A stretch of DNA of 51,611 nt. It comes from Clostridia bacterium (GTDB lineage: Bacteria > Bacillota > Clostridia > Oscillospirales > Acutalibacteraceae). Below are positions 1 through 51,611 of the stretch, piece by piece (the first letter of the stretch is position 1; every line of letters starts with the position of its first letter). Both the position numbers and the translations under genes were made by a program. The notes under the pieces were generated by a model that saw only the letters and a list, made by a program, of their open reading frames with translations, was not told where the DNA came from and did not search any database. The DNA is taken from positions 1 to 51,611 of the forward strand of contig JAGASD010000008.1 in the NCBI GenBank assembly GCA_017621885.1. The letters are read 5' to 3'.

Positions 1-420
1 GTGGTGGAAGGTGTAATTATCGCAAATCATAATACCGCTTGCGCGGTGGTACCTTCCACCATTCCGCCCGAACATTATTTTATTAATCAGTATATCACGC
101 GTGGAAAATATACAAAAACAACAGTCGTATCGGAGAACGGTCCCCCTCCCTCCGAGCTAAAGCTCGCATGGAGGATAAGCTCCGCGCCGCTTAAATTTTA
201 TCGGGCGGTACGCATAGATGCGTACCCTACTGTGTTATCGTTTGCGGGAGGGAGCGGTGGTGGGTAATTCACTTTCACTTCGGTAAAATAGGACAATAAA
301 CCACTGTAGGGTTTAGGCTTGCCTAAACCGCAAAGGTAACCGGAAAATTCGCGGGCCGGGCAAGCCACAGCCCTACGATAGCGTGTTGTTCTTCAATGGT
401 AAATTGATAAATCAAGTCAT
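1..420. repeat. Gene-free region with several inverted repeats
   Basis: No credible gene is seen here. The block is more GC-rich than the coding DNA around it and is a mosaic of inverted repeats. A perfect 10-bp pair (GGTGGAAGGT / ACCTTCCACC) lies at 3-12 and 51-60. A GAGC/GCTC-centred hairpin lies near 149-174. A perfect 8-bp stem (GGTACGCA, loop TAGA, TGCGTACC) lies at 207-226. A 71-bp imperfect palindrome whose ends both carry GTAGGG..GGCTTGCC lies at 306-376. This looks like nested small noncoding mobile or repetitive elements of the kind scattered between genes in Clostridia (inference). Confidence 0.5.
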
Positions 421-423
421 ATC

Positions 424-453
424 AAAAAAGCCCCCTCATGAGAGGGAGCTTTT
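424..453 (-). terminator. Intrinsic terminator after dapB
   Basis: Read leftward, the transcript forms the stem GCTCCCTC / GAGGGGGC with a short TCAT-type loop, followed by six U residues. It lies directly after the dapB stop codon and closes the asd-dapA-dapB operon. Confidence 0.85.
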
Positions 454-457
454 ATAT

Positions 458-1210
458 TTATTCATTAACAAGGTCTGTCATACTGTAAACGCCGGTTTCT
501 TTATTTTTAAGGAAAACTGCGGCATTTACTGCACCGTTTGCGAAGATTGCTCTTGAACGGGCGCTATGGCTGAGCTTAACGATTTCATCGTTACCTGCAA
601 AAATAACCTCGTGTTCACCAACAATTGTACCACCGCGAACAGAGTGAATACCAATTTCGTTTGTGTGTCTTTTTTCGCGTTTTGAGTGTCTGTCATACTC
701 AAAATAAGCATCGGGCATTTCTTTTTTTATTGCGTTACCGAGCATAATTGCCGTGCCGCTGGGGGCATCAAGCTTTTGGTTATGGTGTGCTTCAACAATC
801 TCAACATCAAAGCCGTTACCCAATACCTTTGCCGCAACCTTTGAAAGCTCACAAAGAAGGCTAACACCGATTGACATATTGTAGCTGAAGAAAACGGGCA
901 CAGTATTTCCGGCATCTTCTACAGCTTTTATCTGTTCATCTGTAAGACCGGTTGTTGCAAGAACAACACCTGTGCTTGTTTTTACTGCGTAATCAAGCAT
1001 TGCGGGTAAAAGAGAGGGATTGGAAAAGTCGATTATTACATCAGCTTTAACCTGAACCTCGTCATAATTCGAAAACACAGGGAAACCGAGTGTACTATCG
1101 TCAACGATATCAATACCTGCAACAATTTCGCAATCCTTACGGCTTGCTACGGCAGAAGCAACAAATCTGCCCATTTTACCACAGCATCCGCTTAAAAGTA
1201 TTCTTGTCAT
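458..1210 (-). CDS. dapB: 4-hydroxy-tetrahydrodipicolinate reductase DapB
   Basis: DapB reduces 4-hydroxy-tetrahydrodipicolinate with NAD(P)H in the cytoplasm, the second committed step of the DAP/lysine route; in sporeformers the pathway also feeds dipicolinate. The 250-residue protein opens with the dinucleotide-binding loop GCCGKMG (residues 8-14). It carries the family signature EAHHNQKLDAPSGTA around residues 140-154, including the His pair 142/143 and Lys146 used in catalysis. Length is normal for the family. The ATG has a GGAGG site a few bases upstream. It is the last gene of the leftward asd-dapA-dapB set and is followed by an intrinsic terminator. Confidence 0.96.
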   Translation of the reverse strand: MTRILLSGCCGKMGRFVASAVASRKDCEIVAGIDIVDDSTLGFPVFSNYDEVQVKADVIIDFSNPSLLPAMLDYAVKTSTGVVLATTGLTDEQIKAVEDAGNTVPVFFSYNMSIGVSLLCELSKVAAKVLGNGFDVEIVEAHHNQKLDAPSGTAIMLGNAIKKEMPDAYFEYDRHSKREKRHTNEIGIHSVRGGTIVGEHEVIFAGNDEIVKLSHSARSRAIFANGAVNAAVFLKNKETGVYSMTDLVNE

Positions 1211-1233
1211 TTAACTTCCTCCGAAACATAGTT

Positions 1234-1268
1234 GGCGACATTTGAACTGATTGTGTTCATTTGTCGCC
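1234..1268 (-). other. Intercistronic stem-loop between dapA and dapB
   Basis: GGCGACATTTGAAC and GTTCATTTGTCGCC form a 14-bp stem with two central mismatches and a 7-base loop in the short dapA-dapB gap. No U-run follows it in the leftward transcript, so it is more likely an RNA-processing or stability element, or a small repeat, than a terminator. Its function is unknown. Confidence 0.5.
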
Positions 1269-1275
1269 GGTTTGT

Positions 1276-2166
1276 TTAATTCATATTATGTTTTTCTAAA
1301 ACTGATTTTAAAAGCTCCGTATTTTTAGCATTAAGAGGGGAAAGGGGCATTCTGCATCTGCCAACATCCCAACCCATCATACTCATTGCCGCTTTAACGG
1401 GGATGGGGTTAACGTCACAGAAAAGAGCATTACATAAATCAATGTATTCAAGCTGTAATTCCGCGCTCTTTTTAATATCGCCATCAAGTGCGTATTGTGC
1501 AATGTCGTGGGTAAGCTTTGGTGCCACGTTTGCAAGAACCGAAATAACACCTTTACCACCTAAAGCCATAAATGCTGTAATCTGGTCATCATTACCCGAA
1601 TAGAAATTAAGGTTATCACCGCAAAGTGCCATTGTCTGTGCAAGGGCTGAAATATCGCCGCTTGCTTCCTTTGCAGAGTTAATAAGGGGTAATTTTGATA
1701 ACTCAAGATAAGTTTCGGGCTTGATGTTTACGCCCGTTCTGCTCGGAACATTGTATAAAATAATAGGGGTTGAAACTCGCTTTTCAATGTAGGAATAAGA
1801 CTCAATAAGACCATCCTGTGATGCTTTGTTATAATAGGGTGTAACCATCAAAAGACCGTCAACACCAAAGCGTTCTGCATCATTTGAAAGCATTACAGCG
1901 TGCTTCGTGTCGTTACTGCCTGTTCCTGCAATAACAGGAACGCGCTTGCCTGCAGTTTCAACAGCTATACGCAATGCTTCAACGTGCTCATCATAAACAA
2001 GGGTGGATTTTTCACCCGTTGTTCCGCAAATAACGAGAGCATCTGTGCCATTCTGAATCTGATATTCAACTAATTCTTCCAAAAGAGAAAAATTGATTTT
2101 TAGATCTTCCCCGGTAAAAGGAGTTACTAAAGCAACACCCGAACCTGTAAATATAGGTTTTTTCAC
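1276..2166 (-). CDS. dapA: 4-hydroxy-tetrahydrodipicolinate synthase DapA
   Basis: DapA condenses pyruvate with aspartate semialdehyde, the entry step of DAP synthesis. The 296-residue TIM-barrel protein shows the GTTGE motif (48-52), the catalytic Tyr138 in YNVPSRTG with the substrate-binding Arg143, and the Schiff-base Lys166 in SAKEASGD, all where the canonical family has them. The start is GTG, preceded by a GGGGG-type ribosome site. It sits between asd and dapB, so the operon covers three consecutive steps. A second DHDPS-family protein at 27535-28458 lacks the GTTGE motif, so this copy is the biosynthetic one. Confidence 0.96.
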   Translation of the reverse strand: MKKPIFTGSGVALVTPFTGEDLKINFSLLEELVEYQIQNGTDALVICGTTGEKSTLVYDEHVEALRIAVETAGKRVPVIAGTGSNDTKHAVMLSNDAERFGVDGLLMVTPYYNKASQDGLIESYSYIEKRVSTPIILYNVPSRTGVNIKPETYLELSKLPLINSAKEASGDISALAQTMALCGDNLNFYSGNDDQITAFMALGGKGVISVLANVAPKLTHDIAQYALDGDIKKSAELQLEYIDLCNALFCDVNPIPVKAAMSMMGWDVGRCRMPLSPLNAKNTELLKSVLEKHNMN

Positions 2167-2180
2167 AGTAAGACCCCCAA

Positions 2181-2280
2181 ATAGAATTAGGAATTAAGAA
2201 TTAGGAATGAGGAATTTCGGGACCTGCGGTCAGCATAATAATCGGCGAAGCCCCGAAATTTTGAATTTTGAATTTTAATT
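2181..2280. repeat. MITE-like palindromic intergenic element
   Basis: About 100 bp between asd and dapA reads as an imperfect long palindrome. AATTAAGAATTAGGAATGAG followed by GAATTTCGGG on the left mirrors CCCCGAAATTTTGAATTTTG and further AT-rich sequence on the right, with a GC-rich unpaired middle. Its right end overlaps the asd stop. It has no coding capacity. It resembles small nonautonomous repeats found between genes in Clostridia and appears inserted within the operon (inference). Confidence 0.5.
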
Positions 2281-3361
2281 AGTCCATATATCCTTCAGCA
2301 CAAAGGAGCTCTGCAAGAAGAACAGCACCGCCTGCAGCACCTCTCAATGTGTTGTGAGCAAGGCAAACGAATTTATAATCATACTGAGTATCTTCACGAA
2401 GTCTGCCGATTGAAACAGCCATACCGTTTTCAAGATTTCTGTGAAGCTTTGTCTGAGGACAGTTATCCTCTTCAAAATAATGAAGGAACTGCTTGGGAGC
2501 AGAGGGGAGCTCAAGCTCCTGTGCTCTGCCTTTGAAATTCTTCCACATTTCAATCATTTCTGCCTTTTCGGGCTTGTTTTCAAAGCGTACAAATACTGCG
2601 CCCATATGACCGTCAGAAACGGGAACGCGGATGCACTGTGCTGTGAAGTGAGGCTCTGTTGCAGATACGATTTCATTTCCTTCAATTTTACCCCAAAGCT
2701 TGAGCGGTTCTTTTTCGCTCTTTTCTTCTTCGCCACCGATAAAGGGGATTACGTTGTCAACCATTTCGGGCCATCTTTCAAATGTTTTACCTGCACCTGA
2801 AATTGCCTGATAAGTACAAACAACAACATCTTTAACTGTGAATTTGTCGTGAAGAGGGAAGAGAGCAGGAACATAAGACTGCAATGAGCAGTTCGATTTA
2901 ACTGCAATAAAGCCTCTCTTTGTACCGAGACGCTCTCTCTGAGCTTTAATGATTTCAATATGCTCGGGGTTAAGCTCCGGAACAACCATAGGAACGTCTG
3001 CTGTCATACGGTGTGCGCTGTTGTTTGAAACAACGGGGCACTCTGCCTTTGCATATTTTTCTTCAAGAATTTTTGTTTCATCCTTGCTGAGGTTAACTGC
3101 GCAGAAAACAAAATCAACGCTTGAAGCAATTTTTTCAATATCCTTTTCAGCATCGAGGATAACCATATCAAGGTATTTTTCGGGAGTTGCCTCTTCCATA
3201 CACCAACGGTCACCCAAAGCTTCTTTGTAAGTCTGACCTGCTGAACGAGAGCTTGCAGCAAGAACAGTTACGTCAAACCAAGGGTGCTCTGCGAGCAAAA
3301 GAGCAAATCTCTGACCAACCATACCGGTTGCACCAATAATACCAACTTTATACTTTTTCAT
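2279..3361 (-). CDS. asd: Aspartate-semialdehyde dehydrogenase, archaeal/fungal type
   Basis: Asd reduces aspartyl phosphate to aspartate semialdehyde, the branch precursor for lysine/DAP, threonine and methionine. Residues 6-15 form the Rossmann loop VGIIGATGMVGQRF. The catalytic cysteine is Cys158 in KSNCSLQSYVPAL, and the RVPVSDGHMG motif supplies the active-site histidine. The 360-residue length and these motifs place it in the archaeal/yeast branch rather than the common bacterial one. The chosen ATG has a GGAGG site; a longer frame extends 15 codons upstream but has no such support. It is the first gene of the leftward operon with dapA and dapB. Confidence 0.94.
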   Translation of the reverse strand: MKKYKVGIIGATGMVGQRFALLLAEHPWFDVTVLAASSRSAGQTYKEALGDRWCMEEATPEKYLDMVILDAEKDIEKIASSVDFVFCAVNLSKDETKILEEKYAKAECPVVSNNSAHRMTADVPMVVPELNPEHIEIIKAQRERLGTKRGFIAVKSNCSLQSYVPALFPLHDKFTVKDVVVCTYQAISGAGKTFERWPEMVDNVIPFIGGEEEKSEKEPLKLWGKIEGNEIVSATEPHFTAQCIRVPVSDGHMGAVFVRFENKPEKAEMIEMWKNFKGRAQELELPSAPKQFLHYFEEDNCPQTKLHRNLENGMAVSIGRLREDTQYDYKFVCLAHNTLRGAAGGAVLLAELLCAEGYMD

Positions 3362-3521
3362 AAGTAATTTACCTCCGTATAAAAAACACTTGTAAATGCG
3401 GCACAAATGAATTATAATATAATCCGCTTTTTAATATTCAAATTTTATCATTATATTATAGCTAAGTCAATTGTAATAATATATAATTTTTTATATACAT
3501 TAAGGAAACAAAGGGAGAATT

Positions 3522-4553
3522 ATGAACAAATCTGACTTTTTTTACCATTTACCTGAAGAACTTATTGCTCAGCATCCGCTTGAACCAAGAGATCATTCAA
3601 GAATGATGGTGCTTTCAAAGGATAATAATGAAATTTCGCACAAGCATTTTTTTGATATAGTTGATTATTTCGATCCCGGTGACTGCCTTATATTGAATAA
3701 CACAAGAGTTTTACCTGCAAGAATTTACGGTACAAAAAAACAAACCGGTGCTGTTGTTGAATTTTTGCTTTTGAAGCAAATTGAAAACGATTTATGGGAA
3801 ACTCTTGCCGGCCCGGGGAAACGCGCAAAAGAAGGTACAGAGTTTACCTTTGGTGACTCTATTCTTGAAGCAAGGGTTGAAGATGTTCTCGATAACGGAA
3901 ACAGAATTGTTCGTTTCTTTTATGATAAAAATGACAATATTTTTAATATTCTTGATAAAATCGGTCAGATGCCTTTACCTCACTATATAACCGAGGAGCT
4001 TGAGGATAAAGAGCGTTATCAGACCGTTTATTCCAAAGAATTAGGCTCTGCTGCGGCACCTACTGCAGGTCTTCACTTTACCGATGAAATTCTCGAAGAG
4101 TTAAAGACTAAAGGTGTTAATATCGGTTACGTTACCTTGCATGTCGGTCTTGGCACTTTCAGACCCGTTAAGGCTGATAAAATCGAAGACCACCACATGC
4201 ATTCAGAGCATTATCATTTACCGAAAGAAACAGCAGATTTAATCAACAAAACAAAGGCACAAGGCGGCAGAGTTATTGCTGTTGGTACAACAAGCTGCAG
4301 AACGCTTGAATCTGCGGCAACATTCTGCGGTGAAATCCGCGAAGACGACAGAAACACCGATATTTTTATTTATCCCGGCTATAAATTTAAATGCATTGAC
4401 GGTCTTTTGACTAATTTCCACCTTCCTGAAAGCACTTTAATTATGCTTGTTAGTGCTTTTTACGGGTATGAAAAGACTATGGCTGCATACAAAGAAGCCG
4501 TTAACGATAAATATAGATTTTTCTCGTTCGGTGACTGTATGCTGATATTATAA
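3522..4553 (+). CDS. queA: S-adenosylmethionine:tRNA ribosyltransferase-isomerase QueA
   Basis: QueA moves the ribosyl part of S-adenosylmethionine onto preQ1 at tRNA position 34, giving epoxyqueuosine. The 343-residue length is typical. The N-terminus [24 protein letters not shown] and the C-terminal block [19 protein letters not shown] are family hallmarks, and [10 protein letters not shown] lies in the middle. The ATG follows an AAGGGAG site. tgt, the preceding enzyme of the same tRNA pathway, comes next in the same direction after a 77-bp gap. Confidence 0.97.
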
Positions 4554-4630
4554 ATGCAAAATTTAAGGGCTGACACCGATTTATTGGTTGTGTCCGGAAT
4601 TTATATTTTTCATTATTTCGAGGTATAAAT

Positions 4631-5761
4631 ATGTTTAAGCTTATAAAAAAAGAGGGGAATGCACGTCGCGGTGAGTTTCATACCGTTCACGGTACTGTGC
4701 AGACTCCTGCATTTCAAAACGTTGCGACTTGTGCAGCAATCAAAGGTGGTTTATCCGCCTATGATTTAAAAGAGGTTGATTGTCAGGTTCAGCTTTGCAA
4801 TACGTACCACCTTCACGTAAGACCCGGTGATAAGGTTATCCGTGAGCTTGGCGGACTTCACAAATTCACCGGATGGGACGGTCCGATTCTTACCGATAGC
4901 GGCGGATTCCAGGTTTTCTCACTCGCAGGACTTCGTAAAATCAAAGAAGAGGGCGTAACCTTTAACTCTCACATTGACGGTAAAAAGATTTTTATGGGAC
5001 CGGAAGAAAGTATGCAGATTCAATCAAATCTCGGTTCAACCATTGCTATGGCTTTTGATGAGTGTGTTAAAAATCCTGCTGAATATAAATATGCAAAAGA
5101 GTCTATTGAAAGAACTACACGTTGGCTGATTCGTTGTAAAAACGAAATGGAAAGACTTAATAATCTTCCCGATACGCTCAATAAAAATCAATTACTTTTC
5201 GGTATAAATCAGGGTGCAACCTATGATGATTTACGTGTTGAGCATATGAAAACAATTGCAGAGCTTGATCTTGACGGGTATGCCATAGGCGGTCTTGCCG
5301 TTGGTGAGCCTAAAGAAGATATGTACCGTATAATTTCTGCCGTTGAACCATTTGCACCTAAAGATAAAATACGTTATCTTATGGGGGTTGGTACACCCGG
5401 TAATATTATTGAAGGTGTAAGCAGAGGTGTTGATTTGTTTGACTGCGTTATGCCCAGCAGAAACGCGAGACACGGTCATTTGTTTACATGGAACGGCATA
5501 ATCAATCTTAATAATGCCAAATACCAATTGGATGATACACCGATTGATACCGATTGTGATTGCCCAACTTGTCAGAAATTTTCAAGAGCATATTTGCACC
5601 ATCTGTTCAAAGCGAAGGAAATTCTTGCAATGCGACTTGCAGTTACGCATAATCTTTATTTTTATAATAATCTTATGAAGAGAATTCGCGATGAGCTTGA
5701 TAATGGTACTTTTACTGAATTTAAAGATAAATACGTTGATTTGCTTGATACCAGAATATAA
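4631..5761 (+). CDS. tgt: tRNA-guanine transglycosylase
   Basis: Tgt exchanges guanine 34 for preQ1 in tRNAs with GUN anticodons. The 376-residue sequence has the general-base Asp89 in TDSGGFQVFSL, the nucleophile-region motif FDCVMPSRNARHG, and the zinc site CDCPTC with the later histidine of the RLAVTHN segment. All catalytic elements are present. It is arranged queA-tgt-yajC, the common order in Firmicutes. Confidence 0.98.
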   Translation: MFKLIKKEGNARRGEFHTVHGTVQTPAFQNVATCAAIKGGLSAYDLKEVDCQVQLCNTYHLHVRPGDKVIRELGGLHKFTGWDGPILTDSGGFQVFSLAGLRKIKEEGVTFNSHIDGKKIFMGPEESMQIQSNLGSTIAMAFDECVKNPAEYKYAKESIERTTRWLIRCKNEMERLNNLPDTLNKNQLLFGINQGATYDDLRVEHMKTIAELDLDGYAIGGLAVGEPKEDMYRIISAVEPFAPKDKIRYLMGVGTPGNIIEGVSRGVDLFDCVMPSRNARHGHLFTWNGIINLNNAKYQLDDTPIDTDCDCPTCQKFSRAYLHHLFKAKEILAMRLAVTHNLYFYNNLMKRIRDELDNGTFTEFKDKYVDLLDTRI

Positions 5762-5788
5762 ATTAAATATTAATTTTTAAAAAAAGAC

Positions 5789-5817
5789 TTGTATATTTGA
5801 ATCATTACAGTTATAAT
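5789..5817 (+). promoter_or_regulatory. Sigma-A-type promoter of yajC
   Basis: The -35 TTGTAT (5789-5794) and a perfect -10 TATAAT (5812-5817) are separated by 17 bp, about 30 bp upstream of the yajC start. yajC can therefore be transcribed independently of tgt. Confidence 0.75.
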
Positions 5818-5850
5818 GTACTGGTATGAAATTTTTGGAGGATTACTATT

Positions 5851-6351
5851 ATGAATTTTATTAATTTAGCTGGTCTTTTTGGAGGTGCAGGTACTGGCGC
5901 TGCTGCAGGTGAAGGTGCTGCTCAGGGTGGTGGCGTAGGTCCCATTATAATGTTTGTTGTTATGATCGGTGCTATGTACTTCCTTATGATTCGCCCTCAG
6001 AAGAAGAAACAGAAAGAGGAACAGCAGATGCGCGATTCTATCCAGATTGGCGATGAAATCACAACAATCGGCGGTATTATGGGCAGAGTTGTTACTGTTA
6101 AAGAAGATAGCATTGTTCTTGAAACAGGTGCTGACAGAGTAAAAATGCGCTTCCAGAGATGGGCTATCCAGACTAACGAAACTGCTAACGCTCGTATGGA
6201 AGCTGAAAGAAAAGCTGCCGCTGATGCTAAGAAAGCTAAGAGCGAGCAGGATGCAATTGATACTGCTGTTAACGGCAAAAAATCCAGAAAAACCAAAAAG
6301 GTTAAAAACATTGGTGCATCTGATGACGGCGGCGACGTTGTTGACGAATAA
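5851..6351 (+). CDS. yajC: Preprotein translocase subunit YajC
   Basis: YajC is the small accessory subunit of the Sec-DF-YajC complex at the inner membrane. The 166-residue protein has a glycine/alanine-rich N-terminus, one membrane helix (about residues 35-50, IIMFVVMIGAMYFLMI), and the diagnostic RPQKKKQKEEQQM segment followed by the beta-rich GDEITTIGGIMGRVV core. The charged Lys/Ala-rich C-terminal tail is longer than in the shortest homologues. GGAGG precedes the ATG. It has its own promoter and a strong terminator. Confidence 0.95.
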   Translation: MNFINLAGLFGGAGTGAAAGEGAAQGGGVGPIIMFVVMIGAMYFLMIRPQKKKQKEEQQMRDSIQIGDEITTIGGIMGRVVTVKEDSIVLETGADRVKMRFQRWAIQTNETANARMEAERKAAADAKKAKSEQDAIDTAVNGKKSRKTKKVKNIGASDDGGDVVDE

Positions 6352-6372
6352 ACTTTGAATAAATATGAATTG

Positions 6373-6414
6373 CTCCGCATATCTTTTATTAAAAAAGATG
6401 TGCGGAGGTTTTTT
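6373..6414 (+). terminator. yajC terminator that contains the next gene's ribosome site
   Basis: CTCCGCATATCTTTT pairs with AAAAGATGTGCGGAG (6373-6407) around a short AT loop. The stem is followed by GTTTTTT at 6408-6414 and then directly by the ATG of the next gene. The GGAGG of that gene (6404-6408) is the 3' arm of the stem, so the folded hairpin would both terminate transcription and hide the ribosome binding site. Confidence 0.75.
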
Positions 6415-6807
6415 ATGCCCAAAATTCTGAAAACAAAAAAAATTCTAAAAAAACAAAACAAAATACTTACTTGCCTCTTGACAGTTTTAAAGGGATTAAT
6501 TGCGTTTGTACTCGGCTTTTTTATTGTTAGTCTAATAATATATAAAGTAAATGATTCAGCTTTTTATTATTATCTTGTTTTTGCCTTAATTTCCCTTGGG
6601 GCGTTTATCACAGGCTTTATTTCATACAAAAAGCTTGGGGGCAGGGGAATACTGTGCGGATTATTTTCTGCAGCGATTTACTTAATATTTTTATTATTGA
6701 TTATTCTTATTACAATGAAATTTAATGTATCATCAAGACTGTTGCCGGTAATACCGATTTGTCTGATTTCGGGCATTCTTGGCGGTATTGTAGGTGCTAA
6801 CAAATAG
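6415..6807 (+). CDS. TIGR04086-type four-helix membrane protein
   Basis: A 130-residue integral membrane protein with a lysine-rich N-terminus (MPKILKTKKILKKQNK) and four predicted membrane helices, including one near the end (LLPVIPICLISGILGGIVGA). Size, topology and location immediately after yajC match the TIGR04086 family of Clostridia, whose function is not known. The ATG at 6415 is chosen because GGAGG lies six bases upstream; a TTG-initiated frame from 6355 would run through the yajC terminator hairpin and has no ribosome site. Translation probably depends on opening that hairpin (inference). Confidence 0.75.
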   Translation: MPKILKTKKILKKQNKILTCLLTVLKGLIAFVLGFFIVSLIIYKVNDSAFYYYLVFALISLGAFITGFISYKKLGGRGILCGLFSAAIYLIFLLLIILITMKFNVSSRLLPVIPICLISGILGGIVGANK

Positions 6808-6822
6808 GAACAAAGGAGTAAA

Positions 6823-7464
6823 ATGATTTTGAAAAAGAGCGTTGTGATAAGAAGAAAAAGTTTAAAGCCTATTGTTAGTATAAATTGGGACTATAAAGTT
6901 ATTATATTTTTCATAATATTTGTATGTGGTTTGATATTTGGTATAACAATAATTAAAAACACCGATAAAAATACCTCTCAATTTTTATTCGGTATACTAA
7001 AAAGAAATTTACTTGCGTTAAAAGGGTGTAATTTTTTAAATAATGCTTGCAGCACGTTTTTGTTATCCTTTTTAACTGTTTTCGCAGTTTTTATTTTCGG
7101 TCAATGCTCCATAGGCGTTGCATTTGTAAGTCTTGTACCGTTATTGTGGGGAGTTTTTACGGGAATTGGGATTTCTTGTTACTATTCCATATATAATTTT
7201 AACGGATTAAGTTATTTTGCTATCATTAATTTGCCTTTCTATGCAATTACAGCAGCCACAATAATAAAGGGCTGCTGTATAAGTACAAAAATGTCTAATG
7301 AAATTTTTTTGAGTTTATTAACGGATGAAAGAAAAAAACAAGAAAATAACGCTTTTAAGCAATACTGCTTAACTTATCTTGTATTACTGATTCCTTTGCT
7401 TTTGTCGGCACTGCTTAAAGCAAGTAGTTATAAGCTGTTTTCAGACTTATTCAACCTGGTCTGA
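6823..7464 (+). CDS. spoIIM: Stage II sporulation protein M-like membrane protein
   Basis: A 213-residue polytopic membrane protein with about five helices. The N-terminal helix IIFFIIFVCGLIFGITII followed by a linker, the central GQCSIGVAFVSLVPLLWGVFTGIG region and a C-terminal helix match SpoIIM in length and layout. SpoIIM holds the SpoIID/SpoIIP peptidoglycan enzymes at the septum during engulfment. AAAGGAG precedes the ATG. Its 3' end overlaps the convergent Xer-type gene by 18 bp; spoIIM-xerD neighbourhoods are common in Clostridia. A general DUF95/SpoIIM-superfamily membrane protein is the alternative. Confidence 0.75.
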   Translation: MILKKSVVIRRKSLKPIVSINWDYKVIIFFIIFVCGLIFGITIIKNTDKNTSQFLFGILKRNLLALKGCNFLNNACSTFLLSFLTVFAVFIFGQCSIGVAFVSLVPLLWGVFTGIGISCYYSIYNFNGLSYFAIINLPFYAITAATIIKGCCISTKMSNEIFLSLLTDERKKQENNAFKQYCLTYLVLLIPLLLSALLKASSYKLFSDLFNLV

Positions 7465-8469
7465 GTTATCTGTAACCGGTATCTCCGGTCTTTTTGGTGC
7501 TTTTATCGCGCTTAAAGGGTTGGACGCAGCAGCTTTCTTTAATTGTTCATCCATAATATGAGTGTATATCTGCGTGGTACTGAGACTTTCGTGCCCAAGT
7601 ATTTCTTTTATGGCAAGAACATCAACGTTTCCATGCTGATACATAAGTGTAGCTGCTGTGTGACGCAACTTATGTGTAGATAAATCACGACCTGATAAGC
7701 CCGCTTTTTCTAATGTGTTTTTAACTATAAATTGTACAGTCTTTGGACTAATTCGTGTCTTTTGTCTGCTTATGAATAATGCATCCCTGTCTTTAACACC
7801 ATCAACGTGACGGAAGGGGAGATAGGCATTGATTGCATCAATACAAGCATCGTTAAGATAAATTGTTCGTTCTTTGTTACCTTTACCCGTAACAACAAGC
7901 GTGTTATTAGAACGAATGTCGCTCAAATTCAACGATACAAGCTCGGAAAGACGCATACCGCAATTAAGGAACAATGTTAATATACAATAATCACGCTCTT
8001 TGTATTTGCCATCAACAGCATTGAGAAGAGTCAGACTCTCATCTAGGGTAAGATACTTAGGGAGAGTCTTTTTAATTTTAGGAGAATCAAGCTCTTGTAA
8101 CGGGTTCTCATCAATTAATTTCTTTTGTACTGTAAGGAATTTGTAAAAATTGCGTAATGTGGTTGCCTTACGAGCTCGCGTACGTTCATTATTTCCGCGG
8201 TTATCCTTACAGTAAACAAGAAACATATATGCATCACTTAAAGTTACAGAAGAAATATCATTCAGAGTGATATCATTAACAGCAATTTCTTCAAAAACTG
8301 CTTCTTTTGAAACGGAACCTCTGATAACCTTCAAAAATCTGAAAAAAGTCTGCAAATCGTTTGCATACTCAATTACCGTTAAGTCAGAGCGATTCTTAAT
8401 TACACTGTAATAATTCAGAAAATCAACTGCACAAGAGGGGAAAATATATATAAAATCTTCTTTTTTCAA
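7447..8469 (-). CDS. Tyrosine recombinase, XerC/XerD type
   Basis: A 340-residue site-specific recombinase with an N-terminal core-binding (SAM-like) domain (about 12-115) and a C-terminal catalytic domain. The whole active site is visible: Arg173 in GMRLSELVSL, Lys197 in TGKGNKERTIYL, His266 and Arg269 in HKLRHTAATLM, His293 in LGHES and nucleophile Tyr302 in TTQIYTHI. The GHESLSTTQIYTHI block is Xer-like rather than phage-integrase-like. GAGGAG lies upstream of the ATG. It starts 18 bp after the DUF2726 gene in the same direction, so the two are probably cotranscribed. It could resolve chromosome dimers or serve a local site; no dif-like site could be assigned. Confidence 0.88.
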   Translation of the reverse strand: MKKEDFIYIFPSCAVDFLNYYSVIKNRSDLTVIEYANDLQTFFRFLKVIRGSVSKEAVFEEIAVNDITLNDISSVTLSDAYMFLVYCKDNRGNNERTRARKATTLRNFYKFLTVQKKLIDENPLQELDSPKIKKTLPKYLTLDESLTLLNAVDGKYKERDYCILTLFLNCGMRLSELVSLNLSDIRSNNTLVVTGKGNKERTIYLNDACIDAINAYLPFRHVDGVKDRDALFISRQKTRISPKTVQFIVKNTLEKAGLSGRDLSTHKLRHTAATLMYQHGNVDVLAIKEILGHESLSTTQIYTHIMDEQLKKAAASNPLSAIKAPKRPEIPVTDNSDQVE

Positions 8470-8487
8470 AATAGTAACTCCTCAATC

Positions 8488-9129
8488 TTATAACAAGGTT
8501 TCAATTTTTTCTTTTAGATTTTTGGTGTTATGTACACGAAGGAGCTTATAACCGGTTTTTTTATAAACTGATTCGATAAATCTATCTCGTTCATATTGCT
8601 TTTCGTTGTGTGTATTGTCATCAAGCTCAACAAGCAAAACTATTTTTAAATTATCAGGTAAAGCTAATGCAAAATCGATATGTTTTCTGCTTATTTTATT
8701 AAAATATGTACTCCATTGATTTTTGTCAGCGACATTAACTTCGACTAAATCAGCCATTCTAATTTTTGCTAAAATAACAAGATTTTTTTCATCAGCAATC
8801 TGTTTTAAAGCTTTGTAAAAATACCACTCGTTTTTAGTTAATAAATATTTAGCTCTATACGGACAAATAGTATTTTCATAAAACTCGTCGATTTCATCTT
8901 TGTATACTTCGTGTTCAATAGGGCTTTGTTGCACAGGTTGTTGATTTGTAGCAGAATGATATATAGGAACACCATGGGTGTTTTTTGTTTGAAGGGTGTT
9001 TTGCGATGTTTCGGTTTTATTCTTTTTCTTAATTACCAAGAATATTATCACTCCAACAATTACGAATGGAGAGACAAAACAAACTAATGTAAAAACTAAC
9101 TGAAATATTGTTATTAATATATCGACCAT
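8488..9129 (-). CDS. Membrane-anchored DUF2726 (nuclease-fold) protein
   Basis: The 213-residue protein has one N-terminal membrane segment (about 8-35), a low-complexity linker, and a C-terminal domain of about 120 residues. That domain has the DUF2726 pattern: LLTKNEWYFYKAL, then VEVNVADKNQWSTYFNKI, then HIDFALALPDNLKIVLLVEL, ending YKLLRVH. DUF2726 is related to the PD-(D/E)XK restriction-endonuclease fold; the DFAL...VELDD segment carries acids that could bind metal. Biochemical function is unknown. It is upstream of and close to the Xer-type recombinase gene. An AAAGG site precedes the ATG. Confidence 0.75.
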   Translation of the reverse strand: MVDILITIFQLVFTLVCFVSPFVIVGVIIFLVIKKKNKTETSQNTLQTKNTHGVPIYHSATNQQPVQQSPIEHEVYKDEIDEFYENTICPYRAKYLLTKNEWYFYKALKQIADEKNLVILAKIRMADLVEVNVADKNQWSTYFNKISRKHIDFALALPDNLKIVLLVELDDNTHNEKQYERDRFIESVYKKTGYKLLRVHNTKNLKEKIETLL

Positions 9130-9183
9130 ACAAAAAACCTTTCAACTGAATAATTTGTTAGAGGGTAGAATTATTCTTTAGTA

Positions 9184-9217
9184 CGACTTATACAAAATAA
9201 AAGTTTTGTATAAGTCG
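9184..9217. repeat. Perfect 14-bp inverted repeat upstream of the DUF2726/Xer operon
   Basis: CGACTTATACAAAA (9184-9197) is exactly complementary to TTTTGTATAAGTCG (9204-9217) with a 6-base spacer. It lies 55-88 bp upstream of the DUF2726 start. No T-run follows on either strand, so it does not look like a terminator. It could be an operator, a recombinase recognition site or an element end. Confidence 0.6.
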
Positions 9218-9384
9218 GGGTAGTAATATTTTTGAAAAATGCATTAATATTGAATTTGGGGTCAAAATCCGGTAAGTTTATTACCAACAGTGCGTATGAG
9301 CTTTATCTCAATCCTCCGCAAATTTTGTATCGTATTGAATTGACCAACCATTAATAAGCTGTATTAAACAACATTTATAAAAAA

Positions 9385-9489
9385 TTACTGTTTGTATTTT
9401 TTCATACAAATTAATATTGCGGTTGTAACTACAATCATTGTTACTGTGTAACCAAGCTTAGCTGTTGCATTTTTTTCAGGATTTTTCAT
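9385..9489 (-). CDS. Possible 34-residue single-span membrane peptide
   Basis: The frame reads MKNPEKNATAKLGYTVTMIV and continues through VTTAILICMKKYKQ to a TAA. A hydrophilic N-terminus, one hydrophobic stretch of about 16 residues and a basic C-terminus give a coherent small membrane protein. A GAAAGGAAA ribosome site lies at normal spacing from the ATG. It is alone in a 484-bp interval between two annotated genes. No homologue is recognised. Short AT-rich frames arise by chance, so this stays tentative. Confidence 0.4.
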   Translation of the reverse strand: MKNPEKNATAKLGYTVTMIVVTTAILICMKKYKQ

Positions 9490-9613
9490 TTTAATTTTCC
9501 TTTCACATCCGATAGAAATTTTTGAAATGACCAAAGTATCATTCAGAAAAAACTGAGCAGATAATTACTATATGTTTTTTTTGTTATTGAATAATAATTG
9601 ATTTATATGGAAC

Positions 9614-10315
9614 TCATAATGAAATTAAACCGCCAAAATCTGATAATTTGCGATTTTTATTAAACACCGGTTTAATATTATATTTGTTTAGAAATTCGAT
9701 AATTTTTTCATAGTCAGGATGCTCAGACAAATTTCCGCTGAAATATAATATGTCATCTGCTATTTTCCCTGATGCTCCGCCAATAAAACCGTAATGCTTC
9801 TGCGAAAGCTGTACATAACCGGGTTTTATTTTTAAAACGTCTATTTGATAATTTTTTAACAAAGAGGAGAGTCCATCATCTTCTGTTATAACTGCATTGT
9901 TATTTAGAATACATAAATTACACTTTGTGTACCCTTGATTTGTATTTATGATCTCAATACCGTTGCTGTTACAAAAATCAATAATTTGTGTTGAAGTGTA
10001 TTTACTGTTACAAATAATTTTGTTTCCGAGATAAGCGGCATTCAGCTTTATATCGTCAGGATATGGTGATGATATATTATCAATACCGATAATGTTATAA
10101 TCACTTATTTTTTTACTTAACTCCCCTGCTGCCGATGACTCGGATAGGAGAACGTTATCAGAAAGTTTAAAGGATAAAATATCTGTATGTGAATTGATTT
10201 CACCATCTAGTGTTAAACATGGATTTATAGTAATACAATTATATCCTAAAGCTTCTAACTCCTTAATTTCATCGGTATATTTTCTACCGATAATCAAGCG
10301 TTTGTTGTTATTCAT
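9614..10315 (-). CDS. DUF6873-like protein with predicted GME fold
   Basis: A 233-residue soluble protein without signal peptide. The segments NQGYTKCNLCILNNNAVITE and KPGYVQLSQKHYGFIGGASG, with repeated short beta-strand-like units, resemble the DUF6873 family, predicted to share the guanidino-group-modifying enzyme (amidinotransferase-like) fold. The Cys in NQGYTKC, an acidic DD pair and a His in QKHYGFIGG are candidate active-site residues (inference). It starts 5 bp after the radA stop, so it is the distal gene of that operon. No substrate can be proposed. Family assignment is by motif memory only. Confidence 0.55.
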   Translation of the reverse strand: MNNNKRLIIGRKYTDEIKELEALGYNCITINPCLTLDGEINSHTDILSFKLSDNVLLSESSAAGELSKKISDYNIIGIDNISSPYPDDIKLNAAYLGNKIICNSKYTSTQIIDFCNSNGIEIINTNQGYTKCNLCILNNNAVITEDDGLSSLLKNYQIDVLKIKPGYVQLSQKHYGFIGGASGKIADDILYFSGNLSEHPDYEKIIEFLNKYNIKPVFNKNRKLSDFGGLISL

Positions 10316-10320
10316 AATAA

Positions 10321-11694
10321 TTAATCAACCGCGCTTTCAAAGGCTTCCCTTACGTTTCTTACACCGATAACTTCAATTTCGGTAAATTCGTCTTTAGGAA
10401 GATTTTTTATATTCTGCCGCGGTATAACGCATTTTTTAAATCCTAATCTTTGGCACTCGCGTATTCTTTGCTCGCAGTTAGTAACAGTCCTGATTTCACC
10501 GGCAAGTCCGATTTCACCGAAAACGATTGTGCCGCTATTTATTACACAATCTTTAAAGCTCGAAACAATTGATAGAGCAACAGCAAGATCACAAGCAGGC
10601 TCGTCTGCTCTCAGTCCGCCTACAATATTAACGTAACAATCCATGTTTCCCAGAAAATAACCTGCTCTTTTTTCTAAAATAGCTATTATCATTGCCATTC
10701 TGTTATAATCAAAACCTGCAGCCATTCTTCGAGGATTACCGAAGCCGGAAGCGGTTGCAAGACCCTGAACCTCCGCAAGAATTGGTCTGGAACCTTCTAT
10801 AAGGCAAGTTACACACGTACCTGATACGTTCATAGGTCTGCCGGAAATCATCGCCAATGACGGGCTTTCAATCTCAACAAGCCCTTTATTTGACATTTCA
10901 AAAACACCAATTTCATTAGTTGAACCAAATCTGTTTTTAGTAGCCCTGAGAATTCTGTATGTAAGGTTGCGTTCACCTTCAAAATATAAAACAGTATCAA
11001 CAATATGTTCAAGTACTTTAGGCCCTGCAATGTTACCATCCTTATTGACGTGACCGACCAAAATAATTGAAATATCGTTATTCTTAGCTGTTCGCATAAA
11101 GAGATTTGTGCATTCGCGAACCTGTGTAATGCTGCCTGCGGTTGAAGAAACAGCATTTATACTCATAGTCTGGACAGAGTCAATCATAACTATATCGGGT
11201 TTTTGTGAAATTATATACTCACAAATTATTTCAGCATCAGTTTCGCACATAATTGCGAGCTTTTCATTGAAAACACCAAGACGTTTTGCACGCATTTTTA
11301 TTTGATATGCTGATTCTTCACCTGATACGTACAGAATCGAAAAGCCTGCTGCAAGCTTTTCACAAATTTGCAAAAGGATTGTTGATTTGCCGATACCGGG
11401 ATCACCGCACAAAAGCACAAGGGAGCCTTTAACAAGACCTCCGCCAAGAACACGGTTCAATTCCCCCATTCCGGTGTCGTACCTCATTTCGGAGGAAGCA
11501 TCAATTTGTGACAAAGAAAGTGCAACACCCTGGCTGTGAGAAAGCCTGTTTTTGGTGCTCTTCCCGGACGGTGCGGATATTATCTGCTCTTCATTTAATG
11601 AATCCCATTCACCGCATGAGGGGCATTTCCCGTACCATTTAGGTGATTCATATCCACAGTTCGAACATATAAAAATTGATTTCGTTTTAGCCAT
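10321..11694 (-). CDS. radA: DNA repair protein RadA
   Basis: RadA is a RecA-like, DnaB-type helicase that promotes branch migration of recombination intermediates. The 457-residue protein shows its modules in order: an N-terminal C4 zinc finger (CSNCGYESPKWYGKCPSCGEW region), Walker A GDPGIGKST, the RadA-specific KNRFGSTNEIGVFEM motif, and the C-terminal Lon-protease-like domain ending with EIGLAGEIRTV. The ATG at 11694 follows an AAAGGA site; an in-frame TTG three codons upstream is less likely. It follows the cwlD-like stop by 5 bp. Confidence 0.96.
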   Translation of the reverse strand: MAKTKSIFICSNCGYESPKWYGKCPSCGEWDSLNEEQIISAPSGKSTKNRLSHSQGVALSLSQIDASSEMRYDTGMGELNRVLGGGLVKGSLVLLCGDPGIGKSTILLQICEKLAAGFSILYVSGEESAYQIKMRAKRLGVFNEKLAIMCETDAEIICEYIISQKPDIVMIDSVQTMSINAVSSTAGSITQVRECTNLFMRTAKNNDISIILVGHVNKDGNIAGPKVLEHIVDTVLYFEGERNLTYRILRATKNRFGSTNEIGVFEMSNKGLVEIESPSLAMISGRPMNVSGTCVTCLIEGSRPILAEVQGLATASGFGNPRRMAAGFDYNRMAMIIAILEKRAGYFLGNMDCYVNIVGGLRADEPACDLAVALSIVSSFKDCVINSGTIVFGEIGLAGEIRTVTNCEQRIRECQRLGFKKCVIPRQNIKNLPKDEFTEIEVIGVRNVREAFESAVD

Positions 11695-11699
11695 TTTAT

Positions 11700-12422
11700 T
11701 CAATCCTTTAAATTGACATAATTAAATATACCCAAAGATATACAATATGCGATTTTCCTTTGATAATCCTCTGATTTTAAAAGCTCTGTTTCATTTACGT
11801 TAGAAAGAAAACCGCATTCAATAAGAACGGCAGGCTTTACAGCGTTATAAATAAGATAAACTGAATTATCGCATTTTTTTATCTGTCTGTTATTTTCAGG
11901 TTGAAGTGCTTGAGTAACTGTTTCCTGTACGCTTTGTGCAAGTTTTGAGCTTTCCTCAGCAAATTGAGGCGAATAGAAAACCTGCATACCGCTATATTTT
12001 TCAACAGAATAGTGGTTTTGATGAACACTTATAAACAAAGCGTTTTCTGTATTCTGCATAATCTTCATCCTGTTATGTATATCTGAAGTTTTTCTTGCTT
12101 TTATAGATAATTCAGGATTATCTTCAAGTGAAATATCCTCAGTTCTTGTGAGAATTGTGTTAAATCCGAATAAATTAAGGTATTCAGAAATATAAGCGGA
12201 AATTTTCAAGTTAATATCTTTTTCAATTGTACCGTCCTTTGCAGATGCTCCGCCGTCAAAGCCTCCGTGGCCGGCGTCAATAATTATAACAGGCATATTA
12301 ACTGAAGCATCTGAATTAACATGAACAGAATATTTGTTTTTATAGATAATCGAGGACGATAAAATCAGAGAACATATCAGAATCGGTATTATAATTAAAA
12401 AAAGTTTTTTCAAAAAAATCAC
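11700..12422 (-). CDS. N-acetylmuramoyl-L-alanine amidase, CwlD-like
   Basis: A 240-residue Amidase_3 protein with an N-terminal membrane/signal segment (about 5-28). The zinc-site motifs are visible: IIIDAGHGGFDGGA, a catalytic-region Glu soon after in EKDINLKIS, SVHQNHYS, and the C-terminal ECGFLSNVNE. CwlD removes peptide from cortex muramic acid so that muramic-delta-lactam can form; the single-domain anchored architecture and length of about 240 fit CwlD better than large autolysins. The start is either GTG at 12422 or TTG at 12413, the latter having GGTGA at better spacing. Adjacent to radA. A generic cell-wall amidase cannot be excluded. Confidence 0.78.
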   Translation of the reverse strand: MIFLKKLFLIIIPILICSLILSSSIIYKNKYSVHVNSDASVNMPVIIIDAGHGGFDGGASAKDGTIEKDINLKISAYISEYLNLFGFNTILTRTEDISLEDNPELSIKARKTSDIHNRMKIMQNTENALFISVHQNHYSVEKYSGMQVFYSPQFAEESSKLAQSVQETVTQALQPENNRQIKKCDNSVYLIYNAVKPAVLIECGFLSNVNETELLKSEDYQRKIAYCISLGIFNYVNLKD

Positions 12423-12451
12423 CGATAATATATATGCAATATTTAAGTAAG

Positions 12452-13114
12452 TTATTTAAATTCTGTGCCGTCTTTCATTAAAAGTTTATGTCTTGTGATT
12501 CTGTGAAGAATATCCTTGCGGCCTATTTTTTCAAACAAAGCGTTACAAAAGCTTACAGGATTGACGGTAAAATCATTACCTGCCGGTAAAATAAATCGTA
12601 AATTTACATAATTATCAGTGTAATTAGCATGAAAATTCTTTAAATGCTCACTTGCGTTTATTGTCTTAAAACCGCCTTTTTTTACTTTCTTATCAAAGGT
12701 TATATCTTTCTCAGTAACTGTTTTCTTAATAAGCTCACAAAGCACCTTGGAGTTGCTTTCACAAGGAATCTGAACAGTATATTCACCTGAATGAATGGCG
12801 AGGGGTTTGTTTAAAGGTTCAGCAATCTCTACAAACTCAATTCCGGGAACCATAACACTGTTCAACTGTTCGATTACCCTTTCTAAAGGATAATTATCAT
12901 CATTAAGACGGATGTCGAGAGGCTCTCTTATACCTTCAACTCCGAGCGGCAAGGACAAACCGAAAACAAGATGCGGATGCGGATTAAAACCTTCTGTATA
13001 CCACAATGGAATATCGGTTCTTCTGAACGCTCTTATCAGGCAACGTGTTAAATCAAGGTGCGATATATATTTAGCTGTATCTTTTTTATTAAACCATATT
13101 CTTACAGAGCGCAT
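12452..13114 (-). CDS. TIGR03936/DUF2344 radical-SAM-associated protein
   Basis: A 220-residue soluble protein with the family's opening RSVRIWFNKKDTAKYISHLD and the conserved YTEGFNPHPHLVFGLSLPLGV block. It belongs to DUF2344 (TIGR03936), which always accompanies or is fused to the TIGR03960 radical SAM protein; function is unknown. The ATG at 13114 has GGAGG at 8-bp spacing and overlaps the 3' end of the TIGR03960 gene by 26 bp, which indicates translational coupling. An upstream in-frame start would add 14 residues but lacks a ribosome site. Confidence 0.88.
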   Translation of the reverse strand: MRSVRIWFNKKDTAKYISHLDLTRCLIRAFRRTDIPLWYTEGFNPHPHLVFGLSLPLGVEGIREPLDIRLNDDNYPLERVIEQLNSVMVPGIEFVEIAEPLNKPLAIHSGEYTVQIPCESNSKVLCELIKKTVTEKDITFDKKVKKGGFKTINASEHLKNFHANYTDNYVNLRFILPAGNDFTVNPVSFCNALFEKIGRKDILHRITRHKLLMKDGTEFK

Positions 13115-14951
13115 CGCACTTACCTCCGTTGAGTGAATTTGAGCCGCAAGCAGCACATTGCTGTCTGCAATGATTTGTGATTTCAGCTTTTTTTGCCTTT
13201 TCGTTTTCAGAAATCAAAAAGCTTTTCTTAATACCTGAATTAATGTGATCCCAAGGAAGAATTTCCTCATAGGAACGACGGCGGTTGGCATAAAACTCAG
13301 TTGATAATCCGCACTCTTCAAAGGCATTCATCCATACGTCAAATTTAAATTTATCATCCCAGCTATCGAATTTACAACCGTTTTTAAACGCTGTTTCTAT
13401 TACATCGCAAAGTCTTCTGTCACCGCGGGCAAACACGCCCTCAAGGAAGGTTAAATCTGTATTATGGAATCGGAAAGTAATTTTCTTTGTTGAACAAGTT
13501 TCTAATAAAAGCTGTTGTTTACGCTTTAATTCTTCTCTCGTATCCTGGGGTTCCCATTGAAAAGGTGTGCAAGGCTTCGGAACAAATGATGAAACACCGG
13601 CACTAACGTTAACACCCTTCCCCTTGGGCTTATCGGGATTATTATAAAATTCGTCAACCACCTTTTGAGAAAGCTGATTAATCCCGATAACGTCTTCGTC
13701 TGTTTCGGTTGGTAAGCCAATCATAAAATAGAGTTTAACTGCTGTCCAACCGCCTACAAATGCTTTTCTGCAAGTATCAAGTATCTCTGCTTCGGAAATA
13801 TTTTTATTGATTACGTCACGCAAGCGCTGTGTACCCGCTTCTGCGGCAAAAGTAAGTCCGGATCTGCGTACCAATGCGAGTTTTTCCTTCAGTTCATCAG
13901 AAAAGTTATCTATGCGCAATGACGGAAGAGCCACGTTAATTTTTTGCGGAATTGCCCAACCCAACAGTTCTTCAAGCAATTCTGTTATTTTAGTGTAATC
14001 GCTGCTTGAAAGTGAGCAAAGAGATAGTTCATCATATCCGCTTGTGCAAGCAAGACGACGACTTTGCTTACTTATAGTATCAACTGTTTTTTCTCTTATG
14101 GGTCTGTACCAGAAACCCGCTTGACAAAAACGGCAGCCTCTGATGCAGCCTCTGAAAATTTCGTGTACAACTCTGTCGTGTACGACCTCAACAAAAGGAA
14201 CGACAAATTTTTCGGGATAAAAAACGGAATCAAGGTCAGAAACAACGCGCTTATTTACTTTTTCAGGTGCGCCGTCTGTTGCAGTAACACTTTTAATTGT
14301 ACCGTCTGCATTATATTCTACATTATATAAAGACGGTACGTAAATCCCCTCGATTTTTGAAGCTGCCTTCAGAAAATCGCAACGTGAAGCTCCCTTCTTT
14401 TTATACTCATTGAGAAGGTCAAGAAATTCAAGCATAACCTCCTCCCCTTCACCGATTTGAAAACAATCTATAAAATCAGCTAAGGGTTCAGGATTACAAA
14501 CGCATGGACCTCCGGCGATTATAATGGGGGTTTTCAATGAATCGCCACGGTTTGCAGACCTTAAAGGTATGTTCGAAAGGTCAAGCATATTCAGTACGTT
14601 TGTAAATGACAATTCATATTGCAAAGTGAAACCGATAACATCAAAATCAGCAAGGGCATCTCGACTTTCAAGACCGAAAAGCGGGATGTTTCTTTCACGC
14701 ATAATATTTTCCATATCGGTATCCGGTGCAAAAACTCGCTCACACCAGAAATTTTCTCTTGAATTTATAAGGCTGTATAAGATTTTCATACCGAGATGAG
14801 ACATTCCGATTTCATACGTATCCGGAAAACAAAATGCAAATCTTAAATCTATATTATCTTTATTTTTTATAACAGAATTCAATTCACCGCCCGTATATCT
14901 TGCAGGCTTTTGTACAAGCGGAAAAATCGCTTCAATTTTATTGCTAAGCAT
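13089..14951 (-). CDS. TIGR03960 B12-binding-type radical SAM protein
   Basis: A 620-residue radical SAM enzyme. An N-terminal cobalamin-binding-like region (about 30-200, with AFCFPDTYEIGMSHLGMKIL) precedes the SAM core with the iron-sulfur motif CIRGCRFCQAGF near residue 270. The C-terminus ends in a cysteine-rich tail (CRQQCAACGSNSLNGGKC) that may hold another metal or cluster. Family members sit with TIGR03936, as here with a 26-bp overlap; the reaction is unknown but conservation next to ribosome/RNase genes elsewhere has suggested RNA or protein modification. Length is normal for the family. Confidence 0.9.
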   Translation of the reverse strand: MLSNKIEAIFPLVQKPARYTGGELNSVIKNKDNIDLRFAFCFPDTYEIGMSHLGMKILYSLINSRENFWCERVFAPDTDMENIMRERNIPLFGLESRDALADFDVIGFTLQYELSFTNVLNMLDLSNIPLRSANRGDSLKTPIIIAGGPCVCNPEPLADFIDCFQIGEGEEVMLEFLDLLNEYKKKGASRCDFLKAASKIEGIYVPSLYNVEYNADGTIKSVTATDGAPEKVNKRVVSDLDSVFYPEKFVVPFVEVVHDRVVHEIFRGCIRGCRFCQAGFWYRPIREKTVDTISKQSRRLACTSGYDELSLCSLSSSDYTKITELLEELLGWAIPQKINVALPSLRIDNFSDELKEKLALVRRSGLTFAAEAGTQRLRDVINKNISEAEILDTCRKAFVGGWTAVKLYFMIGLPTETDEDVIGINQLSQKVVDEFYNNPDKPKGKGVNVSAGVSSFVPKPCTPFQWEPQDTREELKRKQQLLLETCSTKKITFRFHNTDLTFLEGVFARGDRRLCDVIETAFKNGCKFDSWDDKFKFDVWMNAFEECGLSTEFYANRRRSYEEILPWDHINSGIKKSFLISENEKAKKAEITNHCRQQCAACGSNSLNGGKCDALCKNMV

Positions 14952-15014
14952 TGCAACAACTCCATTTGAAATTTATGAATATATTTTACAATAAAAAAGT
15001 CGAATAATCAAGTA

Positions 15015-15051
15015 AAAAACATCGCCGAGTTATACAAAATAACACGGCGAT
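15015..15051 (-). terminator. Terminator of the O-antigen ligase-like gene
   Basis: ATCGCCG (15021-15027) pairs with CGGCGAT (15045-15051), with further partial pairing inside. On the leftward transcript the stem is followed by GUUUUUUAC. It sits just after the 15059 stop and separates this gene from the radical-SAM operon. Confidence 0.8.
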
Positions 15052-15058
15052 TATAAAT

Positions 15059-16531
15059 TTATGAAGCTTTTCGTTTGTCTTTCAAACGTTTTCTGAATTT
15101 ATGAAAAATCGGAATTTTTTCCTGCACTTCTCCATCATCACATTTTTCAACTACTACCATAAACAAAGTGATCAAAAGAAGATACGGCATCGGGCATAAA
15201 ATACCCGGGTTAACAAGTGACATCATTTCCAGACTGATGTAAGAAAGAAAAACTGTCATATTAAACAGTGTAGCTTTTTTCCATATAAGCATATTTCTTT
15301 TAATGAACTGATAAATAAATGCTACTATACCAACAATGCCGAAGCTTGCGGCAATTTGTATGGGTTCACAATGATACCAACAAAGAGCACCATCTTTATT
15401 CTTGAATATATCTCTGTTGCCCATGTAACCGAGACCTGTTCCGAAAATCGGGTGATTGAAGAAGTCTTCAACACCTCTTGCATAATGTCTTACACGTGTT
15501 TCTGTATCAACACCGCCTAAAAGGAAGTCATTCAGAACATTAAATAAACGTGTAAAAGTGTAATTAAGGAATTGAGTAATCTGCGGAAGGAAAATTAATA
15601 CGCCAAACAAAATGCAAAGAGTAATAATGCCATATGCAAGTCTGCGTCGACGGTCATAAAGAACAAACATAACAATACACATTACAATTTCAATAGAACC
15701 GAAAATCATTCCTCCGCGCGAACCTGTGAGTAAAAGAGCTAAATAATAGATAAATCCCACTATAGTGGAATATGACTTTGTATTACCTCTGAGGAAAGCG
15801 AACGGCATTGTAATCATAAGAATTGTTGAGATATTGTTACGCCATCTTATAAAGAAAATACCGCCCTTGTCCATAACTGTATTAATATTGAGTAAATAGT
15901 GGGCAAGAACCATAAATGAGGCAAAAAGCCCTACTACTACCATAATTTTAGTCAAACGTTCAATTAAAGAGTACTCTTCAGAAGTATTAATTTTAGCATA
16001 GAAAAAGCAATATATCAAAACCATACCAAAGCCCATACCAAGCATATGATATATTGAAGAGCCGCCAAAATAATCCTTTGCTGAAATAAAGCCTATACCG
16101 CCAAGCATAACAGCAATTGAAACAAAAAGCATCGGTTTAAACTGTGAACCTTTTGTCGATAATTTAACTCTGTATGCAATTACATTAAATAATGCCATAG
16201 GAATAATCGGTACCAAAGCCCAGGCTATGCCTAAAAATGTAGAAAGAGAGTTATAACACCTGATGGCTATCATATATGTAAATAAGGTTGGCAAAAGCAT
16301 AGTAAGGATATCACCGCTTACAACGAAAGTGATACCACTGATATATGCAAGGAAAACAGTTCCCCATATATGAAATTGTTTTTCCGGGAAATAGGAATGC
16401 AGACACGCAAAAACTGCTGTTACAAAGAAAAGAATACCAATCCACCTGTCACTTAACAAAAAGTCGCGAAGCTTATTAAGCTTTTTTAAACCGGATTCAG
16501 ATTTTATAAAATATTCCATGTATAATACCAC
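15059..16531 (-). CDS. O-antigen ligase/polymerase-family membrane protein
   Basis: A 490-residue protein with roughly 12 membrane helices. The large loop between later helices carries the Wzy_C/O-antigen-ligase pattern: LTGSRGGMIFG, then FNHPIFGTGLGYMGNRDIF and WYHCEPIQIAASFGIVG. Such proteins polymerise or transfer surface polysaccharide from lipid carriers; in Gram-positive Clostridia the acceptor is unknown. The N-terminal start is uncertain (GTG at 16531 or ATG at 16519; neither has a strong ribosome site). It stands alone between the radical-SAM operon and the SpoIVFB-like gene, with its own terminator. Confidence 0.82.
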   Translation of the reverse strand: MVLYMEYFIKSESGLKKLNKLRDFLLSDRWIGILFFVTAVFACLHSYFPEKQFHIWGTVFLAYISGITFVVSGDILTMLLPTLFTYMIAIRCYNSLSTFLGIAWALVPIIPMALFNVIAYRVKLSTKGSQFKPMLFVSIAVMLGGIGFISAKDYFGGSSIYHMLGMGFGMVLIYCFFYAKINTSEEYSLIERLTKIMVVVGLFASFMVLAHYLLNINTVMDKGGIFFIRWRNNISTILMITMPFAFLRGNTKSYSTIVGFIYYLALLLTGSRGGMIFGSIEIVMCIVMFVLYDRRRRLAYGIITLCILFGVLIFLPQITQFLNYTFTRLFNVLNDFLLGGVDTETRVRHYARGVEDFFNHPIFGTGLGYMGNRDIFKNKDGALCWYHCEPIQIAASFGIVGIVAFIYQFIKRNMLIWKKATLFNMTVFLSYISLEMMSLVNPGILCPMPYLLLITLFMVVVEKCDDGEVQEKIPIFHKFRKRLKDKRKAS

Positions 16532-16622
16532 ACAAATCCATTATAATTAATTTCAATTATATACAAATTCGGTTAAATTTCAATATTTATTACAAAACCT
16601 TAACATTTGTAATATTTTGCAT

Positions 16623-17210
16623 TTAAAGTTTCTCGAACAGAAATAAAGAAACAATCATATAGGTGCTCATAATTAAAAAGAAAATATTTTTACGGTAGCG
16701 AATGTATGCAGTAACGGATAATGCAATAAAAGAAAGACAAACAGCAAAAGACATGCTATATACAATGGCTTTTGCTGTTTTTAACTCAACCTTGTTGCAC
16801 AAAAGAAAGAATATCGCTCTGCCGCCGTCAAAGCTGTAAAAAGGCAATATATTAAAAACTCCTATGAATATATTTACATACGCCCAATAGCATTTACGGC
16901 TGAAAATCAGAGAAGCCAATCCCAGAAAAATATTAAATAACGGTGCGCACAGATTTATTAATGCCTCTTGATTGTTGCTCAGAATTTTTCTGTTAGCTTT
17001 TTTAATTTTACCACCGAAAATATTGAATGATATTTCAGAAATACCATCTTTAAAAAGTAATATAAGAATAATGTGTACCGTTTCATGAATTAAAGAAGCT
17101 GACAGCGTTTCTGAAAACAGATTTAATCTGTCCGCCAACGCACAAACAAGAAATGATAATAAAAAAGAAAAACTGACAGATATATCAGTTGATTTTATCT
17201 TAAACCTCAT
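16623..17210 (-). CDS. Site-2 metalloprotease, SpoIVFB-like
   Basis: A small (195-residue) M50 intramembrane protease. The zinc motif HETVH (residues 42-46) lies in the second hydrophobic segment, and the second metal motif NILPFYSFDGGRA (Asn120, Pro123, Asp128) lies in a later helix. Both are intact. In B. subtilis SpoIVFB releases sigma-K from its membrane proform under control of SpoIVFA. The gene overlaps the end of an M23 membrane protein gene by 11 bp, the same order as spoIVFA-spoIVFB. The ATG at 17210 is chosen for the GAGG upstream; an ATG three codons earlier is possible. The substrate is inferred from context. Confidence 0.75.
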   Translation of the reverse strand: MRFKIKSTDISVSFSFLLSFLVCALADRLNLFSETLSASLIHETVHIILILLFKDGISEISFNIFGGKIKKANRKILSNNQEALINLCAPLFNIFLGLASLIFSRKCYWAYVNIFIGVFNILPFYSFDGGRAIFFLLCNKVELKTAKAIVYSMSFAVCLSFIALSVTAYIRYRKNIFFLIMSTYMIVSLFLFEKL

Positions 17211-17961
17211 CAACCGCCTCATCAAGAGCAATCTGAGGATTGTAGCAAATATCGTTGATTCTCAACTCAAAATGCAGATGCGGCCCTGTTGAAGAGCCTG
17301 TAGAGCCTACAGTAGCAATTACTTCACCTGCACCGACCTTTGCACCTTTCTCAGCTAACAGTTCGTCACAGTGGCAATAAACGGTCATAACCCCATTGTC
17401 ATGTTGAATTTTAATATGATAACCGTTCCACTCATCATATTCTGATTCTGTTATTACTCCGTTAAAAGCTGATTTTATCGGTGTCCCCTTTTGCGCGGCA
17501 ATATCTATACCTGAATGAAAGCTTAAATTTTCTTTTATCGGATGAATCCGTACACCGTATTCAGAAGTAATTCTTCCTTTTACAGGTGTAAACATTTGTT
17601 GATTTAAAGAGTAGTTGTTTACGGATACGTTATCGGGAATTACGTTTTTATCACTTATATCAACATCATTTCCGCCAACCCCTACCTCCGGTATAAGAGC
17701 ATCCTCAGAATCGTTTTTGGTATCTTCATCCGCCATATGAAATTCCGACGTATTTAAAGACTCCGGTTTTTTATCAACAACAAACTCTGAGTTTTCAATT
17801 ACACTATTATCGTTTAAATTGTCAAAAAAGTCGTATTTAATACTTTTTAAACATTCCGGTCTAAGGTTATTTAATGCAAATAAAGCACCAAATAACATAG
17901 CGCAAACTAAGAATTGATATAATATAGTAGTTGAAAGGTAGTCCTTTTTGTTTTTTTCCAT
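17200..17961 (-). CDS. Membrane-anchored M23 peptidase, SpoIVFA-like
   Basis: A 253-residue bitopic protein: membrane helix at about residues 11-28, an acidic linker (30-120), then a LytM/M23 domain. The full zinc-ligand set is present: HSGID (H-x3-D), the YCHC histidine, and GPHLHFEL (HxH). Beside a SpoIVFB-like protease this is most simply SpoIVFA, the regulator of that protease. Intact ligands leave open that it is an active endopeptidase or a SpoIIQ-like protein. The start codon follows a hairpin that includes its GGGTGA ribosome site. Confidence 0.7.
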   Translation of the reverse strand: MEKNKKDYLSTTILYQFLVCAMLFGALFALNNLRPECLKSIKYDFFDNLNDNSVIENSEFVVDKKPESLNTSEFHMADEDTKNDSEDALIPEVGVGGNDVDISDKNVIPDNVSVNNYSLNQQMFTPVKGRITSEYGVRIHPIKENLSFHSGIDIAAQKGTPIKSAFNGVITESEYDEWNGYHIKIQHDNGVMTVYCHCDELLAEKGAKVGAGEVIATVGSTGSSTGPHLHFELRINDICYNPQIALDEAVDEV

Positions 17962-17964
17962 AAT

Positions 17965-17994
17965 AAATCACCCACATATAAATATGCAGGTGAT
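17965..17994 (-). other. Stem-loop between the ABC-F and M23 genes
   Basis: AATCACC and GGTGATT flank a nearly self-complementary AT-rich core (CATAT/ATATG), giving an almost perfect 30-bp palindrome three bases from the M23 gene's ATG. The right arm in the leftward transcript holds the GGGTGA ribosome site. There is no U-run, so a role in translation control or RNA processing is more likely than termination. Confidence 0.5.
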
Positions 17995-18007
17995 TCTGTG
18001 GATATTC

Positions 18008-19894
18008 TCAATTTTGTAATTCTTCCCACTTAGTATATAATTCGTTAAGTTTAATCTCAAGTTGATTTATACCATCAGTTATCGCTAAAAGTTTTTCGTA
18101 ATCTGCGGTTGTTTCCGGAGAAGAAAGGTTTTTTTGAGCAATATCTAACTCTTTCTCTGCTTCTTCTATCTCTTTTTCTGTTTTTGCAATCAGTGTTTTC
18201 TTTTTTCGTTCATTGCTCGCCTGTTCTTTACGTAATTTATAATCATTAATTGCGGGCTTTGAAACCTGTAATGATTCTTGAAAGGATTTCTGATTGTTTT
18301 TAAACTCAATATAGGCTTCGTAATTACCATCAATATTTACTGCACCGTCGTGGGTAAGATGAATAACCTTTGTTGCTAGTTTATTAATAAAATACCTATC
18401 GTGAGAAACAACAAGCATAGTACCGTTAAAGCTATTCAAAGCATTTTCAAGCATTTCTCTTGAGGTGATATCAAGGTGGTTTGTGGGCTCATCAAGTATC
18501 AGAAAGTTTGGTTTTGCCAACATTATTTTTAACAATGAGATTTTTGCTCTTTCACCACCGCTTAATGATTCAACTTTTTTAAAGACATCTTCTCCCCTGA
18601 ACAAAAACATCGCAAGAGCACTTCTGATTTCAGTTTCAGTCATAAATCTGTACATATCCCAAACTTCATCAAGAACGGTTTTACCGGAGCTCAAGGTTTC
18701 AATATTCTGGTCAAAATATCCTATCTTCACATTAGAACCGAATCTTATAATCCCATCATCTGATGTTATAAGTTTGTTCAGTATCTTTAAAAAAGTTGAT
18801 TTACCGCATCCGTTCGGGCCAAGCAAAAAAACCTTATCTTCGCGAAATATTTTTAAATCAAGATTACAAAACAATTTTTTATCAGGAAATGATTTAGTTA
18901 AATTTTTTACAAAAAGAACCTCATCCCCTGTCCGTGTGTCACACTTGAAGCTGAAGCTAACGCTTTTGAGTGCTTTTTCAGGCACAACAAGAGTTGCCTT
19001 CAAGCGTTCGATTTGTTTTTCCTTACTTGCTATTGTAATATAGTTTCTTTCCTGATTAAAGCGTTTCTGCTGTTCTATTATCCCTTCAATACGCTTAATT
19101 TCAGCAATTGTCTTTTCGTATTCTCTTTCAATGAACAATTCCCTTTCGGCTTTAACCTTTTGGAAAACGGTATAATTGCCTTTAATCAAAGTGATTTTTT
19201 TGTGCGCTATCTCCATTGTTGATGTTGTTACTTTATCAAGAAAATAACGGTCATGAGAAACAACGATAAATGCACCCTTGTATTTGGTTAAAAAATCTTC
19301 AAGCCAGTTAACTGCATCAATATCAAGATTATTTGTAGGTTCATCAAGCAACAATAAATTTGCATCAGATAGCAAAAGCTTGCATAAAGAAAGCTTTGAG
19401 CGCTGACCACCGCTTAAAGAAGAAACCTTTAGATTCAGGTCATTTTCAGAAAAGCCGAGACCCAGCAAAGCAGATTTTGTTTTAGTTTTATATACAAGAC
19501 CATCTCTGCGCTCAATTTCTTCAGTCAAACGGAGCTGTTTATTAATTAAATCAATATCAGTTTTATTCATCAGGGAAGCGGTTATTTCTTCAAGCTGAGC
19601 TTCCATTTCAATAACATCGGAGAAAACAGTCAACGCCTCATCGTAAAGTGTCTGAGAATCATCACAACTTAAATATTGCTCCATATAGCCGATTCTGAGA
19701 TTCTTACCTCTCACGATGCCGCCTTCAGAAGCATTATAATCACCTAAAATCAACCTAAATAATGAGGTTTTACCGGTTCCGTTTGCACCAATTAGTCCGA
19801 TTCGGTCGTTTTCCTCAACCTTAAAAGCGGCGCCTTTGAATAAGACGCCGTCAAGAAAACCGAATGTTAAATTCTGAGCAGTTAAAAGAGACAT
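18008..19894 (-). CDS. ABC-F family ATPase
   Basis: A 628-residue cytosolic twin-ATPase without membrane domain. First cassette: Walker A GANGTGKTS, signature LSGGQRSKLSL, Walker B LLLLDEPTNNLD. A linker (about 245-300, rich in Lys/Glu) follows. Second cassette: GPNGCGKST, LSGGERAKISL, FLILDEPTNHLD. The C-terminus (about 535-628) is a charged coiled coil. ABC-F proteins bind the ribosomal E site and relieve stalling or protect against antibiotics; nothing here points to a specific drug. AAGGTGG precedes the ATG. The manA gene lies 9 bp upstream in the same direction. Confidence 0.93.
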   Translation of the reverse strand: MSLLTAQNLTFGFLDGVLFKGAAFKVEENDRIGLIGANGTGKTSLFRLILGDYNASEGGIVRGKNLRIGYMEQYLSCDDSQTLYDEALTVFSDVIEMEAQLEEITASLMNKTDIDLINKQLRLTEEIERRDGLVYKTKTKSALLGLGFSENDLNLKVSSLSGGQRSKLSLCKLLLSDANLLLLDEPTNNLDIDAVNWLEDFLTKYKGAFIVVSHDRYFLDKVTTSTMEIAHKKITLIKGNYTVFQKVKAERELFIEREYEKTIAEIKRIEGIIEQQKRFNQERNYITIASKEKQIERLKATLVVPEKALKSVSFSFKCDTRTGDEVLFVKNLTKSFPDKKLFCNLDLKIFREDKVFLLGPNGCGKSTFLKILNKLITSDDGIIRFGSNVKIGYFDQNIETLSSGKTVLDEVWDMYRFMTETEIRSALAMFLFRGEDVFKKVESLSGGERAKISLLKIMLAKPNFLILDEPTNHLDITSREMLENALNSFNGTMLVVSHDRYFINKLATKVIHLTHDGAVNIDGNYEAYIEFKNNQKSFQESLQVSKPAINDYKLRKEQASNERKKKTLIAKTEKEIEEAEKELDIAQKNLSSPETTADYEKLLAITDGINQLEIKLNELYTKWEELQN

Positions 19895-19903
19895 AAATCC
19901 ACC

Positions 19904-20863
19904 TTATAATGTACTGATTAATGCTTTGAATTCACCATTAAAGGTAATATCACCACAATTAGCAGGAATGAAGAAACTGTCACCTGCAGAAACATTCATA
20001 GATTGAGTTTCATCAGTAAGGGTTCCGTTGCCTTCAAGAACAAGAACAGACGCAAAGCTTTCATCATCAATAAGTATTGTGTGTTCGCCTTTTACATCAA
20101 TTGTCTCCATTTTGAAAAAATCACAGGAACAAAGAGCCTGATGTGTTGCATTTTCAAAGACTTCGGGTTCACCGTCGGCATCACCGTTTCTTGTGGGAGG
20201 AACAGTATTCGTGACATCAAGAGCTTTTTCAACGTGAAGCTCTCGGGGCTTGCCGTTAACCATTCTGTTATAGTCGTAAACTCTGTAGGTCGTGTTACAA
20301 TTCTGCTGAACTTCAGCAAGAAGAATACCGCTTCCGATTGCGTGAAGAGTTCCTGCACTTATAAAGAAAACGTCACCCTTCTTAACTTTAACTTTATTTA
20401 CGTAATCAAGGAAAGTATTGTCTTCAATCGACTTTCTGAATTCATCAGGTGTAAGCTCTTTGTTGAAGCCGTAGATTAACTCAGCACCTTCATCACAATC
20501 AAGGATATACCAAGCCTCTGTTTTGCCGTAGCTGTTCTCGTGAATGCGTGCATATTCATCATCGGGATGAACCTGAACAGATAAATCTGCCTTTGCATCA
20601 ATAAATTTTATCAAAAGAGGAAATTCCTCGTAGCTTTGACCTTTTTTGCCCAATAAAGTCTTATTATTACTTATAAACTCAGAGAAAGACATTCCGGCAA
20701 ATTCACCGTTTACAATAATATTATCGCCATCATTTCTCGCACAAAGCATCCAGGCTTCTGCAATGTTGTTTAAATCGGATTCAAAACCGTAATCGTCTTT
20801 GAGGCGATTTCCGCCCCATACAATCTCCTTAAAAACGGGCTTCAATTTTAATACAGAATTCAT
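19904..20863 (-). CDS. manA: Mannose-6-phosphate isomerase, class I
   Basis: ManA interconverts mannose 6-phosphate and fructose 6-phosphate, linking mannose use and GDP-mannose synthesis to glycolysis. The 319-residue cupin protein has the zinc-site motif DLSVQVHPDDEYARIHE, the lysine/glutamate motif YGKTEAWYILD, and SAGTLHAIGSGILLAEVQQNCNTTYRVYDY. Length is typical of the short Firmicutes class. A GGAGGAG site precedes the ATG, and the start overlaps the upstream exonuclease stop by one base (TAATG), so the two are translationally coupled. Confidence 0.95.
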   Translation of the reverse strand: MNSVLKLKPVFKEIVWGGNRLKDDYGFESDLNNIAEAWMLCARNDGDNIIVNGEFAGMSFSEFISNNKTLLGKKGQSYEEFPLLIKFIDAKADLSVQVHPDDEYARIHENSYGKTEAWYILDCDEGAELIYGFNKELTPDEFRKSIEDNTFLDYVNKVKVKKGDVFFISAGTLHAIGSGILLAEVQQNCNTTYRVYDYNRMVNGKPRELHVEKALDVTNTVPPTRNGDADGEPEVFENATHQALCSCDFFKMETIDVKGEHTILIDDESFASVLVLEGNGTLTDETQSMNVSAGDSFFIPANCGDITFNGEFKALISTL

Positions 20864-21768
20864 TATTGCTCCTCCGTGGTGTTTTTATCAAGGTTGCTTT
20901 CAACAGCAACAACGCTGATTTCTTTCTTTTCAATAAAAGGGACAGAAGATGATTTTATATCAACTCTGTCATAATATTCTTTAAATCGGATGGTAAATCT
21001 GATTTTACGCTTACATTTTTTACAAATAAAAACAGCTCGGAATGATTGATTAATTACGCGCCACTCGGAAATTTTTTCACATTGAGTGCCGCAAACATCA
21101 CACAGACAACGCATTTTTGATTTGTCAATCAAAGGGCTGTTAATATCTGTAATTACCTTGGGCTTAAATGTAATTTTAGAGTAAAATGAAGTATCGCAAA
21201 TAAGCGTGTAAGAAGACAGCATATGCTCATTATATATTCTTTTAAATAAGTCTGCGGTAAGCAAGCTGTCGTCAAGAGCTCTGTGCAAAGAATAACGCTC
21301 AATATCAATTCCGAGCTTTTCTGCAGCAGCAGAAAGACCGATTTGATCAGCTTTAGAAATATTCATAAAAGCCTGAGCATATTTTTGCAAATTCACATAA
21401 TTTTTCAGAAAGGGAATAAAAGAGATACCGTTAAAATACCTGAAGTTTTCAATAAGTACACGAATATCCGTATCACCCCAGGTAAGGATAACGGTATCGT
21501 TACCTAAAGACCATTTTCGAAACAATGACATTGTCTGAGAAAACGGTGTACCGCCATTAATATCATCGTTAGTAATGTTTGTAAGCTCTTTGACACGCGA
21601 ATGAAGCTTTTTGCCTAACTGTGCTTTAACAAACATTGAAAAGGTATCAACAATATTGAGATTTTCATCAAGCTTTACCGCACCAACCTCAATAATTTCG
21701 TTTATAAAGCCTTTTTTCTTTTTACAATAGGCATTATTCCACTCAAGGTCCAAAATAATGTAATTCAT
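20863..21768 (-). CDS. DEDDh 3'-5' exonuclease with C-terminal zinc ribbon
   Basis: The N-terminal ~190 residues are an RNase T/DnaQ-like domain: LDLEW supplies the first acids, EVGAVKLDENLN the next segment, and HRALDDSLLTADLF the His and last Asp (DEDDh type). The C-terminal third has two Cys pairs (CDVCG and CKKCKR) plus a basic tail, which suggests a zinc-stabilised nucleic-acid-binding module. Similar to KapD/sporulation-inhibitor-type exonucleases. The ATG at 21768 has AGGAG; a longer frame of 37 extra codons has none and crosses the intercistronic hairpin. It precedes manA by TAATG overlap. Confidence 0.82.
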   Translation of the reverse strand: MNYIILDLEWNNAYCKKKKGFINEIIEVGAVKLDENLNIVDTFSMFVKAQLGKKLHSRVKELTNITNDDINGGTPFSQTMSLFRKWSLGNDTVILTWGDTDIRVLIENFRYFNGISFIPFLKNYVNLQKYAQAFMNISKADQIGLSAAAEKLGIDIERYSLHRALDDSLLTADLFKRIYNEHMLSSYTLICDTSFYSKITFKPKVITDINSPLIDKSKMRCLCDVCGTQCEKISEWRVINQSFRAVFICKKCKRKIRFTIRFKEYYDRVDIKSSSVPFIEKKEISVVAVESNLDKNTTEEQ

Positions 21769-21782
21769 TATAACTCCTATAT

Positions 21783-21810
21783 AAGACCACCTGCAAAGGC
21801 AGATGGTCTT
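21783..21810 (-). terminator. Stem-loop after the M28 peptidase gene
   Basis: AAGACCACCTGC pairs with GCAGATGGTCTT (one mismatch) around a 4-base loop. Downstream U content is poor in the leftward direction, so it is a weak terminator or processing site between the M28 gene and the exonuclease gene. Confidence 0.55.
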
Positions 21811-21823
21811 TATGTAATATATG

Positions 21824-23071
21824 TTACTGTAAACCTTCGCTATCGTATAAACAAGCTGTTTCAAGAAGAACCTCGGCACCTATTTTCAGCGCCTCGGGAA
21901 CAAGAAGCTCAGGTGAGTCAAGTCTTGTGTGGTAATATCTGGGCGGTGTGGGATCCATAGCGGCAAAACCCGTTGATTTGATACCCTTTTGTGTAAATGC
22001 GGCAGCATCACAAGCACCAAGATAAATTGAAGCATAGGGCACATCTAATCCACAATTCGAAGCAGCCTTTTTAACAAGCTGTTTAACCTGTTTGTCGTGC
22101 TGAAGAGTTCCGCTTAAATCTCTGTCGTAAACGGCCATATACTCAAGATCTCGCATTGTATCGCAAGCAACAACAACAGTTTCAATTTCTTTAAGCTCTT
22201 TTTCATGGGTCTCAGCATATGCTTTAGCGCCACGTAAGCCGGCCTCTTCAGAGCCGGTAAGAAGAACCTGAACGTCAGTGTTTTCAAATCTGACATCTGA
22301 TTCTGCCATAAGCTTTAAAACAGCCATTGAAGCAAGACAACCGGAAAGGTTATCATTTGCACCGGGAACGCTCTTTGTATAGCTCTGGAAGAAAAGAAAG
22401 CCTATATAAGGAACAACAAAAACACAAAGAATTATGCCGACAACAAAGAAGAACGTGTTTGCAGCTTCGGTATTTACCGAATTAATATCCATAACGATAA
22501 ACTTTACAAGGTTTGCGATACAACAAACAACAAGACCAACAACAGCAGGAATAAGAAAAAGCTTCATACCGGTGCCGCCGAGCTTATAGTTGAGAATCCA
22601 TTCATACTGAGAATCAGAGTGACCGATAAAAATAATACGTCTTTTAGTTTCGCCCGATGCTTTTCTTGTTGCTATAACATTATGTGAAGGATGACCCTTG
22701 AAAAGCGGGTCAAGAAAACGCTTGTACATCAGGAATTCAAGTATGAGCGGAATAAAACCGAGAACGGTAAGAATAAAGCCAACAATAGGCTTTGCAAAGA
22801 AAAATACGGTTGCAAGAATAGCCATAGATACCGTAAAGGGAATAAATCCCATAAAAGCCTGACGGTGAACAGTAAAATTTTCGATCTTAACATCATCAGA
22901 CCATTTCTCGAGATCGGCCGCCATTGTCTTCTGAGCTTCAAACTCCTGAGGACTGCCGGGAGCACGAGGACCGATTTTCTCGCAAATATCGGTGATTTTT
23001 TTCACCATATATTCAACGGTTTCTTCAATATTAATTTTTGTTTTGTCGATTTTTTCAAAAGTTGTTTTCAA
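21824..23071 (-). CDS. M28-family peptidase with internal membrane segments
   Basis: A 415-residue M28 zinc peptidase whose metal ligands are all visible: His151 (GHSDS), Asp240 (GANDNLSG), Glu275/Glu276 (GSEEAGLRG), Asp304 (ACDTM) and His381 (YYHTRLD). Four hydrophobic segments at about 78-97, 98-115, 170-195 and 204-228 interrupt the domain; one pair lies before the first ligand, and the other is inserted between ligands one and two. This gives an aminopeptidase-like fold tied to the membrane. The start is TTG, preceded by GGGAAGTG. The physiological substrate is unknown. A hairpin follows the gene. Confidence 0.85.
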   Translation of the reverse strand: MKTTFEKIDKTKINIEETVEYMVKKITDICEKIGPRAPGSPQEFEAQKTMAADLEKWSDDVKIENFTVHRQAFMGFIPFTVSMAILATVFFFAKPIVGFILTVLGFIPLILEFLMYKRFLDPLFKGHPSHNVIATRKASGETKRRIIFIGHSDSQYEWILNYKLGGTGMKLFLIPAVVGLVVCCIANLVKFIVMDINSVNTEAANTFFFVVGIILCVFVVPYIGFLFFQSYTKSVPGANDNLSGCLASMAVLKLMAESDVRFENTDVQVLLTGSEEAGLRGAKAYAETHEKELKEIETVVVACDTMRDLEYMAVYDRDLSGTLQHDKQVKQLVKKAASNCGLDVPYASIYLGACDAAAFTQKGIKSTGFAAMDPTPPRYYHTRLDSPELLVPEALKIGAEVLLETACLYDSEGLQ

Positions 23072-23153
23072 AACATATCACTTCCCTATTTTCCAATGAT
23101 AACAATATAACACATATATTAAAAATTTACAACAGTTATGAGTGCAAAATCTA

Positions 23154-23182
23154 TTGATTTTGTATGGAATATGATATAGAAT
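23154..23182 (+). promoter_or_regulatory. Promoter of the GH95 gene
   Basis: The -35 TTGATT (23154-23159) and -10 TAGAAT (23177-23182) are 17 bp apart. The -10 overlaps the ATG at 23181, so that ATG cannot be the start; the ATG at 23214, with AGGCGG upstream, is favoured. Confidence 0.6.
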
Positions 23183-23213
23183 GAATAAAAATAACATTCA
23201 GGCGGTGTGTTCT

Positions 23214-25502
23214 ATGCTAAACGATTCAAAATATTTATTTTACAAGTCTGCGGCCAAGTCATGGCTTGAGGCTCTGCCTCTTGGCAACGGTCATATAGGT
23301 GCTATGGTTTATGGCAGAACAGATAAGGAAACAATTTCCATGAACTCAGATACTTTATGGACCGGTTTCCCACGTGAAACAATTCTTAAAGATAATGCTA
23401 ACGAAAAATTCCTTGAAGCTCGTGAGCTTGTTCTTAAAGGTGAATACAGAAAAGGTCAGGACATTCTTGAAGAAAATGTTCTTGCAACATGCTCTCAGGC
23501 ATACATGCCCTTGTGCGATATAAAGATTGCATACAAAAACAATTGCTTGAGAAAGAATTACAAAAGATTCCTTGACCTTGAAAATGGATTAAACGTAGTT
23601 GAGTATTCAAGATGTAACGTGGATTACAAAAGAAAATCGTTTGTTTCTTTTTCCGAAAGTGCTTACATAGACAAAATTACTGCAACTAAAAATGTGCTTA
23701 ATTTCTCTGTTTCGCTCACTTCAAAACTCAAAAGTAAAGCATTTGTTGAAAACGAGATACTCATACTCGACGGACGTTGTCCCTCAAACTCCCCCGCAAA
23801 CCTTAGGGATGTTCCTTATTATAAGGATACGCCTGAATATGAAAACGATCCCGGAAAGCAAGGTATGCGTTTCCGTTGCGCTTTAAAAATACTTACCGAC
23901 GGTAAAATTACCGTAGATAAGAACCATCTTACGGTTTCAAATGCCACAGAAGCTACACTTGTTTTCTGTACAGAAAACTCATTCAACGGCTTTGACAAAC
24001 ACCCTGTTCTTGAAGGTAAAGAATACAAAAACTCTTGTTTAACACATTTGAATGATGTATGTAAAAAAACATACTCAGATCTCGAAAAGGCTCATACAGA
24101 TGAGTTTTCATCTTATTTCAACAGAGTATCTCTGGATTTAGGAAGTAATTGCAAAGGCGATATACCGACAGACAAAAGACTCATAAAGCACCACAACGGT
24201 GACAAAGATATCGGACTTTATGCTCTTATGTTTAATTTCGGCAGATATCTTGTTATATCAGGCTCAAGCGAAAACAGCCAGGCAACAAATCTTCAGGGCA
24301 TCTGGAATGATAAAATCGCTCCGCCATGGTCATCCAACTACACAGTTAATATTAATACCGAAATGAACTATTGGCCGGTACTCCCCTGCAATCTTTACGA
24401 GTTTAACAAGCCTCTTATTCAGCTTGTCAAAGATTTAACCGTTACAGGTGCAAAAACTGCTAAACATATATATAATGCGCGCGGTTTCTGCGGTCACCAC
24501 AACGTTGATATATGGAGATACTCAGATCCTGCATCAGGTGATGCACAGTGGGGCTTTTGGCCTATGTCCGGTGCTTGGTTCTGTCAGCATATTTATAATC
24601 ATTATTTATACACAAAAGATACAGATTATCTTAAAGATACCGCATATCCTATTCTTAAAAAATGCACTCAATTTATTCTTGACATGCTCGTTGAGGATAA
24701 AGACGGTTATCTTATTATGTGCCCCTCTACTTCACCCGAAAACGAATTTTTAATTGACGGTGTTGCAATGAGTGTCAGCGAAACAACAACAATGACAATG
24801 TGTCTTGTAAGAGAAGTTCTCGGAAACACAGTTAAGGCTGCAGAAATTCTTGGTGAAAATGACGCAGATATTGAAAAGGCAAAAGAAAGTATTCCGAGAC
24901 TCCTTCCCTTTAAAATCGGCAGCCGCGGTGAACTTCTTGAATGGTACAAAGAGCTTACTGAGCACGAGCCGCAGCATCGACACAAATCTCACCTTTACGG
25001 CTTGCACCCCGGTTATCAGATAACTCCCGACGAAACACCCGACCTTGCAAAAGCGTGCATACGTTCGCTTGAGCTCCGCGGAGATAACGGTACAGGCTGG
25101 AGTTTGGGTTGGAAAATTAATATGTGGGCAAGACTCTGGGACGGTGATCACGCACTCAAGCTTCTTGATATGCAGCTGAATCCCGTTCCTTCAAAGATGG
25201 TTGTTTACAGAGGCGGCGGCACATATCCCAACCTTTTTGATGCACATCCTCCCTTCCAGATTGACGGTAACTATGGTTGCACAAGCGGTATTTGTGAAAT
25301 GCTTCTTCAATCAAGAGAAGGCAAGATTTTCCTTTTACCTGCACTTCCCTCTTCATGGAAAAACGGCAAGGTTACCGGTCTTAAAGCAATGGGCAATGTT
25401 ACTGTTGACATTGAGTGGGAAAACGGCGAAATTGTTGATTACAAATTAGACGGTGATACGAGCGGCATTAAAGTATACAATAAAGGAACACTCATAGGTT
25501 AA
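23214..25502 (+). CDS. GH95 alpha-L-fucosidase-type glycoside hydrolase
   Basis: A 762-residue protein matching GH95 over its whole length. An N-terminal beta-sandwich includes [17 protein letters not shown] and NSDTLWTG, and the (alpha/alpha)6 barrel includes [23 protein letters not shown] and PSTSPENEF. The motifs [10 protein letters not shown] and [10 protein letters not shown] follow, and the end has [19 protein letters not shown]. The Asn residues of the NTEMN segment, the Glu of SPENEF and the Asp of QIDGN correspond to residues used by characterised alpha-1,2-fucosidases; some relatives are alpha-L-galactosidases. No signal peptide is seen, so it acts in the cytoplasm on imported oligosaccharides. 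It has its own promoter and terminator. Confidence 0.93.
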
Positions 25503-25505
25503 ATA

Positions 25506-25550
25506 AAAAGTCTTTCACTCTTTATAAGGGCTGAAAGACTTTTATTTTTT
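25506..25550 (+). terminator. Terminator after the GH95 gene
   Basis: AAAAGTCTTTCA pairs exactly with TGAAAGACTTTT (12-bp stem). The stem is followed by TTTATTTTTT, directly after the GH95 stop. Confidence 0.85.
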
Positions 25551-25559
25551 ATGTAAATG

Positions 25560-25588
25560 TTGACTATTGATTTTATAAGTAATATAAT
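25560..25588 (+). promoter_or_regulatory. Strong promoter of the phenylacetate-CoA ligase operon
   Basis: TTGACT (25560-25565), a 17-bp spacer and TATAAT (25583-25588) form a near-consensus vegetative promoter about 60 bp upstream of the start codon. Confidence 0.8.
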
Positions 25589-25648
25589 AAAAAATCATAT
25601 TTTGATTTGACTGTTTAATCATACTTAAACGTTCAAGGAGGTCTTTTA

Positions 25649-26950
25649 ATGGAACGTTATTATCAACAGAATATTGAAACTGCAAGCCGTGAGCAAATCA
25701 AAGCGTGGCAGGACGAAAGACTTGTAAAGCAAGTTAAACACGTATGGGAAAACGTACCTTATTACCGTCAGAAAATGGAAGAAAAAGGTGTTGCTCCCGA
25801 CGATATAAAAGGAACAGAAGACCTTTATAAGCTCCCCTTTGTTACTAAAGATGATTTAAGAGAGGGATATCCTTACGGACTTCTTGCAAAACCTCTTAAA
25901 GAGTGTGTAAGAATTCACTCAACCTCCGGCACAACAGGTAAAAGAGTTATGGCATTCTATACACAGCACGATATTGATTTGTGGGATGATTGCTGCGCAA
26001 GGGCTCTTGTCGCTGCCGGTGCTACAAACGAAGATGTTTGTCACGTTGCTTATGGTTACGGTCTTTTCACAGGCGGCATGGGGCTTCACGGCGGCAGCCA
26101 TAAGGTTGGTTGTCTCACTCTCCCGGTTTCATCAGGTAATACCGAAAGACAGATTATGTTTATTCAGGATTTACAGTCAACAATTCTTTGCTGCACCCCC
26201 TCTTATGCTGCATATCTTGCAGAATCAATGAAGGAGGCAGGTATTACTAAAGAGCAGCTTTCACTCAAAGCCGGTATTTTTGGTGCAGAAGCCTGGAGTG
26301 AAGAGATGCGCAGGGATATTGAAAACTCTCTCGGTATCAAGGCTTATGATATTTACGGTCTTACAGAGCTTTCGGGTCCCGGTGTTGCTTTTGAATGCTC
26401 TGCACAGAGTGGTATGCATATCAACGAAGATCATTTTATTGCAGAAATAATTGATCCTGACACAGGTGAGGTTCTCCCTGAAGGTTCAAAGGGCGAGCTT
26501 GTTTTTACTTCAATTACAAAGGAAGCTTTCCCCATTCTTCGTTACCGCACTAAAGATATCTGTATGCTGACACGTGAAAAATGCCCGTGCGGAAGAACAT
26601 TTATTAAAATGTGCAAGCCTATGGGAAGAAGCGACGATATGCTTATCATCCGTGGTGTTAACGTATTCCCGTCACAGATTGAAACAGTTCTTATAAATCA
26701 GGGGTATTCAGCAAACTATCAGATTATCGTTGACCGTGTTAAAAATACCGATACACTTGATGTTCAGGTTGAAATGACCCCCGAAATGTTCACCGATAAC
26801 GTTGGTGAAATTAACCGAAGACAGAAAGAGTTGGTTGAAGGCTTACGTTCAATGCTTGGTCTTTCTGCTAAGGTTACATTGGTTGCACCCAAATCAATTG
26901 TGCGAAGCGAAGGTAAGGCTGTACGTGTAATTGACAAACGTAAAATTTAA
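25649..26950 (+). CDS. Phenylacetate-CoA ligase (PaaK-like)
   Basis: A 433-residue AMP-forming acyl-CoA ligase of the PaaK branch. The adenylation motif HSTSGTTGKR, the YDIYGLTELSGPG block and the late RYRTKDICML...RSDDMLIIRGVNVFP segment are clear. It activates phenylacetate or another aryl acetate with ATP and CoA. GGAGG precedes the ATG. The next gene is a double-ACT protein 14 bp away; this pair usually accompanies indolepyruvate ferredoxin oxidoreductase (iorAB) in aromatic amino acid fermentation, but iorAB is not nearby. A strong promoter lies upstream. Confidence 0.93.
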   Translation: MERYYQQNIETASREQIKAWQDERLVKQVKHVWENVPYYRQKMEEKGVAPDDIKGTEDLYKLPFVTKDDLREGYPYGLLAKPLKECVRIHSTSGTTGKRVMAFYTQHDIDLWDDCCARALVAAGATNEDVCHVAYGYGLFTGGMGLHGGSHKVGCLTLPVSSGNTERQIMFIQDLQSTILCCTPSYAAYLAESMKEAGITKEQLSLKAGIFGAEAWSEEMRRDIENSLGIKAYDIYGLTELSGPGVAFECSAQSGMHINEDHFIAEIIDPDTGEVLPEGSKGELVFTSITKEAFPILRYRTKDICMLTREKCPCGRTFIKMCKPMGRSDDMLIIRGVNVFPSQIETVLINQGYSANYQIIVDRVKNTDTLDVQVEMTPEMFTDNVGEINRRQKELVEGLRSMLGLSAKVTLVAPKSIVRSEGKAVRVIDKRKI

Positions 26951-26964
26951 CGGAGGTAGCTACA

Positions 26965-27399
26965 ATGAGTATTAAACAGATTTCAGTTTTTGTTGAAAAC
27001 AAACCCGGCGCAATGAGTGCTATGACCGCAGTTTTGGCAGAAAACAACATTAATATGCGTGCGCTTTCCCTTGCAGAAACCTCGGATTTCGGTATTGTAC
27101 GTATAATTGTTGATGATATTTATAAGGCTACAACTGTTTTGAAGGATGCAGGTTACATTCATTCTGTAACCGACGTTATTGCAGTTGGACTTCCTAACAT
27201 CCCAGGTGGTTTAAACAAAGTTCTTAACATTATTGAGGGTGCAGGATTGAATATTGAATATATGTACGCTTTCCTTGGTAAAAAAGAGAAAAATCACGCT
27301 TATATGATTTTCAGAGTTCAGGATGATGCACTTGCAACTGCAACCTTAAAGGCAGAGGGTATACGCATACTTGATCAGGAAGCGGTTGAACATTTTTGA
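26965..27399 (+). CDS. Tandem ACT-domain protein
   Basis: The 144 residues form two ACT units: KQISVFVENKPGAMSAMTAVLAENNINMRALS starts the first and VGLPNIPGGLNKVLNIIEGAGLNIEYMYAF the second. ACT domains bind amino acids and control partner enzymes. It is the second gene of the phenylacetate-CoA ligase operon with GGAGG before the ATG, so it probably senses an aromatic amino acid or a related ligand (inference). It ends shortly before a bidirectional terminator. Confidence 0.9.
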   Translation: MSIKQISVFVENKPGAMSAMTAVLAENNINMRALSLAETSDFGIVRIIVDDIYKATTVLKDAGYIHSVTDVIAVGLPNIPGGLNKVLNIIEGAGLNIEYMYAFLGKKEKNHAYMIFRVQDDALATATLKAEGIRILDQEAVEHF

Positions 27400-27493
27400 T
27401 TCTTGATTCTGAAAAAAGTAAGAACTAGGGCAATTCAAAACAACAATGTTGTTATTTGTTACAAATTAATTTTTATGCCAACACGTTTACAAA

Positions 27494-27530
27494 AAAGCAA
27501 CGGCAGTGTCACATATGATGACACTGCCGT
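27494..27530. terminator. Bidirectional terminator between ACT and DHDPS-like genes
   Basis: ACGGCAGTGTCA (27500-27511) and TGACACTGCCGT (27519-27530) form a perfect 12-bp stem with a 7-base loop. The leftward transcript then has GCUUUUUU; the rightward one has a weaker AATTTCATTTT. It serves the two convergent genes. Confidence 0.85.
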
Positions 27531-27534
27531 AATT

Positions 27535-28458
27535 TCATTTTAAATCATATTGCTTTTTAATTTCCTCGGTAAACCTGTGCATCTGTTCAATTTCAATTTT
27601 GCGGCTTGAGAACAAATCAGCACTGCTGCGTGTTCTTGTATGAATACCGATATCAACACCGTCAAGACTCATATAGTATTTTGCATTTACGGGATAGCAC
27701 TGACATTCTGTAAGAGAAAAGAATCCAACCATATTCTCAAGAAATTCGGCCTTTTCTTCATCCCCTGTTTTGATGGCTTCAATAAGCTGTGAATAAAGCT
27801 CCGGATGGAAATTAGCCATAACACCGGAATAACCTTCACAACCCATACGAATGCTTTCTGCAAGTGTTGCGCCGTTTGCGTTAAAGAGCATAATATCACT
27901 ACCCTTTACAGCTTCAAGCTTTTCAGCAATTTTAGGAAGACTGCAGCAGGTGTCTTTAATAAACATATATTTTCCGGTTTTAGCCATTTCTTTCAATATG
28001 TAGGGATTAAGCTCTCGTTTATAAGGATACGGACACTCGTAAACACCTAAAGGAATTTCAGGTAAAGAATCCGCTACATAAGCCATGTTTTTAAGAAGAA
28101 TATCATCATCTTCATCTTCTTTTGCAAATCTGTTGGAAATAAAAACGTAAGCATCTATGCCTGTTTCAATAAACGCTTTCGCCTCTTTAATCTGCGTATC
28201 GAGGTCATCGGATGTGTGACCTGATGCAACAATCGACATACCTTCGGGCTTGTTCGCCATAATAAATTTAAGTAAATCAAGTCTTTCTTCAAAAGACAGA
28301 AAGAAAATTTCGCTGCTCTGACAAATGGCAAAAATACCGTCTGTGCCCTTTTTAGCATACCAGTCAAGAATCTGCTTTACACCGTTGTAATCAATCTTAT
28401 TATCTTCGGTAAAAGGTGTTATCATTGTTGGATACACACCGGTATTAATTTTTTTCAT
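27535..28458 (-). CDS. DHDPS/NAL-family aldolase, non-canonical
   Basis: A 307-residue class I aldolase-type TIM barrel related to DapA and N-acetylneuraminate lyase. The Schiff-base lysine is Lys168 (FIKDTC) and the catalytic tyrosine Tyr140 (GVYECPYPYKR). The usual GTTGE substrate loop is replaced by CQSSE (46-50), and the arginine after the tyrosine is displaced, so the substrate is not the dapA one. A 2-keto-3-deoxy sugar acid, sialic acid or related compound is plausible (inference). It is divergent from the GNAT-membrane-GH110-like operon across a 20-bp palindrome. GAGGTGG precedes the ATG. Confidence 0.85.
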   Translation of the reverse strand: MKKINTGVYPTMITPFTEDNKIDYNGVKQILDWYAKKGTDGIFAICQSSEIFFLSFEERLDLLKFIMANKPEGMSIVASGHTSDDLDTQIKEAKAFIETGIDAYVFISNRFAKEDEDDDILLKNMAYVADSLPEIPLGVYECPYPYKRELNPYILKEMAKTGKYMFIKDTCCSLPKIAEKLEAVKGSDIMLFNANGATLAESIRMGCEGYSGVMANFHPELYSQLIEAIKTGDEEKAEFLENMVGFFSLTECQCYPVNAKYYMSLDGVDIGIHTRTRSSADLFSSRKIEIEQMHRFTEEIKKQYDLK

Positions 28459-28486
28459 AGTACCACCTCTCTGAACATATTATCAC

Positions 28487-28506
28487 ATTTATTTTTAAAA
28501 ATAAAT
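28487..28506. promoter_or_regulatory. 20-bp perfect palindrome in the divergent promoter region
   Basis: ATTTATTTTT followed by its exact complement AAAAATAAAT. It lies between the divergent DHDPS-like and GNAT genes, its last base touching the GNAT -35 box. This position suits an operator controlling both directions. No regulator gene is adjacent. Confidence 0.5.
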
Positions 28507-28534
28507 AGACTTTTACAAAATAATTTTATATAAT
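28506..28534 (+). promoter_or_regulatory. Promoter of the GNAT-membrane-GH110-like operon
   Basis: -35 TAGACT (28506-28511), 17-bp spacer and a perfect -10 TATAAT (28529-28534). Transcription would begin around 28541, after the ATG at 28538, so the TTG at 28562 with GAGG upstream is the better start of the GNAT gene. Confidence 0.6.
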
Positions 28535-28561
28535 AATATGAAAGTTTGTGAGGTGTTAGCT

Positions 28562-29125
28562 TTGGCAATCAGAATGTACAAAAAAGAAGATTATGACAAC
28601 ATAATTAACGTTTGTCTCGATACAGAGGATTTAAACGTACAAAAAGCCCCTATTTATCAATACATTAAGCTTATGTTCTGCAGGTATTATATTGAAAAAG
28701 AACCTGAAAATTGTGTTGTAGTTACAGATGAAAACGATAAAGCGGTCGGATATGTTTTCGGTGCAAGTAACTATGATGCATATCACAAGGAAATGGAAGA
28801 ATATCTTATGGGCATATTCGAAATCGAAAACGGCAAATTTGTTCCTGATGCCTACGTTGAAATGTATAATCATTATATTTACAAGGACGAATACCCTGCT
28901 CATTTACATATCGATATTTTTGGCAGCCACAGAAGCAAGGGCTACGGCTCGGATATGATCGAAGTTTTTTGCAATAACCTCAGAAACAAGGGCATAAAAG
29001 GTGTTATGCTGATTGTTGGTGTAGAAAACACCCGTGCTCAGAAATTTTATGAAAGAAACGGTTTTGTTTTACTTAACAAAAAAGACACCGGATATGCTTA
29101 CGGTAAAAAACTTCTGGAGGATTAA
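28562..29125 (+). CDS. GNAT-family acetyltransferase
   Basis: A 187-residue GNAT protein. The acetyl-CoA-binding motif A is at HIDIFGSHRSKGYGSDMIEV, followed by GVENTRAQKFYERNGFVLL, typical of small-molecule or protein N-acetyltransferases. It starts with TTG, preceded by GAGG; the promoter position argues against the ATG 24 bases upstream. It is the first of three tightly packed genes (3 bp to the membrane protein gene). The substrate is not visible; an amino sugar would fit the context. Confidence 0.85.
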   Translation: MAIRMYKKEDYDNIINVCLDTEDLNVQKAPIYQYIKLMFCRYYIEKEPENCVVVTDENDKAVGYVFGASNYDAYHKEMEEYLMGIFEIENGKFVPDAYVEMYNHYIYKDEYPAHLHIDIFGSHRSKGYGSDMIEVFCNNLRNKGIKGVMLIVGVENTRAQKFYERNGFVLLNKKDTGYAYGKKLLED

Positions 29126-29128
29126 GTA

Positions 29129-30667
29129 GTGGATAACCTGGCTGCTGTTTTGCTGATTTTTTCTGCAATTGCCGCAACCTCATACGCTTGGGGTATGCGC
29201 GGTACAACAATCGGCGGAGAAAAAGGCGCGATGCTTCCCGGTGCTTTAATCGGGCTCTTGCTTGCCGTGTTCAGCGACGTTCTTATTGTTCGTGAACATT
29301 TTTATATATTTTCTGCGCTTGGTGCCGTTTCAATGTATTTCGGCGGTTCAATGACCTATGGCGAAACATTGGGTCTTTCAATGAATAGCAAGCCTGCGGA
29401 GAACATGAAAAAAGGGCTTTTAGGTGTATTCGTTAAAGGTTTTCTTTGGTTTGGTTCGTTTGGTGCGATTTTTTCAACAGGCATAAACGCTGTTTGCTAT
29501 CAATATACAGTTTTAGAAATTGCGATTGTTTTCTCCCTTGCGATAATTGCAGGCGTTGTTTTTTACATTTTACTCAATAAGCCTCTGAAAAAAGGAAGCA
29601 AACAACCTAAAATATATTTTTCAAAGACACGTCAGGAAAGCTGGGGCTCTCTTCTTGGCGTCTATTTGGTGTTGCTCGTTTTCGGATTGTTGAGATTGAA
29701 TACACTAACAATAGTATTTTCTGTCTGTTGCGCTTTGTTTGGCGGTTTCGGGTGGCTGTTGGGACAATTGATACAGATTTATTCAATTCATTATGCAAAA
29801 GAAAACATTTTTTTCAGCAAGATATTATCCCGTTCAAATAACGTGGATTCCTGGAAAATTATGGAATGTGTTTTCGGTGCTTTCGGTGGCATCGGAGCTG
29901 CAATCAGTTTTATTATTACGTACCCTGTTTTCAAATCAACAGTATTCACTCTTGAAATTAACGGTGGCTTAATGCCGTTTAACAGAACATTATCGCAGGT
30001 ATTATTCATTATCTGGCTCGTCTTGATTTGTGCGGATATGGTTCATTATTTTATAAAGAAGCCTATATTAAAATCTGATTTGAAAAATTTATTGGATAAG
30101 GGTGAAATTTCCCAAGCACAATACTCCGCAAAATTAATTAAGGCTGTTGACGAAATACCGAAAAGATATAAAGCTTATGATAAAATCACCGTATTATCCG
30201 AACCTGTTTTATATGGTGTTTTCTCGTTCATTATGATTTCGCTTGGTGGCAGGAATGCAGCAATTGCAACATCAGTTTTTATATTGTTTTTGGTTATTTC
30301 CCAGGAAATTGCACTTGAAAAGAAAATCAATAAAGTTTTCAATCTTACAATGATTTTTTTACTTGCGATTGTAAGCGTTTTAATTCTCGTTCTGCAATTA
30401 GCCTTCGGTTATATATTTAATGATTTTATGACCCTTATTCTTTACACAGCGGCTTATGAAATTCTGACTCTTATCTGGTTATTTCCTCAAGAAATTAAAA
30501 AAAACAGCAACGAAGATGATATTGAGTTAAATTTCTTTAAAAACATTTTTAAGAAAATCAAGTTGTTTTTCAGAAGTAAAGCGCTTATTAAAGTTCACGT
30601 TTACTTTATATTCTGCATAATGATCACGATTCTGCTTTTTGTTATAAATAAGAATATTTACTATTAA
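29129..30667 (+). CDS. Polytopic membrane protein of unrecognised family
   Basis: A 512-residue protein with about 11-12 hydrophobic helices and a hydrophilic stretch around 300-360. No standard transporter family is recognised. Conspicuous N-terminal motifs are YAWGMRGTTIGGEKGAMLPG (about residues 19-38) and FGGSMTYGETLGL, with Gly-rich helix repeats later (FGGFGWLLGQ, FGAFGGIGAA). The charged and Gly residues within the first helical hairpin suggest a substrate or ion path (inference). The start is GTG with GGAGG upstream, 3 bp after the GNAT gene; the GH110-like gene follows after 24 bp. A sugar or sugar-acid transporter, or a membrane enzyme, would fit the operon. Confidence 0.6.
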   Translation: MDNLAAVLLIFSAIAATSYAWGMRGTTIGGEKGAMLPGALIGLLLAVFSDVLIVREHFYIFSALGAVSMYFGGSMTYGETLGLSMNSKPAENMKKGLLGVFVKGFLWFGSFGAIFSTGINAVCYQYTVLEIAIVFSLAIIAGVVFYILLNKPLKKGSKQPKIYFSKTRQESWGSLLGVYLVLLVFGLLRLNTLTIVFSVCCALFGGFGWLLGQLIQIYSIHYAKENIFFSKILSRSNNVDSWKIMECVFGAFGGIGAAISFIITYPVFKSTVFTLEINGGLMPFNRTLSQVLFIIWLVLICADMVHYFIKKPILKSDLKNLLDKGEISQAQYSAKLIKAVDEIPKRYKAYDKITVLSEPVLYGVFSFIMISLGGRNAAIATSVFILFLVISQEIALEKKINKVFNLTMIFLLAIVSVLILVLQLAFGYIFNDFMTLILYTAAYEILTLIWLFPQEIKKNSNEDDIELNFFKNIFKKIKLFFRSKALIKVHVYFIFCIMITILLFVINKNIYY

Positions 30668-30691
30668 CGTGTATAGATACGGTGATGAGCT

Positions 30692-32308
30692 ATGAATGAA
30701 TTATGTAAATTGTTTTTACATGTGAATAACCACTCAAAAATTACACTTGAAAACAATAAAACATACCACGTTTATCAGGATGATTCGTTTATCGTTGACG
30801 GATACTTCTGCTCCAACACTGCCAAGAAGGACGAAAATCCCACAGGCTTGCGTTTCAGCGCAATTTACCTAAAAGGCAAGAAAGACATCGTAATTGATGG
30901 TAACGGCGCTGAAATCATAGTTCACGGTAAAATGACGCCAATTCTATTGGACAAGTGCGAAGATATCGTTATCAGAAACCTTTCTATTGATTACGCCTGC
31001 CCTACTATGAGCGAATTTAAGGTTGTTTCCGGCATCGGAAGTGAATATATCCTCAAAATAAACGATGAATGTCTATTTGAAATTGAAGACAACATATTAT
31101 ATTGGCATGGCGAAAGAGATAAACATGGTGAATATTACTGGCGCGATACAAATTCCGGATTTAAACGATACATAAAATACTTTAACCCGAAAAAACAGCA
31201 AAGCTATGACTTTAACAGAGATAATCTGACGTTTGAGCGGATTAAATTAATTAATGATAATACGCTTTCGGTTACGTTGAAGAATAAAGATATAACTTTA
31301 CCCGTTGGCTGTATTTTTCAGTCCCGCAGTATTGTACGTGACCAAATCGGTGCTTTAATTCAAAGATCAAAGAATATCACATTTGAAAGCTTACGTGTTA
31401 AATTTATGCACGGTTTAGGTATGGTTTCTCAATTTTCTGAGAATATCAGCTATTATAATTGTGATTTTACCCCCGGTAAAGGCAGAACAATTACCAGTAC
31501 CGCAGATTTCTTTCAATTTTCAGGCTGTAAAGGCGATATAATTATCAATAACTGCAAGGCATGGGGCGCACATGATGATTTTGTGAATGTTCACGGAACA
31601 CATCTGGGAATCATTGAAGCTGATCTTTCGGCTAATAAACTGCTCGTACGTTTTATGCATCCTGAAAGCTGGGGTTTTCAAGCTTTTGACAAAGGCGATG
31701 CTATTGATTTTATTAAATGGGATACTTTACAGCCTTACCACACACTAACGGTTACCGATTTTCGAAAAATCAATGATACGGATATTGAACTTTCCCTTGA
31801 CGGAACGTTGCCTGATATTGAGTTAGAAAAAGACGTTGTCGAAAACGCAACCTATACACCAAATCTGTATGTAAAAAATTGTTATTTCGGTACTACTGCT
31901 GCAAGAGGTATTTTGTGTACAACTCGCGGTGAGGTTATTATTGAAAACAACGTTTTTGAGAATCTTTGGGGTCCTGCACTTTTGATTGAAGATGATTGCA
32001 ATTTTTGGTTTGAATCAGGATACACAACAAATATCATTTTCAGAAATAACGTTGTTTCAAATTGCGAATATCATGAAACTGTTTACGGTGCACCCGTAAT
32101 AAGGTATTCACCGAAGGTCTTGCGTGAGAATGTTGACACCTTCGTGCACGGTAAATTAACCGTTGAAGGTAACATTTTCAAAAATCCGACAACTGTTAAA
32201 CACAGATTTTTATTACAACATCTAAGAAAAGCTGTAATCAAAAACAATACCTTTGATGCTGAATTTGAAATACAGGCTTTTAACGTGGGGCAAATTATCA
32301 GCGAATAG
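30692..32308 (+). CDS. GH110-like beta-helix glycosidase
   Basis: A 538-residue right-handed parallel beta-helix protein with repeated short strands (IVIDGNGAEI, IVIRNLSIDY, ITFESLRVKF). The block FFQFSGCKGDIIINNCKAWG followed by AHDDFVNVHGTHLGI, then VRFMHPESWGFQAF and later TTRGEVIIENNVF...LLIEDDCNFWFESG, resembles GH110 alpha-1,3-galactosidases. The acidic pair in AHDD and other conserved acids are candidate catalytic residues. No signal peptide, so cytoplasmic. It is the last gene of the GNAT operon with GGTGATGAG as a ribosome site. A general beta-helix carbohydrate enzyme (pectinase-like) is the alternative. Confidence 0.75.
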   Translation: MNELCKLFLHVNNHSKITLENNKTYHVYQDDSFIVDGYFCSNTAKKDENPTGLRFSAIYLKGKKDIVIDGNGAEIIVHGKMTPILLDKCEDIVIRNLSIDYACPTMSEFKVVSGIGSEYILKINDECLFEIEDNILYWHGERDKHGEYYWRDTNSGFKRYIKYFNPKKQQSYDFNRDNLTFERIKLINDNTLSVTLKNKDITLPVGCIFQSRSIVRDQIGALIQRSKNITFESLRVKFMHGLGMVSQFSENISYYNCDFTPGKGRTITSTADFFQFSGCKGDIIINNCKAWGAHDDFVNVHGTHLGIIEADLSANKLLVRFMHPESWGFQAFDKGDAIDFIKWDTLQPYHTLTVTDFRKINDTDIELSLDGTLPDIELEKDVVENATYTPNLYVKNCYFGTTAARGILCTTRGEVIIENNVFENLWGPALLIEDDCNFWFESGYTTNIIFRNNVVSNCEYHETVYGAPVIRYSPKVLRENVDTFVHGKLTVEGNIFKNPTTVKHRFLLQHLRKAVIKNNTFDAEFEIQAFNVGQIISE

Positions 32309-32493
32309 TTTTTCACAACAACAATTCAATTTCAGACAGCTCGATTCCTCGGTTACAAGTAATCTTTTATACAGCCCCGATTCAATCACCCCCAAAATTA
32401 TATACCGAGTTTGAAATTTCTGTTGTTTCGATTTGCGATATTAAGTTTAAATGATAAAATGTATTATATATTTTTTAATTTTTACAGCAAACA

Positions 32494-32540
32494 AAAGACT
32501 ACAAGCCTGCCTTTTCAGGTAGGCTTGTAGTCTTTATTTT
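32494..32540. terminator. Bidirectional terminator between convergent genes
   Basis: AAAGACTACAAGCCT (32494-32508) and AGGCTTGTAGTCTTT (32521-32535) form a 15-bp perfect stem. T-rich sequence follows on the + strand (TTATTTT) and U/A-rich sequence on the - strand. It separates the GH110-like and HAD genes. The remaining 32309-32490 shows no gene. Confidence 0.85.
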
Positions 32541-32555
32541 CAGGAATACTATTAG

Positions 32556-33290
32556 TTATAATTCTTTTTCAAAAATCTCAGTAATATCATTGATCATATA
32601 ATCTGCTAATTCTTTGATTGAATCAACTGCGTTATCCATTGCATAAGAACGGAATTCTGCAATCATATGTGTATCGTTAATATTATCACCAACAGCAATA
32701 ACATCGCTATAAGTCGCACCGACATTTTCCAAAAGCGAATAAATCCCCTGCGCTTTATTGACGCCTTTCGGTACAATATCAATACATGTTCCGTTTTGTA
32801 ACGGAGTTAATATATCCGAATATTTTCCCTCGATTTTTTTTACAACCTGTGTTGCTTCATCAATCGCATCAAGATATGTACTAATCTGATTGAAATATGT
32901 AATTTCGGGCAGTGTAGCAAGAGTATACTCGCAATCATCCGCATTGTTGCTGTTTTTCACCGTAACAGGGCTTTCTTTATCAATATTAGCCATAGGACAT
33001 CCCCATTTGAACATATCTCTTATCAGAGGTTTGGCATAAGCACCATCACAGCGTATTTCAAAAATAATTTCTTCTTTATCGTTATAAATAACGGCACCGT
33101 TATTACAAACAAGAAAATCATATTCAAAGGGAGTTCTGTCAACCACCTCTTTCAAAGACGGATACCCTCTTCCGCTTATGATACCAAAAAGGTTTCCTGC
33201 ATTGCGCCACCTTGAAACTGCATCTCTTTTATTTTCGTCAATTCCGTTACGGTTAAATGTGCCGTCATAATCGCTTGCTATAATCTTCAT
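32556..33290 (-). CDS. HAD-superfamily (Cof-type) hydrolase
   Basis: A 244-residue HAD-IIB phosphatase: nucleophile motif DYDGTFNRNG at the N-terminus, the ISGRGYPSLKEVV segment, a cap domain (about 85-180), and the metal motif GDNINDTHMI near the end. Cof-type members dephosphorylate sugar phosphates, flavin or PLP precursors. The gene starts 5 bp after the PanE-like stop, so the two form an operon. No specific substrate is visible. Confidence 0.9.
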   Translation of the reverse strand: MKIIASDYDGTFNRNGIDENKRDAVSRWRNAGNLFGIISGRGYPSLKEVVDRTPFEYDFLVCNNGAVIYNDKEEIIFEIRCDGAYAKPLIRDMFKWGCPMANIDKESPVTVKNSNNADDCEYTLATLPEITYFNQISTYLDAIDEATQVVKKIEGKYSDILTPLQNGTCIDIVPKGVNKAQGIYSLLENVGATYSDVIAVGDNINDTHMIAEFRSYAMDNAVDSIKELADYMINDITEIFEKEL

Positions 33291-33295
33291 ATCTG

Positions 33296-34312
33296 TTAAA
33301 GTATGTCATCAAACAGGCGGAAATTGGATTTGTCTGCTTTGAGCTCCCCTGCCTGAATCTTTTTTATAATTTCAACTATTCTGTCATTTATGGGTGTTGC
33401 AACACCGTATTTTTTACCGAATTCACAGACAACACCATTGATTGCATCAATTTCGCAGGGCTTGCCCTTTTTAAGGTCCTGGAGCATTGAGGGTTCAATA
33501 TCTCTGTGTTTTTTCATTGCAATGGGTAAAAGCATACATCCAAGTGCGCGTTTAATTGCGTTTTTATAATAGAAAAGACCAACAATGTTTTTGCCCTGAA
33601 CAGGTGCAAATTCAACGCCTGATGCGTGACCAACGTCAATACATTCCTTCATACAACGTATTGCAACCTTCTGACCTGCTTTATCTTCAGAAACATCACC
33701 GAAAACACCGCCGACAACAGTACCGAGCCCTGAAAATGTTGCATTGATAAGAAGCTTGGACCAACGTGCACCCATAAGGTTTTCTTCTTCGTGCACGGGA
33801 CACATAAGTTCAAGAAGTTCTTTAACCATTTTGCTCTGTTTATCTGTGATGCCTTTCATTTTACCCATATGGAAAGAAAGACTGTCTTTATCACTTGTAA
33901 GCTCACAAACACCCGGTTCAACAAGCGCAGCACCCCATTCAACTGCACAGCCCATTGTATGGTCTGCCCCGACAATTTCTGCAATACCCGGTTCGGGAAT
34001 ACCGTTCTGCAGAGTAACAATTACACCGTCGTCAGAAAGATAATCTTTAAGCATTGTAACAACCTCTTTATTATGAAGCTGTTTTGTAAGGAGTACAATT
34101 ACATCATATTTCCCTTGCATCTGTTCAGGTGTGATAGCCTTAACGGGAACTGTTATATCAACAGTACCGATAATTTTTGCACCTTTTTCGTTTAATAATT
34201 CAACGTGAGCTTTGTTACGGTTAATAAGCTCGATCTCACCGCCGTTTTTAGTAATAAAAGCGCCAAGAACCGTACCGAGTGATCCTGCACCGTAAATTGC
34301 ATATCTGCCCAT
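33296..34312 (-). CDS. Ketopantoate reductase-family oxidoreductase (PanE-like)
   Basis: A 338-residue 6-phosphogluconate-dehydrogenase-like oxidoreductase. The Rossmann loop YGAGSLGTVLGAF, the catalytic-lysine region WSKLLINATFSGL, and the C-terminal LQDLKKGKPCEIDAINGVV...YGVATPIND are ApbA/PanE hallmarks. The canonical reaction is NADPH reduction of 2-dehydropantoate for pantothenate and CoA. Many clostridial paralogues have unknown 2-keto acid substrates, and no other pantothenate gene is nearby, so the gene name is withheld. A strong promoter and a GAGG site lie upstream; the HAD gene follows. Confidence 0.87.
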   Translation of the reverse strand: MGRYAIYGAGSLGTVLGAFITKNGGEIELINRNKAHVELLNEKGAKIIGTVDITVPVKAITPEQMQGKYDVIVLLTKQLHNKEVVTMLKDYLSDDGVIVTLQNGIPEPGIAEIVGADHTMGCAVEWGAALVEPGVCELTSDKDSLSFHMGKMKGITDKQSKMVKELLELMCPVHEEENLMGARWSKLLINATFSGLGTVVGGVFGDVSEDKAGQKVAIRCMKECIDVGHASGVEFAPVQGKNIVGLFYYKNAIKRALGCMLLPIAMKKHRDIEPSMLQDLKKGKPCEIDAINGVVCEFGKKYGVATPINDRIVEIIKKIQAGELKADKSNFRLFDDIL

Positions 34313-34348
34313 AAATATTACCTCGCTTTTAGTTATGATATTGATAAC

Positions 34349-34377
34349 ATTTTAACACATAAAAAAATGTATATCAA
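34349..34377 (-). promoter_or_regulatory. Promoter of the PanE-like/HAD operon
   Basis: On the - strand: -35 TTGATA (34377-34372), 17-bp spacer, -10 TAAAAT (34354-34349), about 37 bp upstream of the PanE-like ATG. Confidence 0.75.
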
Positions 34378-34398
34378 CAGTTTTAACATAATAAAAAG

Positions 34399-34435
34399 TA
34401 AAATCGTTCGCATTACGAAAAATGCAATGCGAACG
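34399..34435 (-). terminator. Terminator after the SH3-domain gene
   Basis: CGTTCGCATT (34405-34414) and AATGCGAACG (34426-34435) form a perfect 10-bp stem. The leftward transcript continues with AUUUUACUUUUU. It closes the MFS-membrane-SH3 operon before the PanE promoter. Confidence 0.8.
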
Positions 34436-34466
34436 AAAAAAATCCGATTAAGCAGAAAAATTGAAG

Positions 34467-35069
34467 TTAATTTTTCTTTGATTTATTAATGATAACAATA
34501 AGTAAAGCCGCAACAACAATGATAAGGAAAATTGCAATACCGATTAAAAGAAACATACCGGTTGATGAGCCGGCATTAGCAGGCTCAGTATTAATCTCGG
34601 GAACACCTTTTTCAATAAAAGCGTTATCATAAGATTCAACTACACGGGAAGGAGCTTCAGTTGTAGGTACAGTAACAATCTCTGAAACAACCTCAGTAAC
34701 CTGTTTAACAATTGTAACCCCCTGTGTATGTACTTCTGTTACAACCTGTTGCACGTGCGAAACAGCAGGAGGTGTATCCGACGTCTGTTTGAGAGCAACC
34801 CAACCCCATTTGCCGTCGTATTCAGTTAATCCCCAGTTATCAGAGGTTGCAGTAATATGAAGCTGAACACCATCAGGGATTCTGTAGTCTATTATCGTGT
34901 TATACTCAACTCCCGGTCCGTCTCGAAAATTAAGACCACCGTCGGGGGTAGCAACATAAACATAAAAATCCGCCTTTTCAACTGGATATGCTGCTGAATC
35001 CGCAAATGCCGGAACAATTGTAAGGAATAACAACATTATAACCGTTCCGATTGTTAAGAATTTTTTCAT
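34467..35069 (-). CDS. Secreted SH3-domain protein with C-terminal anchor
   Basis: A 200-residue surface protein: N-terminal signal peptide (about 1-23, ending AFA), a bacterial SH3-type domain (about 33-90, with GGLNFRDGPGVEYNTII and WGWVAL), a Thr/Val/Glu-rich linker, and a C-terminal membrane helix (about 170-195) with a lysine tail. SH3 domains of this kind bind cell-wall peptide or other ligands. GGAGG precedes the ATG. It is the last gene of an operon with a small membrane protein and an MFS transporter; the link is unexplained. Confidence 0.8.
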   Translation of the reverse strand: MKKFLTIGTVIMLLFLTIVPAFADSAAYPVEKADFYVYVATPDGGLNFRDGPGVEYNTIIDYRIPDGVQLHITATSDNWGLTEYDGKWGWVALKQTSDTPPAVSHVQQVVTEVHTQGVTIVKQVTEVVSEIVTVPTTEAPSRVVESYDNAFIEKGVPEINTEPANAGSSTGMFLLIGIAIFLIIVVAALLIVIINKSKKN

Positions 35070-35081
35070 TTTATATCCTCC

Positions 35082-35429
35082 TCAATAAAAAATTTTTTCT
35101 ATAATCTCCCCCGTTAAAAACGAGGTAAAATTAAGACAAAGTGAAATTAAATACGGTTTTTTATTCTCAAATGTTTTAAATTTTGAAAAAGAAAAACCTT
35201 CAACAAATAAAACTGCAACCTCCAGAATTATCAAAACAGGTGTATGCCACTCTCTTGCAAAAAGCAATGTTAACAAAGAAATATAGACAATCGCAGGATT
35301 TGTAATAATATTTATAAGTGCGACAGAGGAAATTTTCTTTATAGACCTCGCACCCAGAAAATAAGCTATCGGAAGCTCAGTTGCAAAAACAATAAACAGG
35401 TTATTTAAAAGTATTTTTACATAAAACAT
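35082..35429 (-). CDS. Small membrane protein of unknown function
   Basis: A 115-residue protein with three or four hydrophobic segments (about 5-25, 35-58, 63-80 and 92-112) and few charged residues. The region VALINIITNPAIVYISLL, with Asn-Pro in a helix, is the only notable motif; no family is recognised. Its ATG overlaps the MFS stop codon (TGATG), so it is translationally coupled to the transporter and may act with it. Confidence 0.7.
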   Translation of the reverse strand: MFYVKILLNNLFIVFATELPIAYFLGARSIKKISSVALINIITNPAIVYISLLTLLFAREWHTPVLIILEVAVLFVEGFSFSKFKTFENKKPYLISLCLNFTSFLTGEIIEKIFY

Positions 35430-36490
35430 CAGGCACTATCACCTGCTTTTAAATTACGGTCAACCAGCCAATAACCGATAAGCATAAAAAGTAGCGACGC
35501 TCCGACGCTTATTAAAAGAAAAGCGGTTGAGAAATACGAGCTTACGCCAAACACATCCGGAATAAAACCAATGGCAAGTGCAAATGTCGTCATACCAAAT
35601 GCAAATCCATATTTTTTATGAGTTAAATCTGCAATGGCTGTAAGCGTCAGCGGCATTGTCATATTAAAGCAAAGTATCGCAATAACTCCTGCAATCCAGT
35701 ATTCAAACGAAAAAACAAACAATGTTAAAGAAATGCCGAGGGAAAGAATAACAGTTTTTACATAACCTAACTTATCACCTATGTAACCGCCGAGAGCTTT
35801 ACCTAAAACAACCGCAATAACTGAAACCAAAGACAAAACGGGTACTGACTTCCAACTGAAATCCATAACCATACCGAGTAAAGAACGGATTACAATTGTA
35901 AGCATAAAAAACGAAACAGCAAGCACGGGAATCAGTTGCGGTTTATTAAATTTAACAGGCACACGCTCATTCTCGTTATAATCAACAATTTGTTTTTTAC
36001 TCAAAAACAGCATAACAATTGTTGCAATAAGCATTATACAGGGTAGCGTCAAAGCAACATATCGACCGCTAAGCTTATATGCAAGCCAAACTCCTAAAGC
36101 GCCACTGCTGACAAAAAGTCCCGAAAGCCCTGCTTTAGGCATACTGAACTTCAATATATCTGCACCTGCACCAATATGAAAAGCACCGTTACCAATAGCC
36201 GCCAATACACAAGCAAACCAAGGTGAAATAAGCACCGCAGGATATGAAATACAGGCTAAAAAACAACCTACAGCAACAAAAATACGATTTTTATTAACAA
36301 AATCCGACAAAATACCAATGGGCAGCTGACCTGCAAAAGCAATTAAATTATATATAACAACAATCTGACATTTTTGAAAAAATGTTACATTGTTTCCGAA
36401 AAGTGAACCCGCAACAAGAAAAATTGTTGTTAAATCAACAAGAAAATGAAGCAAAGTATAAACGATTGCCAAGCTTTTTTTGTTAACCAT
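35429..36490 (-). CDS. MFS-type transporter
   Basis: A 353-residue transporter with about 11 membrane helices, short for MFS. The first half contains GQLPIGILSDFVNKNRIF, the loop 2-3 signature (G-x3-D-x5-R-like), and the second half LGGYIGDKLGYVKTV. The loop motif appearing twice supports the two-fold MFS repeat. The substrate is unknown. AGGAA precedes the ATG and a promoter with TTGACT lies upstream. It is the first of three genes ending with the SH3 protein. Confidence 0.82.
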   Translation of the reverse strand: MVNKKSLAIVYTLLHFLVDLTTIFLVAGSLFGNNVTFFQKCQIVVIYNLIAFAGQLPIGILSDFVNKNRIFVAVGCFLACISYPAVLISPWFACVLAAIGNGAFHIGAGADILKFSMPKAGLSGLFVSSGALGVWLAYKLSGRYVALTLPCIMLIATIVMLFLSKKQIVDYNENERVPVKFNKPQLIPVLAVSFFMLTIVIRSLLGMVMDFSWKSVPVLSLVSVIAVVLGKALGGYIGDKLGYVKTVILSLGISLTLFVFSFEYWIAGVIAILCFNMTMPLTLTAIADLTHKKYGFAFGMTTFALAIGFIPDVFGVSSYFSTAFLLISVGASLLFMLIGYWLVDRNLKAGDSA

Positions 36491-36522
36491 TATTTATTCC
36501 TCAAATAAAAATCTACTTATAA

Positions 36523-36552
36523 ATTGTAGCATAAAAATATAGTACAAGTCAA
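36523..36552 (-). promoter_or_regulatory. Promoter of the MFS operon
   Basis: On the - strand: -35 TTGACT (36552-36547), 18-bp spacer and -10 TACAAT (36528-36523), about 33 bp upstream of the MFS ATG. Confidence 0.65.
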
Positions 36553-36628
36553 GCAAATAAAGCTAAACAGAATGGTATGCTATCTGCTACGAAACTCATT
36601 CTGTAGATTACACTCCTAATTAAAGTTA

Positions 36629-37384
36629 CTAAACAACACAAGCAGTTCGATTTTTTAGTATTTTTTCGCAAATTTCCAAATCCTCGGGCGTATTAATTCC
36701 GCGAAGATCATCACCATCTTGAGTAAAATAGGTGTCAACAGCCATACCATTTTTCACCATAAGCTCAGGCACTTCAGTAACATAGTACTCTTTTTGAGCA
36801 TTGGAACAGCCAACTTCGGGCAAAATTTCAAAAAGCGACTTACTATTAAACACCATAACTCCCGAAAACAGTTCTTTTACTTTTTCTTGTTCCGGTGAGC
36901 AATCTTTACCTTCAACAATGCGTTTAAAATTACCGTTTTTATCACGGATAACTCGTGCCCAAAGCTTTAAAGAGGCATTTTCCGCAGTCATCAAAGTGCA
37001 GTCAGCTCCGCGTTCAGCGTGCTGCTGACACATAGCTTTCATCTCTTCGTAACGGAATAAAGGCATATCTCCAAAGGTAATTTAAACGTTTCCGTCAAAG
37101 TCTTCAAAAGCTTTTGCACATTCCATAACAGCGTGTCCCGTTCCGAGCTGCTGTTTCTGTTCAACGTAATTATATGTGTCACCAAAATAGTTAATAATTT
37201 TCTCCTTACCGTAACCCACAACAATGTAAGTGTTTTCTTTATCAATAAAAGAAACATTATTCAAAACAAAATCAAGAATTGGTCTGTTTGCAACCGAAAA
37301 CATCGCTTTGGGCAAGTCACCGCAAATCCGCTGAAGTCTGCTACCCTTTCCTGCCGCAGGAATTATCACTCTTATAGAATCCAT
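36629..37384 (-). pseudogene. NTP-transferase gene broken by an in-frame TAA
   Basis: Both halves lie in one frame and together make one complete nucleotidyltransferase of about 251 residues. The first 100 residues have IIPAAGKGSRL, the lysine of GDLPKAMF and QLGTGHAVMECA. A TAA (minus strand, 37084-37082) interrupts between GNV and ITFGDMPLF, where the family has a hydrophobic residue (typically Leu, TTA) before the GD-P motif. The rest continues normally with the ELFSGVMVFNSKSLFEIL and YYVTEVPELM segments to the end. The enzyme would resemble GlmU-type sugar-1-phosphate uridylyl- or nucleotidyltransferases. A TTA to TAA change would explain the break. It is 21 bp downstream of the damaged kinase gene. 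Confidence 0.85.
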
Positions 37385-37405
37385 ATTTTTCTCCGTTTGT
37401 ATTTT

Positions 37406-38526
37406 TTAACTAACCTTTGCATTAAGCCCTTGATTATCGTAGATTTTTTGAAGAATATTTTTTATCTCAGGCAATTTATTCTCCATATCCTCCAAAAGCT
37501 TTAGCTGTGTTCGCGCTCTGTCAAGATTCTGACCCTCATATTCAATTTTATAATATGTATCCCCGTTTATATGATCCGTCAAAAAACGAATACCATCTTC
37601 TGCGGTAATAATCAAGGCTGAATACGGAAGCAACTCCAACTCTTCTTTTGTCAGAATTTCACCGCAAGCCTCAAGATATCCTCCGGCGTACGCTTCATAG
37701 AGCTGCGTATCACAAGCAACCTTTCTGAGATCCTTTTCATCATCCTTTGCAGTATTTGTACCAATCCTCATACTGTCACCAAAGTCATACAACGGAGAAG
37801 AGGGCATAACGGTATCCAAATCAATAATTGCAACAGGAAGATGAGTGTTTTCATCAAAAAGTATATTATTCAGATTGCAGTCGTTATGACAAATTCTTGT
37901 GGGTATTCTCCCCTCCTCCAACGCCTCGGCAATTATACCGAAAAGTTGGGTGCGTGCACGAATGAAAGAAATTTCATCTGCAATTGCTTTAACTCTTTTT
38001 GCGGATCATGAGAAACGTCGATTTCAAAATCCCGGTAGCGACTCATTGTATTATGGAAATTCGGGATAACTTCTTTGATTTTTCCGGCATCAACAGAGCT
38101 AACAGCTTCTAAAAACCTACCAAAAGAAAGTCCGGAATAATAAAACACTTCAGGATTTTCGGGAATATCAAGTGAATATACATTATCAAAATAAGTCATC
38201 ATACGCCAAGCGCCTGAATTATCTTCAAAATAAAGCTTGCCGTCTTTTGTGGGCCGCAAGGTTTGTACATTTCCTCTTTTATGTTTTCCCGGCATATTGA
38301 GTTTGTCAGATAAGTGAGCAGTTATTATCCGGTAATTGTTCATCAACGCTTCAACATTCGTAAATACATTAGTATTGATTCGCTGAAGAATATATTTATG
38401 CACATTATGCTCGGTCTCAGTCTCAACCAAATACGTGCGATTTATGTAACCCTTGTTTATCTGTTCAATTTTTTTAACAGCTCCTTGAATCAGGAAGTTT
38501 TCTGTTACATTCAGAAGATTACACAT
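37406..38526 (-). pseudogene. NahK-like sugar kinase gene with a frameshift
   Basis: This is an N-acetylhexosamine 1-kinase-like phosphotransferase (APH fold). The N-terminal part has INKGYINRTYLVET and YILQRINTNVFTNVEALM. The C-terminal part has the catalytic CHNDCNLNNILFD and the metal motif AVIDLDTVMP. The frames differ by one base: adding one A to the five-base A-run at 37996-38000 (T-run on the + strand) joins HDPQK to RVKAIADEISFIRARTQLFG without a break, giving about 373 residues, normal for the family. The start ATG at 38526 is supported by promoter position; an upstream in-frame ATG lies before the predicted transcription start. Sequencing error in the homopolymer is possible. Confidence 0.85.
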
Positions 38527-38579
38527 AATTAAAACGTCCCTATTGATATTATTGATTAGATGATATATCGCTTTTACCA

Positions 38580-38608
38580 ATTATATCTTATTTAAATAAT
38601 ATTTTCAA
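38580..38608 (-). promoter_or_regulatory. Promoter of the kinase/nucleotidyltransferase operon
   Basis: On the - strand: -35 TTGAAA (38608-38603), 17-bp spacer and a perfect -10 TATAAT (38585-38580). The promoter remains intact although both genes behind it are broken. The rest of 38609-38768 shows no gene. Confidence 0.75.
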
Positions 38609-38768
38609 TAATGCAGCAATCAAATATAAATAAAAAATGATATATGTTCGAATGGATACACGTTGTAAAGATGTAGTCTGCGTTTAACAATTTTGTTTGT
38701 ATTATATTCAACGCTTAAAGCTGTACAAAATATAATAAAACCGCGAAACAACAGAAAGCGCAACAAAC

Positions 38769-38805
38769 AAAAAATCTGAGGCACCTTCCTTACGGAGGGT
38801 GCCTC
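38769..38805 (-). terminator. Terminator of the GH3 gene
   Basis: GAGGCACCTTCC and GGAGGGTGCCTC form a 12-bp stem with one G-U pair and a 4-base loop. In the leftward transcript the stem is followed by six U residues. Confidence 0.88.
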
Positions 38806-38822
38806 GAGGATGTCACTTTTAT

Positions 38823-41438
38823 TTAGTATTGCCAGTCTATGACCTTTCTTAAAATCATCACAATCTGATTTATTAAATTTGTAAATTCAAAATTGAGTAC
38901 GGAAAGAATATATGGCTCTGTGTGCACCCAATCCTCTTCTTTAATCGAAAGATCTTCATTATCAACAAAATACCCCGGTTCAAGGAAAGCCTTTGTTTTC
39001 ATTTTTACATTCATAATATTTCTGCAAGCTTCGCGTAACGCTGTGCCGAAACCAATTGGATCTGCATAATACTGCATCTCCACAGCGGCAACATGCGAAG
39101 GCATATTAAGGAGCCAAACACCCGTAAGCATTGTATCATTTCCGTTATACACAGCAAGAACAGGGCTCATATGACCGCTACCGATAAAGTTATTTGAATA
39201 GTCAGAAACAACAAACCCATCAAAACCCCATTCAACACGAAGCAAATCTTTAAGAAGCTCCGAACATCCGCCGCACCAATCGGTACCGATTCGGTTATAA
39301 GCAGACATAACACCAAAGCAAGCAGATTTTTTAACGGGAATTTCAAACGCTTTAAGGTAGATTTCACGCATTGTTTGTTCATCAGCCCAAGTGAAAATAC
39401 CAGCTCGATGTGATTCCTGGTCATTCATAGCAAAATGCTTAATCGTAGTAACAAGTCCCTGCCCCCAGGCACCGTTAATTATTTCAGCACCCATTGCACC
39501 GGAAAGAACGGGGTCTTCTGAGAAATACTCAAAATTTCTGCCACCCATAGGATTTCTGTGGATGTTAACACCGGGTGCATACCAGATGTCAGTACCAATA
39601 CTTCTCGCTTCAATACCTACGCTATCACCCATTTTATTTGCAAGGGCTTTATTCCATGTACAAGCAATTGCGGTAGCGCAGGGATAAGCAGTACCGCTAT
39701 CAGTGTAAGCAATACCGTGGGCACCTTTAATACTTGAAGGACCGTCGTTATCCCACGTTTGCGGCACACCGAGTCTTTTTATTCCGTAGGTCTGATAGCC
39801 GCCACGTGTTACAAGATTAACCATTTCATCAAGTGTAAGCTGGTCGAGGAAGGCATCCATAAGGGATTCGTCTTCATACACGTCCTGTAAAGTGATAACA
39901 CCCGTGCTGTAGGTTACACCCATTTTAGGAGCTTCACCTTCATTAGTTGGTGCAGGATATTTATCAGCATTCTTAATCTCATCTGTCCTTACAAGGCTTC
40001 TTGCCGCAGGATACGTATCTGTTGCATTTGCTCTTGATAGAACTGTGAATCCGGAATATGCATCATCAAAGAGATTCTTTATTAATGTACCGGTAACATT
40101 ATCGTTTTTAATTACAACGTCTTCATCAATCGTATAAATAAAGGAATCAATATGGTCACGTACGTTTTCGCCAAGAATAATCTGATAATCCCCTTTTTCA
40201 AGAATCCATGCCTGAGCATCTATTCTGTCATAAGATGCCATATCATTTATATCAAACTGAACTGAAACAACTTCGCTTTCACCGGATTCAATGAGTTTAG
40301 ACTTTTCAAAACCACCTAAAACGATTGCACTCTTTTCAATTTTACCGGTAAACGGTGCACTGTAATAAATCTGAACTGTATCTTTACCTGCTACGTCACC
40401 TGTATTTGTAACCTCAACATCGACTGTGATTTTACCGTTTCGTGTACTTGAGGATACAATTTCTTTCGTGAAGGTCGTGTAAGAAAGACCGTGACCGAAC
40501 GGATATTGAACTTTATCTTTTGCGAAGGTTTCAAAATACCGATAACCAACGTAAATACCTTCTTGATATTCAACGTAGTGCCCGCCACCTTCATATTCAT
40601 ACGAACCGAAATTTTGTGTTGACGGATGGTCATAAATACTGTAAGCAATTGTATCAGCAAGTCTGCCCGAAGGATTCACTTCACCTTTGAGCACCTGTGC
40701 AACAGCACTCATACCAAATTCACCGGGAATCCAGATAAGAGCAGCAGCCTTTATGCTTTCATATTCATCAATAAAGCCCATTTCCATAACGTTACCAATA
40801 TTAAAAAGTACAATAACGTTAGAAAACGTTGTAGCCACTTTGTCAACCATTGCTCTTTCGTTATCACTCAAGCTAAGAATCTCAGGAGTGAGATCAGTGT
40901 TTTCTGCACTGGTTCTGCCAATAACGATGATAGCAGTATCAGAAAATGCCCTTGCATTGCTCATTATGTCATCTGTAAGCTTTTCAGGGTCCATTTCATT
41001 AAGTGCGCTTTTGGTAAGAAGCAACTGTGCAAGATTGTTAAAAACGGTACTGCCTGTTTTAAGAATCTCGTTAGAGCTGCAGTATTTATCATAAAGCTCC
41101 CTGAGCTCGGTATTATAAGTGATTCCCGCATTATCAAGAGCCTCGTAAAAATACACGGGATCGTGGGTAGCAATTGAGCCTGAGCCTGCTCCCCCCAAAA
41201 GCGGAACAACAGATGCTGCACCGAACACGTTAACTTTTTTACCGCCCAGAGGCAATACTTTATCTTCATTTTTAAGAAGAACTATCCCCTCCTGCTCTAT
41301 CTCAACAGCAACCTGGCTTGACATTTCAATAACTTCATCAGGAATATTTCCGCTAACAGCCCCGGCAGGAACAGCCGTAAAAGCTATAAGAAGTGTAAAA
41401 ACAAGAATCAAAGCCGTAATCTTATTGCGTATTTTCAT
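38823..41438 (-). CDS. Secreted GH3 beta-glucosidase-type enzyme with swapped domains
   Basis: An 871-residue protein with a signal peptide (about 1-27, ending AGA). The domain order is reversed relative to most GH3 enzymes. The alpha/beta sandwich normally C-terminal comes first (about 40-300, GIVLLKNEDKVLPLGG). A fibronectin-III-like part follows (about 330-420). The catalytic TIM barrel normally N-terminal comes last (about 530-790). That barrel contains GVPQTWDNDGPSS, APGVNIHRNPMGGRNFEYFSEDP, KHFAMNDQESHR and the nucleophile Asp in GFVVSDYS (about residue 746). Permuted GH3s are known from ruminococci. Its likely activity is beta-glucoside or xyloside hydrolysis outside the cell. It ends in a hydrophobic segment that may hold it at the membrane. 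Confidence 0.92.
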   Translation of the reverse strand: MKIRNKITALILVFTLLIAFTAVPAGAVSGNIPDEVIEMSSQVAVEIEQEGIVLLKNEDKVLPLGGKKVNVFGAASVVPLLGGAGSGSIATHDPVYFYEALDNAGITYNTELRELYDKYCSSNEILKTGSTVFNNLAQLLLTKSALNEMDPEKLTDDIMSNARAFSDTAIIVIGRTSAENTDLTPEILSLSDNERAMVDKVATTFSNVIVLFNIGNVMEMGFIDEYESIKAAALIWIPGEFGMSAVAQVLKGEVNPSGRLADTIAYSIYDHPSTQNFGSYEYEGGGHYVEYQEGIYVGYRYFETFAKDKVQYPFGHGLSYTTFTKEIVSSSTRNGKITVDVEVTNTGDVAGKDTVQIYYSAPFTGKIEKSAIVLGGFEKSKLIESGESEVVSVQFDINDMASYDRIDAQAWILEKGDYQIILGENVRDHIDSFIYTIDEDVVIKNDNVTGTLIKNLFDDAYSGFTVLSRANATDTYPAARSLVRTDEIKNADKYPAPTNEGEAPKMGVTYSTGVITLQDVYEDESLMDAFLDQLTLDEMVNLVTRGGYQTYGIKRLGVPQTWDNDGPSSIKGAHGIAYTDSGTAYPCATAIACTWNKALANKMGDSVGIEARSIGTDIWYAPGVNIHRNPMGGRNFEYFSEDPVLSGAMGAEIINGAWGQGLVTTIKHFAMNDQESHRAGIFTWADEQTMREIYLKAFEIPVKKSACFGVMSAYNRIGTDWCGGCSELLKDLLRVEWGFDGFVVSDYSNNFIGSGHMSPVLAVYNGNDTMLTGVWLLNMPSHVAAVEMQYYADPIGFGTALREACRNIMNVKMKTKAFLEPGYFVDNEDLSIKEEDWVHTEPYILSVLNFEFTNLINQIVMILRKVIDWQY

Positions 41439-41476
41439 TTTGCCATCTCCTTTGCGATATTATCAACTTTAAATAC

Positions 41477-41505
41477 ACTATAACAAATAAATTCTATATA
41501 ATCAA
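41477..41505 (-). promoter_or_regulatory. Promoter of the GH3 gene
   Basis: On the - strand: -35 TTGATT (41505-41500), 17-bp spacer, -10 TATAGT (41482-41477). It lies about 38 bp upstream of the start codon, which itself has AAAGGAGA. Confidence 0.7.
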
Positions 41506-41613
41506 TATTTTTGAACAATATTAACAAAAAAATACACAAAAACGGATTAATTTTATTGTTTTCAACACTGTTTTTGAAAAAAACACCTGAAACGCTATAC
41601 TTTACTGATGTCT

Positions 41614-41655
41614 AAAACAACAAGCCGACTGATTTCTCAGCCGACTTGTTGTTTT
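41614..41655. terminator. Terminator after the 1590-residue protein gene
   Basis: AAAACAACAAGCCGACTGA and TCAGCCGACTTGTTGTTTT pair over most of 19 bp with a 4-base loop. U-rich flanks exist on both strands. Confidence 0.8.
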
Positions 41656-41699
41656 CATATTTGGAAAAATATTTAATTTTAATGAACGTTTTTAGCAAG

Positions 41700-44600
41700 C
41701 TAAACCAAATAACTGAATTTTCTTTTAAGTATTGCAAGGTCTTGTTCGTCAACCGCGCCGTTATAGTTAAGGTCAGCGGCAATTTTTTGTGCTGTGCTCA
41801 TTTGCTTAGCATAGGCGTCAATATCTGAAAGTGCGGTATACATTGAGTTAATATCAGTTTCAGTATATTCATAGCCGTCACCGTCATAGTCGCCTTTTAA
41901 AATGTTATAAACGTCAGTAATATTTCTGTGGCCGTTAATAACAAGCTCCATAATTGAAGCATCAAGCACGTCAATACTACCGTCTAAATCCAAATCGTAA
42001 AATAATGAATACCAATAAACATCGTCCGGCTCATCCTCATATTCATCTGAAAGTGTAACGTTGATAAGCTGCTGATAATCATAAATATCCAATTCACCGT
42101 CATAGTTATTATCGGTTAAAAGAACCATACTTATATCAACGTAACAGGTTTCACCTTTACAGATTAAAAATACAGCAGCCGTGTCGTGACCGGGCTTTTC
42201 AGCCACAATAACATATTCACCGTAAGGAACAGCCGGGAATGAATATGACGTTGTGCTGCCCGGAAGTGTGTATTGATAATACGGAATATCCATATTATTA
42301 TCATAAAGGGTTAATGTGATAAATTCACTGTCACCAAGGTATGATTCTATGTTACCTTTTATGGTGGTGGTAACCTCTGTAACGTAGAATCTGTCACTTG
42401 GGATATATGAAGATGTTGCAAAATATGCCTGAATCAGATAATATCCGCCATCGGGAAGAATCGGCAAATCAAGAGATGTTGTTTTTACATCAAGCTCTGT
42501 ATATGTATTTGTACTGCCGTTATTAGTGCGAAGAACGAGCCTTACGGGTGTAAAGGTTAATTCCCAGTTAACAGTTAAGGTTTCGCCTTTTTCAACTGCT
42601 CCGCCTTCAGGCTGCTTTAAGTAAGAGTTAATACCGCTTTCGCTGAAAACTAAATAGTCAAAATGCTTTTTATAGGATTCTGAATAGTTTGTAAGGTTGC
42701 TTGAACCTTCACTTCCGAGAGCGCCCTTACCCGTAATACCGGTACCGAGAGTAACAGTACCTGAACCGTTAATTGCGCTATAGGTTGAGTCAGAAGCTGT
42801 GTTGAAGGACCTGAGAAGCATATAACCGCCATTAATGGTCAATGTGTCTTCCGCCGCAATTGCGTTATACTCAGCATCAACAAGCACAATGCCGTTATCC
42901 ATTTGGAAGCCGTCACCGGACTTAATCTGAATACCGCTGTTTTCCGCAAATATGTTAAGTCTGCCTGCATTTATCCAAAGATTACCCGTACGGACAAAGC
43001 GGATACCGGAATTGCAGTTGATTTTAACCTTTGCGCCGTCAAATGCAAGCTCACCGCCAATAAGGTTGAATGCAGTACCGGTACAGTCGATGTTAATCTT
43101 ACCGCTTTCTAAAGCAATTCTGCCTATAGTGTTACCACCGCTGACACCGCCTGCAACATCGGTCATATTAAGGTTACCGCCAATAAACAAATATCTTGCT
43201 AAATCAATACCTGTGTTAACACCCTTAATTGTAAGAGTGCTGTAATCATCAGATTTAATTGAAATTGTTTCGCCTTCACCGATACCGTAGCTTGTGTATC
43301 TTTCAAGCGGTGCGGTAACGGGACCGATGGTGCTGTTGCCCTCTGCAACAATTTTAAGGTCAGCAGAGCTGTAAATACCGTAGGTAAGACGGTTTGAAAT
43401 GAATGTACCTGTGCCCTCATAGTTATAGTTACAAAGCGTCAAGGTAAGCTTACCGTCAACTGTTGAAAGGTAAGCATAGTTATCGGCAGGTCTTGAATCG
43501 CTTGTGGGGATACTGCTTCTTTCAGCAAGGTATTCACCCTCGCGAAGACCAACACCGCCAACATAAACCAAAACATCGGATGCAGTTACAAGAACGGGAC
43601 AGTAAGCCTTTGTGCCGTCCGGAAGAGAAGCCGTAATAATAGCGGAGCCCGCCTGAAGCGCAGTCACGTTACCGTTATTATCAACAGTTACAATATTCTC
43701 GTTGCTTGAAGACCATCTGAGTGCATTTGCAAGGTCTTCGGGCATTACAACTGCGGCAATTCGCTGTGTTGTTCCCTCTTCAATGCTGAGGAAATCGTTG
43801 CCCAGTGTTAAAGTACCCTCGGGGAATTCCATATTGAAATTATATGTATGTGACTTTGTTCCTAAAAGCTCATCATTTTTATAAAGCTCAATTGTCTGCA
43901 CAACCTTGCCCTGATACTGATATGCGTGAATATAGGGGTCGCCGTTATCGGCTGAATAAACAAGTATATCGCCCTGATAAGCTTCTGTTTTAGCCTTTAT
44001 TGAATAACCCTCGTTTATAAGCGCACTGCTGTCTATCGGAACAGCTGAAAAGCTGAATGTAGGTGCAGTTGTGAGAGTGCCGAGGTTTGTTACACCTGCT
44101 GCAGCCTCATCTGCAGTAACAGAGGGCTTTTGTGTGCTGAAGCGCAAGGGAAGGTATGTAAAAGTATACGTATGTGATATAGTGGCAATTTCCTTACCGT
44201 CGGGGTCAAGAAGAATTACCTTTTCAACAACTCTTTTTGTACCGTAATCGTAAACACTGCAGGTCCATGAGTGATTTGTATCACCGCCACCAACAACACT
44301 ATCGGAGTACCATACATCAATATCGGTAGTTACGGAATATCCCATATCAAGATACTTGTAATTAAGCTGGTCTGCAGTAAAGCTGAATGAGGGTGCTTCA
44401 AATACAAGACCCATATTTGTAATTCCGTTTTCCTTTTCGTAATCGGTAACGGAAGGAGTCTGTGTGCCGAAATCGAAATCAACCTTACTCGGGTCAAGCT
44501 CCATTTCGAAGCTGACACCCTTTACACTGTCATTACTGTAAATGTAAAGGTTACTTGTTTTGGTTTTGAAGCCGTTTGCACTTACTTCAACCGTATAGTC

Positions 44601-46472
44601 ACCCTTTGAAATTCCTGAGAAAATATGACTACCGTTGCCCTTGATTATTGCTCTGTCAACAACTGTGTCGGTGCCTTTTTGATAAAGCTTGACTGTTGCT
44701 ACATCTGTTTCATACATACCGGTAATGTCAACAACTACGGTTTTATATGACTCAAGAACAAAGAAATCAACAACATGTTTTCCGTTAATGGTAATGTTTC
44801 GTTTGTAAGGCTCATAGCCATCTATTACAGCCTCAACAACATAATCACCGTTAGGAATATTGGTGAGAGTGAAGGCAGTGTTAAGAGGAAGATTGTTAAT
44901 ATCAAAAGTACCCTGACCGTAAGCCTGAGTTGTTTTTAAAACTGTATTAGACCCTGCTTTATACAGATTAATTGTTATAGGCCTGCCTTCGGGCACACCG
45001 CTGATACGTGCGCTGATATCAAAGGCATTTTTCACCATAGCGATATTATGTGAATAGCTTTCATCGGCAGCTGTTATGTTAAGCTCAGCTTCATAGGGAA
45101 GATAACCCTCTGCAGTTGCCTTGACAGTATAATTAGCTATATCAACAATACCTAGATAATATTCAGAATTACCGGTTACGGTAGTAGCTTTAACAGGGGT
45201 TGAAGAACCTGATTTATACAACTCAACAGTTGTTTTAGTGTTATCGGCAACACCGCTTACAGCACCGCTGATTTCACAGGATTTTACGGGAGTCCAGCCT
45301 ATAGTGAATGTATTAGTTTTACTTAGAACAATATCGCCATCCTTGTCAACAAGGTTAATGGCTTCATTAATTTTATAGTTATCCTTTGCCTGACCTCTTA
45401 AATCAAAATATGCGCCCTTACCTGTTGAAGCGTCAACTGTTGAAGAATGAACAAGTCCGCCGCTGCTGTTATAAACAAAGAAGGATTGTTCAAGCCTATA
45501 CCCTGCATCAACAAATTCCTTTTCTAACGGAACTGCATTGAAATAAAGCGGATATGTCTTTGCTGTAACAAAGCCGAGGAAATGATTATCTTCACCTTCG
45601 GGCATTTTGGGTGATTGTTCTGCAAATTGAGGTGTTGCAACAGCAAATTCCAATCTGTTTTTACCGTAATTTGCAAATTTACTCATACTGTCGATTTTAG
45701 TTACATTCCCATTACTATCAGCTGCATAAAATGTGTTGATAGTAACATCAGAATAATCTACATCATCCAAAAACAACTGTTGTGTAACACCGGTAAGTTT
45801 ATCTGATTCATAAGTATTCTCACATACAAATCGTCCATTATAGATTTCGATATTGTTTTTGTGTTGCATATTTACACTCATATATATGTTTCCACAAACA
45901 CCATTATGCATAATGAAATCGCCATCACCTAAAACCAATTCTGTTGATATAGCACCATCATACATTGTCACCTTTCCGTTTACTCCGGCAGCAACAGTTG
46001 AAACATCTGCACTATCCTTTACAATAAAATCTCCTCTTATGTTGTAGTGATCATTATAATACATTCCACTACCACAAATTGTGTAAGACCAATCCTCACA
46101 GTTATATGGTAAAGTAGTATCATTACCAAACATATCACCGTATATATTAAATTTATAAGAATTTAAATCAATTGTAAGACTACCACCAATATCCATCCAT
46201 TTATTGGTTGGAAATTCATTCCCCGTAACTAAATCGTCATACAATTTCACATATATATCCGGTGACTCAGCGTTGGAAACCGCATCACAAAAATCATCAT
46301 ATGTGTATACTCGATATGGGTCTTCAGCCGTACCCGTACCTGTTGCACCTTCGATGGGGCCGGTTGTTTCATCTGCCGCAGAAGCAGGAATTGCAGTCGC
46401 AGGAATCATTCCCACAACCATTATCACTGCAAGCAGTATACTCAACATCTTTTTAGTCTTACTGTTTTTCAT
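41700..46472 (-). CDS. Large secreted multidomain protein with dockerin-like repeats
   Basis: The 1590-residue protein has a signal peptide (about 1-33, ending ASA). Residues 40-280 form a poorly characterised beta-rich region. Several PEGA/carboxypeptidase-regulatory-like units span about 395-650 (such as NIPNGDYVVEAVIDGYEPYK). A Big_2 domain lies near 890-960 (WSSSNENIVTVDNNGNVTAL). A repetitive beta-helical region at about 975-1275 (GRIALESGKINIDCTGTAF, ADGRLNIFAE-like turns) resembles Cthe_2159-type carbohydrate-binding proteins. The last 140 residues hold four calcium-loop-like repeats (DNNYDGELDIYDYQQL, DLDLDGSIDVLD, DYDGDGYEYTETD, DLNYNGAVDEQDL), suggesting two dockerin modules. No catalytic domain is recognised. 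It is probably a surface adhesin or cellulosome-type component beside the secreted GH3. Confidence 0.8.
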   Translation of the reverse strand: MKNSKTKKMLSILLAVIMVVGMIPATAIPASAADETTGPIEGATGTGTAEDPYRVYTYDDFCDAVSNAESPDIYVKLYDDLVTGNEFPTNKWMDIGGSLTIDLNSYKFNIYGDMFGNDTTLPYNCEDWSYTICGSGMYYNDHYNIRGDFIVKDSADVSTVAAGVNGKVTMYDGAISTELVLGDGDFIMHNGVCGNIYMSVNMQHKNNIEIYNGRFVCENTYESDKLTGVTQQLFLDDVDYSDVTINTFYAADSNGNVTKIDSMSKFANYGKNRLEFAVATPQFAEQSPKMPEGEDNHFLGFVTAKTYPLYFNAVPLEKEFVDAGYRLEQSFFVYNSSGGLVHSSTVDASTGKGAYFDLRGQAKDNYKINEAINLVDKDGDIVLSKTNTFTIGWTPVKSCEISGAVSGVADNTKTTVELYKSGSSTPVKATTVTGNSEYYLGIVDIANYTVKATAEGYLPYEAELNITAADESYSHNIAMVKNAFDISARISGVPEGRPITINLYKAGSNTVLKTTQAYGQGTFDINNLPLNTAFTLTNIPNGDYVVEAVIDGYEPYKRNITINGKHVVDFFVLESYKTVVVDITGMYETDVATVKLYQKGTDTVVDRAIIKGNGSHIFSGISKGDYTVEVSANGFKTKTSNLYIYSNDSVKGVSFEMELDPSKVDFDFGTQTPSVTDYEKENGITNMGLVFEAPSFSFTADQLNYKYLDMGYSVTTDIDVWYSDSVVGGGDTNHSWTCSVYDYGTKRVVEKVILLDPDGKEIATISHTYTFTYLPLRFSTQKPSVTADEAAAGVTNLGTLTTAPTFSFSAVPIDSSALINEGYSIKAKTEAYQGDILVYSADNGDPYIHAYQYQGKVVQTIELYKNDELLGTKSHTYNFNMEFPEGTLTLGNDFLSIEEGTTQRIAAVVMPEDLANALRWSSSNENIVTVDNNGNVTALQAGSAIITASLPDGTKAYCPVLVTASDVLVYVGGVGLREGEYLAERSSIPTSDSRPADNYAYLSTVDGKLTLTLCNYNYEGTGTFISNRLTYGIYSSADLKIVAEGNSTIGPVTAPLERYTSYGIGEGETISIKSDDYSTLTIKGVNTGIDLARYLFIGGNLNMTDVAGGVSGGNTIGRIALESGKINIDCTGTAFNLIGGELAFDGAKVKINCNSGIRFVRTGNLWINAGRLNIFAENSGIQIKSGDGFQMDNGIVLVDAEYNAIAAEDTLTINGGYMLLRSFNTASDSTYSAINGSGTVTLGTGITGKGALGSEGSSNLTNYSESYKKHFDYLVFSESGINSYLKQPEGGAVEKGETLTVNWELTFTPVRLVLRTNNGSTNTYTELDVKTTSLDLPILPDGGYYLIQAYFATSSYIPSDRFYVTEVTTTIKGNIESYLGDSEFITLTLYDNNMDIPYYQYTLPGSTTSYSFPAVPYGEYVIVAEKPGHDTAAVFLICKGETCYVDISMVLLTDNNYDGELDIYDYQQLINVTLSDEYEDEPDDVYWYSLFYDLDLDGSIDVLDASIMELVINGHRNITDVYNILKGDYDGDGYEYTETDINSMYTALSDIDAYAKQMSTAQKIAADLNYNGAVDEQDLAILKRKFSYLV

Positions 46473-46550
46473 TATAAAAACCTCCGTGTTTTTAGCGGTT
46501 AGCTTCCAGACTCCAGCTGCCAGAAATTAGTTCCTTGTAATAGTAAATTT

Positions 46551-46579
46551 ATTATCCTGAATATTTTTATCTCTTACAA
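46551..46579 (-). promoter_or_regulatory. Promoter of the 1590-residue protein gene
   Basis: On the - strand: -35 TTGTAA (46579-46574), 17-bp spacer and -10 GATAAT (46556-46551), giving an untranslated leader of about 70 bases. Confidence 0.6.
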
Positions 46580-46617
46580 TTAAAAGCTAATTCAGAACGA
46601 TAAAATTATTGCCACAA

Positions 46618-46680
46618 TGCTGGTGGCTAATGGCTGTTAGCCGGTAGCTATGAGCTGTTAGCCGGTGACTATGCCACTAG
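46618..46680. repeat. Short tandem GCTGTTAGCCGGT repeats
   Basis: The 13-mer GCTGTTAGCCGGT occurs at 46633-46645 and 46654-46666, a 21-bp period, flanked by degenerate copies (GGTGGCTAATG, GGTGACTATG). This is the only structured part of the 362-bp gene-free stretch 46473-46834 apart from the promoter and a terminator. Confidence 0.5.
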
Positions 46681-46768
46681 GGCATAATAATTCCATTTTC
46701 ACATTTAAATTATATCACCATACAAAAAATTGCACATCGTACTTTAGTGCAAAAAAGCAAATTTTTAC

Positions 46769-46800
46769 AAAAAAAGCCGCCGTGGCAATAGCCCCGGCGA
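46769..46800 (-). terminator. Terminator of the lipoprotein gene
   Basis: A GC-rich stem (GCCGGGGC / GCCACGGCGGC, imperfect) in the leftward transcript is followed by seven U residues. Confidence 0.8.
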
Positions 46801-46834
46801 CAATTCAACTTACATTCTAAAGAAAAATTAAAAT

Positions 46835-47809
46835 TTAGCATATTACAATTGTTTCAAGAACTGAATTTGCCTGTTCAAGTGTGCAGTTTCTTACTTCGAT
46901 TTCTGCAATCTTACCTGTTGAGGTTGCAATAAGCAAATAGTTGAGTGTATCGCTTACTGCAAGGTGCTGGTAAGTATTTTCGCCTATTTTAAGTTCAACA
47001 AACTCTTTAACGTCGTAACCTGAAGAAACAATTGATTTGCATTGCTCCATATCAGATGAAAGCTGAAGGTCATCTATCTTAATGGTTACAACTGTTCCTA
47101 TTTCGGGATTTTCAAGAAGAATTGCATCGTTTGTTGTTGCTCCGCCGTCAACCCAACCGTCGCAAGGTGTAATTTTAACATAACCCTTGGGAGTTTTCAT
47201 AGCAACATTTTCAACTTTTTGGGTTGTAAGCTTTATGGATTGAAGAACAGCTTTTACTTCTTCAGTTGCGTAAAGGGCTGCATATTCTTCTTCTGAGCCT
47301 GAGCCATCGTTCTGCTCAATCTCAATCATAAAGAATTTTGTCTGATTTACGGGCATTACCATTGTAATAGCATTATCAAACTTCTGTCTTACATAAGCAT
47401 CTGTGCCGTTAATCTTTAATTCTTCATAAAGAGGATCCAGATCAAACTGGCTGAAATAATCGTGCACATCATCATATGCCGAGGTGTTTATTACACCAAA
47501 GGCAAAAGCAATGTGATAATCAGTAGCTTTAAGTGCGCCACATTTTTTGTGGATTTCCTGATAAAGGAAAGAGTTGCCCTGATCTTCTTCAGTATAAGTG
47601 AAGCTTTCGGGGTACTGAAGAGTTACTGTTGCATCATTATCGTTAGTTAAAGTCAAATCCTTTAAAACTACTGCTGCATCCGTGCTTTCAACTTCAGAAG
47701 CATCGGGATTTTCAGTATTGCCTCCATCGTCTTTACTACAGGCTGCAAAACAGCCGATAACAAGTATAAGAGCAAGTAAAAGAGAACCTATTTTTAAATA
47801 CTTTTTCAT
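46835..47809 (-). CDS. Putative lipoprotein of unknown function
   Basis: A 324-residue protein with a lipobox (GCFAAC, cysteine near residue 26) after a hydrophobic segment, then an acidic low-complexity stretch and two similar beta-rich halves (about 50-180 and 190-324). Each half is built around a strand-rich core like MKTPKGYVKITPCDGWV. No family is recognised. The second in-frame ATG (47809) is chosen because GGAGG is nine bases upstream; the first ATG is only three bases from it. It is the last gene of the TPM/zinc-ribbon/SPFH cluster and may be its surface component (inference). Confidence 0.75.
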   Translation of the reverse strand: MKKYLKIGSLLLALILVIGCFAACSKDDGGNTENPDASEVESTDAAVVLKDLTLTNDNDATVTLQYPESFTYTEEDQGNSFLYQEIHKKCGALKATDYHIAFAFGVINTSAYDDVHDYFSQFDLDPLYEELKINGTDAYVRQKFDNAITMVMPVNQTKFFMIEIEQNDGSGSEEEYAALYATEEVKAVLQSIKLTTQKVENVAMKTPKGYVKITPCDGWVDGGATTNDAILLENPEIGTVVTIKIDDLQLSSDMEQCKSIVSSGYDVKEFVELKIGENTYQHLAVSDTLNYLLIATSTGKIAEIEVRNCTLEQANSVLETIVIC

Positions 47810-47857
47810 TTTCATGTACCTCCATTTTTATAAAATTTAATTAAAGCAAATTACTTA

Positions 47858-49036
47858 TCAGAATGTTGAACTGCCACCGCCGTGACTTCTTCCGGAAGAG
47901 CTTGTGTGTGTATCGTTATCATTATCCTTGGGCTTTGCAACTCTTGTAACTTCGGAATTAACAAATACTTCATCGCTGCCTGTGATAATCATGCTACCGG
48001 GTCTTGCGTAAACGGACGCGTTAGCCTGCGGTCTTACGGATTTATTACCGCTTGACATTACCTTAGGTACCGCAAAGCCTATAAGCATACCGAAAACAAT
48101 ACTGAGAATAATCCACATGGGACTTACAGATTTATCGTGAGCACCTTCAGCAAGCTCGATATATGTATTGAATGCTCCAATGTAGTCACTATTTGCAAGC
48201 TTCGATTTAATGGGTTCTTCAAATTCAGACCACAGGTAATCAGAAACGCCTGTGCCGTGGGTTGAAATGCAAATTTCACGGTTGCCTTCCGCACCATCCT
48301 TGTAAAGCAAAATCATACCGTCATCATTATCACCATAGCCATAACCATTATAATCATAATAATCATCTGCATAAGCCTGAGCTGTTTTGCCATCAAGGTC
48401 ATTAACTGTGATAATGGAAATTTCTGACTTATAGGTATCTGCAAATGTCCGGAGTTTAGCAGTTAATTCAGACTCCTGCTCTGCTGTAAGAACATCTGCA
48501 TTATCAACTACAAGGGGATGCTCTTTTTCAACAGGAACAAAAGCAGTTGTTTCTGTTGGTTGTGCTGTCGTGGCTGCTGCACCACCGCTTGAAATGATTT
48601 TTTCAGCTTCATTATAGTATGCAATAAGCCCATCTGCATAAGTATCACAATCATCGTAAGCGCCCCACAAAGCGAAGCGTTCACTTGTTCCGAACATTGC
48701 CTCAGCTTTACCGAAAAGATAATATGAATATGTAGAATCCTTTACATTATGTGTGAAAATCACACCATCTTTTGTATCAGTTGAAGCATTGTATATTTCG
48801 CGACAATAATCGGTTGTTGTGCCACTTTTAGAAACGTCACTTGTAATGGCAAACATTACGCAAAAGCCGTATTTAGATTCAATGTTCTCTGCAAGGATTT
48901 CTGCCTCTTTCCAATCTGCGTCATCAACAAGACCTTCGTTTTCAACAACGTACATTTTGGTTTCAGCAGATACGGAAATAACAAGCGTAAACAACATAAC
49001 TGAAGCCAATAAAACGGCTAATACTTTCTTTTTCAT
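47858..49036 (-). CDS. TPM-domain membrane protein with two TPM-like units
   Basis: The 392-residue protein has a signal peptide (about 1-24). A TPM domain lies at about 172-310 (VVDNADVLTAEQESELTAKL, EISIITVNDLDGKTAQAYADDYYDYNGYGYGDNDDGMILLY). A membrane helix (about 316-335) follows, and the C-terminus ends GRSHGGGSSTF, the family's usual Gly/Ser tail. Residues 30-150 look like a second, diverged TPM unit. TPM proteins act in the envelope or in photosystem repair; B. subtilis YdjH is one. GGAGG precedes the ATG. The gene sits between the zinc-ribbon protein and the lipoprotein. Confidence 0.88.
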   Translation of the reverse strand: MKKKVLAVLLASVMLFTLVISVSAETKMYVVENEGLVDDADWKEAEILAENIESKYGFCVMFAITSDVSKSGTTTDYCREIYNASTDTKDGVIFTHNVKDSTYSYYLFGKAEAMFGTSERFALWGAYDDCDTYADGLIAYYNEAEKIISSGGAAATTAQPTETTAFVPVEKEHPLVVDNADVLTAEQESELTAKLRTFADTYKSEISIITVNDLDGKTAQAYADDYYDYNGYGYGDNDDGMILLYKDGAEGNREICISTHGTGVSDYLWSEFEEPIKSKLANSDYIGAFNTYIELAEGAHDKSVSPMWIILSIVFGMLIGFAVPKVMSSGNKSVRPQANASVYARPGSMIITGSDEVFVNSEVTRVAKPKDNDNDTHTSSSGRSHGGGSSTF

Positions 49037-49048
49037 TTCCGCACCTCC

Positions 49049-50125
49049 TTAAAGCAATGAAATCAGGCATGATATTCCGCAGAATAATGCACTCAAGCCT
49101 AAGCCGAGCAATAAACCAAATTTATTAACGGCTTTTTTATCTGTGGGGATATCACCCACAAATTTACCGGTCTGTCCATTCATAGCAAAGGTATATTTAT
49201 CGCCATTCCATGATGTGTTCAAAATCCAGACAGGATACAGAGCGTATTTGTAAAATCCGTTGGCAACATTCATATTAACAGAATTTGTTTCTAATCTTGT
49301 GTAACCTTCAACAGTTTGTTTGAAGGCATCACTTGCACTTTCACGAATTCTCTGATTTGCTCTTTCCGTACTGTCTTCTACAGTTACATCGTATTTATCA
49401 GAAAGGTAACCCGAAAGATATGCGGTATTGAAATCTACCGCATCATTAATATTGAATGGCTCAATTGACTCCATAAGATCGTCAGCCATTTTGGTTGAGC
49501 CATCAACGGGTATGTTATCAAAACCGATGCTGCCGCTTCTGTATATATCAAAGTGAGATGTTTCGGTATAATCATAATCACTGTCAGACCACGTCCTGAC
49601 TTTTTGACCATGATAGTAAACCTCGGCAACTGCATCGCAAGAGAAAAGCCAATGCGGAACATAAACCCCCTTGATTTCGTCAATATGGTTTTCTTCTTTA
49701 AATGCTTTAGGCACAAATTTCTTTGTTGAAATGTGCTTTTTCAATGCTGCCTTAGCCGCATTTTTATCAAATTTAAAAGGAATAACCAAATCGGGACGCA
49801 AGGCGCCGGAAAATTGGCCTTTCATAACAACAGGATTGTCACAATAAGGACAACTTGATGCACCGGTTGTCTGGTCGGCAATAATCTCACCACCGCATGA
49901 ATTGCATATATAAACATTCATTCCGTTTGTTTCGCCATCATTCCAACCGGAGTTGCTTGCACTCCAGTTAATAGCATCTATAACGTTTGATTCAGATGCT
50001 GTGTTGTCCTCTGCAGGAATGTCAAATTCTGCGTCACAGAAAGGACATTTAAGCTTCTGTGCACCTACGTTGAATTCGACACCACCACCGCAATTAGGAC
50101 ATTTATGTTCTAATACTGTTGCCAA
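49049..50125 (-). CDS. TFIIB-type zinc-ribbon membrane protein
   Basis: A 358-residue protein with two N-terminal zinc ribbons (HKCPNCGGGVEFNVGAQKLKCPFC and CNSCGGEIIADQTTGASSCPYC), a central soluble domain (about 100-320, with VYVPHWLFSCDAVAEVYYHG) and a C-terminal membrane helix (about 335-356). This matches YdjG-type proteins of Firmicutes. Initiation is at TTG (50125), which has AAGGAG at 9 bp; the upstream TTG is too close to it. It lies 12 bp upstream of the TPM gene. The ribbons may bind nucleic acid or protein partners. Confidence 0.85.
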   Translation of the reverse strand: MATVLEHKCPNCGGGVEFNVGAQKLKCPFCDAEFDIPAEDNTASESNVIDAINWSASNSGWNDGETNGMNVYICNSCGGEIIADQTTGASSCPYCDNPVVMKGQFSGALRPDLVIPFKFDKNAAKAALKKHISTKKFVPKAFKEENHIDEIKGVYVPHWLFSCDAVAEVYYHGQKVRTWSDSDYDYTETSHFDIYRSGSIGFDNIPVDGSTKMADDLMESIEPFNINDAVDFNTAYLSGYLSDKYDVTVEDSTERANQRIRESASDAFKQTVEGYTRLETNSVNMNVANGFYKYALYPVWILNTSWNGDKYTFAMNGQTGKFVGDIPTDKKAVNKFGLLLGLGLSALFCGISCLISLL

Positions 50126-50162
50126 AAATACCAACTCCTTATTTTAAATTTCACATTTATGA

Positions 50163-51032
50163 TTACTGCACACGAGTGCCGCAATTTGTACAGAATTTAC
50201 CGCAACCTAAAGGTGTACCGCATTCAGGACAGAAGTCACCACCCTGTTGTACCGGCTGTTGAACAGGCTGCTGAGGCTGAGCCGTTGCACGCACATAAGG
50301 ATTACCCTGTGGCTGTGTATTCATATTCTGCTGAGCCGCATTAGCCGCAACCTGATTGAAAAACGCATTTACACCAGCTGCGACGCTATTAATTCCTGCA
50401 CCGGCTGAATGAGTAAGCGGATTGTAGCCGGAACCAAACCCGAATATATTCATAATCTGGGCAGCTATTGTCTGATATTTGTTGTATTCAAGTGAATTTC
50501 TGTCTTTAACGTAATACGGATTAAGTGTTATGTTGAAATCATCAAAGAAGGGATTATTTATGGTGAATTTAAGTGTGAAATTATATGAGTACTCATATTT
50601 TGGCGGATTATAGCTTATCTGATTTCCTTCCCGATCCCTTGTGTAAATTTCTTTTCTGTTTTCATCAACATCAAGACCGCAACCTGTAACCTGAGAAAAG
50701 GGGATTACGTCCGGATTTTCTGCAAACCATTTGTCAGAACCGGGCTTTTCATCAGAAACAACAAAGGTTTTTGCGTTGTCATCAAAATAGAATTTTTTAT
50801 GTTCACCCAACGTCAATGTCGGATTAAAGCTTTTTAACGCAACTTTATTCTGTTCACGATATTCAAGGTGAGCTTTAATATGTTCAACTGTTGAATGGCG
50901 ACGGTCATCACAGAATGGTGAAAGCTTTTTTGCGCAGTCCTTACAAAGATTTCCGTCTTCAAGCTTTCTGTTACCTAAAAGACCGATTTTTTCACCACAA
51001 ACATCACAAAATTTCTTATCAAAAAGACCCAT
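50163..51032 (-). CDS. DUF4428 protein with C-terminal zinc ribbon
   Basis: The 289-residue protein starts with a DUF4428 zinc-binding segment (CDVCGEKIGLLGNRKLEDGNLC, then CKDC). A beta-rich region with KFYFDDNAKTFVV and VIPFSQVTGCGLDVDE (about 75-180) follows. A Gln/Pro linker leads to a C-terminal zinc ribbon (CPECGTPLGCGKFCTNCG). The function is unknown; it sits between the SPFH-like and zinc-ribbon genes. GGAGG precedes the ATG. The same C-terminal ribbon type recurs in its neighbour, suggesting a shared partner. Confidence 0.85.
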   Translation of the reverse strand: MGLFDKKFCDVCGEKIGLLGNRKLEDGNLCKDCAKKLSPFCDDRRHSTVEHIKAHLEYREQNKVALKSFNPTLTLGEHKKFYFDDNAKTFVVSDEKPGSDKWFAENPDVIPFSQVTGCGLDVDENRKEIYTRDREGNQISYNPPKYEYSYNFTLKFTINNPFFDDFNITLNPYYVKDRNSLEYNKYQTIAAQIMNIFGFGSGYNPLTHSAGAGINSVAAGVNAFFNQVAANAAQQNMNTQPQGNPYVRATAQPQQPVQQPVQQGGDFCPECGTPLGCGKFCTNCGTRVQ

Positions 51033-51052
51033 AAAAATTACCTCCGTTTATT

Positions 51053-51611
51053 TTACTGAGCATCATTACTATCAAAAACATCGCCACATTCAGGGCAGAA
51101 TTTGGGCGGATTATGAGGGTCCTCAGGCTTCCAACCACATTTATCACACTGGTAAAGAGGCGCGCCTGCAGGCTTCTGGCTACCGCAATTCTGACAGAAT
51201 TTACCCTTATTTACTGCACCGCAAGAACAGCTCCAGCCTTCATCTGCCGGTTTCTTCCCACCGCAGTTAGTACAGAAATTACCACTTACAGTTGCACCGC
51301 AGGAGCACTGCCAGCTATCAGCAGCGGGTGCAGGTTGTGCTGCTTGTTGTGCCTGTTGCTGTTGGTTTCTCATCTGATAGAATTGCTGAGCAGCGTTGAA
51401 ACCACCGCCCATACCATTTGCCATGCCCATTCCCATAAAACCTGCCATAGCTCCATTGGGATTATTAGCAGCAGCAAGCGTTGATTCTGCCATCATACCT
51501 GCCATAATAAATGGGTCGGAACCCGACTCAGCACGATCCTCCATAGCTTTGATTTTCTGAAGATCTTCTTCAGTAAGGGTAATCGGATTAAGAGCGATGG
51601 ACTCAACAGAA
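51053..51611 (-). CDS. SPFH/virion-core-like protein, C-terminal part
   Basis: The coding frame stays open to the right edge of the window, so only the C-terminal ~185 residues are visible. They comprise a helix-rich end of the SPFH/YdjI-type core (LTEEDLQKIKAMEDRAESGS), a Gly/Met-rich tail, and three zinc ribbons (CSCGATVSGNFCTNCG, CSCGAVNKGKFCQNCG and CDKCGWKPEDPHNPPKFCPECG). YdjI-like proteins are membrane-associated scaffolds. Downstream lies the DUF4428 gene, then the zinc-ribbon and TPM genes, in the manner of B. subtilis ydjGHI. A PspA-type gene may lie beyond the edge. Confidence 0.8.
   Translation of the reverse strand, partial: SVESIALNPITLTEEDLQKIKAMEDRAESGSDPFIMAGMMAESTLAAANNPNGAMAGFMGMGMANGMGGGFNAAQQFYQMRNQQQQAQQAAQPAPAADSWQCSCGATVSGNFCTNCGGKKPADEGWSCSCGAVNKGKFCQNCGSQKPAGAPLYQCDKCGWKPEDPHNPPKFCPECGDVFDSNDAQ

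Follow-up and report, generated by a model that had tools for sequence, protein, structure and literature searches.

The question raised by this locus is whether an aldolase-like gene and the operon facing it, which encodes an acetyltransferase, a membrane protein and a galactosidase, serve one sugar pathway. The window, by which we mean the whole stretch of DNA analysed, comprises 51,611 nt of a Clostridia bacterium (Oscillospirales; Acutalibacteraceae; GCA_017621885.1, contig JAGASD010000008.1, 1-51,611 of the forward strand), and its host belongs to a gut-type Clostridia lineage. Four ORFs were confirmed at 27535-32308 by ORF reading of the window. The unannotated membrane protein is called MEM. 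The features are as follows.

27500..27530, seen on both strands: terminator-like hairpin of 12-13 pairs, 7 of them G-C
27535-28458, minus strand: aldolase-like protein of the DHDPS/NAL superfamily, 'CQSSE' subfamily, 307 aa (Pfam DHDPS at 95.4 bits, alignment of 7, PDB alignments)
28506..28534, plus strand: candidate promoter of the GNAT operon, TAGACT-17-TATAAT (scan and intergenic alignment)
28538-29125, plus strand: GNAT ORF, 195 aa, opening at ATG 28538; probable start TTG 28562 (28562..29125)
29129-30667, plus strand: MEM, unannotated polytopic membrane protein, 512 aa, GTG start
30692-32308, plus strand: GH110-family galactosidase, 538 aa (PDB matches, residues mapped on 7jw4, hydropathy)

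The layout described in the initial annotation, an aldolase gene divergent from a GNAT-MEM-GH110 operon with internal gaps of 3 and 24 bp, was confirmed from the ORFs, and spacing this short points to a single operon transcript here. Its four family calls were also borne out, since Pfam DHDPS, GNAT and PF23764 plus beta-helix were matched and the membrane protein has no Pfam family. The hairpin separates the aldolase gene from the PaaK-ACT genes that lie upstream, and a GH95 is encoded upstream in the window. However, the divergent gap, given as 79 bp, is probably longer. ATG 28538 stands only 3 bases behind TATAAT (28529-28534), while a GAGGTG site (28550-28555) is followed by TTG 28562, and both GAGGTG and TTG are preserved in loci L006 and L007 of the intergenic alignment. 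The GNAT ORF of L006 opens at the equivalent of TTG 28562, and that of L007 four codons earlier. Because ATG 28538 crowds TATAAT and GAGGTG precedes the conserved TTG, TTG 28562 is the more probable start of the GNAT, which would give a protein of 187 aa and a gap of 103 bp. The promoter scan found 28 sites against 21.3 expected, so the TAGACT-17-TATAAT match is weak by itself. Both hexamers are present in the window, L006 and L007, that is, in three of five aligned rows, because the L042 and L120 rows aligned to a different region.

GH110 enzymes remove alpha-1,3-galactose, and this linkage had been proposed for the window protein. Its Pfam match was PF23764 (GLAA-B barrel, 5.1e-20) plus beta-helix. 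All nine of its PDB matches were GH110 or alpha-galactosidase entries, and the similarity to solved GH110s (E 1.4e-58 to 2.6e-35) covers residues about 25-498. In the alignment with 7jw4, D272, D295 and D296 correspond to D321, D344 and D345 of PdGH110B, whose catalytic roles are described in the available part of PMC7939477. The catalytic Asp residues are kept in 20 of the 21 members of the GH110 cluster. At the -1 site, R216, N299, R405, E433, W439 and E441 match R265, N348, R453, E480, W486 and E488 of PdGH110B, with Asn85 of the galactose pocket falling outside the 7jw4 alignment. However, Arg451 at the +1 site of PdGH110B, said to be likely kept across GH110, is replaced by Ala403. No cluster member (0/21) has Arg at this column, and 8yk3, the closest match, has Pro there. 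The catalytic triad and the -1 site agree with the GH110 assignment, while the alpha-1,3 linkage becomes less sure because the +1-site Arg is absent. No signal peptide was evident in the GH110 by hydropathy, and no N-terminal 15-residue stretch rose above hydropathy 1.09 in the 20 Asp-retaining members.

The aldolase was regarded as a non-canonical member of the DHDPS family, relatives of which cleave keto-deoxy or sialic-type acids. Its superfamily was established by PF00701 (95.4 against a cut-off of 22.1 bits, E 3.3e-27) and by a fold search with 447 PDB matches at E <= 0.001, which did not indicate the substrate. K168 and Y140 align to the IKD and YNVP motifs of solved DHDPS; we take them to be the Schiff-base Lys and the catalytic Tyr of the DHDPS/NAL superfamily. 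CQSSE replaces the GTTGE-type motif. The other six aldolases in the alignment of seven are 57-90% identical to the window copy. All seven curated NCBIfam cut-offs matched, including DapA, NanA, KdgD and KDG-aldolase, were missed. The DapA score was 95.1 against 206.15 bits, a cut-off passed by two other proteins of the genome, and the NanA scores were 43.5 against 382 and 54.6 against 281.

It seems highly improbable that the locus serves sialic acid or 2,7-anhydro-sialic acid in the manner of the R. gnavus nan operon. Aldolase, Gfo/Idh and BNR_2 (sialidase-like) genes are adjacent in genomes G432 and G547, one BNR_2 protein aligns locally with a chain of an anhydrosialidase (1.1e-7), and L003, elsewhere in the host genome, is NanA-like although below the cut-offs (224.5 against 281, 202.2 against 382). 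On the other hand, the window aldolase is far from the NanA models and its operon has no sialidase or Gfo gene. NanE (ManNAc-6-P epimerase) had no match in the host genome (G000, assembly 94% complete) or in any of the four MEM-positive genomes of the genus, host included; among all 40 MEM-positive genomes, seven matched at E 0.001 and just five exceeded the cut-off. The canonical sialate route is therefore unlikely in the host. An MR_MLE-type (non-phosphorylative) sugar-acid route was not supported either, because PF13378, for acid-sugar dehydratases of the enolase superfamily, had no match in the host genome; 13 of 40 genomes matched it at E 0.001, one over the cut-off. With neither NanE nor an MR_MLE-type dehydratase matched in the host genome, the aldolase substrate is left unexplained.

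MEM has roughly 10-13 hydrophobic segments, judged from overlapping hydropathy stretches, and carries the motifs WGxRGxxxGGEKGAMLPGA and WKxMExxxG. The window protein matched nothing in Pfam or NCBIfam and had no relative among PDB sequences, viral contigs or plasmids. When the 47 members were compared with Pfam at E <= 1, no family was matched by more than four of them (best E 0.047); the single best match, 7tm_7 at 8.9e-5, came from one member and was judged spurious. A model built from a 4-sequence alignment (pLDDT 59) gave no PDB fold match at E <= 0.001, and the best, at E 0.022, was not significant. Comparing the halves of MEM with hhalign, with the cut placed at three different positions, showed no internal repeat, a hallmark of transporters. 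A defence system was rejected, as PADLOC had no match for MEM, the GNAT or the aldolase. MEM is present in 40 of 398 genomes of the host family (14 genera) and in five genomes of a second family (four genera). A phylum-level search gave 2/398, one being a 65-residue match in a region without MEM-like ORFs, judged spurious.

The hydrophobic segments and the charged residues conserved in the 47-member alignment would fit a transporter. Nine columns, including W242, K243, E246 and Y443, are invariant in 47/47, which would suit a membrane enzyme or scaffold working with the GNAT, for example one that hands acetyl groups or acetylated sugars on to a glycan of the envelope. The GNAT is also the commonest of the three MEM partners tested, and other genera have between one and three copies of MEM behind genes for a BNR_2 protein and a KdsB-type cytidylyltransferase. 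Known membrane acyltransferases, however, typically have a conserved histidine, and MEM has none in its invariant or nearly invariant columns. Several MEM neighbours are moreover catabolic-type glycosidases, and we consider the enzyme or scaffold role unlikely. Our best guess is that MEM imports a glycan fragment. Since no binding protein or ATPase is encoded in the window operon, any such transport would be secondary.

The GNAT had a Pfam match of 1.1e-10. Its profile matched SsAT (4bmh, 4.5e-28) and OgpAT (3zj0, 1.2e-17) in the PDB, the next best being 2.4e-11, and O-GlcNAcase 6r45 was reached at 2e-7. By these profile matches, it is a member of the bacterial group related to the C-terminal domain of human O-GlcNAcase. 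RSKGYG and a His, located by alignment, are predicted features of acetyl-CoA binding and acetyl transfer.

Whether these genes belong together was judged from 46 MEM loci, where matches less than 5 kb apart on one contig were merged and second-part rows of split MEM matches were omitted. The GNAT group lay within 8 kb of MEM at 18/46 loci in nine of 14 genera, a count that omits one split GNAT fragment (G711:C97), and the aldolase at 7/46, against 0.75 and 0.3 expected for uniform placement in 2.4-Mb genomes. GH110 was this close at 3/46 loci, all in one genus. The GNAT also lay within 8 kb of 10/38 aldolase matches. By genome, in counts where related genomes are not independent, the GNAT occurred in 37/40 MEM-positive and 10/40 MEM-negative genomes, the aldolase in 33/40 and 5/40, and GH110 in 24/40 and 7/40; the MEM-negative set is non-random, composed of G445, G633 and G693 plus the first 37 other genomes lacking a match. 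Both the GNAT profile and the aldolase profile derive from MEM-adjacent copies, so the search favours that subgroup. Tree labels follow the retrieved regions, and G547 is unlabelled though its GNAT adjoins another MEM fragment. Two other genomes preserve the gene order, and their four proteins are 57-90% identical to those of the window. This conserved order and the 18/46 against 0.75 place the association of the genes beyond chance. Since many related genomes have the GNAT and MEM together, the two probably function as a pair.

The neighbourhood survey covered 40 regions and the window (n=41; five of the 46 MEM loci were left out), with each neighbour cluster named via Pfam of one representative. 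Gfo/Idh was found in 11 neighbourhoods, BNR_2 in nine and a GH106-like gene in four; GH29 and GH92 appeared once each among the neighbours tested. A glycan-processing setting, as first proposed, is supported. Some loci, by eye, lie among housekeeping-looking genes (Hsp33-, TrpR- and tyrosyl-tRNA-synthetase-like).

The neighbours could also be a loose toolbox of two or three unrelated functions, in which only GNAT-MEM forms a unit, GH110 is a passenger and the aldolase works in another keto-acid route. This is a quite possible reading, held tentatively. It agrees with the restriction of GH110 linkage to one genus and with the 26 of 33 MEM-positive aldolase genomes that have no aldolase within 8 kb of MEM, some of which contig breaks may hide. 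It also agrees with a 5.7-kb insertion between MEM and GH110 in L007 and with two congeners: G633 has aldolase-GNAT-GH110 without a MEM match, and in G779 a GH110 search at E 1e-20 found nothing. However, three- and four-gene sets recur (that of G633, and aldolase-Gfo-GNAT-MEM in G398), the short gaps suggest a single transcript in the window, and the genome-level co-occurrence is strong. The dedicated four-gene pathway first envisaged is only partly supported: it keeps its GNAT-MEM linkage and, less often, the aldolase, but not GH110, which looks like an exchangeable add-on, other glycosidases being found elsewhere. The acetylated sugar first suggested may be a substrate.

With a probability of about 0.43, we favour a modular glycan-utilisation locus with a GNAT-MEM core, often an aldolase, and GH110 as the glycosidase of this genus. 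From the observed gene families, catalytic residues, lack of an evident GH110 export signal and genomic associations, we infer every transport and catalytic step and their unity in one pathway. MEM would take a sugar, either free or as an oligosaccharide, through the membrane, and a cytoplasmic GH110 would trim terminal alpha-galactose from the imported glycan, with the GH95 possibly trimming fucose or galactose. The GNAT would acetylate a small sugar acceptor and the aldolase would cleave a 2-keto acid. The GNAT-MEM core is often accompanied by a divergent aldolase and, in other genera, by a Gfo/Idh oxidoreductase. Counting against the modular locus are the missing fold match of MEM, the housekeeping-like neighbours, the GH110-MEM linkage in one genus, the G633 set without MEM, the absent +1-site Arg, the unexplained aldolase substrate, an operon with neither binding protein nor ATPase, and the profile bias and relatedness of the genomes behind the counts. 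A bolder form, which we regard as doubtful, holds that MEM is the first member of a novel family of secondary transporters acting on glycan fragments, as a unit with the O-GlcNAcase-AT-like GNAT, that GNAT-MEM-GH110 in this genus is a lac-operon-like triad of three unrelated protein families for alpha-galactosides, possibly ones whose aglycone is not galactose given the lost +1-site Arg, and that the GNAT acceptor is the imported sugar. If GNAT-MEM is a transport-and-acetylate unit, a function would be given to a MEM family of 14 + 4 genera in two families, together with a testable acceptor for the bacterial GNATs related to the C-terminal domain of human O-GlcNAcase, and a GH110 lineage that appears to be intracellular and has a changed +1 site would be added.

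No paper was found whose title or abstract start describes the aldolase-GNAT-MEM-GH110 gene set. The R. gnavus nan operon encodes a sialidase, an oxidoreductase, a DHDPS-family lyase and a transporter. This set resembles the Gfo/Idh, DHDPS-family and sialidase-like genes at MEM loci of other genera, but the window operon is without the sialidase and Gfo genes and the host genome without a NanE match; the 2,7-anhydro-Neu5Ac route of R. gnavus is the subject of PMC7535918. The window aldolase shares the fold, Lys168 and Tyr140 with DHDPS and N-acetylneuraminate lyase, and differs in CQSSE and the failed curated cut-offs. SsAT 4bmh and OgpAT 3zj0 are the best PDB relatives of the GNAT, and His135 of OgpAT corresponds to the second His of YPAHLHID. 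OgpAT adjoins a glycosidase, as does the window GNAT; its operon partner is GH84 (PMC3814719, available part), whereas the GNAT partners are MEM, the aldolase and GH110. For SsAT, a small-molecule acceptor is presumed (PMC3919268, available part), and the substrates of such bacterial GNATs were unknown as of these two 2013 structure papers, as far as their available parts state. The GH110 alpha-1,3-galactosidases (PdGH110B 7jw4, PpaGal 9i4f, 8pvs) and the alpha-galactosidases 8yk1-8yk3 have the beta-helix family, PF23764 and the Asp triad in common with the window GH110, which differs in the Ala at the +1-site Arg position, in having no evident signal peptide and in its linkage to GNAT and MEM; its activity is predicted. 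The lac operon of E. coli unites a galactosidase, a permease and an acetyltransferase. All three window proteins come from other families, the linkage is alpha and not beta, and the permease role of MEM is putative, but GH110, MEM and the GNAT likewise bring a galactosidase, a presumed permease and an acetyltransferase together.

The initial annotation described an aldolase gene facing a packed operon of three genes, and ORF calling on the window recovered all four genes with gaps of 3 and 24 bp within the operon.

27500-27530, both strands: terminator-like hairpin separating the aldolase gene from the PaaK-ACT pair
27535-28458, minus strand: DHDPS-like aldolase, 307 aa
28538 or 28562 to 29125, plus strand: GNAT
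29129-30667, plus strand: MEM, polytopic membrane protein, 512 aa
30692-32308, plus strand: GH110

Pfam identified DHDPS (95.4 bits), GNAT, and a GLAA-B barrel with a beta-helix, which is the GH110 architecture; no family was obtained for the window MEM. The divergent layout stands, but the reported 79-bp gap probably does not. The ATG at 28538 lies only 3 bases 3' of a TATAAT (28529-28534), and a GAGGTG site precedes the TTG at 28562. The GAGGTG site, the TTG and promoter-like hexamers are common to the window and two related contigs, L006 (water deer cecum MAG) and L007 (Oscillospiraceae MAG SIG569). Therefore, the GNAT likely starts at TTG 28562, which would leave a divergent gap of 103 bp. 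Between GH95 and the aldolase, positions 25649-27399 encode a PaaK-like CoA ligase and an ACT-type protein (named by eye), with 90-91% and 79-80% identity, respectively, in L006/L007. Elsewhere, 36629-37384 and 37406-38580 hold two ORF pairs, possibly pseudogenes or assembly errors: in one, an NTP-transferase-like ORF is followed by a stop and an in-frame ORF that Pfam assigns to no family; in the other, an APH-type kinase is split over two ORFs in different frames. Each pair was probably one gene formerly.

The single-protein search gave three named contigs. The order GH95, PaaK, ACT, aldolase, GNAT, MEM, GH110, HAD, PanE is maintained in L006 and L007, with MEM and GH110 5.7 kb apart in L007. 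By eye, that stretch (11587-17234) holds a GntR-type regulator, an ABC ATPase and membrane proteins, and further on a ceramidase-like protein, which at 31.8 bits narrowly misses the cut-off of 32.1, and a DegT-type aminotransferase. In L008 (roe deer rectum MAG), GNAT (36%) and MEM (34%) were retained out of nine window genes tested. A whole-genome search found MEM in 40 of the family's 398 genomes; in the order it was present in 7 of 394, five of them from another family. The window's own genome was the sole match among 398 genomes of the phylum, with one doubtful fragment set aside, and among 391 of the class searched with the window MEM alone.

Co-occurrence in related genomes, the check proposed initially, was found for GNAT and MEM. 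In the 46 MEM loci of the 40 genomes, a GNAT of the O-GlcNAcase-like group lay within 8 kb of MEM in 18 loci from 9 of 14 genera (0.75 expected), the aldolase in 7 loci from 3 genera (0.3 expected) and GH110 in 3 loci from one genus (0.25 expected), where expectations assume uniform placement of copies, the GNAT and aldolase profiles were built from copies beside MEM, and counts are uncorrected for relatedness. The claimed linkage with MEM holds for GNAT, more weakly for the aldolase, and is confined to one genus for GH110. By genome, MEM-positive versus MEM-negative and again uncorrected for relatedness, the counts were 37/40 versus 10/40 for GNAT, 33/40 versus 5/40 for the aldolase and 24/40 versus 7/40 for GH110. 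GNAT lay within 8 kb of 10 of 38 aldolase matches. The GNAT label required 8 changes on the MEM tree, whereas 500 shuffles averaged 14.6 and none came down to 8; therefore it is clustered, but spread beyond one branch.

The locus is a real finding, and its chief interest lies in MEM and the partnering GNAT rather than in GH110. The alignment of 47 MEM sequences has 9 invariant columns and the motif WGxRGxxxGGEKGAMLPGA. Against Pfam at E <= 1, no family matched more than 4 of the 47 members (best E 0.047); a single-member match at 8.9e-5 was taken as spurious. MEM had no relative in PDB and no match in PADLOC, and its poor AlphaFold model (4 sequences, pLDDT 59) resembled no fold in PDB at E <= 0.001. 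MEM neighbours vary by genus: Gfo/Idh with GH106-like genes, GH29, GH92, or BNR_2 sialidase-like genes accompanied by one to three copies of MEM and a KdsB-type cytidylyltransferase. Some loci sit among housekeeping-looking genes (by eye). One block recurs in six loci (L067, L068, L073-L076): GNAT, a ~403-aa protein with no Pfam family above cut-off, the cytidylyltransferase, the BNR_2 protein and MEM in one or two copies. In the version of this block from another family (L162), MEM is present three times and GNAT is absent from the fetched stretch.

The GNAT call was borne out by Pfam and by PDB, where a profile of 14 relatives matched SsAT (4bmh, 4.5e-28) and OgpAT (3zj0, 1.2e-17) ahead of other GNATs; human O-GlcNAcase entries also matched (2e-7). 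His135 of OgpAT, its proposed base (PMC3814719), has a matching residue in the window GNAT. The aldolase is, as annotated, a non-canonical DHDPS-family member: Lys168 and Tyr140 are in place, CQSSE replaces GTTGE, and it falls below all seven listed curated cut-offs. It is not needed as DapA, because two other proteins of the window's genome pass the DapA cut-off. The window encodes a DapA protein at 1279-2166 (319.6 against the NCBIfam cut-off of 206.15).

All nine PDB matches of the window GH110 are GH110 or alpha-galactosidase entries. Aligned to PdGH110B (7jw4), the catalytic Asp321, Asp344 and Asp345 (PMC7939477) correspond to Asp272, Asp295 and Asp296, and the -1-site R265, N348, R453, E480, W486 and E488 (PMC7939477) to R216, N299, R405, E433, W439 and E441. 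The +1-site Arg451, described as expected family-wide (PMC7939477), is Ala403. Since catalytic and -1-site residues are kept and Arg451 is replaced, sequence comparison supports an alpha-galactosidase well and the annotated alpha-1,3 preference less well. None of the 21 cluster members (the window protein and 20 relatives) has Arg at column 403, with Ser, Ala, Cys or Pro instead; the cluster's aglycone preference may therefore be new. The catalytic Asp are retained in 20 of 21; the exception, a second GH110-like protein of the window's genome (contig C21, 83943-85316; L152), keeps one of three and has also lost the -1-site Arg. Hydropathy over 15-residue stretches of the first 45 residues never rises above 1.09 in the 20 members, compared with 1.71 in the exception; by this measure a signal peptide is unlikely in those 20.

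The proposed dedicated pathway is partly right: GNAT-MEM and, more weakly, aldolase linkage support it, and a fixed four-gene set is not supported. In the same genus, G633 has GH95, aldolase, GNAT, GH110 and HAD in order and no MEM match genome-wide, and G779 has GNAT and MEM while a GH110 search at E 1e-20 found nothing. In G445, the aldolase, GNAT and GH110 genes lie apart from one another. Therefore, GH110 beside the GNAT-MEM core is a genus-level arrangement. The aldolase is not near MEM in 26 of 33 MEM-positive genomes carrying it. Canonical sialate catabolism is disfavoured by the missing NanE match in the window's genome and the other three MEM-positive genomes of the genus. An MR_MLE-type dehydratase had no match in the window's genome. 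On the most economical reading of the observed families, residues and linkage, MEM would be an importer, GH110 would act in the cytoplasm as an exo-alpha-galactosidase, the GNAT would acetylate a small sugar, and the aldolase may cleave a keto acid. Such a locus could be likened, by analogy, to lacZ-lacY-lacA.
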